Of a DNA stretch of 64,000 nt, positions 1 through 64,000 are shown piece by piece. The notes under the pieces were generated by a model. The model worked only from the letters and a program-made list of their open reading frames with translations, had not been told where the DNA came from and did not search any database. Where the stretch lies: positions 1-64,000 of the forward strand of contig NZ_JAATEJ010000034.1 in the NCBI RefSeq assembly GCF_012034175.1, in the 5' to 3' direction. The stretch is from Actinacidiphila epipremni. GTDB lineage: Bacteria > Actinomycetota > Actinomycetes > Streptomycetales > Streptomycetaceae. Position numbers and translations under genes: made by a program. Position 1 is the stretch's first letter, and each line of letters opens with the position of its first letter.

Positions 1-22
1 ACGGCCCGATAGGTGTCGCGTC

Positions 23-268
23 GTCATGCCTGACGGCATGACTGTGGGTAAGTCAAGGTTCGGGCCCTGGCGGGCCCGAGTTGGTGGTGCTGGTACCGGG
101 AACGGGATGGGCCTGACGGCCCATGAGGCAACGGTTCGGCGTTGCTCGGCTTCTGGCGAGCCGAGCTTGAGAGACCGAGGAACACATGGGGCGCCTGCCG
201 GCGCCCAGTGATGTCAAAGGTTCTGGTTTCACAGTTATTTGAGTTGGCTCTCCCCTGCCGGGGAGAGC
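23..268. repeat. Cluster of short perfect hairpins
   Basis: A non-coding stretch packed with short perfect inverted repeats, most with a 4-nt loop beginning TG. Stems are at 23-30/35-42 (loop TGAC), 61-67/72-78 (TGGC), 107-113/118-124 (TGAC), 189-195/200-206 (TGCC) and 247-255/260-268 (TGCC), plus an 8-bp stem at 144-151/159-166 with a 7-nt loop. The last two stems before 247 lie in the first copy of a 78-bp direct repeat and recur in the second. Such density is unusual outside telomeres, origins or hairpin recombination sites; the role is unknown and no gene is convincing here. Confidence 0.7.
133..210. repeat. 78-bp direct repeat, copy 1
   Basis: This 78-bp segment is repeated exactly at 276-353, with 65 bp between copies. 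It starts GGTTCGGCGTTGC, ends GGCGCCCAGTG and holds two hairpins. It ends where the 65-bp spacer, which has its own 9-bp hairpin, begins. I see no coding sense in it. Confidence 0.9.
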
Positions 269-275
269 TCAGCAA

Positions 276-353
276 GGTTCGGCGTTGCTCGGCTTCTGGC
301 GAGCCGAGCTTGAGAGACCGAGGAACACATGGGGCGCCTGCCGGCGCCCAGTG
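276..353. repeat. 78-bp direct repeat, copy 2
   Basis: Second exact copy of the 78-bp unit at 133-210. Its two hairpins fall at about 287-309 and 332-349. After it, 354-695 shows no gene or clear structure. Confidence 0.9.
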
Positions 354-695
354 TGGAGTCCGGCGGCACGTTGCCGACCCGTCACGAAAGCAGCTACGCG
401 TGAGGGAAGTCCTTGCTGACTGTTCATCACACCGGTCTGGTGGTGCCTCGCTCGCCCGTACCGGCGTGGGCCGCCCAGGTACGGCGATCGCGTCGATCCG
501 GTCAGCGCTGACTACCAGTCCGCCGGCGCGCTTGCCGGTGGCGTCCGCGTCTTCTCCCGGAGCTGCAGGCAGCCTCGCGTTGCTGCTTCGCGCGGCTTGG
601 TTTCCTGATCGACCGCCATGGTGATGGCGGTCGCGTGCCAAGGGGAACGCGTCTCCGAACCAGCAGCCCGATTACCGGGACTCGCCGGTTTCCGG

Positions 696-732
696 TTCCA
701 TCATAGACTTCTATGAAGTCTATGATGGAAGC
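696..732 (+). promoter_or_regulatory. Palindromic operator over a leaderless promoter
   Basis: A perfect inverted repeat with 16-bp arms (696-711 and 715-730) and a 3-nt centre lies directly before the ATG at 733. It is an AT-rich island in GC-rich DNA. TATGAT at 721-726 is a near-consensus -10 element that would start transcription at about 733, so the mRNA is probably leaderless, and no Shine-Dalgarno sequence is present. The inference is that the XRE protein encoded next binds this palindrome and represses itself; the -35 region is poor. Confidence 0.75.
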
Positions 733-1971
733 ATGACCCGTCGGCTCGAACCTCTCGCGCACGGCGTGCTGGTTCTCCTGCGTCGCGACGCCGGATTAAG
801 CCAGGTACGGCTTGCAGAGAGGGTGGGGGTGTCGGCCCGGCAGATCGCGAACTACGAGCAGGGGTGCCATTCGCCCGCTCCTGGCACCCTGGTCAGGCTT
901 GCTGAGGCTCTGTGCACCTCCCCTCAGGCTCTGGCCGGGGTCCCGGTGGGTGAGGAATCGCTCGGGGATCTGCGGCGCTTTGCCGGCCTGGATCGGGTGC
1001 GGGCCGTACGCCTGCTCAGGAGCCGACTTCCGGAGGGGCTAGGGCCAACGGAGTGGAAGCTGCAGGCCATTGAGTCCGGTCAGGACGTCGTGGCGTGGAT
1101 GGACCCTGCACTTCTCAAGAGAGTCATCGCGGCGCTGGCGGAGACCTATGGCGTTTCACCCGACGTCGTCCGGCGCAGCTGGTTCCGTGCGTTTCCCGGT
1201 CAGGCCCACCTCCTGCGGGAGGACATTCCTGGGGCCGCGTCGCCGAAGCCGAAGAGTCCGTCCCGCGCGCAGCAGGCGTGGCGTGATCTCAATGCGCGGC
1301 AGCGTGCGTACCTGGCGGCCTGTTTTCGGGAGGATCAGCGCGCCGAGCGGGAGGCGGAGGAGCATCGTTCCGCAGGGCGTGATCCGGGGCCGGCTTCCCA
1401 GTGGCGGCGCGTTCCGTTCGCAGTGAGGGCTGATCCGGCGTTCACTGCGTACACCGATGTTCAGGAGCGTCTGCGAGCTGAGGGCCGGCACGATGCCGGA
1501 GCGGGTGCGACGCTGCATGCCCTGGCGCGGCGCGGGCTGCTGAGGGTTAGTGAGGACCAGGTCGAGGTGTTCCCTGTGGGTTTCGTGCCGAGGGTCGTGG
1601 TGGAGATGACGCGGGTGGGCCGGGCGTGTGCGCGGGCGGGGCTGCGGGAGGGGGCACCGCGGCGGCCGCCCGGGGGTCTGCTTTCGGAGTGGTTGTGGCG
1701 CGCGCTGGTCAAAGTGGCCGAGGCGGGAGCTGATGGGTTGGCGGAGGACGACCTGTGGGGCAGGGCGAAGTTCTATCTGGGCACGGGGTACCGGCCACGT
1801 GGTGTGCTCAGCCGCGGGTACATCGACTGCGTCGCTGTAGAGGAGAGGCCGACTGGGGCGGGGCCTGGTCGGAGTTTTCACTGGGTGGTGACGGCGGCTG
1901 GCCGGTCGCACATCGCTGAAAATCTGCAGAGGTACGAGGACTTGTATCCGCGGAGGGATGCGGGGAACTGA
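733..1971 (+). CDS. XRE-family HTH regulator (412 aa)
   Basis: DNA-binding regulator. A lambda-repressor-like HTH lies at about residues 13-65 (RRDAGLSQVRLAERVGVSAR then NYEQG), a standard XRE pattern. The remaining roughly 340 residues match nothing I recognise; they are arginine-rich and may include winged-helix segments near the C-terminus. ATG 733 is chosen because it sits 7 nt after a strong -10 and abuts the 16-bp palindrome, implying autoregulation. Codon 22 (796-798) is TTA, so translation should depend on the bldA tRNA. It stands 86 bp before the pPIWI-RE genes on the same strand and could regulate them; that link is inferred from position only. Confidence 0.85.
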   Translation: MTRRLEPLAHGVLVLLRRDAGLSQVRLAERVGVSARQIANYEQGCHSPAPGTLVRLAEALCTSPQALAGVPVGEESLGDLRRFAGLDRVRAVRLLRSRLPEGLGPTEWKLQAIESGQDVVAWMDPALLKRVIAALAETYGVSPDVVRRSWFRAFPGQAHLLREDIPGAASPKPKSPSRAQQAWRDLNARQRAYLAACFREDQRAEREAEEHRSAGRDPGPASQWRRVPFAVRADPAFTAYTDVQERLRAEGRHDAGAGATLHALARRGLLRVSEDQVEVFPVGFVPRVVVEMTRVGRACARAGLREGAPRRPPGGLLSEWLWRALVKVAEAGADGLAEDDLWGRAKFYLGTGYRPRGVLSRGYIDCVAVEERPTGAGPGRSFHWVVTAAGRSHIAENLQRYEDLYPRRDAGN

Positions 1972-2044
1972 TCCGCACGGAGAAGCCAAATTCGCACACT
2001 TGATTGATTTAGGTGGTGCGCGCTGGATTGTCAGTGGTGCCCTC

Positions 2045-2057
2045 TACAGTGCCCGGC
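2045..2057 (+). promoter_or_regulatory. Possible leaderless promoter of the pPIWI-RE operon
   Basis: TACAGT at 2045-2050 fits a -10 element and would start RNA at about the A of ATG 2058. There is no ribosome-binding site before that ATG. No convincing -35 is seen at the usual distance, so this is tentative. Confidence 0.35.
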
Positions 2058-3296
2058 ATGGATTCTTCGACAGTCAGCGGCTTATCGGATGCTTCCGTCC
2101 GGCACATGGTGATGGCGTCTGCGGCGATGGCGGCCAAGGCGCTCACCGATACTGAGCAGCCGCCCGAGGCGCGGCTGCGGACGCTGATGGACGCGCACGG
2201 CCGCGTTCTGGCTGCCCGCAGCCCCGGCGTCCCTTTGCCTTTCGGTGTCTTCCGGGAGTTGCTGAGTGGAGATCTGTCGAGGCTGCTGCCCGACACGGTT
2301 CCGGCCGAGGAGATGGACGGCGTCCGACTCATCGCACCGGACGGGAGTTTCGAGGAGGACTACTTCGACCTGCAGGTCGAACAGCGGGTCGTGCTGCGGG
2401 CGTTGGCGAAGACCACCCGGGAGGGGCGCACGACCAGCACGGAGATCCTCGAGGCGGAAATGGATCAGGATCGTGTGTTCTCGGCGCTGAGGAAAAGGAT
2501 GGACCAGGATGCCTACGTCCACGGTCGTTCCAGTCTGATCCGCACACCGGCCGGGCCGGACAAGGACTTGCGTCGCCTGAACCTGCCCAGCAGTGTCGCC
2601 GAGTTCTACCGGCCGATCACCTTCGATGCTGTCTGGGACCGCTGGTGGTTCGCGTGCCCGATCTGCCGCTGGCCCATGCGGGTCACCGTTCACGCGCGAC
2701 GGGGCGGCGCGAGGACGGGCAGCGTGCGCTGCTTCCATCGGCCGCATACCGCTTGGGGTGCCGCGTTCACGTTCAAGATTCCCGAGCTGGGTCGGCCGCC
2801 CGTACTGGTCCCCGGCCCTCCCCCAGCCCGGCCTGTCGGCGAGCAGGCGGTGCTCTTCGCCGATACTACCGGGCATGTGCCCGAGCCCCTCCCTGCTGAG
2901 GGGCACAAGGCCCTGTCACGGGGGGTGTGGCGCTGGACCACCATCCCCGGGCTGGTGGAGATCGCCCTGTACGACGCGCTGGCCGAGCGGGGGCTGGAGC
3001 CGCAACTGTGGCCCGACCTGGATGCCTACGACCTGTACGTGCGGGCGGGGAAGGGACGGGCCGTCAGGGAGTTCCGTATCGATGTCAAGGACTACACCTC
3101 GGCGATCCTGCTGGCCAAGAAGGTGCAGGCGGACGGCGGGGACGCCGGTGGAGCCGACTGGCTGGTGGTGCCCGACTACCGGGAATCGAGCCTGCCGCTG
3201 CTCGGCAGGGTCTGCGAGGAGTTCGACCTCGACGTGGCGACAGCGGGCGGGATCGGCGCGCTGATCTGCCGGACGGCAGGTGTGCCGTGGGCGTGA
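2058..3296 (+). CDS. pPIWI-RE system restriction-endonuclease-fold protein (412 aa)
   Basis: First gene of the pPIWI-RE three-gene island, a predicted prokaryotic-Argonaute-like defence system made of a REase-fold protein, a DinG-type helicase and a PIWI-RE protein. The C-terminal third holds a PD-(D/E)xK-type core: D325 (AYDLYV), then D342 and K344 in FRIDVKDY. A possible metal site precedes it (CPICRWPM and a later CFHRPH). The N-terminal half is helical and probably the system-specific domain. ATG 2058 is preferred to an upstream in-frame GTG at 2013 because of the leaderless context. Its TGA overlaps the next gene's GTG by 4 bp (GTGA), so the two are translationally coupled. Assignment rests on gene order and family recollection; the nuclease core is visible. 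Confidence 0.75.
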   Translation: MDSSTVSGLSDASVRHMVMASAAMAAKALTDTEQPPEARLRTLMDAHGRVLAARSPGVPLPFGVFRELLSGDLSRLLPDTVPAEEMDGVRLIAPDGSFEEDYFDLQVEQRVVLRALAKTTREGRTTSTEILEAEMDQDRVFSALRKRMDQDAYVHGRSSLIRTPAGPDKDLRRLNLPSSVAEFYRPITFDAVWDRWWFACPICRWPMRVTVHARRGGARTGSVRCFHRPHTAWGAAFTFKIPELGRPPVLVPGPPPARPVGEQAVLFADTTGHVPEPLPAEGHKALSRGVWRWTTIPGLVEIALYDALAERGLEPQLWPDLDAYDLYVRAGKGRAVREFRIDVKDYTSAILLAKKVQADGGDAGGADWLVVPDYRESSLPLLGRVCEEFDLDVATAGGIGALICRTAGVPWA

Positions 3297-6200
3297 AGCT
3301 GTCGAAGAGCACCGGCGCGGTGGGAGCCGCGCTGGCGCTGGCCGGCCACTACTTCCCTGACCGGGACGAGGCCGGGAACGTCCTGGCGCGCTTTCGTCAT
3401 GCCGCGTTCCTCCTCAGCGGCCAGCTGGACAAGTGGGCCGGCTGGCAGGATCTGCCGCACGAGGAGAAGCAGAGGATCGGCCAGGTCACGGCGTCTGCTC
3501 CCGAGGAGCTGGCCGGGCTGGGAGTGTTCACGTCCCGGGCACGGTCACTGCTCGACGTCGCCCCGGGTGAGCCGCCCGCGATCCCGTTCACTCCGGCGGA
3601 CGTGGTGGAACACGCCGAGGCCGCGGTCCCTGTGGTGGGCGGGGATCCGCTGGACTACGTTGACCGGACGCTGGCCCGGCTGTGCCGTGACCACCCGCGG
3701 CGCAGGCCCGTCCCGCCAGCGACGCCGGGCATCTGGCTGCCCCGCACGCAGTACTCCGCCGGGGCGGGACTCATCCAGGGCAGAACCACTATCCCCCTGT
3801 TCGACAAGGCTCCCCCGTCCGCGCAGTCGGCCGATCTGCCAGAGGTGCACACGGTGCCCTATCAGGCCGAGGTCCCCGTGCCCACCGGTGAGCTCCTGGA
3901 GCTCGCCGGCCGTATCGACGAGCGCTACCTGCCCGAGGACCGCTACGTGCAAGCGGTGCTGGCCGGCCTGTTCGCACAGTTGCACACCACCGACAGCGTC
4001 GCCGTCAGGGACCTGATCCAGCTGCTTTCCGGGGGGCTGGAAATCCTCAACGCGCCCACCGGTACCGGCAAGAGCGTCATGGTGCGGGTAGCGGCCTCCT
4101 GGTTCGCGATCAACGGCAGGACCCTCACCATCGTGCTGCCGACGGTGGAGGCAACGCTGTCCGCGGCGTGGGACATCGAGCAGGACCTGCGGCATCTGGG
4201 CCGGCCGGAGACATGCACGCCGCTGATGTCGCCGTCGCGGCTGCACGAGCGGGCGATGAAGGTCGCCGCGCGCATCGAGGGTCCGCTGCTGGAGCAGCCG
4301 GACAAAACGGCGTGGAAGCTGGATCAGCTTTCGTACGGATGCGCGCTCAGTCATCACACGCAGTCCACCCATCCCTATCCCCCGGGTGAGGAGCCGTGCC
4401 GGCCGCTGATTCCGCTGCCGCCGGCCTCCGGGCTCGCGTCCTGCCCGTGGATGTCGACCTGCGGCAAGTACGAGCAGCACCGTCGCGCCTGCACGGCCTC
4501 GGTAGTGGTCACCAACCACCACAACTTCATGGTCGGCCGTTTCCATCTCGGGATCCTGCTGGACGGACGGGCGGTGGCTGACCTGTCCGTCGCGGAGTTC
4601 GCCTTCCGCCGCTCGCACGCCCTGATGATCGACGAGGTCGACCAGTTCCAGTCGACCGCCCTCGACCTGTGCTCCAGCGAACTCGTCCTGGACTCGCGGC
4701 GCCAGCCGGCCGTGCCCCTGCGCGAGCTGGACGAGGACAAAGCCAAGCTGCCTCCCGAAGCGGTCAAGGCACTGTCCCCCACGATCTCGCACGCCCGCTA
4801 CCTGTCGGAGTTCCTCCTGGCCAGCATCTGCCAGAACCTGCTGCACCTGCGGCACTACGAGGGTCACGGTGCCGCCCGGGACCGGCCCGGCGTCAACAGC
4901 ACCGGATGGCACCTGGCCGGCAGCCGCGACCGGCGCCTGATCTCACTGCTGTTCCCCGACCAGGGCATCACCAGCGAGCAGGAGATCCCCGGGGAACTGT
5001 TTGACACCCTCAACGCACTGCGCCCGGCCCATCCCGGCACCGGCGAGGAGCCCTCGCCTGACGACAGCCAGCCCGTGCTCGAGCCGCACCTGGTCACGGT
5101 GCGCGACCTGCTGGGAGACCTGCTGGCGCCGCGCGGAGAAGACCTGCTCGCGCAGGTCCAGCTCGACCTCCACGACGCGCTCGAGGACACCGTGAAGGAC
5201 CCGCACGAGCGCAGCGAAGCCGTCGAACTGCTTATCGTGCGGATGTGGCTGGCCGAGCTCGACGACACTTTGGCGCTGCTGCGCAACAAAACGGCGCAGC
5301 TGCGGTCGGTCGGCCTGCGCTCGGCACGCAAACTCGCGCAGCGCCTGGAGACCGGTGTCGCCGGCAGCATCCTGCCCTACGGCATGCTCGGCAAGGCGAT
5401 CGTCGGCTACCGGATCACCGGTCTGGACAACCCTGAGAAGAACGCCGAGCTGACCGCGCAGAGCATCAGCGGCGACCCGCACACCTACACCGCGCAGCTC
5501 GGAAGCATCGTCTCCCTCGCGCTGGCCGGCACCGAGCGTCCGGTGATGGGCCTGTCGGCCACCGCCTACTTCCCCCAGGCTGTCCGCGAGCACGTCCACG
5601 CACCCGTCAAGTGGTGGATGACTGACGCCGCCCCGGACAGCATCCGTGCCCGCCGGCACATGATCACCAACTCGGTCACCAACAAGGCCATCCAGATCTC
5701 CGGCCTCCCCCAGCACCTCAAACGGGAAGCCCTGATCACCCTCGGCGACCGCCTGTACGACACGGTGATCCACAAGGAGCTCGCCCGGATCGCCCGTACC
5801 GATCCCGACCGCGCGCACGCGGCGGTCGTCGTCAACTCCTACGAGCACTGCCGCCATGTGGCTCTCGGTATCCACTCCGCCGGCCAGTACACCGGGGGCC
5901 TGTGCGTGGCCGTCCCTGCGGACCGGCGATGGCGCGACAAGCTGCCCCCGCTGCCGCCCGGCATCGTGGAGCTGACGCCGGACGAGTTCGAGGACTTCCC
6001 CAACCGGGGCACGATCCTGGTGGTGCCGATGGCCCGCATCGCCCGCGGGCTGAACATCGTCATTGGCACCAAGTCCGCCATCACCCCGGTCTACCTGTGC
6101 ACCCGCCCGCTGGCGCTGCTGACCGACCCCGCAGAGATGTACGCCAGCGTCAACGCCGCAGGAATCGCCGCCCTCGCAGACCACGCCGGCGCCGACCCCG

Positions 6201-6559
6201 TCGACGGGCTGCGTGAGGCCCGGGCGGCGGCCTGGGCCCGTTTGGGCATGATCATGAGGTCCGCGCCGGGGTTCATCAGCACCGCCCACGCCCTGCAGGA
6301 AGAGATCGTCGCCGGCATGGTCGTCGACATGATCCAGCTCGCCGGGCGGGCCCGCCGCGGCGGCACCGACATGACCCTCCACCTCGTGGACTACGCCTTC
6401 CACGAGGACTCCTGGCAGTCCGATCTCGCCGGCATCCTGCGGCGCATGCACCGCCGCTGGTCCCCCGACGTCCGCCGGCAGATGAACGCCATCTACCGGG
6501 AGGCACTCGCCGCGTTCCTGGCCTACGCCGGCATCGACCCCGACGACGACCGCCTGTAG
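3293..6559 (+). CDS. pPIWI-RE system DinG/XPD-type helicase (1088 aa)
   Basis: SF2 DNA helicase of the DinG/XPD class, predicted second component of pPIWI-RE. Walker A APTGTGKS lies at residues 254-261. A cysteine-rich insert at about 350-400 (EEPC, ASCPWMSTCGKY, RRAC) matches the 4Fe-4S site typical of DinG/XPD. The Walker B variant MIDEVDQF is at about 445, and the motif VI-like QLAGRARRGG is near the C-terminus. The start is GTG 3293 in a GTGA overlap with the upstream stop; GTG 3287 is an alternative. The roughly 250 residues before the P-loop are the part likely to be specific to this system. The PIWI-RE gene follows 45 bp downstream behind GAAGGAA. Confidence 0.85.
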   Translation: MKLSKSTGAVGAALALAGHYFPDRDEAGNVLARFRHAAFLLSGQLDKWAGWQDLPHEEKQRIGQVTASAPEELAGLGVFTSRARSLLDVAPGEPPAIPFTPADVVEHAEAAVPVVGGDPLDYVDRTLARLCRDHPRRRPVPPATPGIWLPRTQYSAGAGLIQGRTTIPLFDKAPPSAQSADLPEVHTVPYQAEVPVPTGELLELAGRIDERYLPEDRYVQAVLAGLFAQLHTTDSVAVRDLIQLLSGGLEILNAPTGTGKSVMVRVAASWFAINGRTLTIVLPTVEATLSAAWDIEQDLRHLGRPETCTPLMSPSRLHERAMKVAARIEGPLLEQPDKTAWKLDQLSYGCALSHHTQSTHPYPPGEEPCRPLIPLPPASGLASCPWMSTCGKYEQHRRACTASVVVTNHHNFMVGRFHLGILLDGRAVADLSVAEFAFRRSHALMIDEVDQFQSTALDLCSSELVLDSRRQPAVPLRELDEDKAKLPPEAVKALSPTISHARYLSEFLLASICQNLLHLRHYEGHGAARDRPGVNSTGWHLAGSRDRRLISLLFPDQGITSEQEIPGELFDTLNALRPAHPGTGEEPSPDDSQPVLEPHLVTVRDLLGDLLAPRGEDLLAQVQLDLHDALEDTVKDPHERSEAVELLIVRMWLAELDDTLALLRNKTAQLRSVGLRSARKLAQRLETGVAGSILPYGMLGKAIVGYRITGLDNPEKNAELTAQSISGDPHTYTAQLGSIVSLALAGTERPVMGLSATAYFPQAVREHVHAPVKWWMTDAAPDSIRARRHMITNSVTNKAIQISGLPQHLKREALITLGDRLYDTVIHKELARIARTDPDRAHAAVVVNSYEHCRHVALGIHSAGQYTGGLCVAVPADRRWRDKLPPLPPGIVELTPDEFEDFPNRGTILVVPMARIARGLNIVIGTKSAITPVYLCTRPLALLTDPAEMYASVNAAGIAALADHAGADPVDGLREARAAAWARLGMIMRSAPGFISTAHALQEEIVAGMVVDMIQLAGRARRGGTDMTLHLVDYAFHEDSWQSDLAGILRRMHRRWSPDVRRQMNAIYREALAAFLAYAGIDPDDDRL

Positions 6560-6604
6560 ATCCGCACCCGCCCTCGCCGAAGACATCACGAAGGAACCCG
6601 TTCC

Positions 6605-9397
6605 ATGCCCTCACAACCCACCCGGCCCCACCTGGACACCCTCGCCTACCGGTGCACCCCCACCCTGCTGGACGGAGCCACCGTGTACCTGCGGGAGTTC
6701 CCCAAAGGCGTCACTTCGATGTGGACGCTGCTGGACAAGCAGTACAAGGACATGATCAGCCGGGAAGAGGCCCAGGCCCCCCATTCGGTGCTCACCAGCG
6801 CCCTGCGCTGCTTAACCGGCGGATACGTGCAATTCGACCCCAAGCAGGGATTCCTCGCCACCCGCCACCGCGTCAACGACGACACCCTGCGCGACGCATT
6901 CACCCTCATGCACGGTCTGATCCTTGGGCGCGACATCGACGACATCGACCTCAACCGTCCCAGCCCCCTGGCCGAGCGGGTCGCCGAAACGCCCCAGGAC
7001 GAGCGGCTCCTGGCCGACTACCTCACCGTCTCACCCGGTCGGCAGCCCGACGCGCCCAACTGGGTCTACCGCACGGTTGCCTGGGACCTGTCCCAGCGGC
7101 TGGCCCGCACAACATGGAGCGTGGACGGCCGGCAGATCATCTTCAGGTCCGACAGCAACGGCGGGCTGGTCGCCTGGGACCAGCCCTGGACGAACAAGTC
7201 GAAAACGGCGCACGCCCTGGCTCGTATCCGCCTGACGATGAAGACCCTGCCCAACCTGACCGACCCGCTCATCCTCGTCTCCGCCCAGTCCACCCGCGTC
7301 GCCAGCCGCATGGCCTACACGCGCACGGTCCTGGCCGAGCAGGCCGATCCGGCGCTTCCGCTGGTCGAAGTCGAGATGGCCGGCCGCGGCCGGGTACGCC
7401 GCGTCCACCGCATGGCCCTGCAGACCCTGGCCCGCCTGGGCATGGACCACTCCGTCTTGCACGGCGTCCAGCAGCGCGTCGACGCCGAGCAGGAAGCCGA
7501 GGCGGCGGCAGCGGCGGCCGAGAGGGGTTCAGGCAACCCGCAGCCCCCCGTGCGCGGCCCGGTCGAACTGGGCAGCGTCCGCCCCCTGCACAGCAAGAAC
7601 TTCTCCTTCCCGATCGGCCGCGGCGTCGGCATGCACCACCTGCGCGAACTGCACCGCCACTTCGGCGACGTCCTGGGCGCGGACAGCCCGAGGATCGTCC
7701 AGGACGCCCGGGCCCGCGGCTTCAAGCAACTGGCGCAGGCCGAACTTGCCGTCAAACCCGACGACATCGTCCGCTCCCTGGACGCCATGGGCTACGCGCA
7801 CCTGCGCATCGTGTGCCTGTGGTTCCGGGACGAGAACCGCACCCGCATGCTGCACGGTCTCGCCGGCGTCTTCGGCCTCGACCCCCAGGCCCTCGACCCC
7901 GCCGAAGGTATACCTGTGCCTTTGGACGGCGGGCACGTCAGCGCGGTCTTCCATCAGGTCCCCACGTTCCTGGCCCACAGCCCCGCCTCGGGCCGCATCG
8001 AGGACATCGAGCACGTCACCTCCCTCAAAGCCCAGCCCGGCACCCTGGTCGGGGTGTGGGCCGAGACCGAGTTCGCCGCAGGCAGCGACGAAGAGGAACC
8101 GGAACCCGGCACCACGGACGACAGCCAGACCAGCACCGGCAGGCCGGCGCCGGATGAGGACGCCAAGTACCGGGCGCGCCGCACCCTGGCCGCGCTCGGC
8201 GCAGTGTCCCAGTTCACCGGCGACCGCAAGATCCCCAGGAAAAAGAAGAAGGACTCCGACAAACCGGCCGCTGACCACCAGGTCATCTCCTCTCTACTGG
8301 ACCTGTGCCGCAGCCTGGGCATCATCGACCGGCGTATCGACCAGGTCATGGTGGATGCACACGGTCCCTACAAACCCGGCCAGATCGCTCACTGCGGCAT
8401 CCACGTACGCCGCCAGAGCCGCCAGGGCAAGGACCGGACCGCGAAGATCTGCATCACTGCCAGCGTCCTCGTACCGCCCGCTGCCGAAGGCGGCGCGTGG
8501 ACGCTGCACGGCTGGAGCTACACCGACCGGACATGGCGCCCCTACCACCAGGCGCAGGCCGCGTTCCACGCCGAGCCGTACCCGACCGGCAAGATGACCG
8601 AGTTCGACGACGACAACCAGGGCTACAAGAAAGTCGCCGCCCTCCTCGACCAGTCCCTCCTCGACCTCGCCGACTTCCTCGGCGGCACCCCCTACACCGT
8701 CACCGTCGACGCAGTCGGCGTGCGCCGCCTGTGGATGGGCCTGCACAACAGGCGCCAGGGACAACCCTCCCAGCCCGGCACCACCTGGCTGCCCGGCAGC
8801 ACCCTCGCCCCCAGGGACCGCCCCCTGGCCGTCATCCGCATCAACAAAGACATGGACGAGGTGCCGCGCCCGGTCCAGGTCAGCCACCTTGACGAAGAGG
8901 GCACGGCCGTGCGCACCAACAAGGTGACCAACCTGCTTTACCAGGTCGAGCCCGACCTGGGCACCCCCACATGGCTGCTGGCCACCGTCCCCAATCAGTT
9001 CGACGGCGCAGGGGCTGGACGCCTCGGCGAGGACAAGACCCGCTGGAGCGCCGACCCCGGATCATCCGACCCCAAAGACCGCCGCAAGAACGAAGTCCGG
9101 GCGCCCTGGTACACCATGACCGCCACCGAGATCTACCCCATCATCGCCGCCACCTCTGCGGGCCTGGAGACGGCCCCGATCGAACCCCAGTCCCTGGCCT
9201 TGATGGCCGCCCGCCTGTGTCACCAGCCCCTGGCCTGGGCCAACCGCACCCGCTACCCCGTCCCCCTGCACGCCGCACAGCAGATGGACCTCGACCACCC
9301 GCAATACCGCCGCACCGCGGTGCCCGCCGACCAAGACGCCAATGAGACCGGCGAGCGCTCCATCAACAGCAGCCCTGTCGAGGAGCCTGAGAACTGA
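6605..9397 (+). CDS. pPIWI-RE protein, Argonaute/PIWI-like (930 aa)
   Basis: The PIWI-fold protein of the three-gene island. This family has an RNase H-like PIWI domain marked by conserved Arg and Glu residues, usually a MID-like domain, and is thought to bind guide or invading nucleic acid. Visible marks are AVIRINKDMDEVP (candidate conserved Arg), NEVRAPWYTMTATEIYPI (candidate conserved Glu region) and a C-terminal RLCHQPLAW with PVPLHAAQQMD, a pattern I associate with the family. A charged low-complexity linker lies at about 495-560. The start is ATG 6605 behind GAAGGAACCC. Codon 70 (6812-6814) is TTA, making it a likely bldA target. It is co-oriented with the nuclease and helicase and is the last gene of the three. 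Confidence 0.8.
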   Translation: MPSQPTRPHLDTLAYRCTPTLLDGATVYLREFPKGVTSMWTLLDKQYKDMISREEAQAPHSVLTSALRCLTGGYVQFDPKQGFLATRHRVNDDTLRDAFTLMHGLILGRDIDDIDLNRPSPLAERVAETPQDERLLADYLTVSPGRQPDAPNWVYRTVAWDLSQRLARTTWSVDGRQIIFRSDSNGGLVAWDQPWTNKSKTAHALARIRLTMKTLPNLTDPLILVSAQSTRVASRMAYTRTVLAEQADPALPLVEVEMAGRGRVRRVHRMALQTLARLGMDHSVLHGVQQRVDAEQEAEAAAAAAERGSGNPQPPVRGPVELGSVRPLHSKNFSFPIGRGVGMHHLRELHRHFGDVLGADSPRIVQDARARGFKQLAQAELAVKPDDIVRSLDAMGYAHLRIVCLWFRDENRTRMLHGLAGVFGLDPQALDPAEGIPVPLDGGHVSAVFHQVPTFLAHSPASGRIEDIEHVTSLKAQPGTLVGVWAETEFAAGSDEEEPEPGTTDDSQTSTGRPAPDEDAKYRARRTLAALGAVSQFTGDRKIPRKKKKDSDKPAADHQVISSLLDLCRSLGIIDRRIDQVMVDAHGPYKPGQIAHCGIHVRRQSRQGKDRTAKICITASVLVPPAAEGGAWTLHGWSYTDRTWRPYHQAQAAFHAEPYPTGKMTEFDDDNQGYKKVAALLDQSLLDLADFLGGTPYTVTVDAVGVRRLWMGLHNRRQGQPSQPGTTWLPGSTLAPRDRPLAVIRINKDMDEVPRPVQVSHLDEEGTAVRTNKVTNLLYQVEPDLGTPTWLLATVPNQFDGAGAGRLGEDKTRWSADPGSSDPKDRRKNEVRAPWYTMTATEIYPIIAATSAGLETAPIEPQSLALMAARLCHQPLAWANRTRYPVPLHAAQQMDLDHPQYRRTAVPADQDANETGERSINSSPVEEPEN

Positions 9398-9411
9398 ACC
9401 AAGAGCATCCT

Positions 9412-9448
9412 GGGCGGGGGACGAGAGCAGGATCTCCCTTCCCCGCCC
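9412..9448 (+). terminator. Possible terminator after pPIWI-RE
   Basis: GGGCGGGG at 9412-9419 pairs with CCCCGCCC at 9441-9448 across a 21-nt loop, just after the PIWI-RE stop. There is no T-run, which is common for actinobacterial terminators, but the long loop makes this weak. Confidence 0.3.
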
Positions 9449-9599
9449 GGGCCGACTCCGCACTGTCGACCGACCACATCCGGCGCCGCGCAGGAGACCA
9501 TCCTTCGCGCACAACCGCCGAGCGGCGTACGCCCTGCGCGCGGTGCTCGGCGGGGGCCGCCTTTGTCTCCCTTCCCAACCCCCTCTTCGAGGCCAAGCC

Positions 9600-10751
9600 A
9601 TGCTCATTTCCCCTGACACTGCGCAGCAGATCCTTACCGATCTCACCGAAGCCGGCCCGGTACCGGCCGCGCCCGCGGGTCTTTCCCGCTACTGGTTTCT
9701 ATCCAACGGCCACGTGCTCATCGGTGACGCCGCCATTCGCGGCTACAAGCACAAAGGCCAATGGCGTCTGGATGACCGTGACGTCCGGCGCGCCGGAGTC
9801 AAACTTGCCTCCCTCGAAGTCCAGTTGGACGACACCGTCCCACTGCTGTCGCCTCACCACTCGGACCAGCCTGCCGAGGGCGACGGCTGGCGTCAGAAGA
9901 TCGCCAACTGGATCAGCCACACGCAGTATTTGCACCGCCATGCCCAGAAATGCGGCTGCAATGTGCTGGGATGCTGCGAAGTCCCCGAGGCCGAGGCGGC
10001 AGATGGCGACCTGCCCGATCCCCTCGCTCTGGAGAATCTTCCCGGCGGCTATCGCCTGATCATCGCCAGCACCCGGCCCGGTCCCCTGCTGACCTGGTCC
10101 GGACAGCACTGGCAGATCCCCCGGGCCTACGCACAGCTGCTGACCAATGCGGATTCCGTCCAGGCGAGCCTCAACCAGGCCGCATCCATCTGCCGCGACT
10201 GCGGTGCCGAGGCGGACGTGCGGCAACACCGCACCTCAAGCTCCAGCGGATTCATCACCCGGTGTGCCGCATGCGCCGGCAGCCGATTCCAGACCTACAC
10301 CGGCCACCTGAGAGGCGTCGCCTACAGCTCTCTGTCGAAGAACACCCGCGCCGGCGCCTACCTGTGCTGCCTGTGCGAAGAACCCCGTCCCGCCTACTAC
10401 TTCGACCACTGCCACCAACACCATGACATCCGGGGCCCGGTGTGTGCCAGTTGCAACACCTACGAGGGGGGCGGCTTCAACTACTTGCAGCGCAAGGGTT
10501 CTCTGCAGCACCTGCTGACCTGTACCGGCTGCCGCCGAGAACGCACCCTCCCCCCACGCCACCACGCTGAGATCGTGCTCCTGACCTTCCAGCCCGAACC
10601 ACACGAAGGGTGCGCCACGCACAGCATTGCCTGCAACCACTGGCCCGGGCCCAACATGCGCTGGGTACAGAAGGTGCCCGCCAGCGAGGTACGCAGTATC
10701 GTGCGTGCCTTCGTCGATCGCGCGCTGGGCGAACAGGGTGATGAGTCGTAG
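9600..10751 (+). CDS. Recombination endonuclease VII-like HNH/ββα nuclease (383 aa)
   Basis: The C-terminal half holds a treble-clef ββα-metal nuclease like phage T4 endonuclease VII: CCLCEE at about 258-263, then DHCHQHHDIRGPVCASCN, matching the family pattern D-H-C-H-x-RG-x-C-x2-CN. Extra cysteine pairs occur before (ICRDCGAE, RCAACAG) and after (TCTGCRRE) and may bind zinc. The first roughly 190 residues are unrecognised. Endonuclease VII cuts branched DNA; the substrate here is unknown. The start is ATG 9600 with GAGG seven bases upstream; an in-frame ATG at 9342 inside the PIWI-RE gene looks spurious. It lies about 200 bp behind the pPIWI-RE island on the same strand and may be an accessory nuclease. 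Confidence 0.8.
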   Translation: MLISPDTAQQILTDLTEAGPVPAAPAGLSRYWFLSNGHVLIGDAAIRGYKHKGQWRLDDRDVRRAGVKLASLEVQLDDTVPLLSPHHSDQPAEGDGWRQKIANWISHTQYLHRHAQKCGCNVLGCCEVPEAEAADGDLPDPLALENLPGGYRLIIASTRPGPLLTWSGQHWQIPRAYAQLLTNADSVQASLNQAASICRDCGAEADVRQHRTSSSSGFITRCAACAGSRFQTYTGHLRGVAYSSLSKNTRAGAYLCCLCEEPRPAYYFDHCHQHHDIRGPVCASCNTYEGGGFNYLQRKGSLQHLLTCTGCRRERTLPPRHHAEIVLLTFQPEPHEGCATHSIACNHWPGPNMRWVQKVPASEVRSIVRAFVDRALGEQGDES

Positions 10752-11060
10752 CCATCCCTGGGCGTTGAGTACTTCGACCGGGCCGACCGCCGAGGCCGCG
10801 CTTCCCACCGTGCCCGCGGTGCCGATCATCGCCGAGCGGAACAGCGGCACGTTGGCTCAGTGGCCGCTTTCCTCGAAGCCCGGGGCGACGTGGTCATCAC
10901 CGCACACCAGACTCCTCTATGTCGGTGATGTGGCACGGTGGGGGCAAAGTCACGCGATGGCGGCGCAGGCTACTGATCCACTGGCCCAGGCATACCTGCT
11001 CGGCGTCGCGGTCCCCGATGCGACGCTGCCGAGCATTCGGACGTGCCCTGCCTGGCGGCG
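10752..11060. other. Intergenic, nothing seen
   Basis: About 310 bp between two convergent genes. I see no ORF with plausible codon use and no strong hairpin. Confidence 0.5.
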
Positions 11061-13010
11061 TCAGTGAGCCGCAGGCGGCCGCGGCCAGTCGGTGCCTTCG
11101 ACCGCGGCGTCCAGGACGTCGCCGAGTCGCAGCCAGGCTGTGGGCCCGGCGTAGGAGGCGGGGCTGTCGGCGAAGCGGGCCCATGCTCCCTCGCTGTCGC
11201 CCAGGGCGGACAGCACCAGCCTCGTCACCTGCGGATGCGCGGTGTCGAACCTGCTCCCGCCAGTGCTCAGCGCCGTCCAGGCCGGCAGGGCGCGGATCAG
11301 GTCCTCGGGCGGGTCCGGCGAGGCGAGGGCCAACCGGGTCCAGCGCTCACGGTTCTGCGGTCCCCCGCCGGCCCGGCTGCGCAGCTCGGCGGTGATCCTT
11401 ACGAGCGCCTGTGCGGGGGTGCTGTGCAGGGCGAGGATCTCGGCGAACGAAGACTGGGAGTGTTGCGCGGCGGAGATGAAGGACAGCAAGGCCTTCTCCA
11501 CGAGGCTGTCGCTGTGGTGGCGTTCCAGGTAGTCCCGCAACGCTTGCTCATCGACGCGCGCCAGCTGCGCGGCGGTGACCTCCTGCGGGGAGCCAAGGGC
11601 TGCGGCGCGGTGTGTCGCTGCGGTGTCGTTGAGCATGCGTCGGATCGTGGCACGCAGGTCGTCCAGCTCCCGTTCCTGCTGGCGTGCCTCGTAGCCGGAG
11701 GCGCCCGAGCTGTAGCCGGTGTGCGGCCGCAGGTGCGGCAGCGCGGCACCCGCCTGCTGGCGGACGTCGTCGGTGATCTGGGGCAGGTGGACCAGCAGCA
11801 TGTGCAGCCAGCGCAGTTCGTGTGCGTGGGAGGTGGCGTAGCGGCTCGTGTCGGGCTCCCACAGGTGCAGCGCGGGAAGCGTTGTAGTGGCGAAGCTGCG
11901 GCCGATCCGGGTCAGGAGGTCTTCGGACGCCTGCCAGTCCCGTGGCTGGCCCCACTGCCGGGCCTGGGCGGGATCGAGCAGGTACCGCCAGGTGCTGTGC
12001 GTGCGTTCCGCGGCCCACGAGACGGCATGGCGGGCGCCGATCTGCACAAGTCGCCCGTGCGCGTCGTCGAGGTAGAACTCGACTTGCTCGCAGCCTGCGG
12101 GCGGCAGGTTCGAGAGGACGTCGCGGAGTTGGTTACGGACTTCCAGCACTGGGGTATTCGCCGCCAGCAGGCGGCATACCCGGGTGACGGCCTCCGCCGT
12201 AGCGAAAGCGGCCAGGTCCTCGGCAGCGGCCTCCTCCAAGAGGCCGGGCTCGACGTCCCAGGGAAGGGTTCCCAGGAGGTGGTCGCGGATGACGCTGCGC
12301 GCGGGTGTGTCCCCCGCCCACGCCAGCAGGCTCCGCGCGCCTCTGACCTGGGCGTTGACGACGGCGCCCCACATCTGCTCCCACGCCTTCACCGCATCCC
12401 GGTACAACCGGAAGGCCTGGGCTGGGCGATCACCGTCCCCGCCGGCCTCTGCGGACTCATCGAGCGCGGGCCGGGTCGGCAGCAGGTTGAGCGCCGCGGC
12501 CAGGACGATGTCGGGCAGGCCGGGCGCGGCCAGCAGCAGTTCGGCGGTTCCCGGGTTCTTGAGCCGGTCCACGGTCATCGGCTGCGGCGCCGGTTCGCAC
12601 TGCCCGAGGTGGGAGGCGACAGCTTCGGCGAGACGGGCGGAGCGCGAGCGGCGCACCAGTGCGCCCAACTGCTGGGCGGTGCAGTTGTGCAAGGCCTTGT
12701 CGCGTACAGGCTCGGTGCACGCGGGGTGTGCGAGGGCAGTCGCGGCCACCTGCCCGGCAGTACTCCACTCCGGGTCCTGGTCCTCGCGCAGACCAGACTC
12801 GATGGCCTGCTCCAGCAGCCACTGCGGCGCAGTCTCGCGCAGCGCGCCTTCCAGGAGCGCCAGCAGCAAGTCGTCCCGCGCGGCACCCTCGGGCAGGTTC
12901 TGGACACGCTGCAGCGCCAGCCGCACAGGCTGCGCCTGCGGTCCCGCCTGCCCGGCCAGCGCCGCCAGGAAAGCCGGCGGCAGTCCGGTGCGCATGTCGT
13001 CGCTGGTCAT
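11061..13010 (-). CDS. Unknown 650-aa helical protein
   Basis: Not recognised. The start is ATG 13010 behind AAAGG at the right distance; upstream in-frame sequence looks non-coding. The protein is alpha-helical and leucine/alanine-rich throughout, without transmembrane segments, P-loop or cysteine clusters, and many short helix pairs suggest an alpha-solenoid. Such proteins often act as scaffolds or partners of defence enzymes, but nothing in the sequence proves this. It is convergent with the endonuclease VII gene and has about 900 bp of apparently non-coding DNA upstream, so it is probably monocistronic. Confidence 0.7.
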   Translation of the reverse strand: MTSDDMRTGLPPAFLAALAGQAGPQAQPVRLALQRVQNLPEGAARDDLLLALLEGALRETAPQWLLEQAIESGLREDQDPEWSTAGQVAATALAHPACTEPVRDKALHNCTAQQLGALVRRSRSARLAEAVASHLGQCEPAPQPMTVDRLKNPGTAELLLAAPGLPDIVLAAALNLLPTRPALDESAEAGGDGDRPAQAFRLYRDAVKAWEQMWGAVVNAQVRGARSLLAWAGDTPARSVIRDHLLGTLPWDVEPGLLEEAAAEDLAAFATAEAVTRVCRLLAANTPVLEVRNQLRDVLSNLPPAGCEQVEFYLDDAHGRLVQIGARHAVSWAAERTHSTWRYLLDPAQARQWGQPRDWQASEDLLTRIGRSFATTTLPALHLWEPDTSRYATSHAHELRWLHMLLVHLPQITDDVRQQAGAALPHLRPHTGYSSGASGYEARQQERELDDLRATIRRMLNDTAATHRAAALGSPQEVTAAQLARVDEQALRDYLERHHSDSLVEKALLSFISAAQHSQSSFAEILALHSTPAQALVRITAELRSRAGGGPQNRERWTRLALASPDPPEDLIRALPAWTALSTGGSRFDTAHPQVTRLVLSALGDSEGAWARFADSPASYAGPTAWLRLGDVLDAAVEGTDWPRPPAAH

Positions 13011-13925
13011 CGAGACCTTTCTCGCAGTGCAATGCCGTTGCCGGGGCCCATCCTGGCCCACCGCAGCTGCGCTGGTAGGGAGAACCCGGAACCCGCTTCT
13101 CCGCAAATCCGCATGGGCCAGTGTCCGGTGTCGTGCGGTGTCATGCAGGGATCGGCTGTGTGAGGCTGCGCGGTTGTCTCTTTTTAGGGTCGTCCACCGC
13201 ATCCCAGCGAAAGCCCGTTCAGGCCGCGTCCGCCGCTGGCAAGCGGCATCCGGCCTACTGATGCCTCATCGGGCCCTCCGGGAATCAGTATCGGTTGGCG
13301 CAGAGGCCGGGCAGCCGCTGCGGATGCGCCGCCTGCTCCCGAGTGGCGCGCCGCGGTCGCCTCAGATGCCTAAATTACGACAACTGTCCTGGACACAGAG
13401 CGCGTTCGTGTCCGGGCAGGTCGGGCATGGTTCTCGGCTTCACTTTGCGGATCGCATCACGGAGACGGCCGTGCCGGCAGTACGAGCCCGGTGCAGCATC
13501 AAAGACGCCGCAGCACAGCAGGTCAGATGCTGCCCACACGCGGATCTGCACACCCGCCGCAAGCCCCGGTGGAATGACAGGCACGGATTTCTGCCTCGGG
13601 TTGCACGGGCTGCCCCGGCGCGGGCATGGCTGGTGAAGCTCGTCCACCCGTGCAAGGAGATTGCGGTGAAAGGTCGTCGCTGGCTTCCCGGCAGACGGCA
13701 CTGCGTAGCGCGGGTCGTGCCGGTCCTGCACGCGGAGACCATGTGACCGTGCGAGCCCGGATCTTCAGGTGCTGGACTGCGCTGCCACTGCGGCATGTGG
13801 GGCGGAACGGGGCATCCGGGGTCCGGGGCCAACCGGAAGTGGGCGAGCGGTCAGGATGGGGATCAGCGATCACCCAGTGGTCCTCAAGACGGCACGGCAA
13901 AACGGTGAAGCCGGAGCGGCGGTGG
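13011..13925. other. Long intergenic region, no convincing gene
   Basis: About 900 bp without a credible gene: ORFs on both strands lack the third-position GC pattern of the neighbours and have no ribosome sites. It must hold the promoter of the 650-aa gene on the minus strand. A small gene could be missed. Confidence 0.45.
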
Positions 13926-14345
13926 TCAGCAGTACGGCCAGTGGATTCCCTGTCCGCCGCCTCTGATCGCACGCCATTCAGGAACGGGGACCCGGCCGGC
14001 GGCGGCATGGATCCAGCCCTTGTGGTGGTAGACGTGGGTGAGGATCGCGTCGAGGACGTGCCAGTCGGCATGATGCCCACAAGCGCCACACCGGTTCGGG
14101 TTGAAGCTGCGGCCCCGCTGCCAGGCGGGCCGGTCATACAGCTGCGCCGCGACGTCTGCCGTGTCACCGTCCGGTGCCGCCAGGATGCGGCGCGCCATGT
14201 CGACGGCCTCGGGGAAGTCCGTGGTGGTGAACTCCTCACCGCGCGGCCGGTACGACGGCAGCAGCCCGAACACCCACCACAGGGAGAACGAACACCGCTC
14301 ACACGGTGCCTCGTAGGCCAGCACATCCACCTGCAGCGAACTCAC
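13926..14345 (-). CDS. Small zinc-binding protein, unknown (139 aa)
   Basis: The start is GTG 14345 because AAAGGAGG lies six bases upstream, one of the strongest ribosome sites in the window. Two cysteine pairs (CERCSF at about 16-21 and CGACGHHADWH near residue 89) suggest a zinc ribbon. A middle segment, FTTTDFPEAVDMARRIL, looks like a folded helical unit. No family name is known to me. It is divergent from the Wadjet operon, with about 240 bp between the starts, so the promoters may be shared, though a functional tie is not shown. Confidence 0.65.
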   Translation of the reverse strand: MSSLQVDVLAYEAPCERCSFSLWWVFGLLPSYRPRGEEFTTTDFPEAVDMARRILAAPDGDTADVAAQLYDRPAWQRGRSFNPNRCGACGHHADWHVLDAILTHVYHHKGWIHAAAGRVPVPEWRAIRGGGQGIHWPYC

Positions 14346-14589
14346 CGCGCACCCTCCTTTACATGGCGATCCTGGCACACACCGGTCCTGGCGCCGCAGG
14401 AAGTCCGTCCCGCACCGAGCAGGTCGCCTGCGTCGCTGCCCCGGTAGGCGGCCGGGACGGCGAGGCGCTGGTCGGTGATCCTTTGCGTCCCCGTGGAAAC
14501 GGCCGTTACTCCCGGTTCGTGGGAGATCTGTCAGTGGTGGCCTTCACACTGGGAAGCCTGCGCGAGTGGTAGGGGGCGAGGGAGCCGGC

Positions 14590-16125
14590 ATGGATCAATC
14601 GCGACAGTGGTGGCGGAGCGTTCTGTCCAGCGACTGGACGGTGTTCGCCCTGCCGGAGGACCTGGTGCGGGAACGCTATACGGCCCTGCTGGCCGCGTTG
14701 GAGGAGTTGTCCACCCGCGGCCCGATGTGGACACCGGCTCAGATCCTCGACCAGCTATGCACCGTGGGTTACCACGACGCGCTGGCCGAGGAGCAGTTGC
14801 TGGCGTCGCTGGAGCAACTGGCCAGGTGGGATCTCGCCAAGCCGTTTCGGGACTATGCGGCGCCGGTGCGCAGCTACCGCGGGGTGATCTCGCGGCAAGA
14901 GGCCTGGGCGTTGACGCTGCGGGGGCGGGCGCTGGTAGCCGCTGTGCGGGCAGCGGTGCTGGATTCACGTCGTGCACTGCAGTTGCCGAGCCGGTTGCTG
15001 GACGGTGTGGAGCAGACGATCCGCCGGATGCTGGAGCATTTCGGAAGCGATCCTGGGCTGCTGACGGGTGATCTCGATGATGTGCGGACCCGGATCGACG
15101 AGCTCCAACGCGTGACGGCCGACTTCTACGGTGCGCTGGCGCAGATGGTCCAGTCCGATGTCACGGACGACGACGTGTTCGGCAGGAACCGGGACCGGGT
15201 GCTCGAGGCGCTGCGGCAGTTCCCGCGGGAGTACGGACGCGCGCTGCGGCGGGTGGGGGACGCACTGGCGGCGTTGCGGGAGACGGGCCACGGACCGGTC
15301 GTGGAGACCGCGGCCGTGCACGCGGGTCTGGTGGATCCGGCCGAGCAGCAGCACTGGGTGGACGAGCGCATGCGTCGCCTGGCCGACTTGGAGGCGTGGT
15401 TCACACCCGACGGGACGATCTACCGGCTGATCGCTTCGGCTACCGGCGCTGTGCACACGCTCCTGATCGCGATCGACCGGCGTTACGCGGCCAGGAGGAG
15501 GGGCGCGGATCTGGGGGCCGACTTCCGCTCTGTGGCACGCAGCCTGCACCGGCAGGGTGGCGGGGAGCAGGCGCGGCGCGTGTACGGGGCGGCGTTCGGC
15601 GATTGGCCGGCGTGGCACGCTCAGATCGGGCCGGCCGAGGAGGACGTGGCGCACGCGGCGGTGGCGGCGGCCGGGATCGCGGCGCACCGCGTGGAGGTGA
15701 CGCTGCGTGAGCACGAGCGGGTGGGGCGGCCTGGTGGCAGGCCGCGGAAGCTGGCGGACACCGCCGTGGACCGCCAGAGCGCGCTGGCGCAGGCGCACGA
15801 GGAGGCGCAGCTGCGTCGTCGGTTCGCCCGGGTGCTGGTGACGCCCGGGGAGGTGGGGCTGGAGCATTTCGCGGGGTTGGCGGCGGATGCTTTGGTGATC
15901 TTGCTGCGGGCGATTGAGGTCGCGCGGCAGGAGTTCGACCCCGAGCTGGGGTCAGGGTCCGCGGTGGCCGAGGGGGCCAACGTCGTGGTGCGGGTGCGTC
16001 CGGGGACGGCGGGCCGCCAGGTCCGTGTGGAGTTCACCGAAGGGGTGTTGACCGGCCCGGATCTGCGTATTCGTGTCGATGCGAGTGAGCGGGCCGGAGA
16101 AGCGGTTGTGCAGGGGGTGGCATGA
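14590..16125 (+). CDS. jetA: Wadjet type II subunit JetA (DUF2397)
   Basis: Kleisin-like/MukF-type subunit of a Wadjet SMC complex, which recognises and cleaves circular plasmid DNA. The 511-aa product starts at ATG 14590 with GAGGGA six bases upstream. It fits the DUF2397 (TIGR02677-like) pattern: an N-terminal winged helix with LxxLxxWDL and the typical segment HTLLIAIDRRYAARRRGADL followed by a VARSLH...AAFG region. It overlaps jetB by 4 bp (ATGA), and the four genes follow the canonical order. Identification comes from the whole operon as much as from this protein. Confidence 0.8.
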   Translation: MDQSRQWWRSVLSSDWTVFALPEDLVRERYTALLAALEELSTRGPMWTPAQILDQLCTVGYHDALAEEQLLASLEQLARWDLAKPFRDYAAPVRSYRGVISRQEAWALTLRGRALVAAVRAAVLDSRRALQLPSRLLDGVEQTIRRMLEHFGSDPGLLTGDLDDVRTRIDELQRVTADFYGALAQMVQSDVTDDDVFGRNRDRVLEALRQFPREYGRALRRVGDALAALRETGHGPVVETAAVHAGLVDPAEQQHWVDERMRRLADLEAWFTPDGTIYRLIASATGAVHTLLIAIDRRYAARRRGADLGADFRSVARSLHRQGGGEQARRVYGAAFGDWPAWHAQIGPAEEDVAHAAVAAAGIAAHRVEVTLREHERVGRPGGRPRKLADTAVDRQSALAQAHEEAQLRRRFARVLVTPGEVGLEHFAGLAADALVILLRAIEVARQEFDPELGSGSAVAEGANVVVRVRPGTAGRQVRVEFTEGVLTGPDLRIRVDASERAGEAVVQGVA

Positions 16126-17417
16126 ACGGCGAGGCGTTGGAGGCCGATCTGCGGGATGCGGCCCGGGTGCTGGTGGACCGGGGACGGGTTCGGGCCGAGG
16201 CCGAGCCGGAGCTGTACCGGGCGGCGGTGAAGGGGCAGGCCGCGCTCGCGGGGCTGTTCCGCTCGGAGCTGGGCTGGACGCTGGAGGTGCTGGAGGTGGC
16301 GCAGCTGGTCCGGCTGCACAAGCGGCGTGTGGATGTCCCGGGTGACCGGGGGCCTGCGGTGGCTCGCGGCGGGGGCCGTCCGGTGCTGCTGTCGCAGGAG
16401 GCGCTGGTCCTGGTGTGCTTGGTGTGTGAGCAGTTGTGGCGGCGGCCGCGGATGAGCGTACGGGAGTTGATGCAGGCGCTCGCGCAGGTGTGCGCGCAGG
16501 AGGCCGCCTCGGGTGGGCTACCGCGGGTGCAGTGGGTGGCCGGGGAGGGGATGTCGAAGCAGGAGGCCCGCTGGCACCGGCAGAACCTGGTGGACGCGCT
16601 GCAGGTGCTGGAGGCGGAGGGTTCGGTGGAGGCGGACTCCGACCTGGAGCGGGTCGTGGTGGACGAGGACGCCGACCTTGTGGTGACAGCCTTGAGGGAC
16701 CGGCTGGCGGCGCGGTTCTCGTCGTTGTCCCCCGCGTTGCTCGGCCTGGACGAGCTGCCCGCGCAGGAGCACGCGGCGGCCTTGTCGACCGCTTCGCTGC
16801 TCGACCCGGTGGCTCCGGCGCCGGACCAGGTGGCATCGGTGGAGGAGCGGCGGCTGCAGGCGCTGCGGCGGCTGGTGGACGACCCGGGCGTGGATCCCTT
16901 CGACGAGCAGACGCCGGGAACGGCGTACCTGCACACGCTGGCTGGCCGGGAGCGGGGGCTGGCGTTGCTGGCCGGCTTGGGGTTGGGGGTGAGCGTGCGC
17001 CGGGACTGGTGGGAGGTCACCGATCCCAGTGGGCTGGGAACCGCGATGGACTTCCCCAATGGGCGGCGGATGGAACGGCAGGCCGCATTGGCGTTGCTGG
17101 CTCACCTGGCCGAGCGGGACCGGGCCGGCTTCGTGGTGCAGGTGGGTGACGTGGTGGAGCTGCTGGAGGAGGTGCGGGCGGTGATGCCGAACTGGGCGGC
17201 CGGGTACAAGGCGCAGTTGCCTGCGTTGGCGCGGGCAGCGATCGGTGAGCTGGCGGCCGCACGGCTGCTGGTGCCGATGGCGGGTGAGGCGGAGCAGTGG
17301 CGGGCGACGCCCGGGGTGCACCTGTGGCGGGTGCGGGTGGCGCACGCGGCCCGCGGCACGGCGGGGCCCGAGCCCGGCGGGACGTCCGGTATCGAGCCGA
17401 GTGAGGGGGACGCGTGA
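16122..17417 (+). CDS. jetB: Wadjet type II subunit JetB (DUF2398-like)
   Basis: MukE-like winged-helix subunit that binds the kleisin JetA and the SMC ATPase. The 431-aa protein is helical and hydrophilic, with a region rich in basic and acidic residues (QLVRLHKRRVDVPGD; LVCLVCEQLWRRPRMSVREL) typical of the DUF2398/TIGR02678 class, and a C-terminal winged-helix-like end. The start is ATG 16122 in an ATGA overlap with jetA, and the stop overlaps jetC's GTG as GTGA. The family call relies mainly on position between a DUF2397 protein and an SMC-like ATPase. Confidence 0.75.
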   Translation: MNGEALEADLRDAARVLVDRGRVRAEAEPELYRAAVKGQAALAGLFRSELGWTLEVLEVAQLVRLHKRRVDVPGDRGPAVARGGGRPVLLSQEALVLVCLVCEQLWRRPRMSVRELMQALAQVCAQEAASGGLPRVQWVAGEGMSKQEARWHRQNLVDALQVLEAEGSVEADSDLERVVVDEDADLVVTALRDRLAARFSSLSPALLGLDELPAQEHAAALSTASLLDPVAPAPDQVASVEERRLQALRRLVDDPGVDPFDEQTPGTAYLHTLAGRERGLALLAGLGLGVSVRRDWWEVTDPSGLGTAMDFPNGRRMERQAALALLAHLAERDRAGFVVQVGDVVELLEEVRAVMPNWAAGYKAQLPALARAAIGELAAARLLVPMAGEAEQWRATPGVHLWRVRVAHAARGTAGPEPGGTSGIEPSEGDA

Positions 17418-20400
17418 GGATCGCCGGGAACGGGCCCGTCGGGGCCGGTGACGTCGGACTGGGGGTGCCGGTCGCGGAAGGCCGGTGGCAGCCCACGCGG
17501 GCCGGGGTGGTGAACTCCTGGGCCTGGGCCGAGGAGGAACTGCTGTTCGCCGACGGGTGGCTGACGCTCGCCGGGCCGAACGGATCCGGGAAGTCCTTGT
17601 CGGCGTCGATGCTGGTCACGGTCCTGCTGGACGCGGATGTGTCGCAGACCGCCTTGTCGGTGTCGGGGAAGGCAGCGGGAACGTTGCTGAGCCGGCACAC
17701 CGACCGGGACGAGCAGCAGGACCGCACGGGGGTGTGGTGGCTGGAGTACGGGCGGCGCACCGGAGGCGGGGCTGTGGAGTATGTGACGACCGGGCTGTGG
17801 CTGCGGTCGGTCGGCAAGGTGGTGCACCGGGTGTTCTTCCTGGCGCGGGGGCGCGTCGGGGAGGGCTTGCGGCTGCAGGTGGACCGGGAGCCGGTGCGGA
17901 TCGGTGACCTCGCCGCGCAGTTGGCTGCCTGCCAGGGGCATGCCTTCACCTCCAGCGCCGCCTCTGCGACGTCGAACCGGGCCCGGTTGTCGGAGCATCT
18001 GCGGGTGGTCGGGGACGAGCACGACTACCGGCGGGCGGTGCGCGAGGAGCTGTTCGCGCCGCTGGACGAGGTGCAGTTCGACGCACTGGTGGGGGTGCTG
18101 CGCAGTCTGCGCAGTGTGCGCACGGCGGAGGCGATCTCCGCGGCGGAGATGGGCCGGCTGCTGTCCAGTGCGCTGCCCGCGCTGGACGGTGAGCGGCTGA
18201 TGGTCATCGCTCAGGCGATGGAGCGGATCTCTGAGCTCGAGGGCCAGTTGGACCGTGCCCGGGCGGAAGAGAAGCTGCTGCAGGGCGCCGAGCGGGCCTA
18301 TCGCCGGTATGTGGAGGCGGTGGCGGTGGTCGAAGCCGCCTCGCTGATCGCGGCGAACACCCGATTCGACGCGCAGACCAGGCGTGAACGCCAGGCCGGT
18401 GAGGAGGTGCAGCAGGCCGCGGGGCGGTAAGCCGAGGCCGTGGAGCTGCTGGCCGGGACGCGGGCCGAGATCGGGGAGTTGGAAGGGCAGAAGGACGCGG
18501 CGCAGGAGGAACTGCGCGGGCACGCGGGCGCGGTCCTTCCGCAGCGCGAGGAGCGGGCGGTCGAGCTGGCCGCCGCCGCCCGCAGGGCGGCCCAGCAGGC
18601 GGACGAGGTCGGCGGCGAGGCTTCCCGGGCCGAGGGCACCGCCCAGGAGTCGGCCGGCGGCGTCCGGTCGGCACAGGGCGCTGTATCCGCGGTGTCCGGG
18701 CCGCTGCGGGTGGTGGGGGGCCGGCTGGGCGCGGATGCAGTCCTGGAGGGGCTGCTCGCCCTCGACGAGCACCTGGTGGGGGCCGAGGCCGCGGCAGTGA
18801 CTGCGGGCATGGCCGACGAGGCGTGCGCGGCGCCGCTGGCGTGGGTGGACACGCGGCTTTCCCAGGTGCGGAAGGTGGAAGCCGCACTCGGGGACCACGC
18901 GACGGCGCAGGGACTGGCCGTGGCGGCGGCCGCCGATCTGCGTGAGGCCGAAGGCGTTGAGGAGACCGACCGGGCCACGGCCGACCAGGCGGGCCACACA
19001 CGGGCACAGGCCGAGGACACGCTGCTGGAGGAGCTGCGGCAGTGGGCGCAGGCGGCAGCGGAGTTGCGCGGTCCCGCCCTCGACCTGCTTGTGCGGGACG
19101 GTCGCGGCGACGGGGAGCGGTTGCCGGTCGGGAAACTGACGGCCACGCTCGCGCAGGTCGCGGGCGAGGCGCGAGCAAGGATCGACACAGCAGGGCACCA
19201 CCGGCAGGCAGCCGCGGACCACGCGGTGGCTGAGCAGGCCGCTCGAGCGTGGGAGCAGACACGCACACAGTGGAAGCAGGAGCACGGAGCGGCGGAAGAG
19301 GCCGCCCGAGCGTTGCGCGATGCCCAGGACGAGGCCCGGGAACGGGACGCCGCCGAGCAGGAAGCCCGGGAACAGCACCAGGAGACACACCGGCGGCAGG
19401 CCGCACAGGCCGAGGCTGCCGTCATCCGGGCTCAGGAGGCAGCAGGCAGGGCCGGATCGGCGACCGCGGCGGCCTGGGAGCAGTGGCAGGGCCTGGTCGG
19501 CGTGTGGCGGCGCGGTACGGTCTTGATCGACGCCGGCATGGTGCCGGAGCCGGCCGGGAACGGGACCGCGGTCGATGCCGCGCAGATCGTCGCGCAGATC
19601 CAGGTGGCCCTGGAGCGGGCGCACGCAGCGACCACCGGGCGGCTGCAGCGTGCGGTCGACACCGCCGACCAGGCGGCCGCAGCCGCGCAGGAGACGGTCC
19701 GCGACCTGGAGCGGCAACTGGAGCAGGCCCGGCAGGCGGCGCCGGTGCCACCCGCACCGCTGTGGCGCAGCCGGCAGCCGATGGACGGCACCCCGTTGTG
19801 GGCGCTGGTGGATTTCGCCGAACACCTGGCTGACCAGGCCAGGGATCGCCTCGAGGGCGCTCTGCTGGTCAGTGGCCTGCTGGACGCGCTGGTCCGCTCC
19901 GACGGGCAGGCGGTGGCCGGGGATGTGACCCTGCGCCCAGGAGCTGCGGTGGCACCGGGGGCGAGCCTGGCGGACGTGCTGCGGCCCGATGCGCAGGGCC
20001 TGATCGCGCCCGAACGGGTCCACCAGCTGCTGCGGTCGATTCCCCTGGACCCCTCGGCGGGCGATCAGGTCACGATCGCGGTGGCGACCGCGGCCGCACC
20101 GGCCGGCTACCAGGCGCGGTTCATCGGGCGCAGCGCCCGCGAACGCGCCCGGCTCCAGCACGTGGCCGGCCTGGAGCAGCAACTCGACCAGGCACAGGGA
20201 ACGTTGCACCGGGCCCGCGACGAGGCCGCGCGCGCTCGTGCCCAGGTCAACGCCGCCGCGGTGGAGCGGGACGAGTTCCCTTCCCCCGCCGGGTGGGAGC
20301 AGGCCCGCCAGCGGTGGCAGGACCTTCTCGGGGCGCTGCAGGAGACCCGCGACCGATCTGCCCAGGAGATCCGCCTGGCCGAACGCGCCCTGGCGCAGCA

Positions 20401-22426
20401 ACTGCACATCCTGGACACGGCCGCCGCGCGGCGCCGCACCGCGCTGGAGCTTCTGGCCCAGGAGGCACGGCACGCCGAACAGGTGGCGGCCACGGCCCTG
20501 GACGCGGCCGCCACGGCCGAAGGCAAGGCACGGGAGGCAGATGGGGCCGCGGCCGCCAGCCACGCCGCGTGGGAGCAGGCGAAGCAAGCCCAGGCGCAGG
20601 CCGATGCCGAGCAGGCCGGTTTCCCGCTGCTGGAACCGGTCTCCTCGGCTCAGCAGCAGGAGGACGACGCGGCCGAGCAGTTGCAGCACGCCATCAGGCG
20701 CACTGCCGACACGCGCGAACGGCACCGCCGGGCCGCAGAGGCCGTGCGTCAGGCGCTGCGGGCCTTGCACCGGGCCGCCGACGCCGGCGGCGGCACCGTG
20801 CTGCCCACGGATCCGAAGGCGGCCGACGCCCACCGCGAGGACACCACCGTGATGTTCCGGCAGGTCGAGGCCTGGCGCAGTGCCGCTCGGCGGGTGATCG
20901 ACCTCGCGGGGCGGGCACGCCAGGACGCGGCAACCGCCGGGCGCTGGCAGGCCCTGGCGGCCGACGCCGCCCGGGAGGCGGAGCAGGCCGCCGTAAAGGC
21001 AAGGCGCGAGAAGGCGGCAGTGGAGGAGATGCGGCGCCTGCACGGCGCCGCGTACGAGGAACTGCGCGCCTCACTGCAGGAGGTCACCGGTGCGCTCGAC
21101 CGTGCCCGCAGGCGGGTGGAGGAGCTGCAACGCGCCAAGGAGAAGGCTGCTGCCGACGCGGCGTCGGCTAGGGCGCGGTTGGATGAGGTCGCACCGCTGC
21201 GCCAGGCGGCCGAGGAGCACCGCGATACCTGCCTCACGCAGATGGGCCGGCTCGTCGACGAGGGCCTGGCCCTGGCCGGTGAGGACATCCCCACCGGGCC
21301 GGAAGGCCGGCCCGCGAACCTGACCGCGGGACTGGCCTGGGCCAGGCACCTGCTGGCCGACCGCCACACCGGGCCGAGCGCAGGAGTGGGGGCGGATCGG
21401 CTCACTGCGGCGACCCGGACCCGGGACAGTGCGCTGAAGGCCCTCGAGGGCGCCGCCCGCAGCGCCAACAGCACACTGGCCCGGTTCAACCGGCAGGTCA
21501 TCCTCACCAACGTATCGGGCACCAGCTGGCAGCGTGCCGAGGTCGCCGATCCGGCCGCCGCCCGCGGCCAGGACCTGCGCGCGGCGGTGGAGGCGCTGCG
21601 CGCGGCGGTCTCCCAGCTGGAGCAGGACCTGCGCGCCGACATCAAGAAGGCCATCAAGACCAGCATGTTCGCCCAGTTGCAGCGCGACGTCCAGGTCCGC
21701 CAGGACCTCGCGCAAGACCTGGTGAAACAGATCGGTTTGACCTTGAAGGACGTGCGGACCGGGGTGGCGCAGGTGGGCGTGAAGGTCGAGTGGGCGGTGC
21801 GCAAGGACGCGGACGCGCAGACCATGGTGGAGCTGGTGAACAGTCCCCCCTCGGACGAGATGTTCGAGCGGATGTATGACGTGCTGCGGCAGCGGATGGA
21901 CGAATCCGTCGGGGACACCTGGGCGGACCGGGTCGCGCACACCTTCGACTACCGGGCCTGGCACGAGTGGACGATCTCGGTGACCCACTCCTCGTTCGGC
22001 GACGGAGACGGTGGCCGCTTCAAGGAGGTCAAGCCGCGCGGCGTGAACCCGCTGGAGACGCTGTCGACCGGGGAACGGCGCCTGGCCACAATGCTTCCCC
22101 TGCTGGCGGCCGCGTGGTCGATGTACAGCGGGGACTACCACGGGCCGCGGCTGCTGTCGATCGACGAGTTGGACGCGGCGTTCGATGACGTGAACCTCCG
22201 GCAGATGCTGGGACTGTTGCGCCGGTGGCAGTTCGACGTGCTGGCGACCGCGCCCTCGATGACCCCAGTGATCAAGAAAGAGGCCGGGCAGGTCGTCATC
22301 CACCAGGTCGTCACCAGCGGAAAACACCGCGTCACGGTGCCGTGGCTGTGGCAGGGCCACGGAGAGGCGCAGCCGCTGACACTGGACCTCGGCGAGGACT
22401 TCGAGAACGGAGGAACGGCCGGCTGA
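17414..22426 (+). pseudogene. jetC: Wadjet type II SMC ATPase JetC, split by an in-frame TAA
   Basis: SMC-like motor that loops DNA in Wadjet. Walker A GPNGSGKS is at residues 54-61 after RWQPTRAGVVNSW, the usual opening of TIGR02680-type proteins. The signature LSTGERRLATM and Walker B RLLSIDELDAAFD lie near the C-terminus. Between them are more than 1000 residues of coiled coil rich in Ala, Glu, Arg and Gln. TAA at 18428-18430 interrupts the frame after codon 338; the same frame stays open to 22426. A GTG at 18440, nine bases on, with a weak GAGG, could restart translation and make a two-piece ATPase. The gene is otherwise well kept, so the stop is recent, a sequencing error, or tolerated. 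Intact length would be 1670 aa, long for the family. Confidence 0.85.
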
Positions 22427-23655
22427 TGGGCACGACATGGGAATGGGTCGCGGGCGATGAGGCGCTGGCCCCGCTGTGGGCCGCCGTGCACGACCGGCTG
22501 TGCGCCGGAACGGATCCGGCGGCGATGGCGAGCGTGCGCGTAGCCGGACTTCCGCCGGCCGGGGTGGCGGCGTTGCGGGCGTGGCTGGACGACGCAGGGC
22601 GGCGGCGCGGGACCTCCGCGGTGGTTGTGGACGCGGCAGGGGCGCGGGTTCCGGTGCGGGCCCTGTGCCGGGCGCTGCGGCTGGAACCGCAGGACTTGGT
22701 GGCGTTGGTGGAGCAGGCCGTGGGGCGGCCGGTGGTCGACCGTGCACGGCAGCGCACGGCCGAGGCGGCGCTGCGCCAGGATGTGTGGCAGTACGCGGCT
22801 GCACGGCTGCCGGCGTGTCCGGGGCTGGTGGCGCGGATGCGCGCCGCCGGGATCGGCACCGGCGAAGGCGCGCAGGTGCGCAGGCTGGTCGACGCCCTGG
22901 CCGCCGTGGCGGCACGGTTGCCGGCCGACCCGCCGGTATCGCTTCCCAAGCTCGCCCACGACACCGCCGGTGACCCTCATTTCTTCGACCTCGACACCCT
23001 CGCCGGCAGCCGGCTTGTCGCCCTGGTCGCCGAACTGACCGGGCAGGTGGAGCCGACCCGGCCGGACCGGATCCGCGCGTTGCTCGAGCAGACCGGGGTG
23101 GTCCCCGACCGGCTCACCGCCACCGTGCTGCTCCACCGTGTCCAGGCGGTCGGTGAGGGACCGGTCGACCGGCGCCTGCGCGAGGCGGTCGCGCCGGTCG
23201 CGCTGCACTTGTTCGATCTGACCCGTACTCCCCCGCGCCTGGACCCGGCCCAGGTGCTCACCGTGGTGGAGAACCCCTCCGTCCTCGAAGCCGCCCTCGC
23301 TCGCGGCCACACTGCGCCGCTGGCGTGCACCAGCGGACAGTTGCGCGCCGTCGACCACGCCCTGCTGCAACTCGCCGTCGACCAGGGCGTGGCACTGCGG
23401 TACGCAGGCGACCTGGACGGGCCGGGCCTCGGCATCGCGCACACCGTCGTCCGCCTGTACGGCGCCACACTTGTTGCCATGGACCTGGCCACACTCCACG
23501 GCGCGGGCCCGCAGCCGTCCGCGGTACCGCTGGGCCCGCTCCCCACCGAACACATCGACCCGCAACTCGCCCACGAACTGAGCAACGTGGGGCGGGTGGT
23601 GTTCCAAGAACACGACGCCATCCTCGGCCGGCTCCTCCCGCCTGCCTCCGTCTGA
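22426..23655 (+). CDS. jetD: Wadjet type II nuclease subunit JetD (DUF2399, TOPRIM)
   Basis: TOPRIM nuclease that cuts extruded plasmid DNA in Wadjet. The 409-aa product starts at ATG 22426, overlapping the jetC TGA by one base (TGATG), with GGAGGA upstream. The catalytic signature of the DUF2399/TIGR02679 class is present: E282 in VVENPSVLEAA, and D329/D331 in YAGDLDGPGL, corresponding to the family's GDFDWPG. The N-terminal part is the arm/winged-helix region. All expected catalytic residues are visible, so JetD looks functional although jetC is interrupted. Confidence 0.85.
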   Translation: MGTTWEWVAGDEALAPLWAAVHDRLCAGTDPAAMASVRVAGLPPAGVAALRAWLDDAGRRRGTSAVVVDAAGARVPVRALCRALRLEPQDLVALVEQAVGRPVVDRARQRTAEAALRQDVWQYAAARLPACPGLVARMRAAGIGTGEGAQVRRLVDALAAVAARLPADPPVSLPKLAHDTAGDPHFFDLDTLAGSRLVALVAELTGQVEPTRPDRIRALLEQTGVVPDRLTATVLLHRVQAVGEGPVDRRLREAVAPVALHLFDLTRTPPRLDPAQVLTVVENPSVLEAALARGHTAPLACTSGQLRAVDHALLQLAVDQGVALRYAGDLDGPGLGIAHTVVRLYGATLVAMDLATLHGAGPQPSAVPLGPLPTEHIDPQLAHELSNVGRVVFQEHDAILGRLLPPASV

Positions 23656-23830
23656 TGGGGCTCGTACGCCGTGGCACACCCCTGGCCGCTGCCGTACGGC
23701 GGGGCGAGGCGAACCCGTCCACGGGAACAGTGCGGCGCGGAGTGACATCATCGACGGCCTGCGCACTGACGGCGAGCCCTGAACCGGCCCGGCGGTGCGG
23801 ACTGGTCCCCTGGCGCGAAGGAGCAGACAC

Positions 23831-24271
23831 GTGACGAAGACCATGGTCGGTTCGCACGAGCCGCCGGACGGGCCGGAAGGCTATCTGTGCGACCCACACG
23901 CGGAGCGTGCCGTGCTGGCCGCAGTCATGTCCAGTGGCCCGCTGACGCAGCACCTCGTGTCGGTGCTGGAGGAAGGGGACTTCACCGACGCGATGCACCG
24001 GGACATCTTCTCCGCTGCGGCAGCGCTTTCCCTGCACGCGGGCCGCATCGACCCCATCATCGTCATCGCTGAAGCGGGGCGCCGGGGACGCCCATTGCCA
24101 GCCGACACGGTCCATCGGCTCGCTGCAGCAGTGCCACCAGGAGCCACAGCAGTCCATTACGCGGCGATCATCCGCGATCTGACAGCCCTGCGCCGCAAGG
24201 GCACCGGCGTGAGCGGTGAGGACCTTCCTTACATTCCCTTGCGCGGATTCCTCACCGACGATGACGTGTGA
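23831..24271 (+). CDS. Orphan DnaB N-terminal-domain protein (146 aa)
   Basis: Resembles only the N-terminal helical domain of replicative helicase DnaB: DPHAERAVLAAVMSS, then LEEGDFTDAMHRDIFSAA and a C-terminal helix through AIIRDLTALRR. DnaB uses this domain for ring assembly and primase contact; the RecA-like ATPase domain is absent and there is no room for it, since the gene ends where the convergent helicase gene ends (21-bp overlap). The start is GTG 23831 with AAGGAG seven bases upstream. Similar single-domain proteins occur on actinobacterial plasmids and phages, perhaps as helicase modulators; that role is inferred. Confidence 0.75.
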   Translation: MTKTMVGSHEPPDGPEGYLCDPHAERAVLAAVMSSGPLTQHLVSVLEEGDFTDAMHRDIFSAAAALSLHAGRIDPIIVIAEAGRRGRPLPADTVHRLAAAVPPGATAVHYAAIIRDLTALRRKGTGVSGEDLPYIPLRGFLTDDDV

Positions 24272-26612
24272 TCGCTGCCCGGTCGAGTTCAGCCGGTAAC
24301 TGAGGCCCACCAGGGCCTCGTTGGGGGGACTCCTGTTTGGCCCAGCGCATCCCCAGCGCGCTCAAAGCATCCGCGTGCTCGGGGGGGAGCGTAGCGTGGC
24401 GGCGGCGCTGGTTACTGATCCACTGGCCGAGGCGGACGGGTCCTTCCTCGGTGTCCTCGGTGTGGCGCTGCGGGACCTCGAGGTGGCCCGCGCGGGCGTG
24501 GAATGCGGCGGCCGCAGCCAGCATCTGCTGGAAGGTGGGGCGGCGGCGTGCCCGGGACGCGACGGGTTGCTGGGGCGGGGCGTGCGGTGTTTCGAGGTCG
24601 GCCAGCAAGCGCTGCTGATGCGAGCGAAGGCGCTCACGGTGGGTGCGCTGGGTGTGCAGCCACTGCATGAGTCGCGCGCCGTCGGGGGCCTGTTCCAGGG
24701 CGGTGCCGGCCTGCAGGTGGTGCTGGACGGTGCGATAGGTGCGTTGCCAGGTCTGGGACCAGGGCGGGTTCCACCAGGGGTCGAGAGCGGCCAGGGCCGC
24801 AGTCCGCTCGGCGATGAGCCGGTCGGCGCGGAAGCGCTGCGTTGCCAGCCAGCGGCCCAGGGGGAAACCGTCGTGCTGCTCGTCGACGGGGGCGGCGAGG
24901 TGACCGTGTTCTTCGGCCCAGGCGGTGGCGTGGGCGTGTCCGCGGTCCCATGCCTGGCGATGGGGCTCCCAGATGATGCCGAGGCGTTCCAGGGCGGCGG
25001 TGCGAGCCGGACCGAGGGCGCCTGTGGTGTGCAGGTGGCGTTGCCAGGTCAGCCATCGGCCCAGCGGGTAGCCGCTGGTGTCCTCGAATGCCTGAGGGAC
25101 GTCGAGATGGTGGTGGGTACGGTGGTAGCGGCGGGCGGCTGCAAGGCCTGCGCGCCACTCGGCGCTCTTGGGGGCCAGGACGCGAAGCGAGAGGGCCAGG
25201 GCGATCTCGTCGCTGCGGACGGGGTGGTCGAAGCGCAGCCATGCGTCGGGGTCATCGGTGGGCCCGGTCAGGGAGGGACGGTCGGTACGGGGGTCGGCCA
25301 GCCGCGCTTCGAGGCGGTCGTCGTGTGCGCGCAGGGCCTGAAGGGTCTTCCACAGCGGGGTGTAGGCGTCATTGTTGATCAGGTCGTCGATGTCTTCGCC
25401 GGGGGTGGTGTAGACGGGGACGATCAGGGTGGCCTTCTTGCCGGCGCCAGGGGTCTGGCGCAGGGCGCGGCCGACGGCCTGGACGGTGTCGACGGGGCTG
25501 TCCTTGGGGTCGGTGAAGGCGACCGCGTCGATGGCGGGGACGTCGATGCCCTCTCCCAGGACGCGAGCGTTGGAGAGTACTGCGGTGGAGCCCTTGGGGT
25601 GTTGGGCGAATTCCATGAGCAGGCGGCGGCGGACCTGCGGGGTGTGGTCGCCGCTGATCCACTGCGCCCACAGTCCGGCCGGCTGGAGGGTGCCGGGGAG
25701 GCAGTGCGCGGTGTCGGTGAGTGTGGTGGCGAAGGCTCTCGCGTCGGCGACGCGGTGGTGGAAGGTCAGCACGCGGCGCAGGTGGTGGTCGGCGATGGCG
25801 CGCAGGACGGCGACCTGGCGCCCGGCCAGGCGCACGCCATCGGCGCCGGCGCCGGGTCCAGTAGCGAGCCAGTCACGCAGGTCTTTGTCGGTGACGACGG
25901 GGACGAGAATCTGGTAGTCGGCCAGCAGTCCGAGGTCGATAGCGTCGGACAGGGTCAGCCGGTAGGCGACGGGACCGAAGACGGCTTCGTCGTCCATGGA
26001 AGCGACCGGCTCGTCGGACCCTTCGTCGCTGCCGTCGTCGCGGTCCCAGACACGGGGGGTGGCGGTCAGGTAGAGGCGGCGGGCGGCGGGGATCTGGTCG
26101 TCGTGGTGGATGGCTGACCACGCTTTGCCCAGGCGGCCGGCGGTGCGGTGGGCTTCGTCGACGACAACCAGGTCCCAGGCCGGCAGGTTGAATGCCTGGT
26201 GGGCGGAGGCCACGGCGTGCAGGGAGGCGTAGGTGGCGTACACGGTCACCGGGCCCGCAAGATCACCGGGCAGGCGCGCGGCGAGTTCCTGTGGGGAGGT
26301 CGTCATGGGCGTGTCGCCGCCGACCGGGTCGTGATCCAGGGCCTGGCGGGCGGAGCACACCGCGACTGCGGGCCCCTTGCGGCCGGCGGCCCGCCACACC
26401 CGGGCGGTCTGGGCCAGCAGGTCGAGGGTGGGGACCAGGACCAGGACGCGGCCGCGGGGTGTCAGGCGGGTGGCGGTGCGGGCGGCGATGAGGGTTTTGC
26501 CGGTGCCGCAGGCGGCGATGACCGCGGCGCGGGGCTGTTCGCGCAGGACGGCGGCGGTGGCGGCGACAGCTTCCTTCTGGTGAGGCCGGAGCTCAATGTC
26601 GGAAAGGGCCAT
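24252..26612 (-). CDS. SF2 helicase with C-terminal helicase-associated (HA) repeats (786 aa)
   Basis: N-terminal DEAD/DEAH-type helicase: Walker A AACGTGKT at residues 33-40, DEAH box LVVVDEAHRTAG, motif III LTATPRVWD, and a C-terminal helicase domain with SNARVLGEGIDVPAIDAV and QAVGRALRQ. From about residue 490 come four helicase-associated repeats, each with a conserved LGRWL/LGQWI-xxQR core (PLGRWLTWQR, PLGRWLATQR, LMQWLHTQR, RLGQWISNQR), which probably bind nucleic acid. Helicases of this build are frequent near Streptomyces telomeres and on linear plasmids. The start is ATG 26612. It is followed upstream by sbcC on the same strand with an 81-bp gap. Confidence 0.85.
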   Translation of the reverse strand: MALSDIELRPHQKEAVAATAAVLREQPRAAVIAACGTGKTLIAARTATRLTPRGRVLVLVPTLDLLAQTARVWRAAGRKGPAVAVCSARQALDHDPVGGDTPMTTSPQELAARLPGDLAGPVTVYATYASLHAVASAHQAFNLPAWDLVVVDEAHRTAGRLGKAWSAIHHDDQIPAARRLYLTATPRVWDRDDGSDEGSDEPVASMDDEAVFGPVAYRLTLSDAIDLGLLADYQILVPVVTDKDLRDWLATGPGAGADGVRLAGRQVAVLRAIADHHLRRVLTFHHRVADARAFATTLTDTAHCLPGTLQPAGLWAQWISGDHTPQVRRRLLMEFAQHPKGSTAVLSNARVLGEGIDVPAIDAVAFTDPKDSPVDTVQAVGRALRQTPGAGKKATLIVPVYTTPGEDIDDLINNDAYTPLWKTLQALRAHDDRLEARLADPRTDRPSLTGPTDDPDAWLRFDHPVRSDEIALALSLRVLAPKSAEWRAGLAAARRYHRTHHHLDVPQAFEDTSGYPLGRWLTWQRHLHTTGALGPARTAALERLGIIWEPHRQAWDRGHAHATAWAEEHGHLAAPVDEQHDGFPLGRWLATQRFRADRLIAERTAALAALDPWWNPPWSQTWQRTYRTVQHHLQAGTALEQAPDGARLMQWLHTQRTHRERLRSHQQRLLADLETPHAPPQQPVASRARRRPTFQQMLAAAAAFHARAGHLEVPQRHTEDTEEGPVRLGQWISNQRRRHATLPPEHADALSALGMRWAKQESPQRGPGGPQLPAELDRAAITRHRR

Positions 26613-26693
26613 GACGAGTGTGCCGCTCCGGTGTGGGGTCGGGCCGGGGTCTGACGGGCCAAGGAGGTAGGGTGTTGCCCCCTTGGGCTCAGG

Positions 26694-29600
26694 CTATTCG
26701 GCTGCTTCGGTCAGGTGGGCGAGAGTGGATCCGGTGAGGCCCTTTCGGACGTACAGGCGCTGGGTGATACGGCGGCGCAGTTCCGGGACGTGGCTGATGA
26801 CGCCGACAGTACGGTCGTGGGCGCGCAGGGAGTCCAGGACGTCAAGGACCTTGTGGAGGGTGTCGTCGTCGAGAGTGCCGAAGCCCTCATCGATGAAGAG
26901 GGTGTCCAGGGGGTTGCCGCCGACTTCATGGGTGACGACATCGGCCAGGCCGAGGGCAAGGGACAGAGAGGCGAAGAAGGATTCGCCGCCGGAGAGGGTA
27001 TCGGTCTTGCGGGGGCGGCCAGTCCAGGCGTCGGTGATTTCCAGGCCGAGGCCGGAGCGGGCGCCGTGGGCGGCTTGGTGGTCGGAGTGGCGCAGAGTGT
27101 AGCGGCCCTCGGACATCAGGCCGAGGCGGGTGTTGGCAGCGGCGACGACCTGTTCGAGGCGTGCGGCCAGGACGTAGGCCTCCAGCTGCATGCGGACCCG
27201 GGCGCTGGTTGAGTTGCCGGTGGCCAGGTCGGCGAGGTGGCGGGCGGTGCTGTGGGCCTTATCCAGTGCTTCCAGTCGCTCAACAGCCTCGCCCAATGTG
27301 GCGGCGAGGTCAGTGAGCTCCGTGGTGCGGGCCTGGGCGTTGCCGGCGGTGGCGGCTGCTTGGACGTACTGGTCGTCTGCGGCGCCGCGTCGGACCGCTG
27401 CGGCGTCGACGTCTGCGGGCGGCTGGGCAGCGGCCTGCTGCAGGGCGGGGTTGTCGAGGACGGCTTGGTGGGTGGCGCGGGCCTCGCGCCACTGGTTGAT
27501 CTCTTCTTCGATGTTGCCCAGGTCCTCCTCACTGAGCAGGGCCTGCTCAGCGGCGGCCAGGGTGTCAAAGCCCTGGGTTGAGGCGGCGGCCGTGGCCTCG
27601 GTGGTGCGGGTGCCGCGGGTCTCCGCAGCGATGGCGGCGGCGCGGGACGCCTCGGCGGCCTGCTTGAGGTGGTCGGCGGTGCGGGTGAGCTCGTCAATAC
27701 GGGCTGCGAGGGTGGGGGCGGTGCCGCGGGCGTCGTCGAGTTTCTTGGTGAGCTCGGCCTGCCGCTGGGACTGGGTGTCGTAGGTGGCGTTGCGGGCGGA
27801 CAGGCCGGCGGTGGCGAGGTTGAGCTGCTGGGTCATGGCGGAGTGTTCGCGGTCCATGGCGAGGAGTTCCTCGTCGGCGGCCCCCCGGTCTGCGGCTCGC
27901 TGGAGGGCGTCGGTCAGCTGCGTGGTGAGGGCCTCGTGTTCGGCCGTGAGGTCGGCCAGCGGGGTGTCGCCGGCTTCGCCGGTCGCGGTGGCAGCGTTCT
28001 CGCGCAGCTGCTGCAGTTCGCTGGCGATCGCGTCGCGCTGCTGCTGGGCTCGCTGGTGGGTCTGCTCGGCGGCTTGTTCGTCCTCGCGGGTGGGCTGCCC
28101 GTCGGGAGCTGTGGCGGGGGCCGGGTGGGAGCACGAGCCGCAGACCGGGCAGGGCGCGCCGTCGGCGAGGCTGGCGGCTAGTTCAGCGGCCATGCCCTCG
28201 GTGCGTCGGCGGCGGATATCGATGTGGTCCTGGGCAGCCATCTCGGTGGCTTGCTGAGCGGCGGCCAGACGCTGTTCGGTGGCGGTGATCTGCGCGAGGT
28301 GGGCGTCGCGGCGTTCGGCGGCCTCCACGCGCGAGGTCAGGGTCTCCAGCTGATCCCGGTGGCGGCGGCCCTCTTCCTCGGCCTGGCGGGCGGTTTCCCG
28401 GCGGGCGTCCAGGGCGGCGCGGTGGGTGGTCTCCTGTTCGAGCCAGTTGCGGGCGGTGTGCTGCTGGACGGTGAAGTCCTGCCGCTCGGCGTCGATCCGT
28501 TCCAGATCGGCGGTGAGTTGGCGAAGGTTGGTCTCTTCGGGGAGCAGGGTGCCCAGCACAGCGACGTCGTCGCGCATGCGTTGCCCGGCCGTTGCGAGGT
28601 CAGCTGCCTGGAGTGTGGCGTGCTCAGAGAGCAGCCGGCTTCGGGCGGCGCTTTCGGTGTCCTGGGCGTGGGTGTGGTCGGTGCGGGCGGTGCTGGCGGC
28701 GTGCAGCAGCGGCGCGAGCTGCTGGGCGCGTCGGGCCTGCTCGCGGCGCCGGCCCAGGGCTTCTTGGTGAGGGGTCTGCTCGTGCAGCCTGTCCAGTTCC
28801 GCGCGGGCGGCGGCATGGGTGGTCTGCTGCTGATGCAGGACGCGCGTGGCGGCTTCCAGGATCTGGTGCTCGGCCTGGTTCTTCTTTGCCTTCTCGGCGT
28901 CGGCCTGGGCTGTGAGGGCGTCGGCCTGGCTTGCCTGGGTCAGGTCCTGGGCCCAGACAAGGGCAAGGTCGGTCAGGGCGTGCGGGACGTCGGGAGTGGG
29001 GGCGTCGTGCTCGGATTTCAGGTCCGGTCCGGCAGCCTGGTGGATGCGGGCCGCCAGATGCAGCACTTCGTCGCGGGCGGCGTCGCGGTTCTTCTGGGTG
29101 GTGCGGCTGTGGTCGTTCAGCCAGCGTTCGATCTGCGCGTACCGGTCGGTGTGGAAGAGCTTGCCCAGCAGTTCGCGGCGCTGCGGCGCGGCGGCGTAGA
29201 GGAACTTGGTGAACTCGTTCTGGGGCAGGAGGACGACCTGGCAGAACTGGGTCCGGCTCATGCCGAGGAGGTCTTTGATCTCCTTGCCGGTTTCCTGATG
29301 GGAGCTACTGGAGGGTTCCCAGTGGCCCTGGCCGAGGGAGTCGGTCGTCCACCGCTGGAGCCGGGTCTCGGCCTTGTGGACGGTCTCGCCCGTACCGCTT
29401 CGCTTGGGGCGCGTCTGCTGGGGTTCGCGTTCGATGCGCAGCCGGTGGCCGGCGATGGTGACGTCCAAGGTGACCTGGGTGAGCAGGTCGGCCGGGGCGT
29501 GGTGGCTGCGCAGCAGAAGGTCGCGTTCGACCGGGGGTTCGCCGTACAGGGCGAAGCAGATGGCGGTGAACAGGGTGCTCTTGCCGGCGCCGGTGTCGCC

Positions 29601-29702
29601 GTGTAGGAGGAACAGGTTGTCGGCGGACAGCGCGTCGAAGTCGACGGTGTGGGTGCCGGCGAAGGGGCCGAAAGCCTGCAGGGTGAGGTGGTGCAGGCGC
29701 AT
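26694..29702 (-). CDS. sbcC: SbcC, SMC-like ATPase of the SbcCD nuclease (1002 aa)
   Basis: Subunit of the Rad50/Mre11-like SbcCD complex that processes hairpins and blocked DNA ends. Walker A GDTGAGKST is at residues 35-43, the zinc hook CPVCGSC at about 517, the signature LSGGESFF at about 900 and Walker B LFIDEGFGTLD at about 935. Long coiled coils flank the hook. The start is ATG 29702, overlapping the sbcD stop by one base (TGATG), so the two are coupled. All ATPase and hook motifs are intact. Housekeeping sbcCD usually sits in the chromosome core; this copy in an accessory region may process telomere hairpins or foreign DNA. Confidence 0.95.
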   Translation of the reverse strand: MRLHHLTLQAFGPFAGTHTVDFDALSADNLFLLHGDTGAGKSTLFTAICFALYGEPPVERDLLLRSHHAPADLLTQVTLDVTIAGHRLRIEREPQQTRPKRSGTGETVHKAETRLQRWTTDSLGQGHWEPSSSSHQETGKEIKDLLGMSRTQFCQVVLLPQNEFTKFLYAAAPQRRELLGKLFHTDRYAQIERWLNDHSRTTQKNRDAARDEVLHLAARIHQAAGPDLKSEHDAPTPDVPHALTDLALVWAQDLTQASQADALTAQADAEKAKKNQAEHQILEAATRVLHQQQTTHAAARAELDRLHEQTPHQEALGRRREQARRAQQLAPLLHAASTARTDHTHAQDTESAARSRLLSEHATLQAADLATAGQRMRDDVAVLGTLLPEETNLRQLTADLERIDAERQDFTVQQHTARNWLEQETTHRAALDARRETARQAEEEGRRHRDQLETLTSRVEAAERRDAHLAQITATEQRLAAAQQATEMAAQDHIDIRRRRTEGMAAELAASLADGAPCPVCGSCSHPAPATAPDGQPTREDEQAAEQTHQRAQQQRDAIASELQQLRENAATATGEAGDTPLADLTAEHEALTTQLTDALQRAADRGAADEELLAMDREHSAMTQQLNLATAGLSARNATYDTQSQRQAELTKKLDDARGTAPTLAARIDELTRTADHLKQAAEASRAAAIAAETRGTRTTEATAAASTQGFDTLAAAEQALLSEEDLGNIEEEINQWREARATHQAVLDNPALQQAAAQPPADVDAAAVRRGAADDQYVQAAATAGNAQARTTELTDLAATLGEAVERLEALDKAHSTARHLADLATGNSTSARVRMQLEAYVLAARLEQVVAAANTRLGLMSEGRYTLRHSDHQAAHGARSGLGLEITDAWTGRPRKTDTLSGGESFFASLSLALGLADVVTHEVGGNPLDTLFIDEGFGTLDDDTLHKVLDVLDSLRAHDRTVGVISHVPELRRRITQRLYVRKGLTGSTLAHLTEAAE

Positions 29703-30898
29703 CAGACGATTTCCTTCTGCAGTTCGTTCACCCGGGCGGAGTCGACGGCCTGCTGGAGCAGGGCGTGTTCGTCGGGGGTGGGGCCGGTGCCGCGCATGTC
29801 GGTGATGAAGTCGCAGGCGATGTCGAGTTCGCTGCGGCCGCGGAGACGTTCGGTGTAGGTGGGGGTGCCGGTGGCTTGGGCAGGGATGAAGGCGCGCTGG
29901 TGCTTGAGGCTGAGTGTGTGGGGGAAGCGGCGGCGCAGCCGGGCCATGGCCTCGAACGGCAGGGCCGCATCGGTGAGGGTGACCTCGAGCCAGGCGTCCT
30001 TGAGTGGTTCGTGGGCGGGATCGGTGAGCAGGTCGTCCAGGAGGCCTTCGACGCATTCCAGGCGGTGGGGGGTCTGGCAGGGCAGACGGGTGACCGTGGG
30101 GGCCGTGCCGGGGGTGAGGTCGACCAGTGTGAAGGACTTGACGTGGTCGGCTTCGGAGAAGGAGTAGGGCAGCGGGGAGCCGCTGTAGTGGACGCGGTCG
30201 GTGACCCTCTGGGGGCCGTGGAGGTGGCCGAGGGCGACGTAGTCGATGCTGTCGAAGACGTCGGCGCCGACGTGGGCGACACCGCCGACGCTGATGTCGC
30301 GTTCGCTGGCCGACTCCTCCGCCTGGGATTCATCGTCCTGACCGGTGCCGGGGGTGACGAAGGCGTGGGCGATGACCACCGAGCGGGTCCCGGGCGGCTG
30401 CCGGTTGGTGAGATCGGAGTGGACCCGGTCCAGGGCCGCGGTCAGCACCGCGGCGTGCGAGGTGGCCTCCGCCTCCAGCTGGCCGCGGACCATCGATGGC
30501 TCGAGGTAGGGCACCCCATACACGGCGACCGGTCCGTGCTCGTCCGTCAGGACGACGGGGACGTCGCAGGTGGCCGGGTCGGTGCGCAGGTGGATCCCGG
30601 CGCGGGCGAACAGCCCGGAGCCGACGCCGAGACGGTGGGCCGAGTCGTGGTTTCCGCTGATCATGACGATCGGTATCTCGAGGTCAGCGAGCTGGTGCAG
30701 GGCCCGGTTGAACAGGCGTACCGCATCCAGGCCGGGGATGGCCCGGTCGTAGATGTCGCCGGCCATCAGGATCGCGTCGACGTTCTCGGCGCGGGCCGTA
30801 TCGTTCAGGTGATCGAGGAAGGCGCTCTGGGCGGGGATCAGGTCTTCTCCGTGGAACCGGCGGCCCAGGTGCCAGTCCGAGGTGTGCAGGAACCGCAT
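29702..30898 (-). CDS. sbcD: SbcD, Mre11-like nuclease (398 aa)
   Basis: Mn-dependent phosphodiesterase of SbcCD. Calcineurin-like metal motifs are complete: TSDWHLGRRF at residues 6-15, MAGDIYDR at about 45-52, ISGNHDSAHR near 81, AHAF and GHLHGPQ further on. Starting at ATG 30898 gives the normal family N-terminus MRFLHTSDWHLG. The upstream 50 bp on the minus strand includes an AT-rich stretch (about 30950-31010) that is the likely promoter region. It is the first gene of the sbcD-sbcC pair, probably with the HA-repeat helicase downstream. Confidence 0.95.
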   Translation of the reverse strand: MRFLHTSDWHLGRRFHGEDLIPAQSAFLDHLNDTARAENVDAILMAGDIYDRAIPGLDAVRLFNRALHQLADLEIPIVMISGNHDSAHRLGVGSGLFARAGIHLRTDPATCDVPVVLTDEHGPVAVYGVPYLEPSMVRGQLEAEATSHAAVLTAALDRVHSDLTNRQPPGTRSVVIAHAFVTPGTGQDDESQAEESASERDISVGGVAHVGADVFDSIDYVALGHLHGPQRVTDRVHYSGSPLPYSFSEADHVKSFTLVDLTPGTAPTVTRLPCQTPHRLECVEGLLDDLLTDPAHEPLKDAWLEVTLTDAALPFEAMARLRRRFPHTLSLKHQRAFIPAQATGTPTYTERLRGRSELDIACDFITDMRGTGPTPDEHALLQQAVDSARVNELQKEIV

Positions 30899-31509
30899 GA
30901 TGACGAACCGTAGCGACCACAGCGCCTATCTGACGCCGTTTCACCGAAAATCTTCCTTACTTATGAGTAGATGATATGAGATAAGGAGATACATTCTCTT
31001 CCCGCGGCTCGCTGCGTGACGCCGCACGGTCACGGCGTCGCCGCCGAGGAACCGAGGCCGCAAGGCGCGGTCGGCCGGCACAGGCAATCGCGGGCACGAG
31101 CAGACGCTCCCACCTGCCGCTACTGCGGCACACCACCCGAAACCGGCCAACAGATAAGGCCGCTGATGGCCCGACAGTTGCCCCAGGGACCCGAGGGCCG
31201 CGACCGCCCGGGCCATAGCGCAGCCGACTGCCCGGGTACCCGCCACGAGCCGCAAGCTGCCCATGAGCCGATGATCCTAGTGACAATCAATCCCGCCGAG
31301 GAGCGTTTCGGTAAAAGATGCTTCGGCCAACGATGTGGCGTTTTGAGCGAACGGCGGTCCGACGGCGTGCAGGGTTCGCGCAGTAGATCGCGATGACTCC
31401 GCGGACCCTCTAGGATGGGGCGCTCGGAACGAAGGCGCAGCATCTGAGTGAGCGTCAGGTATGTGCTCGGGCGGGGGTGTCCGGGCGGGGGACGGGAAGC
31501 GGTCGCGCA
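30899..31509. other. Intergenic, divergent promoters
   Basis: About 610 bp between divergent genes. The stretch around 30955-31000 is AT-rich with ATGAG/CTCAT half-sites and CTTAT...ATAAG arms, probably regulatory for sbcD. The rest looks non-coding. Confidence 0.4.
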
Positions 31510-33384
31510 GTGCACTTGAACAGCTTCAGCGTCAGCGGCTTCCGTTCATTGACCGAGGTCGAGGACATCCCCGTGAGTAAGCCGACCATCCTCGCCGGGC
31601 ACAACGACGGCGGCAAGAGCGCCCTGCTCGACGCGCTGGCCTTCCTGCTGGGCAAACGCTCCCTCTCCGAGGCCGACCGCACCTACCTGGCCAGCGCCGA
31701 CGGCAGCGGGCTAGGAGCGCCGGGGCGGTGCGAAAGCACCAACGTGTCCGGCATGTTCACCCTCGACCCTTACGAGCAGGACCAGTTCGGTCTGCCTCCT
31801 CAGGTGAAGCTGCGCAGGACGGGCGGGGAGGACCTCGTCACCAGACTGGAGATATGGGGGTCGGTTCCGGACGACGAGCGGCTGCACGACTTGTCCAAGC
31901 TGCTGGTGCCGGCGTTGAAGGAGTTGGTGAAGGAGTTCGCGCTCACTCCCCCATCCCCGCGCAGGGCAGACCTGGTACGAGCCCTGCATGAGTACGGACA
32001 TGCACACGCCAGTGCCGAGAACTGGCTGCCCGTTCCACCGGGACTGGACAAGCGCATGCCGCGGTTCCTGCCGTTCGACGGCAAGGCGGCCCGGCCCGAC
32101 GACGCGGTCAAGACCGCTCTGATCGACCGGTTCCAGAGCCACATGGAAGACCCGGACCTCAAAGGCAAGCTGACTTCCATCGAGGATGAGGTCAAAGACC
32201 GGCTGCGGATCGACGCCAAGTCACTGTGCGACCACATCCAAAGCCGCTGCCCCGATCTGGCAGAGGTCTTCGTCGAGCCCGACGTATCCTTCCAGCAGGG
32301 GTTCCGCGCGGCGCCCCTGCGCATCGCCCGCATCGCCGGTGAGGCGGTGGGCCTGGAGCGGTCCGGGCTGGGAAGCAACCGGCGCGTGTCGCTGGCCATC
32401 TGGGAATGGACCAGCGAACTGCTGGCCGAGGAAGAGGACATCTCTCCCGCCGCGGACTTGACCGACCTGCCCGAGCCGCCCCCGGTGCAAACAATCGTCG
32501 TCTACGACGAACCCGACACACACCTGGACTACACCCACCAGCGCAAGATCATGCAGCTGATCCGGGACCAAAGCGCCATCCCCCACGTCAGCGTGCTGGT
32601 CGCCACGCACTCGATGAACCTCATCGACGGCGTCGACATCTCCGACGTGGTGCACTTGAAACTCGACAACCACCGCACCGTGGTGGAGCGCCTGGGCGCC
32701 GGGCTGCTCGGAGACCACATCGACGCACACCTGGGCAAGATCGCCGCAGCGGTCGGCCTGCGCAACTCCGTACTCCTGCACGAGCGCTGCTTCCTGGCCG
32801 TGGAGGGCGAAACCGAACAGCGTGCCTTCCCCTTGCTGTTCCGGCTGTGCCAGGAACTGTCCCTGCAGGCTGCCGGCATCGCGCTGTGGGCCTGTTTCAA
32901 CAACGAAGGCGCCCTGCACCTCGCACGGTACCTCGCCCAGCACGGGCGGACGATCATGCTGGTCGTCGACGCCGACAGCCGCAACGTGAGCAAGGGCATC
33001 TTCAAGACCCCCAAGCTCGACCAGTTCTTCGCCCCCGACCCGCAGCGGTACGTCAAGTTCCTCGGCGAACCCGACCCGGAGGCCGCGGACCAGGAAAAGT
33101 ACAACGAACTCGAGGAGCTCTTCGAGGACGAGGTGTGGGCACGCGTCGCCAACCAGATCTGGGCCAGGAACGAGGGAAGCTGGCAAGCGGCCGACTTCAC
33201 CAGCCTGCGCGGTCAGGGCAAGTTCAGCGGGGCAGTACAGCAACTGCTCCAGGAGCAGAGCCCCACCGGCCCGGGCGGCAAGCCCGAGATGATGTACGAG
33301 CTCGCGATGGCCCTGGAGGATTCCAACGACGTTCCTGAACAACTGCGGAACGTTTTCGCAGAACTCAGGACGCTAGCCGGATGA
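31510..33384 (+). CDS. OLD-family ATP-dependent nuclease (AAA + TOPRIM, 624 aa)
   Basis: ABC-like ATPase fused to a TOPRIM nuclease. Walker A GHNDGGKS is at residues 30-37, Walker B-like IVVYDEPDTHLD and switch VATHSMNLID lie mid-protein, then the TOPRIM acid motif FLAVEGETEQ and the DxD motif LVVDADSRN. The start is GTG 31510 because VHLNSFSVSGFRSL matches the usual OLD start; GTG 31477 upstream in frame is an alternative. Stand-alone OLD proteins act in phage interference, and here no UvrD partner follows, so it is class 1-like and not a second Gabija. Its 3' end overlaps the convergent small gene by 20 bp. Confidence 0.85.
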   Translation: MHLNSFSVSGFRSLTEVEDIPVSKPTILAGHNDGGKSALLDALAFLLGKRSLSEADRTYLASADGSGLGAPGRCESTNVSGMFTLDPYEQDQFGLPPQVKLRRTGGEDLVTRLEIWGSVPDDERLHDLSKLLVPALKELVKEFALTPPSPRRADLVRALHEYGHAHASAENWLPVPPGLDKRMPRFLPFDGKAARPDDAVKTALIDRFQSHMEDPDLKGKLTSIEDEVKDRLRIDAKSLCDHIQSRCPDLAEVFVEPDVSFQQGFRAAPLRIARIAGEAVGLERSGLGSNRRVSLAIWEWTSELLAEEEDISPAADLTDLPEPPPVQTIVVYDEPDTHLDYTHQRKIMQLIRDQSAIPHVSVLVATHSMNLIDGVDISDVVHLKLDNHRTVVERLGAGLLGDHIDAHLGKIAAAVGLRNSVLLHERCFLAVEGETEQRAFPLLFRLCQELSLQAAGIALWACFNNEGALHLARYLAQHGRTIMLVVDADSRNVSKGIFKTPKLDQFFAPDPQRYVKFLGEPDPEAADQEKYNELEELFEDEVWARVANQIWARNEGSWQAADFTSLRGQGKFSGAVQQLLQEQSPTGPGGKPEMMYELAMALEDSNDVPEQLRNVFAELRTLAG

Positions 33385-33598
33385 AACCGCTTCGCAGGGC
33401 CTGACCTCCGCCGGCCTGCGGACGACCCTTGCCACGACGTGCCCACATCCGCTCCTTGCGCTGCTCCAGCGTCGGCGCGGCCCATTCGTGCCATCCGACC
33501 GGAGGCTTCCATCGCTGCATGTGCTCACGCTGCTCGATCCCACACCACCGGCAACCGCTGGGCGCAGGTATCCGCAGGTCAGAACCGTCAGTGGACAT
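33365..33598 (-). CDS. Small Cys/Trp-rich protein (77 aa)
   Basis: A short gene of a type common on actinobacterial plasmids and phages: PSGCRWCGIEQREHMQRWKP then VGWHEWAAPTLEQRKERM and a basic tail. CRWCG plus histidines could bind zinc. The start is ATG 33598 with AGGGAG about six bases upstream. The role is unknown. Confidence 0.65.
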   Translation of the reverse strand: MSTDGSDLRIPAPSGCRWCGIEQREHMQRWKPPVGWHEWAAPTLEQRKERMWARRGKGRPQAGGGQALRSGFIRLAS

Positions 33599-33943
33599 CG
33601 CCACTCCCTTCCCCTGCACGCATTCTGCCCTCCACCACTGACATCACCCGTCCGGGCGGAGAGTCTCGCGAAGGCCGTGCGGACGCAGTTGAAAGCAGGC
33701 CCGCCCCTCCTGACCACTGTGCAGCACAGCAGCCATTCCTGCGAACGAGGAACACCCCGCAAGGCGAGGGACCCCCCAGACGGAGCCCTGGTGCCCGCCG
33801 GGAAGAACAGCGCCGGCGTTCCGCTCCCCCAGGCAGTCCCCAGTACCAGGCCCCCCCGAGCACGCTCACCGCCCGCGTTCGTTTCCACAGACATGCACCC
33901 AGGCCAGCGCAGACAGTCACAACGGCGCTCTGGCCCTGGAGGA
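33599..33943. other. Intergenic, nothing seen
   Basis: About 345 bp between two minus-strand genes, with no ORF of convincing codon use. It probably contains the promoter of the 77-aa gene and the 3' end of the replication operon transcript. Confidence 0.4.
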
Positions 33944-34684
33944 TCAGCGCGCCCGCCAGGTGCGGATCTCCAGGTGAATAATGCGGGCGCTGGGGTGAAC
34001 ACGGCCGGTCTCGACGAGGAAGGCGTGCACGGCGGCGGTCACGTCCCCGCCGGCTGCGTCCACGCGGGCAGCGAATTCGGCGGCATCAAAGCCGCCGGTG
34101 TGGGCGGAGCCGTAGGAACGCTCCTCGGTGTGGTCGGCGCGCTGGATGACGCTTCGGCGGATGCCAGGCGAGTCGGTGCGTGAGCCCGATGGGTGGATGT
34201 AGCCGGTCTTGGCCACGCGGACGGTGAAGGCCAAGCGCAGTCCGAGGCGGGCAGCTTCTGCGATCAGGGGACGCAGCCGGGCGGAGCCGGACGCGATGGC
34301 CTGGGCTCCGGCGCGGCCGGTGCCAGTGCCGGCGGGGGTGATCAACACTGCTTTGGTCCGGACGCGTGCGCGGCTTCCGGAGGCGGTGGTGCGGCGCGTG
34401 ATGTGGGGGGCAGCGATGGCGGCGAGCTCTTCACGGTCGCTGATCCCGCCGGCCACGGCGCGCTCGATCTGGGTGAGGGCGGGAACGAAAGCCGCGCCCT
34501 TATTGCGGGTGGCGAACTGGGAGATCAGGGAGGGGTCGCGGCCGAGGATTCGGGCGATGTCGGCTTTGGTCAGGCCGGCTTGCTGGAGGCGGGCGGTGAT
34601 GCGTGCGGCCTCGTTCAGGTCCCTGCCGGTCGGGCCGGTGCGGGAGGTGCCTGCGGCGGCTCGTCGGCGGTTGCGCGGGGGCAT
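33944..34684 (-). CDS. HTH protein, candidate terminal protein (246 aa)
   Basis: Basic protein with an HTH at about residues 25-60 (QQAGLTKADIARILGRDPSL then ISQFATRN), Arg-rich N-terminus, and a C-terminal domain of mixed strands and helices. The start is ATG 34684, overlapping the polymerase-like gene's TGA by one base (TGATG), so it is the last gene of a three-gene coupled operon. A small basic protein next to a family-B-like polymerase resembles protein-primed systems (phage phi29 TP and DNA polymerase; Streptomyces Tpg/Tap and the SCP1-type Tpc/Tac pair). It has no Tpg similarity that I can see. Terminal-protein function is inference from size, charge and position. Confidence 0.55.
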   Translation of the reverse strand: MPPRNRRRAAAGTSRTGPTGRDLNEAARITARLQQAGLTKADIARILGRDPSLISQFATRNKGAAFVPALTQIERAVAGGISDREELAAIAAPHITRRTTASGSRARVRTKAVLITPAGTGTGRAGAQAIASGSARLRPLIAEAARLGLRLAFTVRVAKTGYIHPSGSRTDSPGIRRSVIQRADHTEERSYGSAHTGGFDAAEFAARVDAAGGDVTAAVHAFLVETGRVHPSARIIHLEIRTWRAR

Positions 34685-36855
34685 CAGGCGGGTGCTCCGG
34701 TGAGGGCGGTGCGGCCAGCGTCGCGCAGAGCGAGGAGTTCTTCCTCGCTGGTCGGGGCGACGACGGGGCCGGTGAGGTGGCCCTTGAGGAGGTAATCGCC
34801 GGGCTGGCGATGGTAGGGCCAGGGGTGGGTGCCGGTGAGGTAGAGGGCGTCGGTGCGGAAGGCGACGACGGTTCCGGTGGGAACGTGCAGGGCGCCAGCG
34901 AAGGCGCCCTCGTCGCGGTGGCGCTGGATGAGCAGGGCGGCGCGGGCGGCGGACCAGATCGCGGCGGACCATTCGGGGTGGGCGTTGGGGTCGCGAGAGA
35001 AGCCGGTGGGTTTTTGCCAGGTGATCTGCTGGTCGTCGAAGCTGATGATCTCCGCGTCCGCGGGGACGTCGCGTTCCAGGGCACGGGGGGTGGTGCCGGT
35101 GACCATGCGGGGCCGCTGGGCGAAGGACCCGATCCCGTACAGCAGGATGGCGCGCACCGCCCGGGAGGCCAGGTGCGCGGCTCGGGCCTGGCGGGGGTCG
35201 GTGTGCAGGGCCGCCTGGGCGTCGAGGGCGGCCCAGGCGTCCTTGAGGTTTTTCGCCCAGTCGTCCAGGGGTTTGCCCTCCTCCCACAGGATGCCGTCGA
35301 GGATCTCGATCTTCCAGGGGCTGAGGGGGTTGGTTAGGGCCGTGTGGACTTCCGGTCCGCCGGCCCAGGTGGTGAAGGTGGTGCCGGGGGTGGCGGGGTA
35401 GTGCCAGGCGCGGTCGCCGGGAGCCGGGGCGGGCAGCAGCCCGACGTGGCCCCAGCCTTCGGGGACGGTGGCGCGGATGTGCCAGTGCCCGCAGCCGAAC
35501 AGGGCCCTGGCCTGTTCATTGTCCGACCACGAGTGGAAGGTGGCCGCGGTGATGCGGCGCGGGGTGCCGACCGGGGACTTCCAGGTGTGTTTGGCGTAGG
35601 CGAAGGTCCGGTCATATTCCACCAGGGCGGGCAGTTGCTCCGGCACTTGGGGGGTGGTCGCGGGGGTGAGGAGTTCGTTGCGGCCTTGGCCTGCGGTGGC
35701 GTGCATCAGGCCGCGCAGTTCCTCGGAAAGCACGGGATAGCCCTCGGCGTACTGACCGCGGGTGGGGATGGTGCGGGTCCACAGGTCCCGGCCGGTCTGG
35801 GACGGTGAGCCCATGACGACGGCGTCGGGCCAGTGGCGGCGCAGGTTCTTCCACAGCAGCACGAACGCGTCGCGGACGGTGGCGGGGTCGGCGCCATCGG
35901 GGTCGAACCACTCCCCTACCGAGCGGATCTCGACGTGTCCCTCGCCGTTTTCGCGCATGTAGCGGCCGACGGGGTTGCGGGCATGGACGAAGTGGCCGGC
36001 CATGCGGTCCTGGCCGCGTCCGGTGTCGGTGCGCCAGCCCAGGGTGGGGGCGTTCAGCCAGGCGGCGACGGCGTCTTTGAGATAGGGGTAGCGGGCGGCG
36101 TCGCGGTGCCAGGGATCGCCTGCGGTGATGTAGATCCGCTCGACCGGGCCAGGCACGGTCAGCGAGACGGCGTTGAGGATCTCGCCGGCGCTCGCGCCCG
36201 CGAGATCGATGCGGATGGTCTGGTCGCGATGTGCCAGGATCCCGGTGGCAGTGTCGAGGAAGACCGTCGCCCTGGCCTGCTGGGTGAAGTTCGGCCGGGT
36301 GGACGCCAGACCGCTGACATGCCCGAACCAGGCTGGTCCCGCGTCGGGGGGGATCGACGGCAGCAGGCGCGGCTGCTGCGCGGCAGGCTCGAGTGCATCA
36401 GCCAGCGCGGGCCGGGCGGTGAACTCGGCCGGCGCCGCGCTGGGCGCGAGGGCGGCCTCGGGGCGTGCCTCGGCCAGCGGGGACGACGGCGCGGGCACGA
36501 CGACGGTTGCGCTCGGGGCGGGTGCGGGCGGGGCCACGGCCTGCTGCTGGGCGCCAGCAGTGGCAGCAGGCGCACAGAGCGCGGCAGATGCGTGGTTCCC
36601 CTGGCTGGTTGCTGAGGTCGTGGGAGTGGCCAGGGCGCCGGGGGTCAGATCCGGCGCAGCGGCTACGACGTCGGCGATACTCAGCCCGGCAGCGGGAGCG
36701 ATCTGCTCGGCCTTGGCCTTGGTGTGGCTGGCCAGGGCGTTGATCTGCTTGTCCCGACGGGCTTCCAGCCGGTTCAGGGCGGTGCGGGCCTTCTTGATGT
36801 CCTCGCGCAGGCTTCGCAGTTCGGCCAGGCCGGCCTTGTAAGCGGACGCATCCAT
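34684..36855 (-). CDS. Putative diverged family-B DNA polymerase (723 aa)
   Basis: The first 45 residues are a charged coiled coil, then an Ala/Pro-rich linker to about 160. From about 190 a folded domain follows whose order of motifs reads like a family-B polymerase: motif A-like LVEYDRTFAY (D415), a palm/finger stretch PEVHTALT with ILDGILWEEGKPLDDW, motif B-like RAVRAILLYGIGSF (Y573-G574), and motif C-like VVAFRTDALYLTG (D669, with Thr-Asp in place of Asp-Thr-Asp). Together with a small HTH partner this suggests protein-primed replication. The start is ATG 36855 in a TGATG overlap with the upstream gene. I know no exact family; catalytic competence is uncertain because motif C keeps one clear acid. 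Confidence 0.5.
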   Translation of the reverse strand: MDASAYKAGLAELRSLREDIKKARTALNRLEARRDKQINALASHTKAKAEQIAPAAGLSIADVVAAAPDLTPGALATPTTSATSQGNHASAALCAPAATAGAQQQAVAPPAPAPSATVVVPAPSSPLAEARPEAALAPSAAPAEFTARPALADALEPAAQQPRLLPSIPPDAGPAWFGHVSGLASTRPNFTQQARATVFLDTATGILAHRDQTIRIDLAGASAGEILNAVSLTVPGPVERIYITAGDPWHRDAARYPYLKDAVAAWLNAPTLGWRTDTGRGQDRMAGHFVHARNPVGRYMRENGEGHVEIRSVGEWFDPDGADPATVRDAFVLLWKNLRRHWPDAVVMGSPSQTGRDLWTRTIPTRGQYAEGYPVLSEELRGLMHATAGQGRNELLTPATTPQVPEQLPALVEYDRTFAYAKHTWKSPVGTPRRITAATFHSWSDNEQARALFGCGHWHIRATVPEGWGHVGLLPAPAPGDRAWHYPATPGTTFTTWAGGPEVHTALTNPLSPWKIEILDGILWEEGKPLDDWAKNLKDAWAALDAQAALHTDPRQARAAHLASRAVRAILLYGIGSFAQRPRMVTGTTPRALERDVPADAEIISFDDQQITWQKPTGFSRDPNAHPEWSAAIWSAARAALLIQRHRDEGAFAGALHVPTGTVVAFRTDALYLTGTHPWPYHRQPGDYLLKGHLTGPVVAPTSEEELLALRDAGRTALTGAPA

Positions 36856-37469
36856 CAGGACTCCTGGCTGGTGATGGCAGTAGGGCGGGTGCGGATGTAG
36901 GCCACCGGGCCGCCGGAATGGGACGGGAGCGCAGCGCCGAGCAGCCGGCTCGCCGCTTGGCGTCCGGACCGGGTGGGTGCGGTGAGGTGCGTGACGGGGG
37001 TGACCAAGTCGGTGACGTAACCGGCCAGAACGGCATCGGGAAAGCTGTGCCGGCCCTGACTGTCTTTCGCCCACTGTTGCAAGCCGCTGAGGACGGCGAC
37101 CACGTAGCCGGACAGGGTCACCGGCAGGATCTGTCCGGCTGCCACACTCGCCGGATTGCACCGCCACCGCCCCTGCAAGGCAGCCAGCAGCTCATCGGGA
37201 GGCAGGGACGCAGAGAAGCCTTGTGTCTGCTCACTCTGCTGGCGGGTCGCCGGGGCGACGTCGGCGCGGAGCACGGCTATCTCCGGTACCTGCAGGTGCG
37301 CCAGGTCCGCTACAGGACGGTCCTTCAGTGCGAGGACCACCTCCAGCGGCACCATAACCCGCACGCCGCGACGGGCTGTCCCCGGGATCAGGCCCGCGTG
37401 GATCAGGCGACGGAAGGTGGTCACCGCGCAGTCGAGTTCCGCAGCCGCCTGACCGGTGGTCAGCAGCAC
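36855..37469 (-). CDS. MerR/excisionase-like HTH protein (204 aa)
   Basis: First gene of the replication-like operon. The N-terminal 50 residues form a MerR/excisionase-type winged helix (TTGQAAAELDCAVTTFRRLI then HAGLIPGTARRGVRVMVPLE). The rest, including a hydrophobic stretch around ILPVTLSGYVVAVLSGL, is unrecognised. The start is GTG 37469 with GGAAGGAGG at ideal distance. It may be the operon's regulator or an origin/telomere-binding factor; the tight coupling to the polymerase-like gene argues for a shared role. Confidence 0.7.
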   Translation of the reverse strand: MLLTTGQAAAELDCAVTTFRRLIHAGLIPGTARRGVRVMVPLEVVLALKDRPVADLAHLQVPEIAVLRADVAPATRQQSEQTQGFSASLPPDELLAALQGRWRCNPASVAAGQILPVTLSGYVVAVLSGLQQWAKDSQGRHSFPDAVLAGYVTDLVTPVTHLTAPTRSGRQAASRLLGAALPSHSGGPVAYIRTRPTAITSQES

Positions 37470-37796
37470 ACCGGCCTCCCTTCCTCCGACGCCGCTCGGT
37501 CACCGCAAGCGTAGGAAGCATGCACCTAAACCGTCAACCCGACTCTAATATCTGATGAAGGACTGTACCTGTTCGCTCTCCCTGGCTAGCACAACGTTCC
37601 TGCGGGCCGAGGAACACTGCCCCAGCCGAGGGCACGTACCGGGCAGCCATGTGGCCCCGCGCTGAGCCCTTGGCCAGATCGCAGAGGGGGCCGAGCGAAG
37701 TCCCCTCCCCGTCAAGAACGCGTGCCGCGCGCCGGCGGGCTGACGTCGGAGCGGCTCTCGGAAGCAGTGAAGGCAAGGCCAGAAGCTCAGACCTGG
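37470..37796. other. Intergenic, promoter region
   Basis: About 330 bp upstream of the HTH-polymerase operon. Around 37525-37570 it is AT-richer (CTAATATCTGATG) and likely carries the operon promoter. No gene seen. Confidence 0.4.
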
Positions 37797-39206
37797 TCAG
37801 TAGAGGTTGGGGCCATACGGGCTCTGGCCTCGAAGGAACGGCTTGAGGTCGTCGGGGCGGGGTTCTGGGATGGCGGGGAGCTGGAGCCGCTGGGCCATCA
37901 GCTGGAGCTGAGCTACGTGCCGTGTGGCCCAGTCGATCCATGCGTCGGCCTGGGCCTTTACCGGCCCCGGTGGGAGGGATCCGGCATGCGCGCGGGCGGC
38001 ATCGAGATACTCACCCAGGTGGTTCGCGCGGCGCCAGGCGGCCTCCCGCGACTCCAACTCCCTGATTCGGTAAGCCTCGGCGTACTCTTCACGGGCCTGC
38101 GCCATCGCGGCTTCCCAGCGAAGGCGCTTTTGCCGTTCCGCCTCCAGGTCGGCAAGGCGTCTGCGTTCGGCCGCCTCTCCCCGCAGCCCGATCTCCTGCA
38201 CGATCTCGGGGAGCTGCTCCTCCAGGGGGCGCTCAGCGCTGTCGGCCCACTCGGACGCACGGTGCGGCTGACCGCCGCTGAGGACCAAGCGCAGCCGCTC
38301 GGAGGGCGTGTAGTCGAACCGGGGGATCTTTACCCAGGAGTACTTCTTCGCCTCGGCCAGCTCCTTCTCGGTCGGAATGTGCTCGGCGCGGTCCTGTTCC
38401 TGGACGACGAGGAAGTCGACGCTTTGCCCCTGGGCGGTGACCGTGAAGTGGGATCGAGAGCTGCGGCGGCGGTGCGGGGGCGGTGCTGCATCCACCACAC
38501 CGGCTGCGCAGGTATGACCGTCGCGTTCGACCGCTGTCAGGAGAGCGTGCACGAGCCGCAGGGCGCGCCCCTGGACGGATCTCGTCAAAGCAAGCGGTTG
38601 GGATACCTTCTGCATGGCCTGGACCACTTTGTGTGGGCGTGTGAGCCGAGACGGGACAGCCACCGGTTCCAGGACCGCCAGCCGCCATGCCGGGGTGTCG
38701 ACAAGCTTGATCTCGTAGCCGTCACGACACCACCCCCCATACAGTTCTTTCGTCTTCGGGATCCGTCCGGACCTGCACGCGGTGGCCACGCGGGCAGGCC
38801 ACCCGTCGGAGTCCCGCCCCGTCCGCACGATCCTGCCGCCCGATGCTTCAAGTTCCTCCAGCAGCTGCTCGGTGAAGGACTTGCGTGGTTGGCGCGGCAT
38901 TCGAGGCAGCGGCGAGGCAGTAGGTCCAGCGTCCGTCGACGCCTTGACAGGCGTCAACCGGGGCATGGCCAGATTTTTGGCTGAAGCCGGAGTGGCCGGG
39001 TAGGTGCCGTGGGCCAGGTAGTGGCTGCCGGCATCTGTCAGCGCCACGTTCCAACGACCGCCACGTCGGGAGACCTTGACCAGTCCTCTGTTCTGCAGCG
39101 CCTGGCAGCTGGCCTTATAGCCGCTGGAGTCCCAGACCCCCTCGGGGCAGCCCTTGCCGACCCACTCCAGCACCGCAAGCTGCCGCTCATTGAGGAGCTT
39201 CTTCAT
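37797..39206 (-). CDS. Unknown protein with winged-helix N-terminus and long helix (469 aa)
   Basis: Not recognised as a named family. Residues 1-60 (LLNERQLAVLEWVGKGCPEG and LQNRGLVKVSRRGGRWNVAL with DAGSHYL) read as a winged-helix DNA-binding domain. A central region includes VTAQGQSVDFLVVQEQDRAEHIP, and residues about 330-420 form a strongly charged alpha helix/coiled coil (ERRRLADLEAERQKRLRWE). The start is ATG 39206 with GGAAGG six bases upstream. Similar proteins are common in Streptomyces accessory DNA as hypothetical proteins. Confidence 0.65.
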   Translation of the reverse strand: MKKLLNERQLAVLEWVGKGCPEGVWDSSGYKASCQALQNRGLVKVSRRGGRWNVALTDAGSHYLAHGTYPATPASAKNLAMPRLTPVKASTDAGPTASPLPRMPRQPRKSFTEQLLEELEASGGRIVRTGRDSDGWPARVATACRSGRIPKTKELYGGWCRDGYEIKLVDTPAWRLAVLEPVAVPSRLTRPHKVVQAMQKVSQPLALTRSVQGRALRLVHALLTAVERDGHTCAAGVVDAAPPPHRRRSSRSHFTVTAQGQSVDFLVVQEQDRAEHIPTEKELAEAKKYSWVKIPRFDYTPSERLRLVLSGGQPHRASEWADSAERPLEEQLPEIVQEIGLRGEAAERRRLADLEAERQKRLRWEAAMAQAREEYAEAYRIRELESREAAWRRANHLGEYLDAARAHAGSLPPGPVKAQADAWIDWATRHVAQLQLMAQRLQLPAIPEPRPDDLKPFLRGQSPYGPNLY

Positions 39207-39387
39207 CGGCTGCCTTCCACCAACGACCAGATGCCTGGCCGAGAGCCTGCCATGTAGGTACCCGGCCGGGGTGGCCATCGTGGAGGATCAACCCGAAGTG
39301 GTACCAACCCCCGCTGCTGAGAAGGGCTGCTCCCACGAGGCTGTCCGACCCTGACGGCGGTCCCCGCCCGGCGATGCCGCAGGCAAC

Positions 39388-39967
39388 TCAATAAGCGAAC
39401 TCGACATAGGCGATGTCGGTGAGCCGGACTTGGCTGCGCTTGCGTGGAGAGCGCAGGTGGAAGTAAGTCTCTGCCAGCGCCTCACCGAGGATCTGCCGTA
39501 GTTCAGGTTCCCCCGCGCCCTGGTGGCGGGCCTCGAACAGCAGTTGTGGGTAGGGGGGCGGGCAGTGCCTCGGTGAGCCGGCGCTGACGGCCGTCGTCGG
39601 AGGAGCCGGCGGCGGCGTCGAACCCGAACCAGGCACAGAGGTGTACCTGCACAGGCGCGTGCTGGCTGTTGATGATCTGGCGATGGATGCGGCGGCGGAC
39701 CCTCGGCTGCCACATGCGGATGATGTCGTGGGCGATGGCCTCGCGGGTTGGTTGGGTCGCGGGGCTCTGCGGATGGTCGAGGAGGTTTTGCAAAGCGGCT
39801 GGCGTGGTGTTCAACTGCGCGGCCAGTGCCGTGATGCTGGTGTGGCGCGCCTGCAGGAAGCGCAGCCGGGCCCGGTCGGATTTCGGGGGCTGGCGTGTCC
39901 AGTAGCGGGCGTCGGCAATGTCGAGTGCGTGGGCGATGGAGCTGGTGCTGTCCGGGCCGTGGAGCAT
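39388..39967 (-). pseudogene. tpg: Tpg-like telomere terminal protein, frameshifted
   Basis: Tpg is the protein covalently attached to Streptomyces linear DNA ends. The first frame (from ATG 39967, AAGGA upstream) gives an HTH-like region (SITALAAQLNTTPAALQNLL), then RMWQPRVRRRIHRQI, VHLCAWFGFDAAAGSSDDGR and RRLTEALPAP. The match then continues in another frame with YPQLLFEARHQGAGEPELRQ, ILGEALAETYFHL and LTDIAYVEFAY, the typical Tpg C-terminus. Removing one base from the six-G run at 39553-39558 (plus strand) restores one 192-aa protein, close to the 184-185 aa of known Tpg. It is either a recent one-base insertion or a homopolymer error. It is the last gene of the transposition-type operon, 15 bp after the preceding stop. 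Confidence 0.8.
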
Positions 39968-39982
39968 ACGGCATGTCCTTGA

Positions 39983-41110
39983 TCAGGCAGTGCGGCCGCG
40001 CAGCGTGGAGGCGATGTCGTTCTTGGGTGCGGAGCGTGCTGGGCCGCTGGTGGTGCGAGCGGGTGGTGAGGGAAGCAGGCGGCACGCGGTGAGGGCCTGC
40101 TCGATTTCGGGGTGTTGCCAGCGGGGGCTGGCCAGCGGATTGGGTGTATCGGGGTGGCCGCTGATTTCGGCCAGACGGCGGGCGGCTTCCAGTAGGGGGT
40201 CGGTCCATGCGGGCAACGGCGGCAGGCCCTGGCCGGGCCGGTAGAGCAAGTGCCCGATCTGGTCTGTGGTGTAGCCGGTCAGGACACGCACCGCGACACA
40301 GGCGGCGTGGACGGGGTGGGCGATGCGGGTGTGGATCCGGGCGGCGACGGTGGCGGTGTGCGGATGGCAGTGGTCCTGGTGGGCGTGGGGCGGCGGCTTG
40401 GGCGTGATGGGGCCGTCCACGTGCGGTGGGGGCGCGGGCGGGCGGTAGGTGACGGGGCGTGTGGGTTGCGGGGGCATCGGGAACCACACCTCGCCAACTG
40501 TTGGGGGGAAGGGGGCGTGGTGCTGCCACCAACGGTGGCCGGGCAGGTCTTTCCTGGCAGGTCGCCAGTGCGCGGCGGCCGCGGCCGGATCGTCGAGCAG
40601 GCGGTGGTCGGCGGCGGCCAGGGTCGCCGTTGCGTGTGGTGGCAGTGGCCCGTTGCAGAGCAGTGTCAGGCGGATGCCAGTGCCGGCGTTGAGGGTGAGC
40701 AGGTGCTCCCATTGCCTTCGGGTGAGGCGATGGGCGCGGCAGACGGTGATGCGGGTGACGCCGAGGGCCAGGATCCAGGCGGCGGCGATGCGCCAGCTGC
40801 GTTCGGCGTAGGTGATCCATGGAGGCGCGTGGTGGTCTTCGGTGAGGATGGGCAGGTGTTTGCCCAGGGCGCGGATCACGTCGTGGGCAAGGTAGGCGCC
40901 GCCGGGCACAGCCGGTGCGGGCGTGGGATGGACGGTGATGTGCCCGCGGCCGGGCTGGTGGGCGGTGAACGCCAGTCGCATGTAGTGGGCTTCGTCGTGG
41001 GGGTCGACTATGACGGTGACCGGTGCGGGCAGGGTGGCGGTGTGCGGGATCCAAGGGGGCGGGGTACCCAAGGCGGGGGTATGGCCGTCTTCGGGTGGGG
41101 TGGCTGTCAT
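39983..41110 (-). CDS. Unknown protein of the transposition/terminal-protein operon (375 aa)
   Basis: Not recognised. The start is ATG 41110 in an ATGA overlap with the upstream ATPase gene. The N-terminal half has alternating strands and helices (VTVIVDPHDEAHYMRLAF; ILALGVTRITVCRAHRLTRR) that could be a Rossmann-like fold, with the middle rich in Pro and His and a helical C-terminus. It sits where TniQ/TnsD-type targeting genes occur in Tn5053/Tn7-like elements but shows neither the TniQ zinc motif nor its opening. It has no similarity to Tap that I can see. Confidence 0.65.
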   Translation of the reverse strand: MTATPPEDGHTPALGTPPPWIPHTATLPAPVTVIVDPHDEAHYMRLAFTAHQPGRGHITVHPTPAPAVPGGAYLAHDVIRALGKHLPILTEDHHAPPWITYAERSWRIAAAWILALGVTRITVCRAHRLTRRQWEHLLTLNAGTGIRLTLLCNGPLPPHATATLAAADHRLLDDPAAAAAHWRPARKDLPGHRWWQHHAPFPPTVGEVWFPMPPQPTRPVTYRPPAPPPHVDGPITPKPPPHAHQDHCHPHTATVAARIHTRIAHPVHAACVAVRVLTGYTTDQIGHLLYRPGQGLPPLPAWTDPLLEAARRLAEISGHPDTPNPLASPRWQHPEIEQALTACRLLPSPPARTTSGPARSAPKNDIASTLRGRTA

Positions 41111-41913
41111 CGGGTCTGCGCCCCTGGTACCAGGTGGCGCAGGAGGGCGTCGGGATCGGCGGTGGGTTGGCCGGTGCGGTGCTGGATGCTGATGCTGCGG
41201 TGGGTGACAGTGGCCCAGCGGCGGAAGTTGCCGTGGGCCCACCTCTGGTCGAGGTGGAGCAGCACGGCGGGATCGGCGGTCTTCCAGTGGGGGTGGAAGG
41301 CGGCGATGGTCGTGGGGATGTCAGCGCGGTCCAAGAGGTCCAGGCTGTGCCAGCAGGTGATGCGTGCGGCGAGCATCGCGGTGGCGCGCAGGGCACGGAT
41401 GCGGTGGCTGCCGGCGGTCAGGAGCAGTGCGAACTGGGTGCGTGGGTCGTCGCAGAGGTAGCGAAGGTATTCCAGGCAGGTGGCGGAGAGCTGGTGTGCT
41501 TCGTCGATGGCCAGCAGCCGCACCGGGTGGTGGAGGGCGTGGCGGACCAGGTCGTCGCTGGTACCGCAGTCATCCGGGGGCTGGCCGGACAGGCCAAGGG
41601 CGTGGTGCAGGCTGTGGCGCAAGTCCTGGGGCCGGGCCTGGGGCCGGGGCAGGATGCGGATGGCCTGCATGTGGGGGTTGTGGTCCAGGACGGTGTGCAG
41701 GGTGAAGGTCTTGCCTACCCCTGCTGGTGCGGTCAGGCACATCATGCCGTGCTGGGCGAAGGTGGTGCGCAGGGCGGCTGCGGCGGCGGAGAGCGGGCTG
41801 GTTGTCACGGTGCGGGCGTGGGGAAGGTTGAGGTGGTGGCGGGCGCGCCGGACGGTGCCGTGGGCAGTGGCCGTGGTGGTGGCGGGGGTGCCCCGGTAGG
41901 AGGTGGGGGTCAC
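41107..41913 (-). CDS. AAA+ ATPase, TniB/TnsC-like, copy 2 (268 aa)
   Basis: Second of two ATPases in the operon. Walker A APAGVGKT is at residues 62-69, Walker B LLAIDEAHQL and sensor LLTAGSHRIR follow. TniB/TnsC/MuB proteins select target DNA and activate the transposase. The start is GTG 41913, overlapping the upstream TGA as GTGA. It is more diverged and Pro/His-richer than copy 1. Two ATPases in tandem may form a mixed filament or ring, but that is speculative. Confidence 0.75.
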   Translation of the reverse strand: MTPTSYRGTPATTTATAHGTVRRARHHLNLPHARTVTTSPLSAAAAALRTTFAQHGMMCLTAPAGVGKTFTLHTVLDHNPHMQAIRILPRPQARPQDLRHSLHHALGLSGQPPDDCGTSDDLVRHALHHPVRLLAIDEAHQLSATCLEYLRYLCDDPRTQFALLLTAGSHRIRALRATAMLAARITCWHSLDLLDRADIPTTIAAFHPHWKTADPAVLLHLDQRWAHGNFRRWATVTHRSISIQHRTGQPTADPDALLRHLVPGAQTR

Positions 41914-42722
41914 CGGTCGTCGTCGCGGCGTACGGAGCGCGGCGGCCGTGCGCGGCGCAGAGCCCAGCGTGCGAGGGTTTCGTCGACTTCGGTCAACCCG
42001 CGGCGCTTGAGGCCCTCCAATACGTGGTGGGTGATCTTGGACCACATGCGGAAGGTGCCGCCACCGGCTTCCAGGTCGATGAAGTTGATCAGTTCGGGTG
42101 ATGCGTTTGCCCAGACCGGGTGGAACAGTGGAATGTTCTTGGCGACTTCGTCGGGCTCCATGGGTGTGAACTCCTGCCAGATGTAGATCCGGGAGGCCAG
42201 GGCCGGTTCGTTGTAGAGGGTCTTGTAGCACTCCTCACCGCCGACGAAGAGCACTGCGGGACGGTTCCTGCCCTTGCCGCTGTCCCACAGGTGCCGGATG
42301 AACTCGAAGCACTCACGGCTGAACTGCTGGGCCTCGTCACAGACCAGCACGTAGGGGCGGCGTGCCAGGGAGCGCTTGAGGAGTTGGTCGAACTCGCTAG
42401 GGCGGGCGGGGGGCTTGCCCTCCAGGTGCAGAGCGTCGAACAGTTCCATGCGGATGTCGCGGGGGGTGGGGCGGGAACGGAACTGCAGCAGCAGCACGAG
42501 GTCCGGTGCGACTTCCTTCAATGCCGCCCGCACCGAGAACGTCTTGCCCAGTCCTGCGTCACCGTAGATACACGACATGGCGCGGGCGTCGATGGTGTCG
42601 GCGATGTTCTCGCCAGCTTCCAGCAGCGCCTCGGTGGCCACGATTCGGGCAGAGGCAAGGCCGAGGTAGAAGTCGGGGTCGCCGTCGTCGGTGGCGACAG
42701 CGGTCACGGTAGCGGTGGCCAT
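41910..42722 (-). CDS. AAA+ ATPase, TniB/TnsC-like, copy 1 (270 aa)
   Basis: Transposition regulator ATPase. Walker A YGDAGLGKTF is at residues 53-62, Walker B VLVCDEAQQF with D129-E130, and sensor-like AVLFVGGEECYKTLY. The C-terminus matches the small AAA lid (GGGTFRMWSKITHHVLEGLK). The start is ATG 42722 with AAGGAG six bases upstream. It is co-transcribed with the DDE transposase upstream, as in tniA-tniB or tnsB-tnsC. The motifs are intact. Confidence 0.85.
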   Translation of the reverse strand: MATATVTAVATDDGDPDFYLGLASARIVATEALLEAGENIADTIDARAMSCIYGDAGLGKTFSVRAALKEVAPDLVLLLQFRSRPTPRDIRMELFDALHLEGKPPARPSEFDQLLKRSLARRPYVLVCDEAQQFSRECFEFIRHLWDSGKGRNRPAVLFVGGEECYKTLYNEPALASRIYIWQEFTPMEPDEVAKNIPLFHPVWANASPELINFIDLEAGGGTFRMWSKITHHVLEGLKRRGLTEVDETLARWALRRARPPRSVRRDDDR

Positions 42723-43008
42723 GATGGCTCCTTCGGGTACGGATGGAGAGGCTGCCGGGAGTTCGGGGTCTGTGTGAGGGGGGCTGAGGTGATGGGTCGC
42801 GGGAGGGGACGGCCCGGACGCCCCCCAGGAAGGCGCAGCCGGCGGCGTCGAAGACGTCGAGTGCGGCCGGTGTTGCGAGGCGTGTGCGGACGCAGATTTT
42901 GCTGCCGGCTTGGACGGTGAAAGTGGCGGTGTAGGTGCGGCGCTGGAAGAGGATGTGGCCGCCCAAGCTGATGGTGCGCGCCGCGCCAGGCGGAGTGGCG
43001 GGTGTCAT
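42559..43008 (-). CDS. Small ORF between transposase and ATPase, overlapping the latter (149 aa)
   Basis: ATG 43008 overlaps the transposase stop as ATGA, which argues that it is translated. The first 55 residues look real and beta-rich (ISLGGHILFQRRTYTATFTV then KICVRTRLATPAALDVFDAA), reminiscent of the beta-barrel at the C-terminus of Mu-type transposases. After about residue 65 it is low-complexity Arg/Pro sequence and runs 164 bp into the ATPase gene in another frame. Either the C-terminus is genuine overlap or an earlier stop was lost. Confidence 0.45.
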   Translation of the reverse strand: MTPATPPGAARTISLGGHILFQRRTYTATFTVQAGSKICVRTRLATPAALDVFDAAGCAFLGGVRAVPSRDPSPQPPSHRPRTPGSLSIRTRRSHHGHRYRDRCRHRRRRPRLLPRPCLCPNRGHRGAAGSWREHRRHHRRPRHVVYLR

Positions 43009-44606
43009 TGGCTGTCCTGGCCGGCCGTGTCGGAGGGGGCGGGGATGGCCCAGCGGGCTCCGGGAGTCAGGCGGCGGGGCATGTAGCCAGCGGGCACGCC
43101 GTCGTCCTCCTTGATGCGGGCTCGGGGGGCTGCGCCGAGTTCAGCGGCGGCCTGCTTGCGGGCCATGGTTCCGGCCTGGCGGGCGGGGCCAGCCTGCGTG
43201 AGGGGCTGGAATTGGCGCCGGCGGCGGCGCTGGGCGTCGGCCAGGTCACGACGCAGCCGCTTCACCCGCTCATCACGGGCCTGGTAGACCTCGCGGATCT
43301 CCTGTTCGCTGGCTTCGTCGGCGAGGTGGGCGGTGCCCAGGTGCTGGCCGGTCCGGGCGTGGAAGGCCTCAATGGTCCGCGGGTGGTGGGGCTGGTAGCG
43401 CACGACGACTTCGGTGCCGGTGCGGCCGGTCATCCATGCGCCGACGTAGTCTCGGTTCTGCCAGCGGATTCCGTGGCCGTGGATGATGCGGGTGGAACGC
43501 TCTGCCTCCAGCAAAAAGGTGTCCAGGTCACGAAGGGTGGGTTCACGAAGGGGCGTGTCGTCGCTGTTCCAGCTCTCCAGTGGGGTGAGGTCGCCGTAGC
43601 CCTGCATGCGGTGCTCGGCGTTTCGGGTGCGCACCCAGGTGGCAAACAGGCCGGTGAAGGCGTCGATCGTCAACGCCGGGTCTTTGTCTCCAGAGCGGCG
43701 TTTGGTGTTGAGTTTCTGCGATTTGGTGTAGCGGGGAAGCGTGGAGAAGAACATGCTGGTCGCTGCCCGGTTGAGGTTCTCGATGCTGCCCTTGAGGTGC
43801 GGGGTGTAGGGCGGCAGGACATCCACATGGACGCCGAAGGCGCCCATAGCCTGGCCGACGGCGCGGGACAGGAAATCCTTGCCCCGGTCGATGCGGATCC
43901 GCCGAGGCAGCCCGCCGGCCGGGCCGTGGACATCGTCGGTCAGGATGCACGAGCGCAGCGCAGCCAGGATCGACCCGCGGTGCGGGAAGTGCGGCGTGAC
44001 GGCCCAACCCATGGTCATGCCGGTGTGGCAGTCACAGAACCAGGTAACCCAGGGCTTGACTAGCCGTCCGTCCGCCCAGACCAGCACAGGGGCCTGCTTA
44101 TGGTCGCCTTCCCACTCCTCGTTGCGTGCCGTCGGGGGCCTTCTCAGGTGCGGGTCATGGGCCCGGGAGGCCGGGATGCCCGAGCGCAGGCCCGCCAGGT
44201 CCCCTGGAGTCAGGTCCCGGTGGAAGGCCCGGCGCAGCGTGGACAGGCTCGGCACGCCGTTTTCCGTGCCGCCGGCTTCCATGTCGCTGTCGTCCTTTGT
44301 GTGGCCGGCTTCCTTGACGAGTTCGTCGTGGACGCCTTTGACGTTGCCGCGGTGGTAAGCGAGCCTGACGCGTAGTTCCTTGGTGATCTCGAAGTGCTCG
44401 CGCGGTGGCAGGTCTGCCGTACCGGTGGCGCGGGCGCGCTTCAGCCGCCGCCATACCGTGCTCTCGTCGACGCCCACGCTGCGGGCAACCAGCCGCACGT
44501 CAGCGCTCGTCACCTGCTGCAGGGCGAGCAGCGACCGGATCGCGGCAGTCAGCAGGTTCTTCTTCTCCCGCCGACTGACCGGTGCGGGAACAGGCGCCTG
44601 GTCCAC
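43005..44606 (-). CDS. DDE transposase of the Mu/TniA/TnsB type (533 aa)
   Basis: Cut-and-paste or replicative transposase with an RNase H-fold core. The N-terminus carries HTH segments (VTSADVRLVARSVGVDESTV). The catalytic acids are D168 (EWEGDHKQ), D240 (IRIDRGKDF) and E275 (HLKGSIENLN), spacing D-34-E, as in rve/TniA/TnsB enzymes. A Mu-type C-terminal beta barrel region follows (EVVVRYQPHHPRTIEAFHAR) and then a basic tail. The start is GTG 44606 because AAAGGAG lies seven bases upstream. It is followed in tight coupling by the small ORF and two AAA+ ATPases, the usual TniA-TniB arrangement. Confidence 0.85.
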   Translation of the reverse strand: MDQAPVPAPVSRREKKNLLTAAIRSLLALQQVTSADVRLVARSVGVDESTVWRRLKRARATGTADLPPREHFEITKELRVRLAYHRGNVKGVHDELVKEAGHTKDDSDMEAGGTENGVPSLSTLRRAFHRDLTPGDLAGLRSGIPASRAHDPHLRRPPTARNEEWEGDHKQAPVLVWADGRLVKPWVTWFCDCHTGMTMGWAVTPHFPHRGSILAALRSCILTDDVHGPAGGLPRRIRIDRGKDFLSRAVGQAMGAFGVHVDVLPPYTPHLKGSIENLNRAATSMFFSTLPRYTKSQKLNTKRRSGDKDPALTIDAFTGLFATWVRTRNAEHRMQGYGDLTPLESWNSDDTPLREPTLRDLDTFLLEAERSTRIIHGHGIRWQNRDYVGAWMTGRTGTEVVVRYQPHHPRTIEAFHARTGQHLGTAHLADEASEQEIREVYQARDERVKRLRRDLADAQRRRRRQFQPLTQAGPARQAGTMARKQAAAELGAAPRARIKEDDGVPAGYMPRRLTPGARWAIPAPSDTAGQDSQ

Positions 44607-44660
44607 AAAGGTTCTCCTTTCGTCCGTGACATGCACAAAACGCGCCAGGGCGGGCTGGGA

Positions 44661-45221
44661 TCAGCCGCAGATGCCGATGTACGACACGTACTCGTACTTG
44701 CGGTAATCCGAGTCCAGGTCGCCGATGATGTCCGCCCACAGGTGCTCCATCTGCAGCGTGTCCTGCTGGGCCCAGGCACGCACGATGTCGTCCCAGCGGT
44801 AGAGGTTCTTCACCCGGAGCCGTAGCTGCCGCCGGTGACGATCCTGCACGCCCTCCTGCGCAACGGGCGTGATCTCGATGCGGGTGCCCCCTCTTGTATT
44901 GAGCTGGCGGATCACGCTCGGAGTGATGTTGCGCCGCCGCAGGTCCCTGAACGCCTTCTCCAGACGCTGTCGCTGGTCTGCATCCGGCACAGCGGGCTCT
45001 TCCAGCCAGGCAGCCAGAGCGCCGGCGTCCTCCTGGACGCCGTGAGCGTGCAGTGCGGCCGACCCACCGGTCTTGCGGGTCAGATACCTCACCGCCCGCC
45101 GAAGGCGTTCCTCCTCGCTCCGCCACCACCCGACGTCGTAGTCGAAGGTCCGTTCATCCAAACTCCGTGCAAGTGCCCGTCCGCCTTCGATCCCTTCGGC
45201 GCCGAACTGGCCGAACCCCAT
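44661..45221 (-). CDS. Unknown first gene of the transposition operon (186 aa)
   Basis: Not recognised. The start is ATG 45221 behind AGGAG five bases upstream. It is charged and helical, with EERLRRAVRYLTRKTGG and a conserved-looking end (WADIIGDLDSDYRKYEYVSY). No nuclease signature of a TnsA type is evident, although it occupies the place a tnsA gene would have. It ends 54 bp before the transposase start on the same strand. Confidence 0.6.
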   Translation of the reverse strand: MGFGQFGAEGIEGGRALARSLDERTFDYDVGWWRSEEERLRRAVRYLTRKTGGSAALHAHGVQEDAGALAAWLEEPAVPDADQRQRLEKAFRDLRRRNITPSVIRQLNTRGGTRIEITPVAQEGVQDRHRRQLRLRVKNLYRWDDIVRAWAQQDTLQMEHLWADIIGDLDSDYRKYEYVSYIGICG

Positions 45222-46214
45222 CAGATCTCCTGCATGTGCGTGTCCTGAGACTGGTTCATCCCTGCCGTGCAGGGGGTAGCGGCCGGAAGCCCCCGGCAGC
45301 CGTTGGGTCGGTGGCGCGGGCAGCACACGGGCACGTACTGGCTCCCGCCAAGGCACTGGTCCGTGGGTGCAGCGGCTGGCGAGCGTCAGCTCGTCTGCTT
45401 TTCGCGGGGCCTGAGATGCAGGTTGTGGGTCAGCGCTGTACCGGCGGCATCCGCAAGGTGGCGCAGGGTGCTGCACCAGGCGCCGTCGAACGTATGCCTG
45501 GCCGGAGATGATGTCCGCTGATTCAGGTCATTGTCGTATCGCCGCACGCAACGCGCGTAGCCGTGGCGTATATCGATGCCAGAATCATGCCGCGAACTCG
45601 TTTGTGCTTCAAATATCTGTTCAGGTGTGAGTTGCCGGCGCCGGTAGTCCCCCATTCCCGGTGGCGCGGTCGGGCGAGGGCGGCCGGAGGACCGGAAGGA
45701 GCCCGCCAGAGAGGGGCATTGACAACCGGACGTCGATCAGGGCCTCCAAGCAACGGCTTCCCGCACTGCCTCCCTGGCCAGGACACTTACGGGCTGCGGT
45801 GCGAGGGGGAAGAACCACTGGCGTCGGCGTAGAGCACCAGGCCCCGGCCCGCTGGCCTACCAGCCGCCCGACGCCGTGAGACCTGCGCGGAAAAACCCGT
45901 CGCGCGATGAAGTGGACATGGCGGATTCCCCTGGCCGCAGGACTGACTGAGTCGGAGGATCCCTTATCAGGGGGGTACGACAACGGCACTGGGATTCGCG
46001 GCGGAAATGGTTCTGTCTGTTCGGGCAGTTGGCGGGATCTTGTCGCTGCGGTCCAGTCCCGACGGGGCCGAGGCAGGTGGGACGACGCGACGGCGCGCGG
46101 TCGATCGCGGCGGGGGATGGCGAAATCCCATAGACAGAAGGGGAACGCCCTCTTTTCCCGGTCTCGTCCGGGGTTGATCCTTCTAGGAATGGTGTTCACG
46201 GGCGAGGGGGCCTG
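45222..46214. other. Long intergenic region, AT-richer core
   Basis: About 1 kb between divergent genes. The middle (about 45500-45640) is clearly AT-richer than its surroundings and contains ORFs with poor codon use, so it is probably the operon promoter and perhaps one transposon end. I looked for TGT/ACA-type ends and short end repeats but found none I can defend. Confidence 0.4.
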
Positions 46215-47012
46215 ATGGAGGTTCAGCGGATCCGGGTGATGATCACGGTCAAGGCGTATCCGACGGTGTCCCGGCAGTACAACGAGACGGTGTGTGTGGC
46301 CGGGATCAGGGTGGACACCCCGAGCCCGAAGCATGTGCGGTTGTTCCCGGTACCGTTCCGGGAGTTGGAGGAAGCCCAGCAGTTCGACAAGTACGACGTG
46401 GTCGAGGTCGACGTGACCGGCCACACGCGGGACGACCGGCCTGAAAGCCGCAGGCCGGTCCTTGCGACCCTGCGGGTCGTGGGACACGTACCCACTGATG
46501 GCGACTGGGAGCAGCGCGCCATGTGGGTGCGTCCGCTCGTCGCGGGCTCGCTGTGCCAGATCAAGCGCGAGCAGCGGGCCGGGGGAACGTCGCTGGGGGT
46601 GTTCCGGCCTGGGAGAGTCACCGCGTTCAAGCTCATCAAGGCCGAGGAGCGCTCCGACTGGCAGGAGATGATGGCCTCGCAGATGAACATCTTCGACCCC
46701 GAGCGGCGCAAACTGGAGGCGCTGCCCTATCGGTTCGTGTACTGCTTCCGGTGTGCCGAGGAGGAGTGCGGCGGCCATGAGATAGGTCTCTTGGACTGGG
46801 AGGCCGGGGCTGCCTACTTGAAATGGCGGCACCGGTATCCGCCTCAGGTGCTGGAGGACAAGATCCGGGAGAAGTGGTTCACGCAGATCGCCGGTCCGCA
46901 ACGGGACGTGCACTTCTTCGTGGGGAACCTGCACAAGCGCCCGCGGCAGTTCATGCTGCTGGGGGCGTTCTGGCCTCCCCGCGGAGTGATGGACCGCATG
47001 CAGTTGTTCTAG
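46215..47012 (+). CDS. Unknown protein with CxxC motif (265 aa)
   Basis: The start is ATG 46215 with GAGGGGG upstream. It opens with a beta-rich segment (RIRVMITVKAYPTVSRQYNE), then RLFPVPFRELE, and ends with YCFRCAEEECGGHEIGLLDW and HFFVGNLHKRPRQFMLLGAF. The cysteine cluster may bind metal. It faces an HTH-DUF488 gene convergently with 30 bp between stops. No family is known to me. Confidence 0.7.
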   Translation: MEVQRIRVMITVKAYPTVSRQYNETVCVAGIRVDTPSPKHVRLFPVPFRELEEAQQFDKYDVVEVDVTGHTRDDRPESRRPVLATLRVVGHVPTDGDWEQRAMWVRPLVAGSLCQIKREQRAGGTSLGVFRPGRVTAFKLIKAEERSDWQEMMASQMNIFDPERRKLEALPYRFVYCFRCAEEECGGHEIGLLDWEAGAAYLKWRHRYPPQVLEDKIREKWFTQIAGPQRDVHFFVGNLHKRPRQFMLLGAFWPPRGVMDRMQLF

Positions 47013-47042
47013 ACCTCGGCCTCGGCGGCCTGCCAGGCGACG

Positions 47043-47738
47043 TCACATCGGCAGGGCGCCGACATCCAGGCCGTGGTCGGTGCGGGCGATGTCGCAGATG
47101 ACTTTGCGGTGGCAGCGTTCCTCGTCCTGCTCGAAGCACAAGACGGCCACACTCTGACGTGCGGCGAGAGTGAACAGTTCCTCCAACGCGTCCGGAGCAG
47201 GGTCGTGAGCCAGCAGGCGGCGGAAGACCTCCCGCCCTTCTGCGGGGCGGCCCTCCCAGAACGGCGGCCGGTTGTCCTTCGGGTTGCCCAGGGCCGGCAG
47301 GTGCCGGTAGCCGATCCCGGCCTCGGCCAGTGCCGCGGTGAGTCTGCTCTTGCTGAAGCCTTTCTTGCGACTGATCGCGTTCAGCCGGACATCAGCGACC
47401 GTACGCACACCGCTGCCTGCCAGGGCCTGCACGAAGTCCTCGATACTGCGGCCTTCGTAACCTGCCGAGACGATCCCGGGCGTGCCTGCGGTGCTGGCAC
47501 CGGCCACCAGGTCGTCCAGGGACACGCCGAGCGGGCCAGCCAGGGCGGCCACAGTGAACAGGCCTGGGGCGGTCGTCGCGGCCGTCTCGATCCGTTCCAG
47601 GGTGCGCGGCGAGATGCCTGCGGCCTCGGCCAACTGCATGCGGCTCAAGCCCTTGTGCTCGCGCAGGGACCGCAACTGCGCGGCAAGCCGAGCCCCCTGC
47701 CGGTGCTGCAGGTGATCAGTCGACGGTCGTCCAGCCAT
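47043..47738 (-). CDS. XRE HTH fused to DUF488 domain (231 aa)
   Basis: The N-terminus is an XRE HTH (LREHKGLSRMQLAEAAGISP then RTLERIE). Residues about 90-230 are a DUF488 domain, with SAGYEGRSIEDF, VADVRLNAISRKKGFSK, YRHLPALGNPK and CFEQDEERCHRKVI. DUF488 proteins are widespread and of unknown function, sometimes beside defence genes; the cysteine-histidine signature near the end is intact. The start is ATG 47738; GTG 47747 in frame is an alternative. A perfect palindrome just upstream suggests self-repression by the HTH. Confidence 0.8.
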   Translation of the reverse strand: MAGRPSTDHLQHRQGARLAAQLRSLREHKGLSRMQLAEAAGISPRTLERIETAATTAPGLFTVAALAGPLGVSLDDLVAGASTAGTPGIVSAGYEGRSIEDFVQALAGSGVRTVADVRLNAISRKKGFSKSRLTAALAEAGIGYRHLPALGNPKDNRPPFWEGRPAEGREVFRRLLAHDPAPDALEELFTLAARQSVAVLCFEQDEERCHRKVICDIARTDHGLDVGALPM

Positions 47739-47754
47739 GATCGACACCCTAGCT

Positions 47755-47768
47755 CCGATTACAATCGG
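47755..47768 (-). promoter_or_regulatory. Palindromic operator of the HTH-DUF488 gene
   Basis: CCGATT-AC-AATCGG, perfect 6-bp arms with a 2-nt centre, about 17 bp before the ATG. Its position and symmetry fit binding by the encoded XRE domain dimer. Confidence 0.6.
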
Positions 47769-48081
47769 GAATCCTCTCGGGGGTGGTCAACGAGCCGCTC
47801 CTGTTCCGGTCACCGGGCCGGAGACGATGGCGCCGCCACGGTCACGGGTCGAGACGGGGCCGGGCGCGCCTGCCCGTAGCTGGCCCTCCCCCGTGGCGGC
47901 AAATGACTCATAACAGCGCGCAGGGCCGGGTTGTCACCGCGTTCCTTCCTCGTCTGCGCAGGTCACGCGCACGCGTCCGATGCCGTGCTGGTCCAGTCTG
48001 TGGCCGGTTCCGGCCCCCACACTGTCAGCAGAATGCATTCGCCTGTGACGGGTTGTCAGAGGCGACCATGACCATGCCTGC
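47769..48081. other. Intergenic, divergent promoters
   Basis: About 310 bp between divergent genes, no ORF of note. It must hold the promoters for the RecB-like gene on the plus strand and the HTH-DUF488 gene on the minus strand. Confidence 0.4.
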
Positions 48082-49104
48082 ATGAGTCTCACTTCCTGCC
48101 TGAAAGAACCTGCCTCCGCCATCTCGCGGTTCCTCGCGGAGCATCTCCCCTCCCCGCAGGCGGTGCTGGCCGACTACCGCAAGCGCCTGGGCTCTTTCGC
48201 GCCGCCGATCAAGCCCAAGCCCGGGCCGGGCTCCCGGGCGGACTACCGGATGATCGGCCACACCATCGACCACCGGCTGCGGATCACGCTGGGGGCGCCC
48301 ACCGGCCAGCCCATCGCCGCCGGCGTCGTGCGGGCGGTCCTCGACGACGACGGCTGGCCCAGCCCGGGCATCATCCAGACGGTGTGCGCGGCAGGCGAGG
48401 ACCTGCTGGAGGAATTACGCGCTTGCGAGAGCGGCCAGGGCCAGCCACTGGCCCTGGAGGAGAAGGCCGAGGAGCGTCTGGTGCGGCTGTGTCATGTCGC
48501 ATCGAGTTTCGAGGCGATCTTCCGGCACGGAGGGTGGGTGCGCGGCAACAGCCTGGGGTTCTGCAAGCCTGACGCCGACCTGGACGACTTCGCCGCCGCG
48601 GTTCCGGCCTACGTGGTCGACGACATCCGGGCCCAGATGGCCCTGGCCGCTTCTCCGGGGCCGTTCGCGGCCTTGCGGGGACTGCCGGCGTCAGCTCGGA
48701 TCTGCGGGCCCGTCTTTGACGGCAGCCGCCACTTGGGCGGCGCCGACGCCGACTTCATCCTGGACGGACACCTGATCGACTGCAAGGCAACCGTCCATCC
48801 CGACCGGATGGGCCGCAGTGAGATCTACCAGCTCGCCGGCTACCTCGTACTCGACTACGCCGACGCCTACGGCATCAACACGGTGGGCCTGTACTTGTCC
48901 CGGCAGGGCGCTTCGATCGACTGGAGTGTCCAGGACTTCCTTGACCTGACGGGATGCCGGCTGACCCTGCCGGAGCTGCGGTCGGCGTGCCAGTACGCGC
49001 TGACCGACGGCTCGGCCGGCACGCCCCCGCCGCCCGAGTCGGCGCGGCGTCCTGCCCCCCGGCCCCGCAATGCGCCGGGTGTACAGGACAGCCTCTTCGA
49101 CTAG
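48082..49104 (+). CDS. RecB-like PD-(D/E)xK nuclease (340 aa)
   Basis: The middle of the protein has a PD-(D/E)xK core: GADADFILDG (Asp at about 224-226), then LIDCKAT (Asp and Lys at about 232-235) and EIYQLAGYLVLDY, the QxxxY motif of RecB-family nucleases. This predicts a DNA exonuclease or endonuclease. The N-terminal 200 residues are helical and unrecognised. The start is ATG 48082 without a clear Shine-Dalgarno sequence. Codon 112 (48415-48417) is TTA. It ends 107 bp before the large Mrr-STAND gene on the same strand, so the two may be one system. Confidence 0.7.
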   Translation: MSLTSCLKEPASAISRFLAEHLPSPQAVLADYRKRLGSFAPPIKPKPGPGSRADYRMIGHTIDHRLRITLGAPTGQPIAAGVVRAVLDDDGWPSPGIIQTVCAAGEDLLEELRACESGQGQPLALEEKAEERLVRLCHVASSFEAIFRHGGWVRGNSLGFCKPDADLDDFAAAVPAYVVDDIRAQMALAASPGPFAALRGLPASARICGPVFDGSRHLGGADADFILDGHLIDCKATVHPDRMGRSEIYQLAGYLVLDYADAYGINTVGLYLSRQGASIDWSVQDFLDLTGCRLTLPELRSACQYALTDGSAGTPPPPESARRPAPRPRNAPGVQDSLFD

Positions 49105-49211
49105 AAGAGCCAGCCCCAGCCCTCGCTGGAGTTGAAAGCTGACCTGCATACGATGCCCGCCGTGGCTTAGGCTGCATCATCTTGTCCAGGTATCCACCGA
49201 GGGGCTGTCAG

Positions 49212-52200
49212 TTGTCCGACGGCAGGGCCACGCACGCCCACGACTGGTTCAGCATCCGGTCGTGGGCCGGCAGCCAGAACCGCGCCTTTGAGGAGCTGTG
49301 CTACCAGCTGCGGGACACAGCTCCCCCAGGCTGGCGGACGATCAAGACCGCTGCCCCCGACGGAGGCGTGGAGTGGTACGACAAAGCTCCCGATGGCCGC
49401 TGCCACGGACATCAGGTCAAGTTCGTCCGCACCATCGACGACTTGCTGCCGCAGGCCCGCAAAAGCGTGAAGGCGGTCGGCGCCAACCGCCAGGACCGCA
49501 ACGTGGTGCAGCTGGGGTTCTGGGTCCCCATCGACCTGCCCGACCCAGCCCACCGGCTGAAGGACGGCACGCTGGTAGAGGGCGCCAGGAAGCGGTGGGA
49601 GGACAACGTCGCCAGGTGGAAGCGGGACCTGCCTGGCGTTGCGGACATTGACATCACCTTGATGGACAGCGGGCAACTGCTGGACCGCCTGCTCGAGCCC
49701 AGCAACGAAGGGCGCCGCTGGTTCTTCTTCGAGCAGCACGCCATGGGAATGCAGTGGCTGGGCGAGCAGCTGGAGGCTGCCAAGAGCATCGCTCACGATC
49801 GCTACACACCCGAACACCATGTGCCCCTGCCGATCTCATCCGTCTTCGACGGTTGTGCGGTCACCCCACGCTTTTTGGAGCAGTTGAACGACTGCTGCGA
49901 CACCCTGGCCGAGGCGCTACCGGGTCCGCCCCCGCGTGACCGGCTCGCCGCCAGCAGGCCGGCCGAGGCAGGTGACGAGCCCTTGGAAGAGCTGTGCACG
50001 GCCATCGCATCTGCTCTTGAGCAGGCGGCCGGTGGCTGCGAGACACTGTGCGCCGCGGCCATGGAGGCGGGAACCGAGGGACTGGCGGCAAACGACATGG
50101 CGGAGGCGGCCGCCCGAGTGGCGCAGGTTCTGTCCGGCGCCGCTGACACCGCCCGGCGCATCAAACGCTGGCGCAACGAAGCAATGCACGGGGAAGGGAG
50201 GCCAAGGCCGGATGCGACGGCAGCCCCGCTGATGCGGTGGACCGAGAACATCGTTGATCGGTTCCGAGGCGCCGTGCTGGCCGCTGGGGAGCTGGAGGCG
50301 CTGTGCCGAAGCGACGCGGCGAGGGCAGCCGAGGGCAAGGCGTGGGTGCTGCTCGGGGAGGCCGGCCAGGGCAAGACCCATCTCCTGGTGGATGCCACCC
50401 GCCGGGCACTCGGAGAAAGCCGGCCGTCGGTCACCGTCTTCGGTGAGCTGCTGACCGCGAAGGACCCCCTGACGCAGATCGCGCAGCAGTTGGGGCTCGG
50501 AACGCTGTCCCATGCGGCGCTGCTGCAGGCGATGGATGCCGCCGGGTCGGTGTGCGGGGCCCGCTTCACGCTGATCATTGACGCTCTCAACGACTCCGCG
50601 GAACCTGACGGGTGGCGGACCGCGCTGCCGGCCCTGCTTGCTGCGGCCGCGCCATTCGATCACGTGGCGGTGGTCGTCTCCTGCCGGTCCTCGCTGCGTG
50701 AGGCCGTGCTCCCCGAGGACATGTCCGGACGGGGGTGTCTGGTCACTGTTCACCCGGGGTTCGCCGGACACGAGGTGGAGGCGCTGGAGAGCTACCTCAA
50801 GACGGCGCCGTCGGCGCTCCCCCGCACGCCGATGCTGACGCCGGCGTTTTCCAACCCGCTGTTCGTGAAGTTGTACTGCGACAGCGTGCTGTCGATGCCG
50901 GAGCCCAGGCAGCGGACGGCCGCGGCTCCTTCGCACCGCAGCGCCGTGTTCAACTCCTTCTTGGACCGGCGGGCCACCCAGATCAACAAGGCACTGTCTC
51001 TCGACCCTGACGAGCGCATCGTGCACCGGGCCGTTGACGAGTTGGGCCGGCTGATGGCCGGCGAGGGCCGGGAGGTCCTGCCGCGTGAGCAGGCCCGCGA
51101 GGCAGTCGATGCTCTCACGCCCCAGCACACCGCCTGGCCCAACACCCTGTACAGGCAGCTGATCGCACACGGCCTGCTGGCGACCGAACGCTACTTTTCA
51201 GCTGCTGGCCGCTTGGAGACGGGCGTCGGCTTCGCCTACCAGGCATTCAGTGACGACCGGATCATCCACGCCGTTCTCGAGGAGCACCGCGCCGACGTGG
51301 AGGCGGCCACCGCCGCTGGCGCTCTTCCTTCTGACTCGGCGTTGCGGACCTGGCTCGAGAGCGCCTCGGCCAATCTCATTGATGCCGCGACCGTCCTGCT
51401 GCCCGAGACGACCGGACACGAGCTGATCGACGTGCTCGGTCCGGACACACCTGGCGCTCCTGGAATCACGGGCGTCGAGGTGCCGATGTTCAGACGGCGC
51501 ATGTTGTACCGCAGTTTGGTCCAGACTCTGGGGCTGCGCAGCACCAACAGCGTCAGCGAGCGAACCGTTGCGCTTGTGGATCGTGCCACCAGCGAGTTCA
51601 GCATGGCTGATGCCGTGCTGGAAGCGGTCCTGACGGTAGCCACGCAGCCCGGGCACCGGCTCAACGCCGACCGGCTGCACCGCAGTCTGCTGGCTCACTC
51701 CCCCGCTGAACGTGACGCGCAGTGGGCTGTGGATACCTACTTCATGCTGAACGACACCGGAGCACTGCACCGGCTCCTGCGCTGGGCGGAACAACTGCCG
51801 ACCCCGGCCGGCGCACTGCCCCGGCCGACACCGCCCGCAAGGATGGCGGTGCGGCGGGCCGGTCTGGCGCCCTCAGCGCCGCGCGGCCCCGTGCTGCAGC
51901 CGCCTGACGAGGAGGTGGTACGGCTGGCGGCGACTGTCTTGGTGTGGACGTTGACCTCGCCGAACCGGTTCCTGCGCGACCGTGCCACCAAGGGCCTCGT
52001 CCAGCTCCTTCTCGGTTACCCCGGGGTCCTGACCGGGCTGCTGCAGCGCTTCCTCGGCCAGGACGCCGAGCAGATCGCCGATCCGTACCTGTTCGAACGG
52101 CTTGTGCTGGTCGCTCACGGTGTCCTTGCCCGGATGCGGGCGGCACAGACTCATCCCGGTCTTCTGCGTGAAGTGGCCGATCTTGTCCTGGCCACAGTCT

Positions 52201-54203
52201 TCGGTGCGGTGTCTGGTGCTGCGCATGCGTCGCGGAATGCGCTGTTGTGCGACGCTGCGACGCGGATCGTCCGATCAGCCCATGCCGCCGGGTTGATCGG
52301 CGAGGACGATCTGGCGCTCACCCAGCACCCGCATCCGTGCGCCGAGGTCGGCGACGCTCCCGACGAGGCCGTGCTCGACAGCCGGTATCCGTCGCGCGGC
52401 ACGGACAGCGAGCGGCTGTGGGGCAGTCTGCGGTCCTCATTGATCAGCGGCCTGGCGGACTTCGCCAGCTATGAAGTGCGGCCTGCCGTCGAGCACTTCA
52501 GCCTCCTGTCGGCCGCAGTGCCGTTGCCGGCCGTCCCCGCCGTGGTGCCACTGGTCGAACCGGCCGTGGATGCCTTCCGCGACAGCCTCCCCGACACCGT
52601 GCGCGACGTGCTGGGCACCGAGGAATGCCTGAGACGCCTGCTGGACCAGGATTGGAGAGCCCGAGAGGTTCTCGACGACGATCAGTACCGGTTGCTGAAG
52701 TCCTGCGTGCCCGGTCCCAGCGCCGAGCAGCAACTGGCTACCACCAGCGTGGACAAGGGCTGGGCCTGCCGGTGGGTCATGGATAGTGCCGTGAGGCGGG
52801 GGTGGACACCGCAGAGCTTCGCGGCCTTCGACAACAGCAACGGTTACGGCCGCGGTGACCGACAGGGTCACAAGGCCGAACGTGTGGGCAAGAAGTACAC
52901 ATGGCTGGGCTTGCACGAACTCGTCGAACGCCTGGCCAACCACCGTCACATGAAGCAGGGGCCGCACGCCGAGTTCACCACCTACCCGGGCGCCGGCCCG
53001 CTGTCTCTGACCGACATCGACCCGACCCTGCCCCCTGCAGCTCACCCGCTGTCCGACCCGGCCGAAGGTGATGGTCCCGCCGGTGGCGACCGCTACTCCA
53101 CCTTCGCCCCGGCCGCTTTGGACGGTCGCTGGAACCCGCCCGCCCCCGTCCTGCCCTCGGGTGACCAGATCACCGGCTGGATCAGCGGAGGCGATCAGCT
53201 TCCGGACCTGAGCGAACTCGCAGTCCGCACCCTCGACGACGGACCGTGGATCGTCCTCCATGAGTACGCAAGCGATCACGCGCCGGGCCAGGGCTGGAAC
53301 GGCCAGGCCGAGCAATGGCACATTCAGCACAGCTGGCTCGTCACCGACGCGCAGTACTCCGAGGTGTTGCAGTTCCTCAGCAACCGCAGTCTCATGGGCC
53401 ACTGGATGCCTGAACCAGGCAGCCCACACGGCATCTACCTCGCCGATCTGCCACTGCCGCACGACCCCGTCCAGGACCAGAACCACGAGCTGCGCGTCGT
53501 CGACTACGCCAGCGCCGAACAGCCGCCGGCAGCAGCCTCGGAGACGGCCGAATCCAGTGCCGCCGCAGTCACAGATGACGGCACGACCGGCCCGGAAGAG
53601 CGGAATGCCGACCTCGCAGACCTGCTCGGCTACCTCACCGGCCGCCCGCGCACGGCACCGAAGGATCGCCCGCAGCAGCTACGCGATCTGGCCGCCCGCT
53701 GGGCCGACGCCTCCCCTCGTCCCCCCGACGACGCTGCCGTACGCAGCGCACACCACGCCTGCGCCGAAGACGGCACCGTCCTGCAGGCGCACCCCGCCGT
53801 CGAGGAATACTCCTGGAGCGGCAGCGGCCACGACTGCTCCCTCGATGCCCCGGCCGGCCTGGTCCTGCCCTGCTCACCGCTGCTGGCCGGCAGCGGCCTG
53901 CAGCGCGACCCCGACAACGGCGACTGGTATTCCCCCGACGGCGCCCTGACCGTGCGCGCAGCGCACGGCTACCGCGCTACCGGCGAAGTCACCACCCTCC
54001 TCGTCCGCCGCGACTGGCTCGAACAACGCCTGACCGCGCTCGGCATGCGCCTGGTCCTGGGACTGTTCGGCGAACGCCAGCCCCGTACCACCGACCGCCT
54101 CCGCCAGTGGCGCGAGTACTCCCAGACCGCCGGACTCGAACCCGGCAAACCCCTCACAGCGACTCCGCGCATCACGACCGTCCGTCACAACACCGACGGC
54201 TGA
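49212..54203 (+). CDS. Mrr-like nuclease fused to STAND NTPase, Avs-like (1663 aa)
   Basis: Very large predicted phage sensor-effector. Residues 1-130 are an Mrr-type nuclease: AFEELCYQL (E27), D50-G-G-V-E54 and Q68-V-K70, the DGG...QxK pattern. The P-loop GEAGQGKTH is at 382-390 and Walker B FTLIIDALND at about 451-460, as in STAND/AAA NTPases. The remaining thousand residues are mostly helical, probably the sensor. An Mrr-STAND layout is that of AVAST type 4 (Avs4) proteins, but I cannot confirm the subfamily. The start is TTG 49212 with GAGGGG seven bases upstream; the TTG at 49182 lacks one. A strong hairpin follows the stop. Confidence 0.7.
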   Translation: MSDGRATHAHDWFSIRSWAGSQNRAFEELCYQLRDTAPPGWRTIKTAAPDGGVEWYDKAPDGRCHGHQVKFVRTIDDLLPQARKSVKAVGANRQDRNVVQLGFWVPIDLPDPAHRLKDGTLVEGARKRWEDNVARWKRDLPGVADIDITLMDSGQLLDRLLEPSNEGRRWFFFEQHAMGMQWLGEQLEAAKSIAHDRYTPEHHVPLPISSVFDGCAVTPRFLEQLNDCCDTLAEALPGPPPRDRLAASRPAEAGDEPLEELCTAIASALEQAAGGCETLCAAAMEAGTEGLAANDMAEAAARVAQVLSGAADTARRIKRWRNEAMHGEGRPRPDATAAPLMRWTENIVDRFRGAVLAAGELEALCRSDAARAAEGKAWVLLGEAGQGKTHLLVDATRRALGESRPSVTVFGELLTAKDPLTQIAQQLGLGTLSHAALLQAMDAAGSVCGARFTLIIDALNDSAEPDGWRTALPALLAAAAPFDHVAVVVSCRSSLREAVLPEDMSGRGCLVTVHPGFAGHEVEALESYLKTAPSALPRTPMLTPAFSNPLFVKLYCDSVLSMPEPRQRTAAAPSHRSAVFNSFLDRRATQINKALSLDPDERIVHRAVDELGRLMAGEGREVLPREQAREAVDALTPQHTAWPNTLYRQLIAHGLLATERYFSAAGRLETGVGFAYQAFSDDRIIHAVLEEHRADVEAATAAGALPSDSALRTWLESASANLIDAATVLLPETTGHELIDVLGPDTPGAPGITGVEVPMFRRRMLYRSLVQTLGLRSTNSVSERTVALVDRATSEFSMADAVLEAVLTVATQPGHRLNADRLHRSLLAHSPAERDAQWAVDTYFMLNDTGALHRLLRWAEQLPTPAGALPRPTPPARMAVRRAGLAPSAPRGPVLQPPDEEVVRLAATVLVWTLTSPNRFLRDRATKGLVQLLLGYPGVLTGLLQRFLGQDAEQIADPYLFERLVLVAHGVLARMRAAQTHPGLLREVADLVLATVFGAVSGAAHASRNALLCDAATRIVRSAHAAGLIGEDDLALTQHPHPCAEVGDAPDEAVLDSRYPSRGTDSERLWGSLRSSLISGLADFASYEVRPAVEHFSLLSAAVPLPAVPAVVPLVEPAVDAFRDSLPDTVRDVLGTEECLRRLLDQDWRAREVLDDDQYRLLKSCVPGPSAEQQLATTSVDKGWACRWVMDSAVRRGWTPQSFAAFDNSNGYGRGDRQGHKAERVGKKYTWLGLHELVERLANHRHMKQGPHAEFTTYPGAGPLSLTDIDPTLPPAAHPLSDPAEGDGPAGGDRYSTFAPAALDGRWNPPAPVLPSGDQITGWISGGDQLPDLSELAVRTLDDGPWIVLHEYASDHAPGQGWNGQAEQWHIQHSWLVTDAQYSEVLQFLSNRSLMGHWMPEPGSPHGIYLADLPLPHDPVQDQNHELRVVDYASAEQPPAAASETAESSAAAVTDDGTTGPEERNADLADLLGYLTGRPRTAPKDRPQQLRDLAARWADASPRPPDDAAVRSAHHACAEDGTVLQAHPAVEEYSWSGSGHDCSLDAPAGLVLPCSPLLAGSGLQRDPDNGDWYSPDGALTVRAAHGYRATGEVTTLLVRRDWLEQRLTALGMRLVLGLFGERQPRTTDRLRQWREYSQTAGLEPGKPLTATPRITTVRHNTDG

Positions 54204-54234
54204 ATCCACGCCAGTACGGCCCCTGCCCTCAACA

Positions 54235-54268
54235 GGGCGGCTGCCGTGTCCGGACACGGCAGCCGCCC
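54235..54268 (+). terminator. Perfect 17-bp-arm inverted repeat after the STAND gene
   Basis: A 34-bp perfect palindrome (GGGCGGCTGCCGTGTC meeting its complement with no spacer) lies 31 bp after the stop. It is GC-rich with no T-run, the usual actinobacterial terminator form, and shields the next gene from read-through. Confidence 0.75.
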
Positions 54269-54323
54269 TACTGCATGGAGTGCGTGAGCACATCTGCATT
54301 CTCAGAATTACTCACGAAATCGG

Positions 54324-54347
54324 ATTGAGGTCCTCATTCTCCTCAAT
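54324..54347 (+). promoter_or_regulatory. Inverted repeat upstream of the RHH-like gene
   Basis: ATTGAGG at 54324-54330 and CCTCAAT at 54341-54347 with a 10-nt spacer, in an AT-rich patch 20 bp before the ATG at 54367. It is a candidate operator for the encoded ribbon-helix-helix-like protein. Confidence 0.5.
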
Positions 54348-54366
54348 AGCTGCTAAGCTGGAGCCC

Positions 54367-54771
54367 ATGCCCGATCACAGCATCGTCTTGGACGGCGACA
54401 CGCATGCAAAGGTCACCTTGCTCGCCCGCGCCTGGGACGTGGCACCCGCTCAGGCCGTCACGCGCCTCGTCGACCACTTTCACAACCCCGTCCCGCTCCC
54501 TACGGCGCAGGCTGACCCCTCCGCGGACGGCACGGTCGCCGTTCACGCCTTCTACGAGGGGAAGCGCGTATGCGGCCGCTACGACCCGGCCAACCGCAGC
54601 CTGACCGTGGGCCCTGGCCCCGGGGCCGGCCGCTACAAGTCGCCCAGCGGCGCAGCAACGGCGGTCCTGCAGGCGCTCAAGCCCGAAGTGCATCCCAACC
54701 GCAACGGGTGGTCGTTCTGGGTGATCGACTCCAGCGGACAGGCGCTGCAGACCATCCGCGGAACATCATGA
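54367..54771 (+). CDS. Small protein with ribbon-helix-helix-like N-terminus (134 aa)
   Basis: Residues 4-38 (SIVLDGDTHAKVTLLARAWD then VAPAQAVTRLVDHF) have the strand-helix-helix layout of RHH regulators. The C-terminal part (VAVHAFYEGKRVCGRYDPAN; YKSPSGAATAVLQAL; NGWSFWVID) resembles a small beta-rich domain that could bind modified or foreign DNA. The start is ATG 54367, the only one placed downstream of the AT-rich inverted repeat. It may autoregulate. Confidence 0.7.
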   Translation: MPDHSIVLDGDTHAKVTLLARAWDVAPAQAVTRLVDHFHNPVPLPTAQADPSADGTVAVHAFYEGKRVCGRYDPANRSLTVGPGPGAGRYKSPSGAATAVLQALKPEVHPNRNGWSFWVIDSSGQALQTIRGTS

Positions 54772-54819
54772 GCATTGTGAGCGTTCTGAGGATCTCATCT
54801 TCGGCAGGGAAGGCATGTT

Positions 54820-55155
54820 GTGGTCCGGCACAATCACCGCGCGGCGCGCTGCAGCAGCGGGTCGCCGGTGACCGGTCTCCCCCGTTCCGGCACCCTGGGT
54901 GCTGTCGCTTTGCCCGCGCTGGGCGCAGGAACGTCCTGGTGGCTGAGCACTTCGTGCGCCGCGGTCCTGCTTACAACTGTGGCAGGGCCCGTCCGCGCGC
55001 TGCTGCGCGAACGGGCCGAACGGCGCTACGACGCGAACTTCGTGGCCGAGGCCAGAACCGTGGAAGACCCCGTTCAAAGAACCCGGCTCCTCCCGGAGTA
55101 CCGGCGCGCGAAGGCAGCCGACGGGCAGAATGGCCCGCCTCAGGATGCCCCGTGA
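54820..55155 (+). CDS. Small membrane protein (111 aa)
   Basis: The start is GTG 54820 with GGGAAGG six bases upstream. Hydrophobic residues at about 27-62 (GAVALPALGAG and SCAAVLLTTVAG) make one or two membrane helices, followed by a charged tail (RERAERRYDANFVAEAR). The function is unknown. Confidence 0.5.
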   Translation: MVRHNHRAARCSSGSPVTGLPRSGTLGAVALPALGAGTSWWLSTSCAAVLLTTVAGPVRALLRERAERRYDANFVAEARTVEDPVQRTRLLPEYRRAKAADGQNGPPQDAP

Positions 55156-55334
55156 ACCCTCCCACCTGCTGCTGCCTACCTGACGCTGCGAGAGCCTGGA
55201 CCTCGACCAAGGCTCCGGGCCGCCCTCGCACAACCGGCTCTCGTGCCAGGAGCGATAGCCGGCCTGCGGCCAGCTGGTGTCCGCCAGACAGTCGCGGTTC
55301 CGGTGTCGGCTCGTGCTTGCCGTCCTTCGTCTCT

Positions 55335-55520
55335 TCAGCGTGCTGGCCGGCAGCCCGCGCAGAGATTGTCGTCGTTGTGTTCGGGACGGAGGCTGGACGG
55401 AGTGAGATGTTCCGTGTAGCAGGCAGTGCACAGATCTCCGCCGCAAGCCCCGCACCCGGCGTAGCGTCCGCCTGCGTACTCGTAGCGCCGCTTCTCCACC
55501 CAGGGGTCGGTACACGCCAT
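55335..55520 (-). CDS. Cys-rich small protein (61 aa)
   Basis: Six to seven cysteines in CxxC pairs (CGACGGDLCTAC and NLCAGC) suggest a zinc ribbon. The start is ATG 55520 with GAGG seven bases upstream. Similar short proteins are frequent in Streptomyces plasmids; the function is unknown. Confidence 0.55.
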   Translation of the reverse strand: MACTDPWVEKRRYEYAGGRYAGCGACGGDLCTACYTEHLTPSSLRPEHNDDNLCAGCRPAR

Positions 55521-56000
55521 TGTCAGTCCTCACCGGCCGCATGCGTCATCTCCTGAGCTACAACGATCGGTCCACCTGTCCCGTTACGCTCAGTCGCTTC
55601 GCACGAGCGCAGCATCCCGGCGACAGCAGGCGGCGTGGCCTACGGTGCCTGGAAGTGACGATCAGCCGGTACAGCTGTGGGGTGCTGGGCGGATACGGCA
55701 GCGGTTGCCGGCAGGCACGCCGAGATGGAGTTGGCAGTCCACAGGTGTCACCGCGAACCGATGGGTCGGCCTCGGGCCTCCGACTTCCATGAACGCGAAC
55801 TTGCAGGGGTGCAAGGTCCGGTCCTCGCCGCGCGATCACGTCACGAGCGGCCCTCAGTAGTAAGACAATCGGTACCATCACGATCTCGGCAGCCGCCGCG
55901 GGGGGGCCGGATCCGTTGGCAGGCCACCGGCGGCCAGGGAGACAAGCGCAACACCCGATGCTGCCGTTGAGCCTCGGGCAGCCGTGAGGGGACAGGGCAC
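55521..56000. other. Intergenic, nothing seen
   Basis: About 480 bp upstream of the Gabija pair, without a gene of plausible codon use. It holds the Gabija promoter, which I could not place. Confidence 0.4.
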
Positions 56001-57860
56001 GTGAAGGTACGGCAGTTGACGTTGCAGAATTTTCGCGGAGTCCGTACCGGCACGGTGTCGCTGGATCAACAGTCCTTGCTAGTGGGCGCCAACAGTGTCG
56101 GCAAGTCCACCGTGTGTGAGGCTCTCGATCTGGTACTGGGTCCCGACAGGATGCTGCGTCGGCCGGTGGTCGACGAGTTCGACTTCTACGGCGCCCGCTA
56201 CCAGGAAACGCAAGGTGGCCTCCCGGAGATCCGCCTGCAGGCGGTGCTGACGGACCTCTCTCCCGAGGCCCAGCGACGATTCGGCCCTCACCTGCGGCGC
56301 TGGAACGACGGTTCCCAGAGTTTCGTGGACACCGCTCCCGGGGCGATCGAGCAGAGCGAAGCAGGGCAGTGGGCTTTGCCGGTGGTGTTCCTGGGGCGGT
56401 TCGACCCCGAGGAGGACGACTTCGTCGGGGGCACGTTCTTCGCACACCCGCAGGCCGTGCCCGACGACCTCACCGCGGCGTCGACGGAGCTGGGGGCCGG
56501 TCTGATGCCGTTCAAGCGGGACGACAAGCGACTGTGCGGCTTTCTCTACCTGCGGCCGAATCGCACCGGGAGCCGGGCGCTGACCTTCCAGCGCGGCTCC
56601 TTGCTCGACACGATCGTGCGCCTCGAAGCCCAGGCAGAGGGTGCGCCCCTGTGGGAGAAGGTACTCAGCGATGTCGCCGCGGTGGCCGTCGCCGCGGAAG
56701 GCTCGGGCTTCGTGAAGATCCAAAGCGAGGTCGAGAACCGCGTGGGGAAGTTCCTGGCCCTTGCCACGGAAGCCGATCCGGTGGACACCCGCGTCTCGGA
56801 GCTGACTCGCGAGCACCTGCGGGAGGTACTACGCCTGTTCATCGCGACACGCCCGGGATCCCACGGTGTCCCCTTCAACCGGCTCAGCACCGGGTCGCTG
56901 AACCTGCTGGTCTTCGCCCTGCTGACCTACATTGCCGAGTTGAAGGGCGAGGAGTCCGTCATCTTCGCCATGGAGGAACCGGAGATCGCGCTGCCTCCGC
57001 ACGCGCAGCGCCGCCTGGTCGACCACGTGGTCCGCACCATGGGGCAGGTGATCGTCACCTCCCACTCGCCGTATGTGATCGAGCGGTTCACGCCGGAGCA
57101 GATCGTCGTTCTGGACCGGAGCACGGCCGGGGCGATGAGCAGCGCAGGCATCACGCTTCCCGACGGTTTCAGGCCCAAGCGGTACACGGCAAATCAGCGG
57201 CAGTTCGCCGAAGCTGTGCTGGCCCGGGCCGTGCTGGTCGTCGAGGGCGCCACGGAAGCCGCGCTCTTCCCGGTGATCTCCGACGTCCTCGACCGGGACC
57301 CGGATCCGTCGCTGAAGGACTACCTCCACATCGACTTGGCCGGCGTCAGTGTCTTCGACGCCGGAAACGATGTCTCCGTACCGCTGTTCGCTCCGCTGTT
57401 CAAGGCCATGGGCAAACGCGCCTACGGCATGCACGACACGCCGACCAGTCCGCTGCAGGCGGACCTCGCGGCCAAGACCGGCGACTTCACCCTGTACGAG
57501 GTCATCGACTACAGCGGCATCGAGGCGCTGCTGGTAGCAGAAGTTCCCGTCGCGGTGCAAAAACGCTTCCTCCACAGCGTGGCAGCCCGGCCCGACTATC
57601 CCGCTGAGGTCGGCCGCCTGACCGGCGAATGCACCGATGAGGCGGTCCGGAAGCAGACGGTGGCGGTACTGAAGAAACGCAAGGGCGACTATGCCGCGTT
57701 GCTGATCGCGGCCTGCCGGAACCGGGCCGAACTGCCCGCCTCTCTGGCCGAGTTCCTTCTGCGCATCGATCGCGACCTGCGCGTCACTCCTCCTGCCCCG
57801 CCGTCGGACGAAGCGACGCAGGAGCCGGACGACCACGGCAGTGACCCGAGTGGATCTTGA
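56001..57860 (+). CDS. gajA: Gabija nuclease GajA (OLD-type ATPase-TOPRIM, 619 aa)
   Basis: GajA forms a complex with GajB and nicks phage DNA when nucleotide pools drop. Walker A GANSVGKST is at residues 29-37, the signature-like LSTGSLNLLVFALL and Walker B VIFAMEEPEIAL follow, then the switch VTSHSPYVIERF. The TOPRIM part starts VLVVEGATEAALFP (E415); the second acid motif is YGMHDTP with D479, where the family's DxD has Pro at 481. The start is GTG 56001, giving the usual MKVRQLTLQNFRGV opening. The gene overlaps gajB by 20 bp. Confidence 0.85.
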   Translation: MKVRQLTLQNFRGVRTGTVSLDQQSLLVGANSVGKSTVCEALDLVLGPDRMLRRPVVDEFDFYGARYQETQGGLPEIRLQAVLTDLSPEAQRRFGPHLRRWNDGSQSFVDTAPGAIEQSEAGQWALPVVFLGRFDPEEDDFVGGTFFAHPQAVPDDLTAASTELGAGLMPFKRDDKRLCGFLYLRPNRTGSRALTFQRGSLLDTIVRLEAQAEGAPLWEKVLSDVAAVAVAAEGSGFVKIQSEVENRVGKFLALATEADPVDTRVSELTREHLREVLRLFIATRPGSHGVPFNRLSTGSLNLLVFALLTYIAELKGEESVIFAMEEPEIALPPHAQRRLVDHVVRTMGQVIVTSHSPYVIERFTPEQIVVLDRSTAGAMSSAGITLPDGFRPKRYTANQRQFAEAVLARAVLVVEGATEAALFPVISDVLDRDPDPSLKDYLHIDLAGVSVFDAGNDVSVPLFAPLFKAMGKRAYGMHDTPTSPLQADLAAKTGDFTLYEVIDYSGIEALLVAEVPVAVQKRFLHSVAARPDYPAEVGRLTGECTDEAVRKQTVAVLKKRKGDYAALLIAACRNRAELPASLAEFLLRIDRDLRVTPPAPPSDEATQEPDDHGSDPSGS

Positions 57861-59568
57861 CGACAAGCGGCGGGAGATCCTCGCCGCACACGGACACCTG
57901 CTCATCGAGGGCGGTCCCGGCTGCGGCAAGACAACGATCGCCCTGCTCAAGGCCAAGGAACGCCTCAACACCCTCGCACCCGGCCAGCGGGTTCTCTTCC
58001 TGAGCTTCTCCAGGGCCGCAGTCCGGCAGATCGGTGACCGCACCAGCGGAGTCCTGGACCGCGACGCGCGGAGCCTGATCGAGATCCGCACCTTCCACGC
58101 CTTCTTCATGGAACTCGTGCGCAGCCACGGCCGGCTCCTGACAGGAGTGCCGGCGTCGTTCATCACCCCCGACCGGGAGAAGCATCTGCGCGCTGACTTC
58201 GACGGCGCCTGGCCCACCGAGCGCCGCCGGCTGGCCGGCCAGGGCCGCTACGTCTTCGACGAACTCGCACCCACCGCCGCAACCCTCCTGGAGGAGAGCC
58301 GGGCCGTGCGGGAGCTGTGCACGGACACCTATCCCCTTGTCATTGTCGACGAGTTCCAGGACACCAACACCGACCAGTGGCGGGCGGTGAAAGCACTCAG
58401 CGCCAAGTCCACAGTGATCTGCCTGGCCGACCCGGACCAGCGGATCTTCGACCACATCCCCGGCGTCGACGCGGAACGCATCAACCACGCCATCGAATAC
58501 CTCCACCCTCAGCAGTTCGACCTGTCCGGCGACAATCACCGCAGCCCCTCGGGCGGCCTCCTCGACTACGCCAACGCCGTACTGCGCAACACCCCCCACA
58601 CGCCCCCCGAAACCATCAAGACCGTCCCCTACCCCACCCACTACGGCGCTGCTCCCTTCGAGAGATATGTGCACTACGCAGTAGTCGCCCTGCGCCGGTA
58701 CCTGGCCGAGCGCCTGGGCAGACAACCAACGATCGCGGTGCTCGCCGCGGAGAACGCGCTCCTGGCGCGGATCTCGGAGAAGATCGCCGCCGACAGCACC
58801 ATCGGCCCACACCAGCTCCCCGCCGTCGACCACGACCTTGTCTTCGATCCGGAACTGTCGGCCGCGGCCGGCTACGTCGTGGCGTCCATCCTCGAATGGC
58901 CGGGCCTTGGGCGGACCGACGCCCTCACCCGCACGCTGCGCGCTGTCGCCGACTTCTACCGAATCAAATACAGCAACGGGACCCTCGGCGCAAAGAACAC
59001 CGTGCGGACGATCGAAAACGCCATCGGCGCCCTGACCAACAACACCACGGTCAAAGCCAAAACCGCCAAGGTCCTGATCGCCTCCTACGACAACGGCATC
59101 TCATTGGCCGGGCAGCCCGTGGCGGACTGGCAGACAGCCCGCACGCTGCTCAGCGGCTCCACGGAACTCGACGAACTCTTCAAACAGGCACGGCTGCTGC
59201 GCCTGCTCAAAGCCACCGACCTGTTCGCCTGGGTGCTCATGGAGGCCTGGGATTCCCTCTCGTATGCCGACGCAGCCGGTGCCATCAGACGAGCCCTGGC
59301 CAGCGAGTCCCTCACAACCTCCCGCCAGGAGACCGCGCAGGTAAGCCTGATGAGCATGCATCGGTCGAAAGGCAAGGAATTCGACGGCGTCGTCATCGTC
59401 GAAGGCACCTACACCGCCAAGCTCCTCGACACCGGATGGGACGCCAAGAGAACAGACGAGTCACGACGGCTCACACGGGTCGCGATCACCCGCGCCCGCC
59501 ACGCAGTCGTCCTCGTCCGCCCAGGCGACGGCCTCCCTCTCACACCACCGCTCCCGGCCGCGCACTGA
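57841..59568 (+). CDS. gajB: Gabija helicase GajB (UvrD-like SF1, 575 aa)
   Basis: UvrD/Rep-type helicase partner of GajA. Walker A GGPGCGKT is at residues 24-31, motif II LVIVDEFQDTN, motif III CLADPDQRIFD, motif IV region SGDNHRSPSG, motif V MHRSKGKEFDGVVIVEG, motif VI RRLTRVAITRARHAVVLV. The start is GTG 57841 (GTG 57850 is an alternative), inside the end of gajA. Gene order, overlap and family pairing identify the Gabija system, and all helicase motifs are intact. Confidence 0.9.
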   Translation: MTRVDLDDKRREILAAHGHLLIEGGPGCGKTTIALLKAKERLNTLAPGQRVLFLSFSRAAVRQIGDRTSGVLDRDARSLIEIRTFHAFFMELVRSHGRLLTGVPASFITPDREKHLRADFDGAWPTERRRLAGQGRYVFDELAPTAATLLEESRAVRELCTDTYPLVIVDEFQDTNTDQWRAVKALSAKSTVICLADPDQRIFDHIPGVDAERINHAIEYLHPQQFDLSGDNHRSPSGGLLDYANAVLRNTPHTPPETIKTVPYPTHYGAAPFERYVHYAVVALRRYLAERLGRQPTIAVLAAENALLARISEKIAADSTIGPHQLPAVDHDLVFDPELSAAAGYVVASILEWPGLGRTDALTRTLRAVADFYRIKYSNGTLGAKNTVRTIENAIGALTNNTTVKAKTAKVLIASYDNGISLAGQPVADWQTARTLLSGSTELDELFKQARLLRLLKATDLFAWVLMEAWDSLSYADAAGAIRRALASESLTTSRQETAQVSLMSMHRSKGKEFDGVVIVEGTYTAKLLDTGWDAKRTDESRRLTRVAITRARHAVVLVRPGDGLPLTPPLPAAH

Positions 59569-59749
59569 GCAGACCCACCGCTCCTTCATGAAGACCAGCG
59601 CGTACGCTGACGGATCCACCCATAGGAAACGCCGCCGGACTGCACCTCACCAACGTCACGGGATGCCACCGCTACACGTCACCAAACGCCCATCGACAAG
59701 AGTCAATGCGTACAGGTCAAGGCACCTTGATGACCAACTTGACGCTGGC

Positions 59750-59942
59750 TCAGTAACAACGCTCCTCCGCTTGCACCGCAATGGCACTTCACACCAGCCG
59801 CTCCGAGGGCGAGCCGCACCCCGGGCGGCCACCCCGTCGCTATTACGAACTGACCAACTCCGGCCGCGAGCAGGCTAGAGCAGCGCTCGCGGCCCGCCGC
59901 GCGCGGCGCATTGCTCTGCACTACTCCGGGGGTCAGGCGTGA
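59750..59942 (+). pseudogene. PadR-family regulator remnant
   Basis: In one frame 59750-59780 reads AGSVTTLLRLHRNG, the helix before the PadR wing. From 59781 another frame continues MALHTSRSEGEPHPGRPPRR then YYELTNSGREQARAAL, the typical PadR wing and helix. No PadR N-terminus is found upstream, so the gene is truncated and frameshifted, although ATG 59781 to 59942 could still be read. Its stop overlaps the next gene's GTG (GTGA), the remains of a regulator-target pair. Confidence 0.55.
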
Positions 59943-60895
59943 AGATCGGAAGGAAGAAGAGGGCGGCCATCGCGCTCCTCAGCCTGGAATTCGTGCTCAC
60001 CGCGACGGGCCTGGGCTGGTCGTTCCGCTACGGGTGGACGGCCATCTGGCTCACCCTGGCCCTAGGTCTCGTCTTCGCGGGCGCCGTTTACCTGTGCGAG
60101 ACCCGCTATCTCTCGACGGCCATTACCAAGCTCCGGCGTCAGACCACCCGGGTTCAAGATGCCTGGGAGTTCCTAGCAATCGAGGGCGACCTGCTCTTCG
60201 CCCAAGGCGCCGCTCTCGTCGCCGACAGAGACGCGATGGTGGCGTGGCTTACAGACATGGATCCCGACGCGATACCGCCTGCACCTACCCACGATGTTGC
60301 ACTGGCGCTCGGCGAGCTCTCCGAGCACATACTCGAGCAGCAGCATGACCTGATCGCCCGCAAGCAGGTCCTACTGAACTCTTTCGATGCCACCGACAGG
60401 GAGGTAGAGGAGATTCTCAGCCGCCGGGTCTCGCAACGTGTCAGGCGCCGGTTGCTGCAGCCCGGCGTTGCAGAGTCCCTGACATCCACAGCGGTGCGCA
60501 TCGCAGGCCGGCGACATGCCCACCTTCACGAGCCTTGGAGAGCCGACCTGTTCGACATCCCGGAGGAGGGCATCACCGTCTCCCCTCGCGAGCGGCTCAC
60601 GGTGGCCGTGGGTTTCGTGGTGGCGGGCCTGCGGCTGCGGATGCGCGACCTTGCAGCGCCGCTCTGGCGGCCCGTGGACTGGCTGTTGTCGGTGGATTCC
60701 CGGCTCAACGCGTTCGTGACGGCGGCCGTGGGCTCCGTAGCGGTGTACTTCGACGTCACCGAGGGACTCCATGTACTCCTGGTGGAGCGGAGTGAACCGT
60801 GCGCGCTCCTCGGCGGCGGCCTGTACGGACTCGCCCGGTGGATCCGGCGCCGCCGGGGCATCGAGGTCGAGCCACGTCGAAATCCGCAGCACTGA
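59939..60895 (+). CDS. Membrane protein, PadR-linked (318 aa)
   Basis: The start is GTG 59939 in a GTGA overlap with the PadR remnant. Two membrane helices at about residues 8-50 (AAIALLSLEFVLTATGLGW and TAIWLTLALGLVFAGAVYL), then a cytoplasmic helical domain, and a further hydrophobic patch (LNAFVTAAVGSVAVYF). PadR-membrane gene pairs are common in Streptomyces; the regulator here is probably lost. The function is unknown. Confidence 0.7.
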   Translation: MKIGRKKRAAIALLSLEFVLTATGLGWSFRYGWTAIWLTLALGLVFAGAVYLCETRYLSTAITKLRRQTTRVQDAWEFLAIEGDLLFAQGAALVADRDAMVAWLTDMDPDAIPPAPTHDVALALGELSEHILEQQHDLIARKQVLLNSFDATDREVEEILSRRVSQRVRRRLLQPGVAESLTSTAVRIAGRRHAHLHEPWRADLFDIPEEGITVSPRERLTVAVGFVVAGLRLRMRDLAAPLWRPVDWLLSVDSRLNAFVTAAVGSVAVYFDVTEGLHVLLVERSEPCALLGGGLYGLARWIRRRRGIEVEPRRNPQH

Positions 60896-61081
60896 GCCTT
60901 TTCAGAGTTGCCTCTTCAGGGCGAGGACCGCCCCCGGCCCGGTCGCCCGAGCTGGGGGTCAACCCGCTAGGTCGGCTTCTCGAATCGCCTCATCTACCGG
61001 AGGTCTGGACAGGCCTTGACACCCGCACTACGCCCCAGGCCCTCCCCCGAGCGAACGCGAGGCTGGAGCGAATCCCCGCTG

Positions 61082-62470
61082 TCAGCGGCGGAAGCGCCCC
61101 AGAATCCCGCTCGCCTTATGGGTGGCTTCGGCTTCGGCGGCTTCCTTCGCGGCCTTGGCCGCTTCGCGGCGCTTGCGGTCGGCTTCCTTCTTCGCGGCCT
61201 TACGGATCCGTTCCGTCTCGAGCGCCAGCAACTTGCAGTCGCCGCACAGCTTGGGGTGGCTGTCGGTCGGTGTGCCCCACGCGTCCTCTTCGGATTCGGC
61301 CCACCGCTGGTCGGTGAACTTGGTGCCGCAGCGGGTGCACTTCGGCCGGCGGGCTTCGCGCTCAGCGGCCTCCCGGGCCTCGGCGGCAGCCTTCTCCCGC
61401 TGCCACTGGGCACGTGCGCGGGCGTCGGCGGCCTCCCTGCTGGGGTTGCCGACCGCGTCGTCCAGCGGCTGGAGCCCGGGGCGGCCGAAGCGCCAGAAGG
61501 CCGGCCCCGCCGGGCCGTGCTCGCGCAGCAGCTCCAGCGTGGTCGCCACGATCGGGATGCACCCGTCGTAGGTGCTGTACTGCCGGGAGCGCTTGCCCTG
61601 CCAGTGCTGTTGGGTGCGGGCGGCGACCTGCTGGATGGTCGCTTTCGCGGTGCGGGGCCCGATCTGGTTGAAGACCAGCAGTACCGGCGGGTGCGGCGTA
61701 TCGCCCAACCGGCCTTCCGGTGCGGTCCACTTCTGACGCCACATCGGAATCTCCCGCCCGTCGGTGTCGGTGATCTGCCGGGCGAAGAAGCGGGCGTACT
61801 TGTCGAGCTTGGCCGCCAGGACGGCGGCTTCTTCGAAGCAGTTGTCGACCTCCACGAACGGCAGCGGCACCCTGCTGTCCGGAACCGCAACGACGATGTC
61901 GGCCTGGACGCCGCTCCTGCCCTGTCGACCAGGTCCCGGTCCAGGGCAAGTGCACCTCGGTGACGTACGAGCCGAGCGAACCCAGCCCCGGCTGCGCGAC
62001 GGCGGCGCGGGCCGCTTCCACCGCCTCGGTGGGTTCACCGGCCAGCAGGGCCAGGTCCGGCTTCGGACGGAGCAGGGCCAGGATCGTCTCGTTGACCGCC
62101 ATCGCGTGCTGCGCGCCCGAGCGGCCCGCGCCCAGGGCGGCACCACCCATCTCGCTCTTCGGCCGGCCCAGCGGACCCGTCGCAGCGTCCAGCCCCAACT
62201 CGGTCAACAGCCGCAGCCCCTCCCCGCCGCGAGTGTGCCCGCCGAACACCACGTGCTTGGAGACACGCAGATCCGCCAGCGCACCGCGGTGCGCGGCAGT
62301 GCAGGCCTCCTTGCGCCTGGCCGCTGTCGGCTTCGTGGTGTGCCGGTAGGTCAGGTGCGGAGCGGCCGCGCGCTGGATCTGGTCGGCGGTGGCGACCTTC
62401 ATCACCCCCAGCACTTTCAGCACGTCCTCGCGCAGGGCGTTGGTCGACCCGGCCGGATCGCACCGGCATC
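61082..62470 (-). pseudogene. Replication-relaxation family protein, frameshifted and 5'-truncated
   Basis: The family occurs on actinobacterial mobile elements. The N-terminal part lies in one frame (VLGVMKVATADQIQRAA, AARRKEACTAAHRGALADLR, YVTEVHLPWTGTW) and the C-terminal part in another (GVQADIVVAVPDS, LPFVEVDNCFEEAAVLAAKL, then a CTRCGTKF...LCGDC zinc motif and a basic coil). The switch lies at about 61910-61930 and needs a one-base change. No start codon or ribosome site is found at the 5' end, which joins abruptly to a plus-strand gene fragment at about 62470. Confidence 0.7.
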
Positions 62471-62726
62471 CCTGTGCGAGCCGATCGACGGCCAGCCTTA
62501 CGACCAGGTCCCCACCAAGCGGCCCGGGGTCACCCCGGTCTGGAAGGTCGAAGAGAAGGTCTACTTCGGCACCGAGCGGGGACCGGCGCGCGTCGTGCAC
62601 CGCGGCGACTGCCGCGCCGCCCGCGACCTCGCCCGCCCGGCCAGCACCGAGCAGGCCCGCGCCGTCCTTACGGCATGCCGTTTCCCCGTCATACCGTTGT
62701 GCCGTCAGTGGTGTTCTGACATGTGA
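62471..62726 (+). pseudogene. DUF6233-like C-terminal fragment
   Basis: In frame with the TGA at 62724-62726 the sequence reads GQPYDQVPTKRPGVTPVWKV and then GPARVVHRGDCRAARDL and EQARAVLTACR, resembling the C-terminus of Streptomyces DUF6233 proteins. The 5' part is missing at the junction with the replication-relaxation remnant, so it has no start of its own. Confidence 0.4.
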
Positions 62727-62988
62727 GTTCGCCACCAGTGGGTCGAGTAACCGGTGGTGGAGGCTCGGGGGAGGGGTTACTGCCCGTCAAGAGCGTGCGG
62801 AGGTAGTCGGTGTGGGCGCGGAGGAGCTTCACCGTGCGCTCGGTCCCGTCGTGCAGGAACGGCAGGATGAGTAGGGCGGGAAGCATCGGGAGCAGGGCCA
62901 GCAGTACAGCCGGGGTCAGCAGGGCGACCAGGAGCACGCGCTGAAGGGCGCCAAGGGCGCGGGGCGAGTGGATCGGAAGGAGCGTCAT
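62689..62988 (-). CDS. Small membrane protein (99 aa)
   Basis: The start is ATG 62988 by fit to the hydrophobic segment; the Shine-Dalgarno sequence is weak. ALQRVLLVALLTPAVLLALL and PMLPALLILPFL form one or two membrane helices, followed by TERTVKLLRAHTDYLRTLL. Similar proteins are seen in Streptomyces without known function. It overlaps the plus-strand remnant by 38 bp. Confidence 0.55.
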   Translation of the reverse strand: MTLLPIHSPRALGALQRVLLVALLTPAVLLALLPMLPALLILPFLHDGTERTVKLLRAHTDYLRTLLTGSNPSPEPPPPVTRPTGGELTCQNTTDGTTV

Positions 62989-63203
62989 GACACCCAGTAC
63001 AGGTCCTGGCGAATCGTTCACCGAGGGTGAGGAACAGACCCGGTGAACATCCGCCGACCCTGAACGATCTCGTACGCGGCCAGGTGTTCTGGGAGCACCG
63101 GCAGTCGTTCCGCACCGTGTTCCGGATCGTTCCGCCAAGTCCGTCACCGTTCCGTTCCCCACGCTCTAGCCTGATCACAGGATCAGGCGGAGGGGCACAG
63201 GAC

Positions 63204-64000
63204 GTGAGTGACAGCGCAGCTTTAGACCCTGATGGGCCGCACAGGCAGGAGCGCTTCGCCGGGGAGCTGTCCGTGTTCGCCGAGCAGCTTCGCGATCTGC
63301 GTCTGGACCGGGGGAATCCGTCGCTGCGGGACATCACCCGCCGGGCCGAGCAGATCCAGATGCTGCGGCCGCTACCGCACGGAACACTCAGCGACGTCTT
63401 CAACGGCAAACGGCTGCCCCGTCTGGAGCTGCTCCTGGTTCTGGTCCGTACCCTGTTGGCCTTCGACGAAGACGGCCGCCCATGCCAGCCCCCAGCTCCG
63501 CGCTCACAGCCCCTGGACAGCTGGCGCAGCACGTGGCGCACGCTCGAGGCTCTGCGCACAAAGGCCAAGCCGCCCTCTGCACCGCCCCCCGCACCGACGC
63601 CGGCAGAGCCAGACGAGCCGGAGGGCGCCGAGAACGAAGGCCCGCCCGAGCAGGTTGCCCCGGCAGAGCCTTCGGGCGTCTCCTGGGCGGCTGCGGTGCC
63701 AGCCTCCGAAGCTCGGGAAAATGACGAGCTGGACCAGCACGGCGGCCAATCCCCGCAGGACGCCCTTTTCGTGCTGCAGGCTGCTCAGGCGGAGGCTGAC
63801 GGCATCGCGGAAGTGGCCAGAGCCCGGGCCGAGCAGCTCATCGCCGAAGCCCAGGCCGAACGCGACCAGGCCGCCGCCGAACTCGCCCAACTTCGCAGCA
63901 CGGTCGCCCATGAACTCACCGCCGCCAGGCAGGAAGCACGCAGGGAACGCGCCCAGGCCGCCACCGACGCGGCGTCCATCCGGGAACAAGCCCAGCAGCA
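63204..64000 (+). CDS. DNA-binding protein with C-terminal coiled coil, runs off the window
   Basis: The open frame from GTG 63204 (GGAGGGG upstream) to the right edge has no stop. Residues about 15-75 form a helical HTH-like domain common in Streptomyces (ELSVFAEQLRDLRLDRGNPS; PHGTLSDVFNGKRLPRLELL). After a Pro/Ala/Glu linker, a long Ala/Glu/Arg coiled coil begins at about residue 190. Codon 7 (63222-63224) is TTA, so translation likely depends on bldA. The function is unknown and the C-terminus is not seen. Confidence 0.75.
   Translation, partial: MSDSAALDPDGPHRQERFAGELSVFAEQLRDLRLDRGNPSLRDITRRAEQIQMLRPLPHGTLSDVFNGKRLPRLELLLVLVRTLLAFDEDGRPCQPPAPRSQPLDSWRSTWRTLEALRTKAKPPSAPPPAPTPAEPDEPEGAENEGPPEQVAPAEPSGVSWAAAVPASEARENDELDQHGGQSPQDALFVLQAAQAEADGIAEVARARAEQLIAEAQAERDQAAAELAQLRSTVAHELTAARQEARRERAQAATDAASIREQAQQ

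Follow-up and report, generated by a model that had tools for sequence, protein, structure and literature searches.

A probable tac-tpc type telomere replication module with a Tac protein predicted to adopt the fold of protein-primed family-B DNA polymerases

Three coupled genes on the minus strand of the window (the whole analysed stretch of Actinacidiphila epipremni contig NZ_JAATEJ010000034.1, 64,000 nucleotides) raise the question of whether they replicate the end of a linear replicon and whether the largest product is a relative of DNA polymerases. P0003 (36855..37469, 204 aa) is an HTH gene and the first of the operon. It is followed by the tac-like gene P0001 (34684..36855, 723 aa), the product of which is assigned here, by Foldseek, VIA-align and tblastn, as a telomere-associated protein having a fold like that of protein-primed DNA polymerases of family B, and by the tpc-like gene P0002 (33944..34684, 246 aa), which encodes a candidate terminal protein (protein primer). 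Both junctions have the sequence TGATG, in which stop and start codon share one A, as the preliminary description had reported.

The three open reading frames are not due to chance, as judged from their tblastn relatives and from a recurring downstream partner. Relatives of P0001 were found by tblastn in 57 of 72,556 plasmid records and those of P0002 in 27 (E limit 0.1). P0003 had relatives in just 11, which makes its conservation the lowest in the operon. A downstream partner was present at 59 of the 60 genome loci examined (67 were fetched), where any plus-strand frame of at least 150 aa starting between −60 and +400 nt from the stop codon of the polymerase-like gene was counted; this criterion is mechanical, and at some loci the counted frame may be other than the true partner gene. 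P0003 matches Pfam HTH_17 above the cut-off (5.4e-7) and an excisionase-like family (excise) below it, and is perhaps a regulator or a telomere DNA binder. An excisionase-type or transfer function of the operon was considered and rejected.

The pair P0001/P0002 had been proposed as an alternative to the Tac/Tpc pair of SCP1-type telomeres. This proposal did not hold, and the pair is instead a member of that family. P0001 shows 55.9% identity over 88% coverage to its pFRL3 homologue and 32.6% identity (E 2e-51) to that of pSCO2 (tblastn). Matches of P0002 to pFRL3 (E 2.3e-51) and pSCO2 (E 3.7e-21) adjoin the P0001 homologues on these plasmids. SCP1, pSCO2 and pFRL3 are reported to have SCP1-type telomeres, and SCP1 and pSCO2 to carry tac and tpc (PMC8743542). 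Since P0001 is homologous to proteins of plasmids with reported SCP1-type telomeres, it is placed in the Tac family, and P0002 is placed with Tpc; this assignment runs through homology to the pSCO2 and pFRL3 proteins and the statement in PMC8743542, rather than through the sequence of SCP1 Tac itself. Tpc is described as a protein of 259 aa having an HTH (PMC3572947). SCP1 Tac is reported to be necessary and sufficient in vitro for linking a nucleotide to Tpc, and to carry out short end patching of 3' overhangs, giving short products only (PMC4513846). In 2015, Tac was described as having no polymerase motif.

The product of 34684..36855 was then compared with polymerase folds, as the preliminary description had suggested, using a model of residues 171-723. 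The AlphaFold2 model of this part has a pLDDT of 88.9 and a pTM of 0.88. No templates were used, and the five models had mean pLDDT values of 85.8-88.9 and a best pTM of 0.88; the underlying alignment contained just 37 sequences, many of them close. The best match was phi29 DNA polymerase, with a Z score of 20.1 and an rmsd of 5.6 over 429 aligned residues (VIA-align) and an E value of 1.3e-10 (Foldseek). The next entry outside the phi29 type had a Z score of 12.2. A library of viral models gave 37 matches with E ≤ 0.001, of which 29 carry the name DNA polymerase, six are unnamed, and two are poxvirus proteins with other names. The structural match stops at residue 520 of the 572 residues of the phi29 enzyme. 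This confident match to the phi29 polymerase fold, together with the telomere context, supports the earlier idea that the telomere-associated protein is itself a relative of family-B polymerases.

Polymerase B-like motifs in the right order had also been claimed, and the three peptides are indeed found in P0001. They are LVEYDRTFAY as the motif A equivalent (residues 411-420; 35596..35625, minus strand), RAVRAILLYGIGSF as the motif B equivalent (residues 565-578; 35122..35163, minus strand) and VVAFRTDALYLTG as the motif C equivalent (residues 663-675; 34831..34869, minus strand). Asp415 of motif A and Asp669 of motif C are invariant, being Asp in 12/12 and 37/37 rows of the alignments A1 and A3, respectively, which span Streptomyces, Micrococcus, Clavibacter, Cutibacterium and others. 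In the model, Asp415 is close to where a strand ends, whereas Asp669 lies between strands 493-497 and 500-503; these positions are in indirect agreement with the polymerase reading, against which a large distance between the two residues would have spoken. In motif B, Gly576 is kept in all rows of both alignments, and Arg568 is present in 11/12 and 36/37 rows, with Lys in the remaining one. The spacing R568-x7-G576 is the same as that of K-x7-G in phi29 polymerase and Tap. The canonical motif B, K-x3-N-S-x-Y-G, is nevertheless absent: Arg or Lys is found at 568, Leu, Ile or Arg at 572 and Gly at 576, so that Arg and Leu replace Lys and Asn in P0001. The canonical motif C, Y-x-D-T-D-S, is also absent, with mostly Arg or Asn at 667, Thr or Gly at 668 and Asp at 669; the DTD is replaced by one Asp, the first Asp being gone. 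Because the consensus motifs are absent, P0001 is named a divergent relative that would work like a family-B polymerase, not a canonical member. As for the exonuclease site DxE, residue 201 is Asp in 10/12 rows and residue 203 is never Glu (register set by eye from the sequence alignment). The exonuclease-like domain is probably inactive, having lost this catalytic Glu.

Since the motifs are degenerate, the polymerase assignment is weak by sequence alone. A phi29-type alignment (A6) compared with the Tac alignments gave hhalign E values of 0.45 (A3) and 0.44 (A1), and 0.77-0.81 on rerun, which are not significant; 48 of 60 (A3) and 44 of 60 (A1) shuffles scored equally well. Motif A of P0001 was aligned by hhalign to motif A of phi29, without significance, and to that of Tap. 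The comparison of A6 with the Tap alignment (A4) gave an E value of 0.088, and one of 60 shuffles scored equally well. P0001 itself had no match in Pfam, NCBIfam or PHROGs and no relatives among 50,697 phage records (tblastn). Scans of viral contigs gave no Tac or Tap relatives, and hmmsearch of PDB sequences with the Tac and Tap profiles found no polymerase chain. Matches to Pfam DNA_pol_B_2 below the gathering score were seen in four of the 12 A1 members, the best being the pSCO2 protein (4.4e-4). Sub-threshold matches to the same family occurred in five of ten relatives scanned, and all of them end at profile position 365-366.

The profile of Tac is clearly homologous to that of Tap, with which the typical terminal protein Tpg is paired: hhalign E values were 2.1e-12 and 6.5e-12, and none of 60 shuffles was as good. 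The alignment spans 344-358 columns and includes the three motifs. In the host genome, P0001 was the sole other match of the Tap profile at E ≤ 0.001. A search of this genome with Tpg (E limit 0.1) did not match P0002, and its matches were on contig C37 and in a broken copy in the window. A complete Tap/Tpg pair is present on another contig of the host, and therefore the P0001/P0002 pair may not be essential.

P0002 agrees with the small basic HTH protein that had been described after P0001. Its pI is 11.78, and its N-terminal region is HTH-like according to weak, below cut-off Pfam matches and to the model (pLDDT 88.7, pTM 0.63), in which residues 24-90 matched HTH proteins best (Z score 6.5). 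No fold was assigned to the C-terminal half in the structure search, the best rows (Z ≤ 6.5) covering the HTH part. Y-family polymerase rows for residues 117-246 (Z scores of 4.5-4.6) were within background and were discarded. Across all 32 terminal-protein rows, no Ser, Thr or Tyr column reached 80% conservation as a priming residue.

The start of the contig has a telomere-like appearance. Perfect hairpins are packed in positions 1..310, their loops being mostly TGAC, TGGC or TGCC closed by C-G. Folding of positions 1-250 gave a z value of −5.08 (0/200 shuffles as good) and five hairpins, compared with a maximum of three in 250 control bins. The contig begins within this telomere-like end, and its outermost bases are probably missing. 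It resembles an end of the linear plasmid NZ_CP108691 (E 6e-7) and, more weakly, one of NZ_CP134205 (57 bp, E 1e-3), which carries the closest plasmid-borne relative of P0001. A similar contig end was also seen in three other genomes, each of which has a near-full-length Tac, in one case with an in-frame TGA. Similar matches are internal to contigs in six genomes, two of which also have a full Tac, and therefore such a match alone is not specific.

A Tac copy is located within 110 kb of an end in 12 of 13 chromosome-size Tac contigs of fetched length, and no full-length Tap was found in 9/13 of the genomes with these contigs. Copies far from ends were seen in G144 (335 kb) and G230 (1.36 Mb). 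In G155, Tac is 29.4 kb from both chromosome ends, each of which starts with a G run followed by C. G-run ends are also found in pSCO2 (both sides), pFRL3 (one end) and pLMV7 (after CTA). A G run is absent from nine of 12 Tac-bearing replicons inspected and from 19 of 20 left ends, and a G run as the general rule for Tac-bearing telomeres was rejected. Many of these ends may be truncated assemblies, but the terminal repeat of pCSL1 is perfect and begins with C, its 600-bp inverted ends being identical. pLMV7 carries a tac-tpc type pair, and terminal proteins are borne by its 5' ends (PMC3869321).

The operon thus very probably serves telomere replication on a linear replicon as a module of the tac-tpc type, with P0001 as a protein-primed end-patching polymerase and P0002 as its primer. 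In the proposed mechanism, bidirectional replication would leave a 3' overhang at the replicon end. P0002 would bind P0001 and offer a side-chain hydroxyl as primer, to which P0001 would add the first nucleotides, Asp415 and Asp669 serving as putative metal ligands. The folded overhang might then be copied by P0001 over a short distance, and another polymerase would complete the synthesis. A missing thumb may contribute to the short synthesis, because the structural match ends before the C-terminus of the phi29 polymerase. We infer catalysis by P0001 with P0002, the assignment of the metal ligands and of the priming residue, and the missing thumb, as well as service of the pair at the end at position 1.

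P0001 might instead retain a family-B fold but be catalytically dead, holding the terminal protein and the overhang while another polymerase, for instance DinB1/DinB2 or Pol I, forms the link. The degenerate motifs B and C and the lost DxE would fit such a role, as would the reported genetic requirement of DinB1 or DinB2 for linear replicons (PMC4513846). Against it stand the two aspartates, invariant across several genera, and the in vitro sufficiency of SCP1 Tac reported in the same paper, which make this reading unlikely. The phi29 match itself could be an artefact of structure prediction, considering that sequence profiles did not find phi29 polymerases significantly and that the alignment was shallow. 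This has hardly any credibility in view of the confident template-free models, the 29 named DNA polymerases among the viral matches and the common end point of the sub-threshold Pfam matches.

It should be mentioned that defence genes are abundant in the window, with Wadjet-, Gabija- and pPIWI-type genes on the same contig, and that six of the relatives' plasmid records inspected are labelled circular. The module could then be a plasmid replication initiator or a transfer or defence component that is only incidentally on linear replicons. This seems very improbable, since the pSCO2 and pFRL3 homologues are on replicons described as SCP1-type (PMC8743542), Tac copies cluster at chromosome ends, and the P0001 family is homologous to Tap. 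In addition, pCSL1 and pSCO2, both labelled circular, look linear from the ends described above.

With respect to the literature searched, it is new to regard Tac, on the basis of the model, as a protein-primed, family-B-like polymerase that has diverged and whose exonuclease site is degenerate; Tap is probably another. It seems likely that Tac and Tap form one family of divergent, exonuclease-degenerate relatives of phi29/tectivirus polymerases, recruited for dedicated short-range end patching by the linear chromosomes and plasmids of many Actinobacteria, and that Tac/Tpc is not rare, being near chromosome ends, at both ends in two genomes, and sometimes the only recognisable telomere pair. 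This would explain how the ends of linear DNA are completed in some Streptomyces-type bacteria, and would give the telomeres of Streptomyces a common evolutionary setting with phi29-like phages and adenovirus-type replication. It would also give a handle on chromosomes having neither Tap nor Tpg, for which undiscovered systems are predicted (PMC8743542). The fold and the two aspartates make the question of whether Tac is a polymerase testable with two mutants.

P0001 shares with phi29 p2/p3 and the tectivirus and GA-1 polymerases a fold that extends over nearly all modelled residues, those of the exonuclease-like domain among them; protein priming, as reported for Tac (PMC4513846), is a further common feature. 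It differs from these enzymes in its sequence similarity, which is not significant, in its degenerate motifs and in the loss of the exonuclease Glu; moreover, phi29 polymerase replicates a whole replicon, whereas Tac is known for short end patching (PMC4513846). Tap/Tpg of typical Streptomyces telomeres has the same two-gene layout as P0001/P0002, whereas Tap has an N-terminal XRE-type HTH, keeps the Lys in motif B and has an invariant Lys after motif C. GtpB/GtpA of S. griseus is also a reported telomere-associated/terminal protein pair (PMC7205883). Compared with the SCP1-type Tac/Tpc pairs of pSCO2 and pFRL3, the identity of P0001 is just 33% and 56%, respectively, P0001 has an alanine/proline-rich N-terminal stretch, and an extra HTH gene lies upstream in the operon. 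Nevertheless, P0001 and P0002 are both homologous to their partners there, and the polymerase-like gene is directly followed by that of the basic HTH terminal protein in the same way.

The three genes of the operon on the minus strand (P0003, a 204-aa HTH_17 protein, 36855-37469; P0001, 723 aa, 34684-36855; P0002, the 246-aa candidate terminal protein, 33944-34684) were re-examined. Genes, coordinates, both TGATG overlaps and the three polymerase-like motifs were present exactly as the preliminary description gave them. P0001 matched no family in Pfam, NCBIfam or PHROGs. A tblastn search of 72,556 plasmid records found relatives in 57 (26 from Streptomyces, 7 from Curtobacterium, 6 from Micrococcus, 5 from Cutibacterium, 4 from Kitasatospora, the rest from other genera), including pFRL3 and pSCO2; on each of these two, a P0002 relative lies directly downstream of the P0001 relative. 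The available text of PMC8743542 assigns SCP1-type telomeres to SCP1, pSCO2 and pFRL3, with tac and tpc on SCP1 and pSCO2. From these adjoining relatives and the telomere class in that text, we assign P0001 to Tac and P0002 to Tpc; this sequence-based assignment runs via pSCO2, pFRL3 and PMC8743542, not via SCP1's own sequence. What appears, from equal lengths and positions, to be one and the same pair of a 542-aa Tac and its partner occurs in ten assemblies (loci L057-L064, L077 and L079): eight from Microbacterium, plus bins labelled Leucobacter and Acidobacteria. This is perhaps a recently spread plasmid combined with mis-binning.

Residues 171-723 of P0001 were modelled from an alignment with 36 relatives (A3), giving a predicted structure with pLDDT of 88.9 and pTM of 0.88. 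The top two Foldseek matches in the PDB were both phi29 DNA polymerase, one entry containing DNA (E 1.3e-10) and the other its terminal protein (E 1.4e-10); beyond these two entries, Foldseek gave no PDB match at 0.001. In VIA-align, a re-ranking of Foldseek's own list, phi29 polymerase showed a Z of 20.1 and an rmsd of 5.6 over 429 aligned residues, with model residues 23-553 lying on phi29 residues 4-520. The thumb of phi29 polymerase is presumably within the C-terminus unmatched by the model. The best non-phi29 entry in this ranking was 9leb, a DNA polymerase holoenzyme (Z 12.2), followed by mpox polymerase and thermophilic family-B enzymes (Z about 10-11.5). Among viral models, 37 matched at E <= 0.001: 29 named DNA polymerases (from tectivirus, phi29-like phages, His1, adenoviruses and similar), six unnamed, and two poxvirus proteins with other names. 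A family-B-like polymerase had been proposed earlier, and comparison of the structure predicted from 34684-36855 with polymerase folds, in which phi29 DNA polymerase is the best match, points in the same direction.

The equivalents of motifs A, B and C contain D415, R568-x7-G576 and D669. D415, G576 and D669 are invariant in 12/12 rows of the smaller Tac alignment (A1) and 37/37 rows of A3; position 568 is Arg in every row but one, which has Lys. D415 (model 245) is in the strand 237-246; the long helix 384-408 contains R568-G576 (model 398-406); and D669 (model 499) falls between the strands 493-497 and 500-503. We take this placement to be the usual motif A, B, C layout. The exonuclease DxE is degenerate, with Glu at residue 203 in none of 12 rows, and is predicted to be lost in the Tac rows.

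Similarity between the Tac profile and a 14-row phi29-type alignment was below significance: column shuffles scored as high as the real comparison in 44/60 (A1) and 48/60 (A3) cases. Pfam DNA_pol_B_2 matched five of ten relatives scanned, always sub-threshold (E 4.4e-4 for pSCO2, 0.0015 for pKRAD01, 0.015 for Microbacterium, 0.091 for Plantibacter, 0.22 for pCSL1); the other five had no polymerase match in Pfam. Such matches occurred in 4/12 members of A1 (E <= 1) and 3/37 of A3 (E <= 0.1), and PHROGs gave no polymerase for A1. It is therefore chiefly the predicted structure that carries the polymerase reading of Tac.

Kinship with Tap, of the typical Streptomyces telomere pair, was clearer. 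In a search of 35 genomes of the genus with A1, three genomes gave weak matches, confined to one stretch, at E 9.8e-5 to 3.9e-4. One of these loci (L088) encodes a 798-aa XRE-HTH protein, then a 185-aa protein. On another plasmid, the gene after a homologue of the 798-aa protein is annotated TpgA1, a terminal protein; we take the 798-aa protein to be Tap. When Tac was compared by profile with nine sequences of Tap type, the probability was 97.7% and the E 2.1e-12, and the three motifs lined up; on rerunning, the score was 101.9 versus a maximum of 24.1 among 60 shuffles. In the host genome, the Tap profile found a full Tap on contig C37 and, as sole other match, P0001 (E 6.2e-4). Of 20 weak Tac-profile rows (E 1e-7 to 1e-3) from 297 family genomes, 17 lay in a single stretch, profile 224-463; the ORFs concerned are 736-990 aa long, and L088 is the only one inspected. 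Judged from these profiles, Tac and Tap are homologous. Tap-like sequence also makes up the C-terminal region of proteins of 1,600-1,800 aa (L090, L092, L093, L095), found in Rhodococcus, in Microbacterium and on one Streptomyces plasmid, each with a small gene downstream; one is annotated with a CHC2 zinc finger.

The P0002 model (pLDDT 88.7, pTM 0.63) has an HTH in its N-terminal part and no clear structural match for its C-terminal half. Model residues 117-246 resemble residues about 240-340 of Y-family polymerases at a Z of 4.5-4.6, within background. Nine residues are invariant in 32 terminal-protein rows, with no Ser, Thr or Tyr among them.

The left end of the window resembles a telomere. 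Bases 1-250 contain five perfect hairpins, versus at most three in any of 250 control bins of the window (by script); folded as DNA, they gave a z of -5.08, and none of 200 shuffles was equally stable. This end matches the left end of the linear plasmid NZ_CP108691 (bases 43-308, E 6e-7), which is absent from the plasmid records with a P0001 relative by tblastn. A second match, limited to 57 bp, is with the right end of NZ_CP134205 (E 1e-3). NZ_CP134205, a linear plasmid whose two ends differ, carries a Tap and the closest P0001 relative among the plasmid records. We take its left end, by look, to be a typical Streptomyces end; the plasmid may therefore hold both systems, one per end, and a natural hybrid in which the Tap and Tac pairs each serve one end is possible.

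With two candidates scored per genome, 10 of 297 family genomes, host included, matched the window end. In three besides the host, the match lies 35, 67 and 275 bp from a contig end; all three carry a near-full-length Tac (that of G116 with an in-frame TGA), two of them on the same contig. A Tac match at E <= 1e-50 was found in 64/297 genomes (two being fragments; four candidates scored per genome); at that rate, finding Tac in all three would have a chance of about 1%. In the other six, the match is inside contigs: Tac is full in G060 and G091, in fragments in G283 and absent in G195 and G205, and the list of genomes with a Tac-profile match does not include G224. A G run was seen at both ends of pSCO2, at both ends of pLMV7 (following CTA) and at one end of pFRL3, but not at 9/12 Tac-bearing replicons inspected or at 19/20 left ends in a further set. 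pLMV7 carries a Tac/Tpc-type pair, and its 5' ends bear terminal proteins according to the available text of PMC3869321.

Position was assessed on 20 Tac-bearing contigs of known length, picked from genomes in few contigs. On chromosome-size contigs, a Tac copy was <110 kb from an end in 12/13 (11 of them within 50 kb), where uniform placement predicts about 2-3%; the exception is G144, at 335 kb. In G230, Tac lies 1.36 Mb inside a 2.8-Mb replicon. G155 and G180 carry Tac near both ends. Among other telomere systems, the search covered Tap but not GtpA/GtpB-type pairs; it found a full-length Tap in 4/13 genomes (G141, G059, G162, G154); G117 and G180 had no Tap match, and seven had fragments or the HTH part only. 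On the one-contig linear chromosome of G155 (C1; L208, L209), Tac is located 29.4 kb from each terminus. The sequence at either terminus is G5-6, C, followed by G6 C, and the hairpins there are closed by CTGACG like those of the window; by eye the two termini agree at a one-base offset over 260 bases, and without offset 194/600 positions are identical. SCP1-type ends are listed from plasmids only in the available text of PMC8743542.

The window spans bases 1-64000 of contig C30 (74,632 bp) in a draft genome of 8.2 Mb in 100 contigs. About 2 kb upstream of the operon is a broken Tpg-like terminal-protein gene in two frames (39397-39934, minus; parts at E 5.3e-7 and 8.8e-7); an intact Tpg is on C37. 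Wadjet-type genes (JetA, JetB and two JetC-like ORFs) occupy 14566-22426 on the plus strand. Wadjet targets circular plasmids, so a linear carrier replicon would escape; the replicon with these genes appears linear. Also on the plus strand are a pPIWI-RE module (PprDinG and PprPIWI, 2927-9397) and the Gabija pair GajA/GajB (56001-59568; E 5e-215 and 1e-180). The minus strand has transposition genes (41910-44636; Mu-transpos_C, rve and AAA_22 domains), possibly TniA/TniB-like, and two large ORFs (26694-30898) that by eye resemble SbcC/SbcD.

The P0001/P0002 pair is a new member of Tac/Tpc, and what is novel here is its structural identity; within the open-licence literature, with subscription journals and bioRxiv outside this scope, no paper terms Tac or Tap a family-B polymerase, and a prior report is possible. 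In the available text of PMC4513846, SCP1 Tac is necessary and sufficient in vitro for dNTP attachment to Tpc and extends the Tpc-linked dNTPs over a short distance; Tap acts likewise on Tpg, by dNTP attachment and short extension. In phi29 polymerase, residues 1-189 form the exonuclease domain and 190-572 the polymerisation domain, according to the available text of PMC6921018. The P0001 model shares the exonuclease-like part with this enzyme, and the match extends to residue 520 of the 572 in phi29 polymerase, where it ends.
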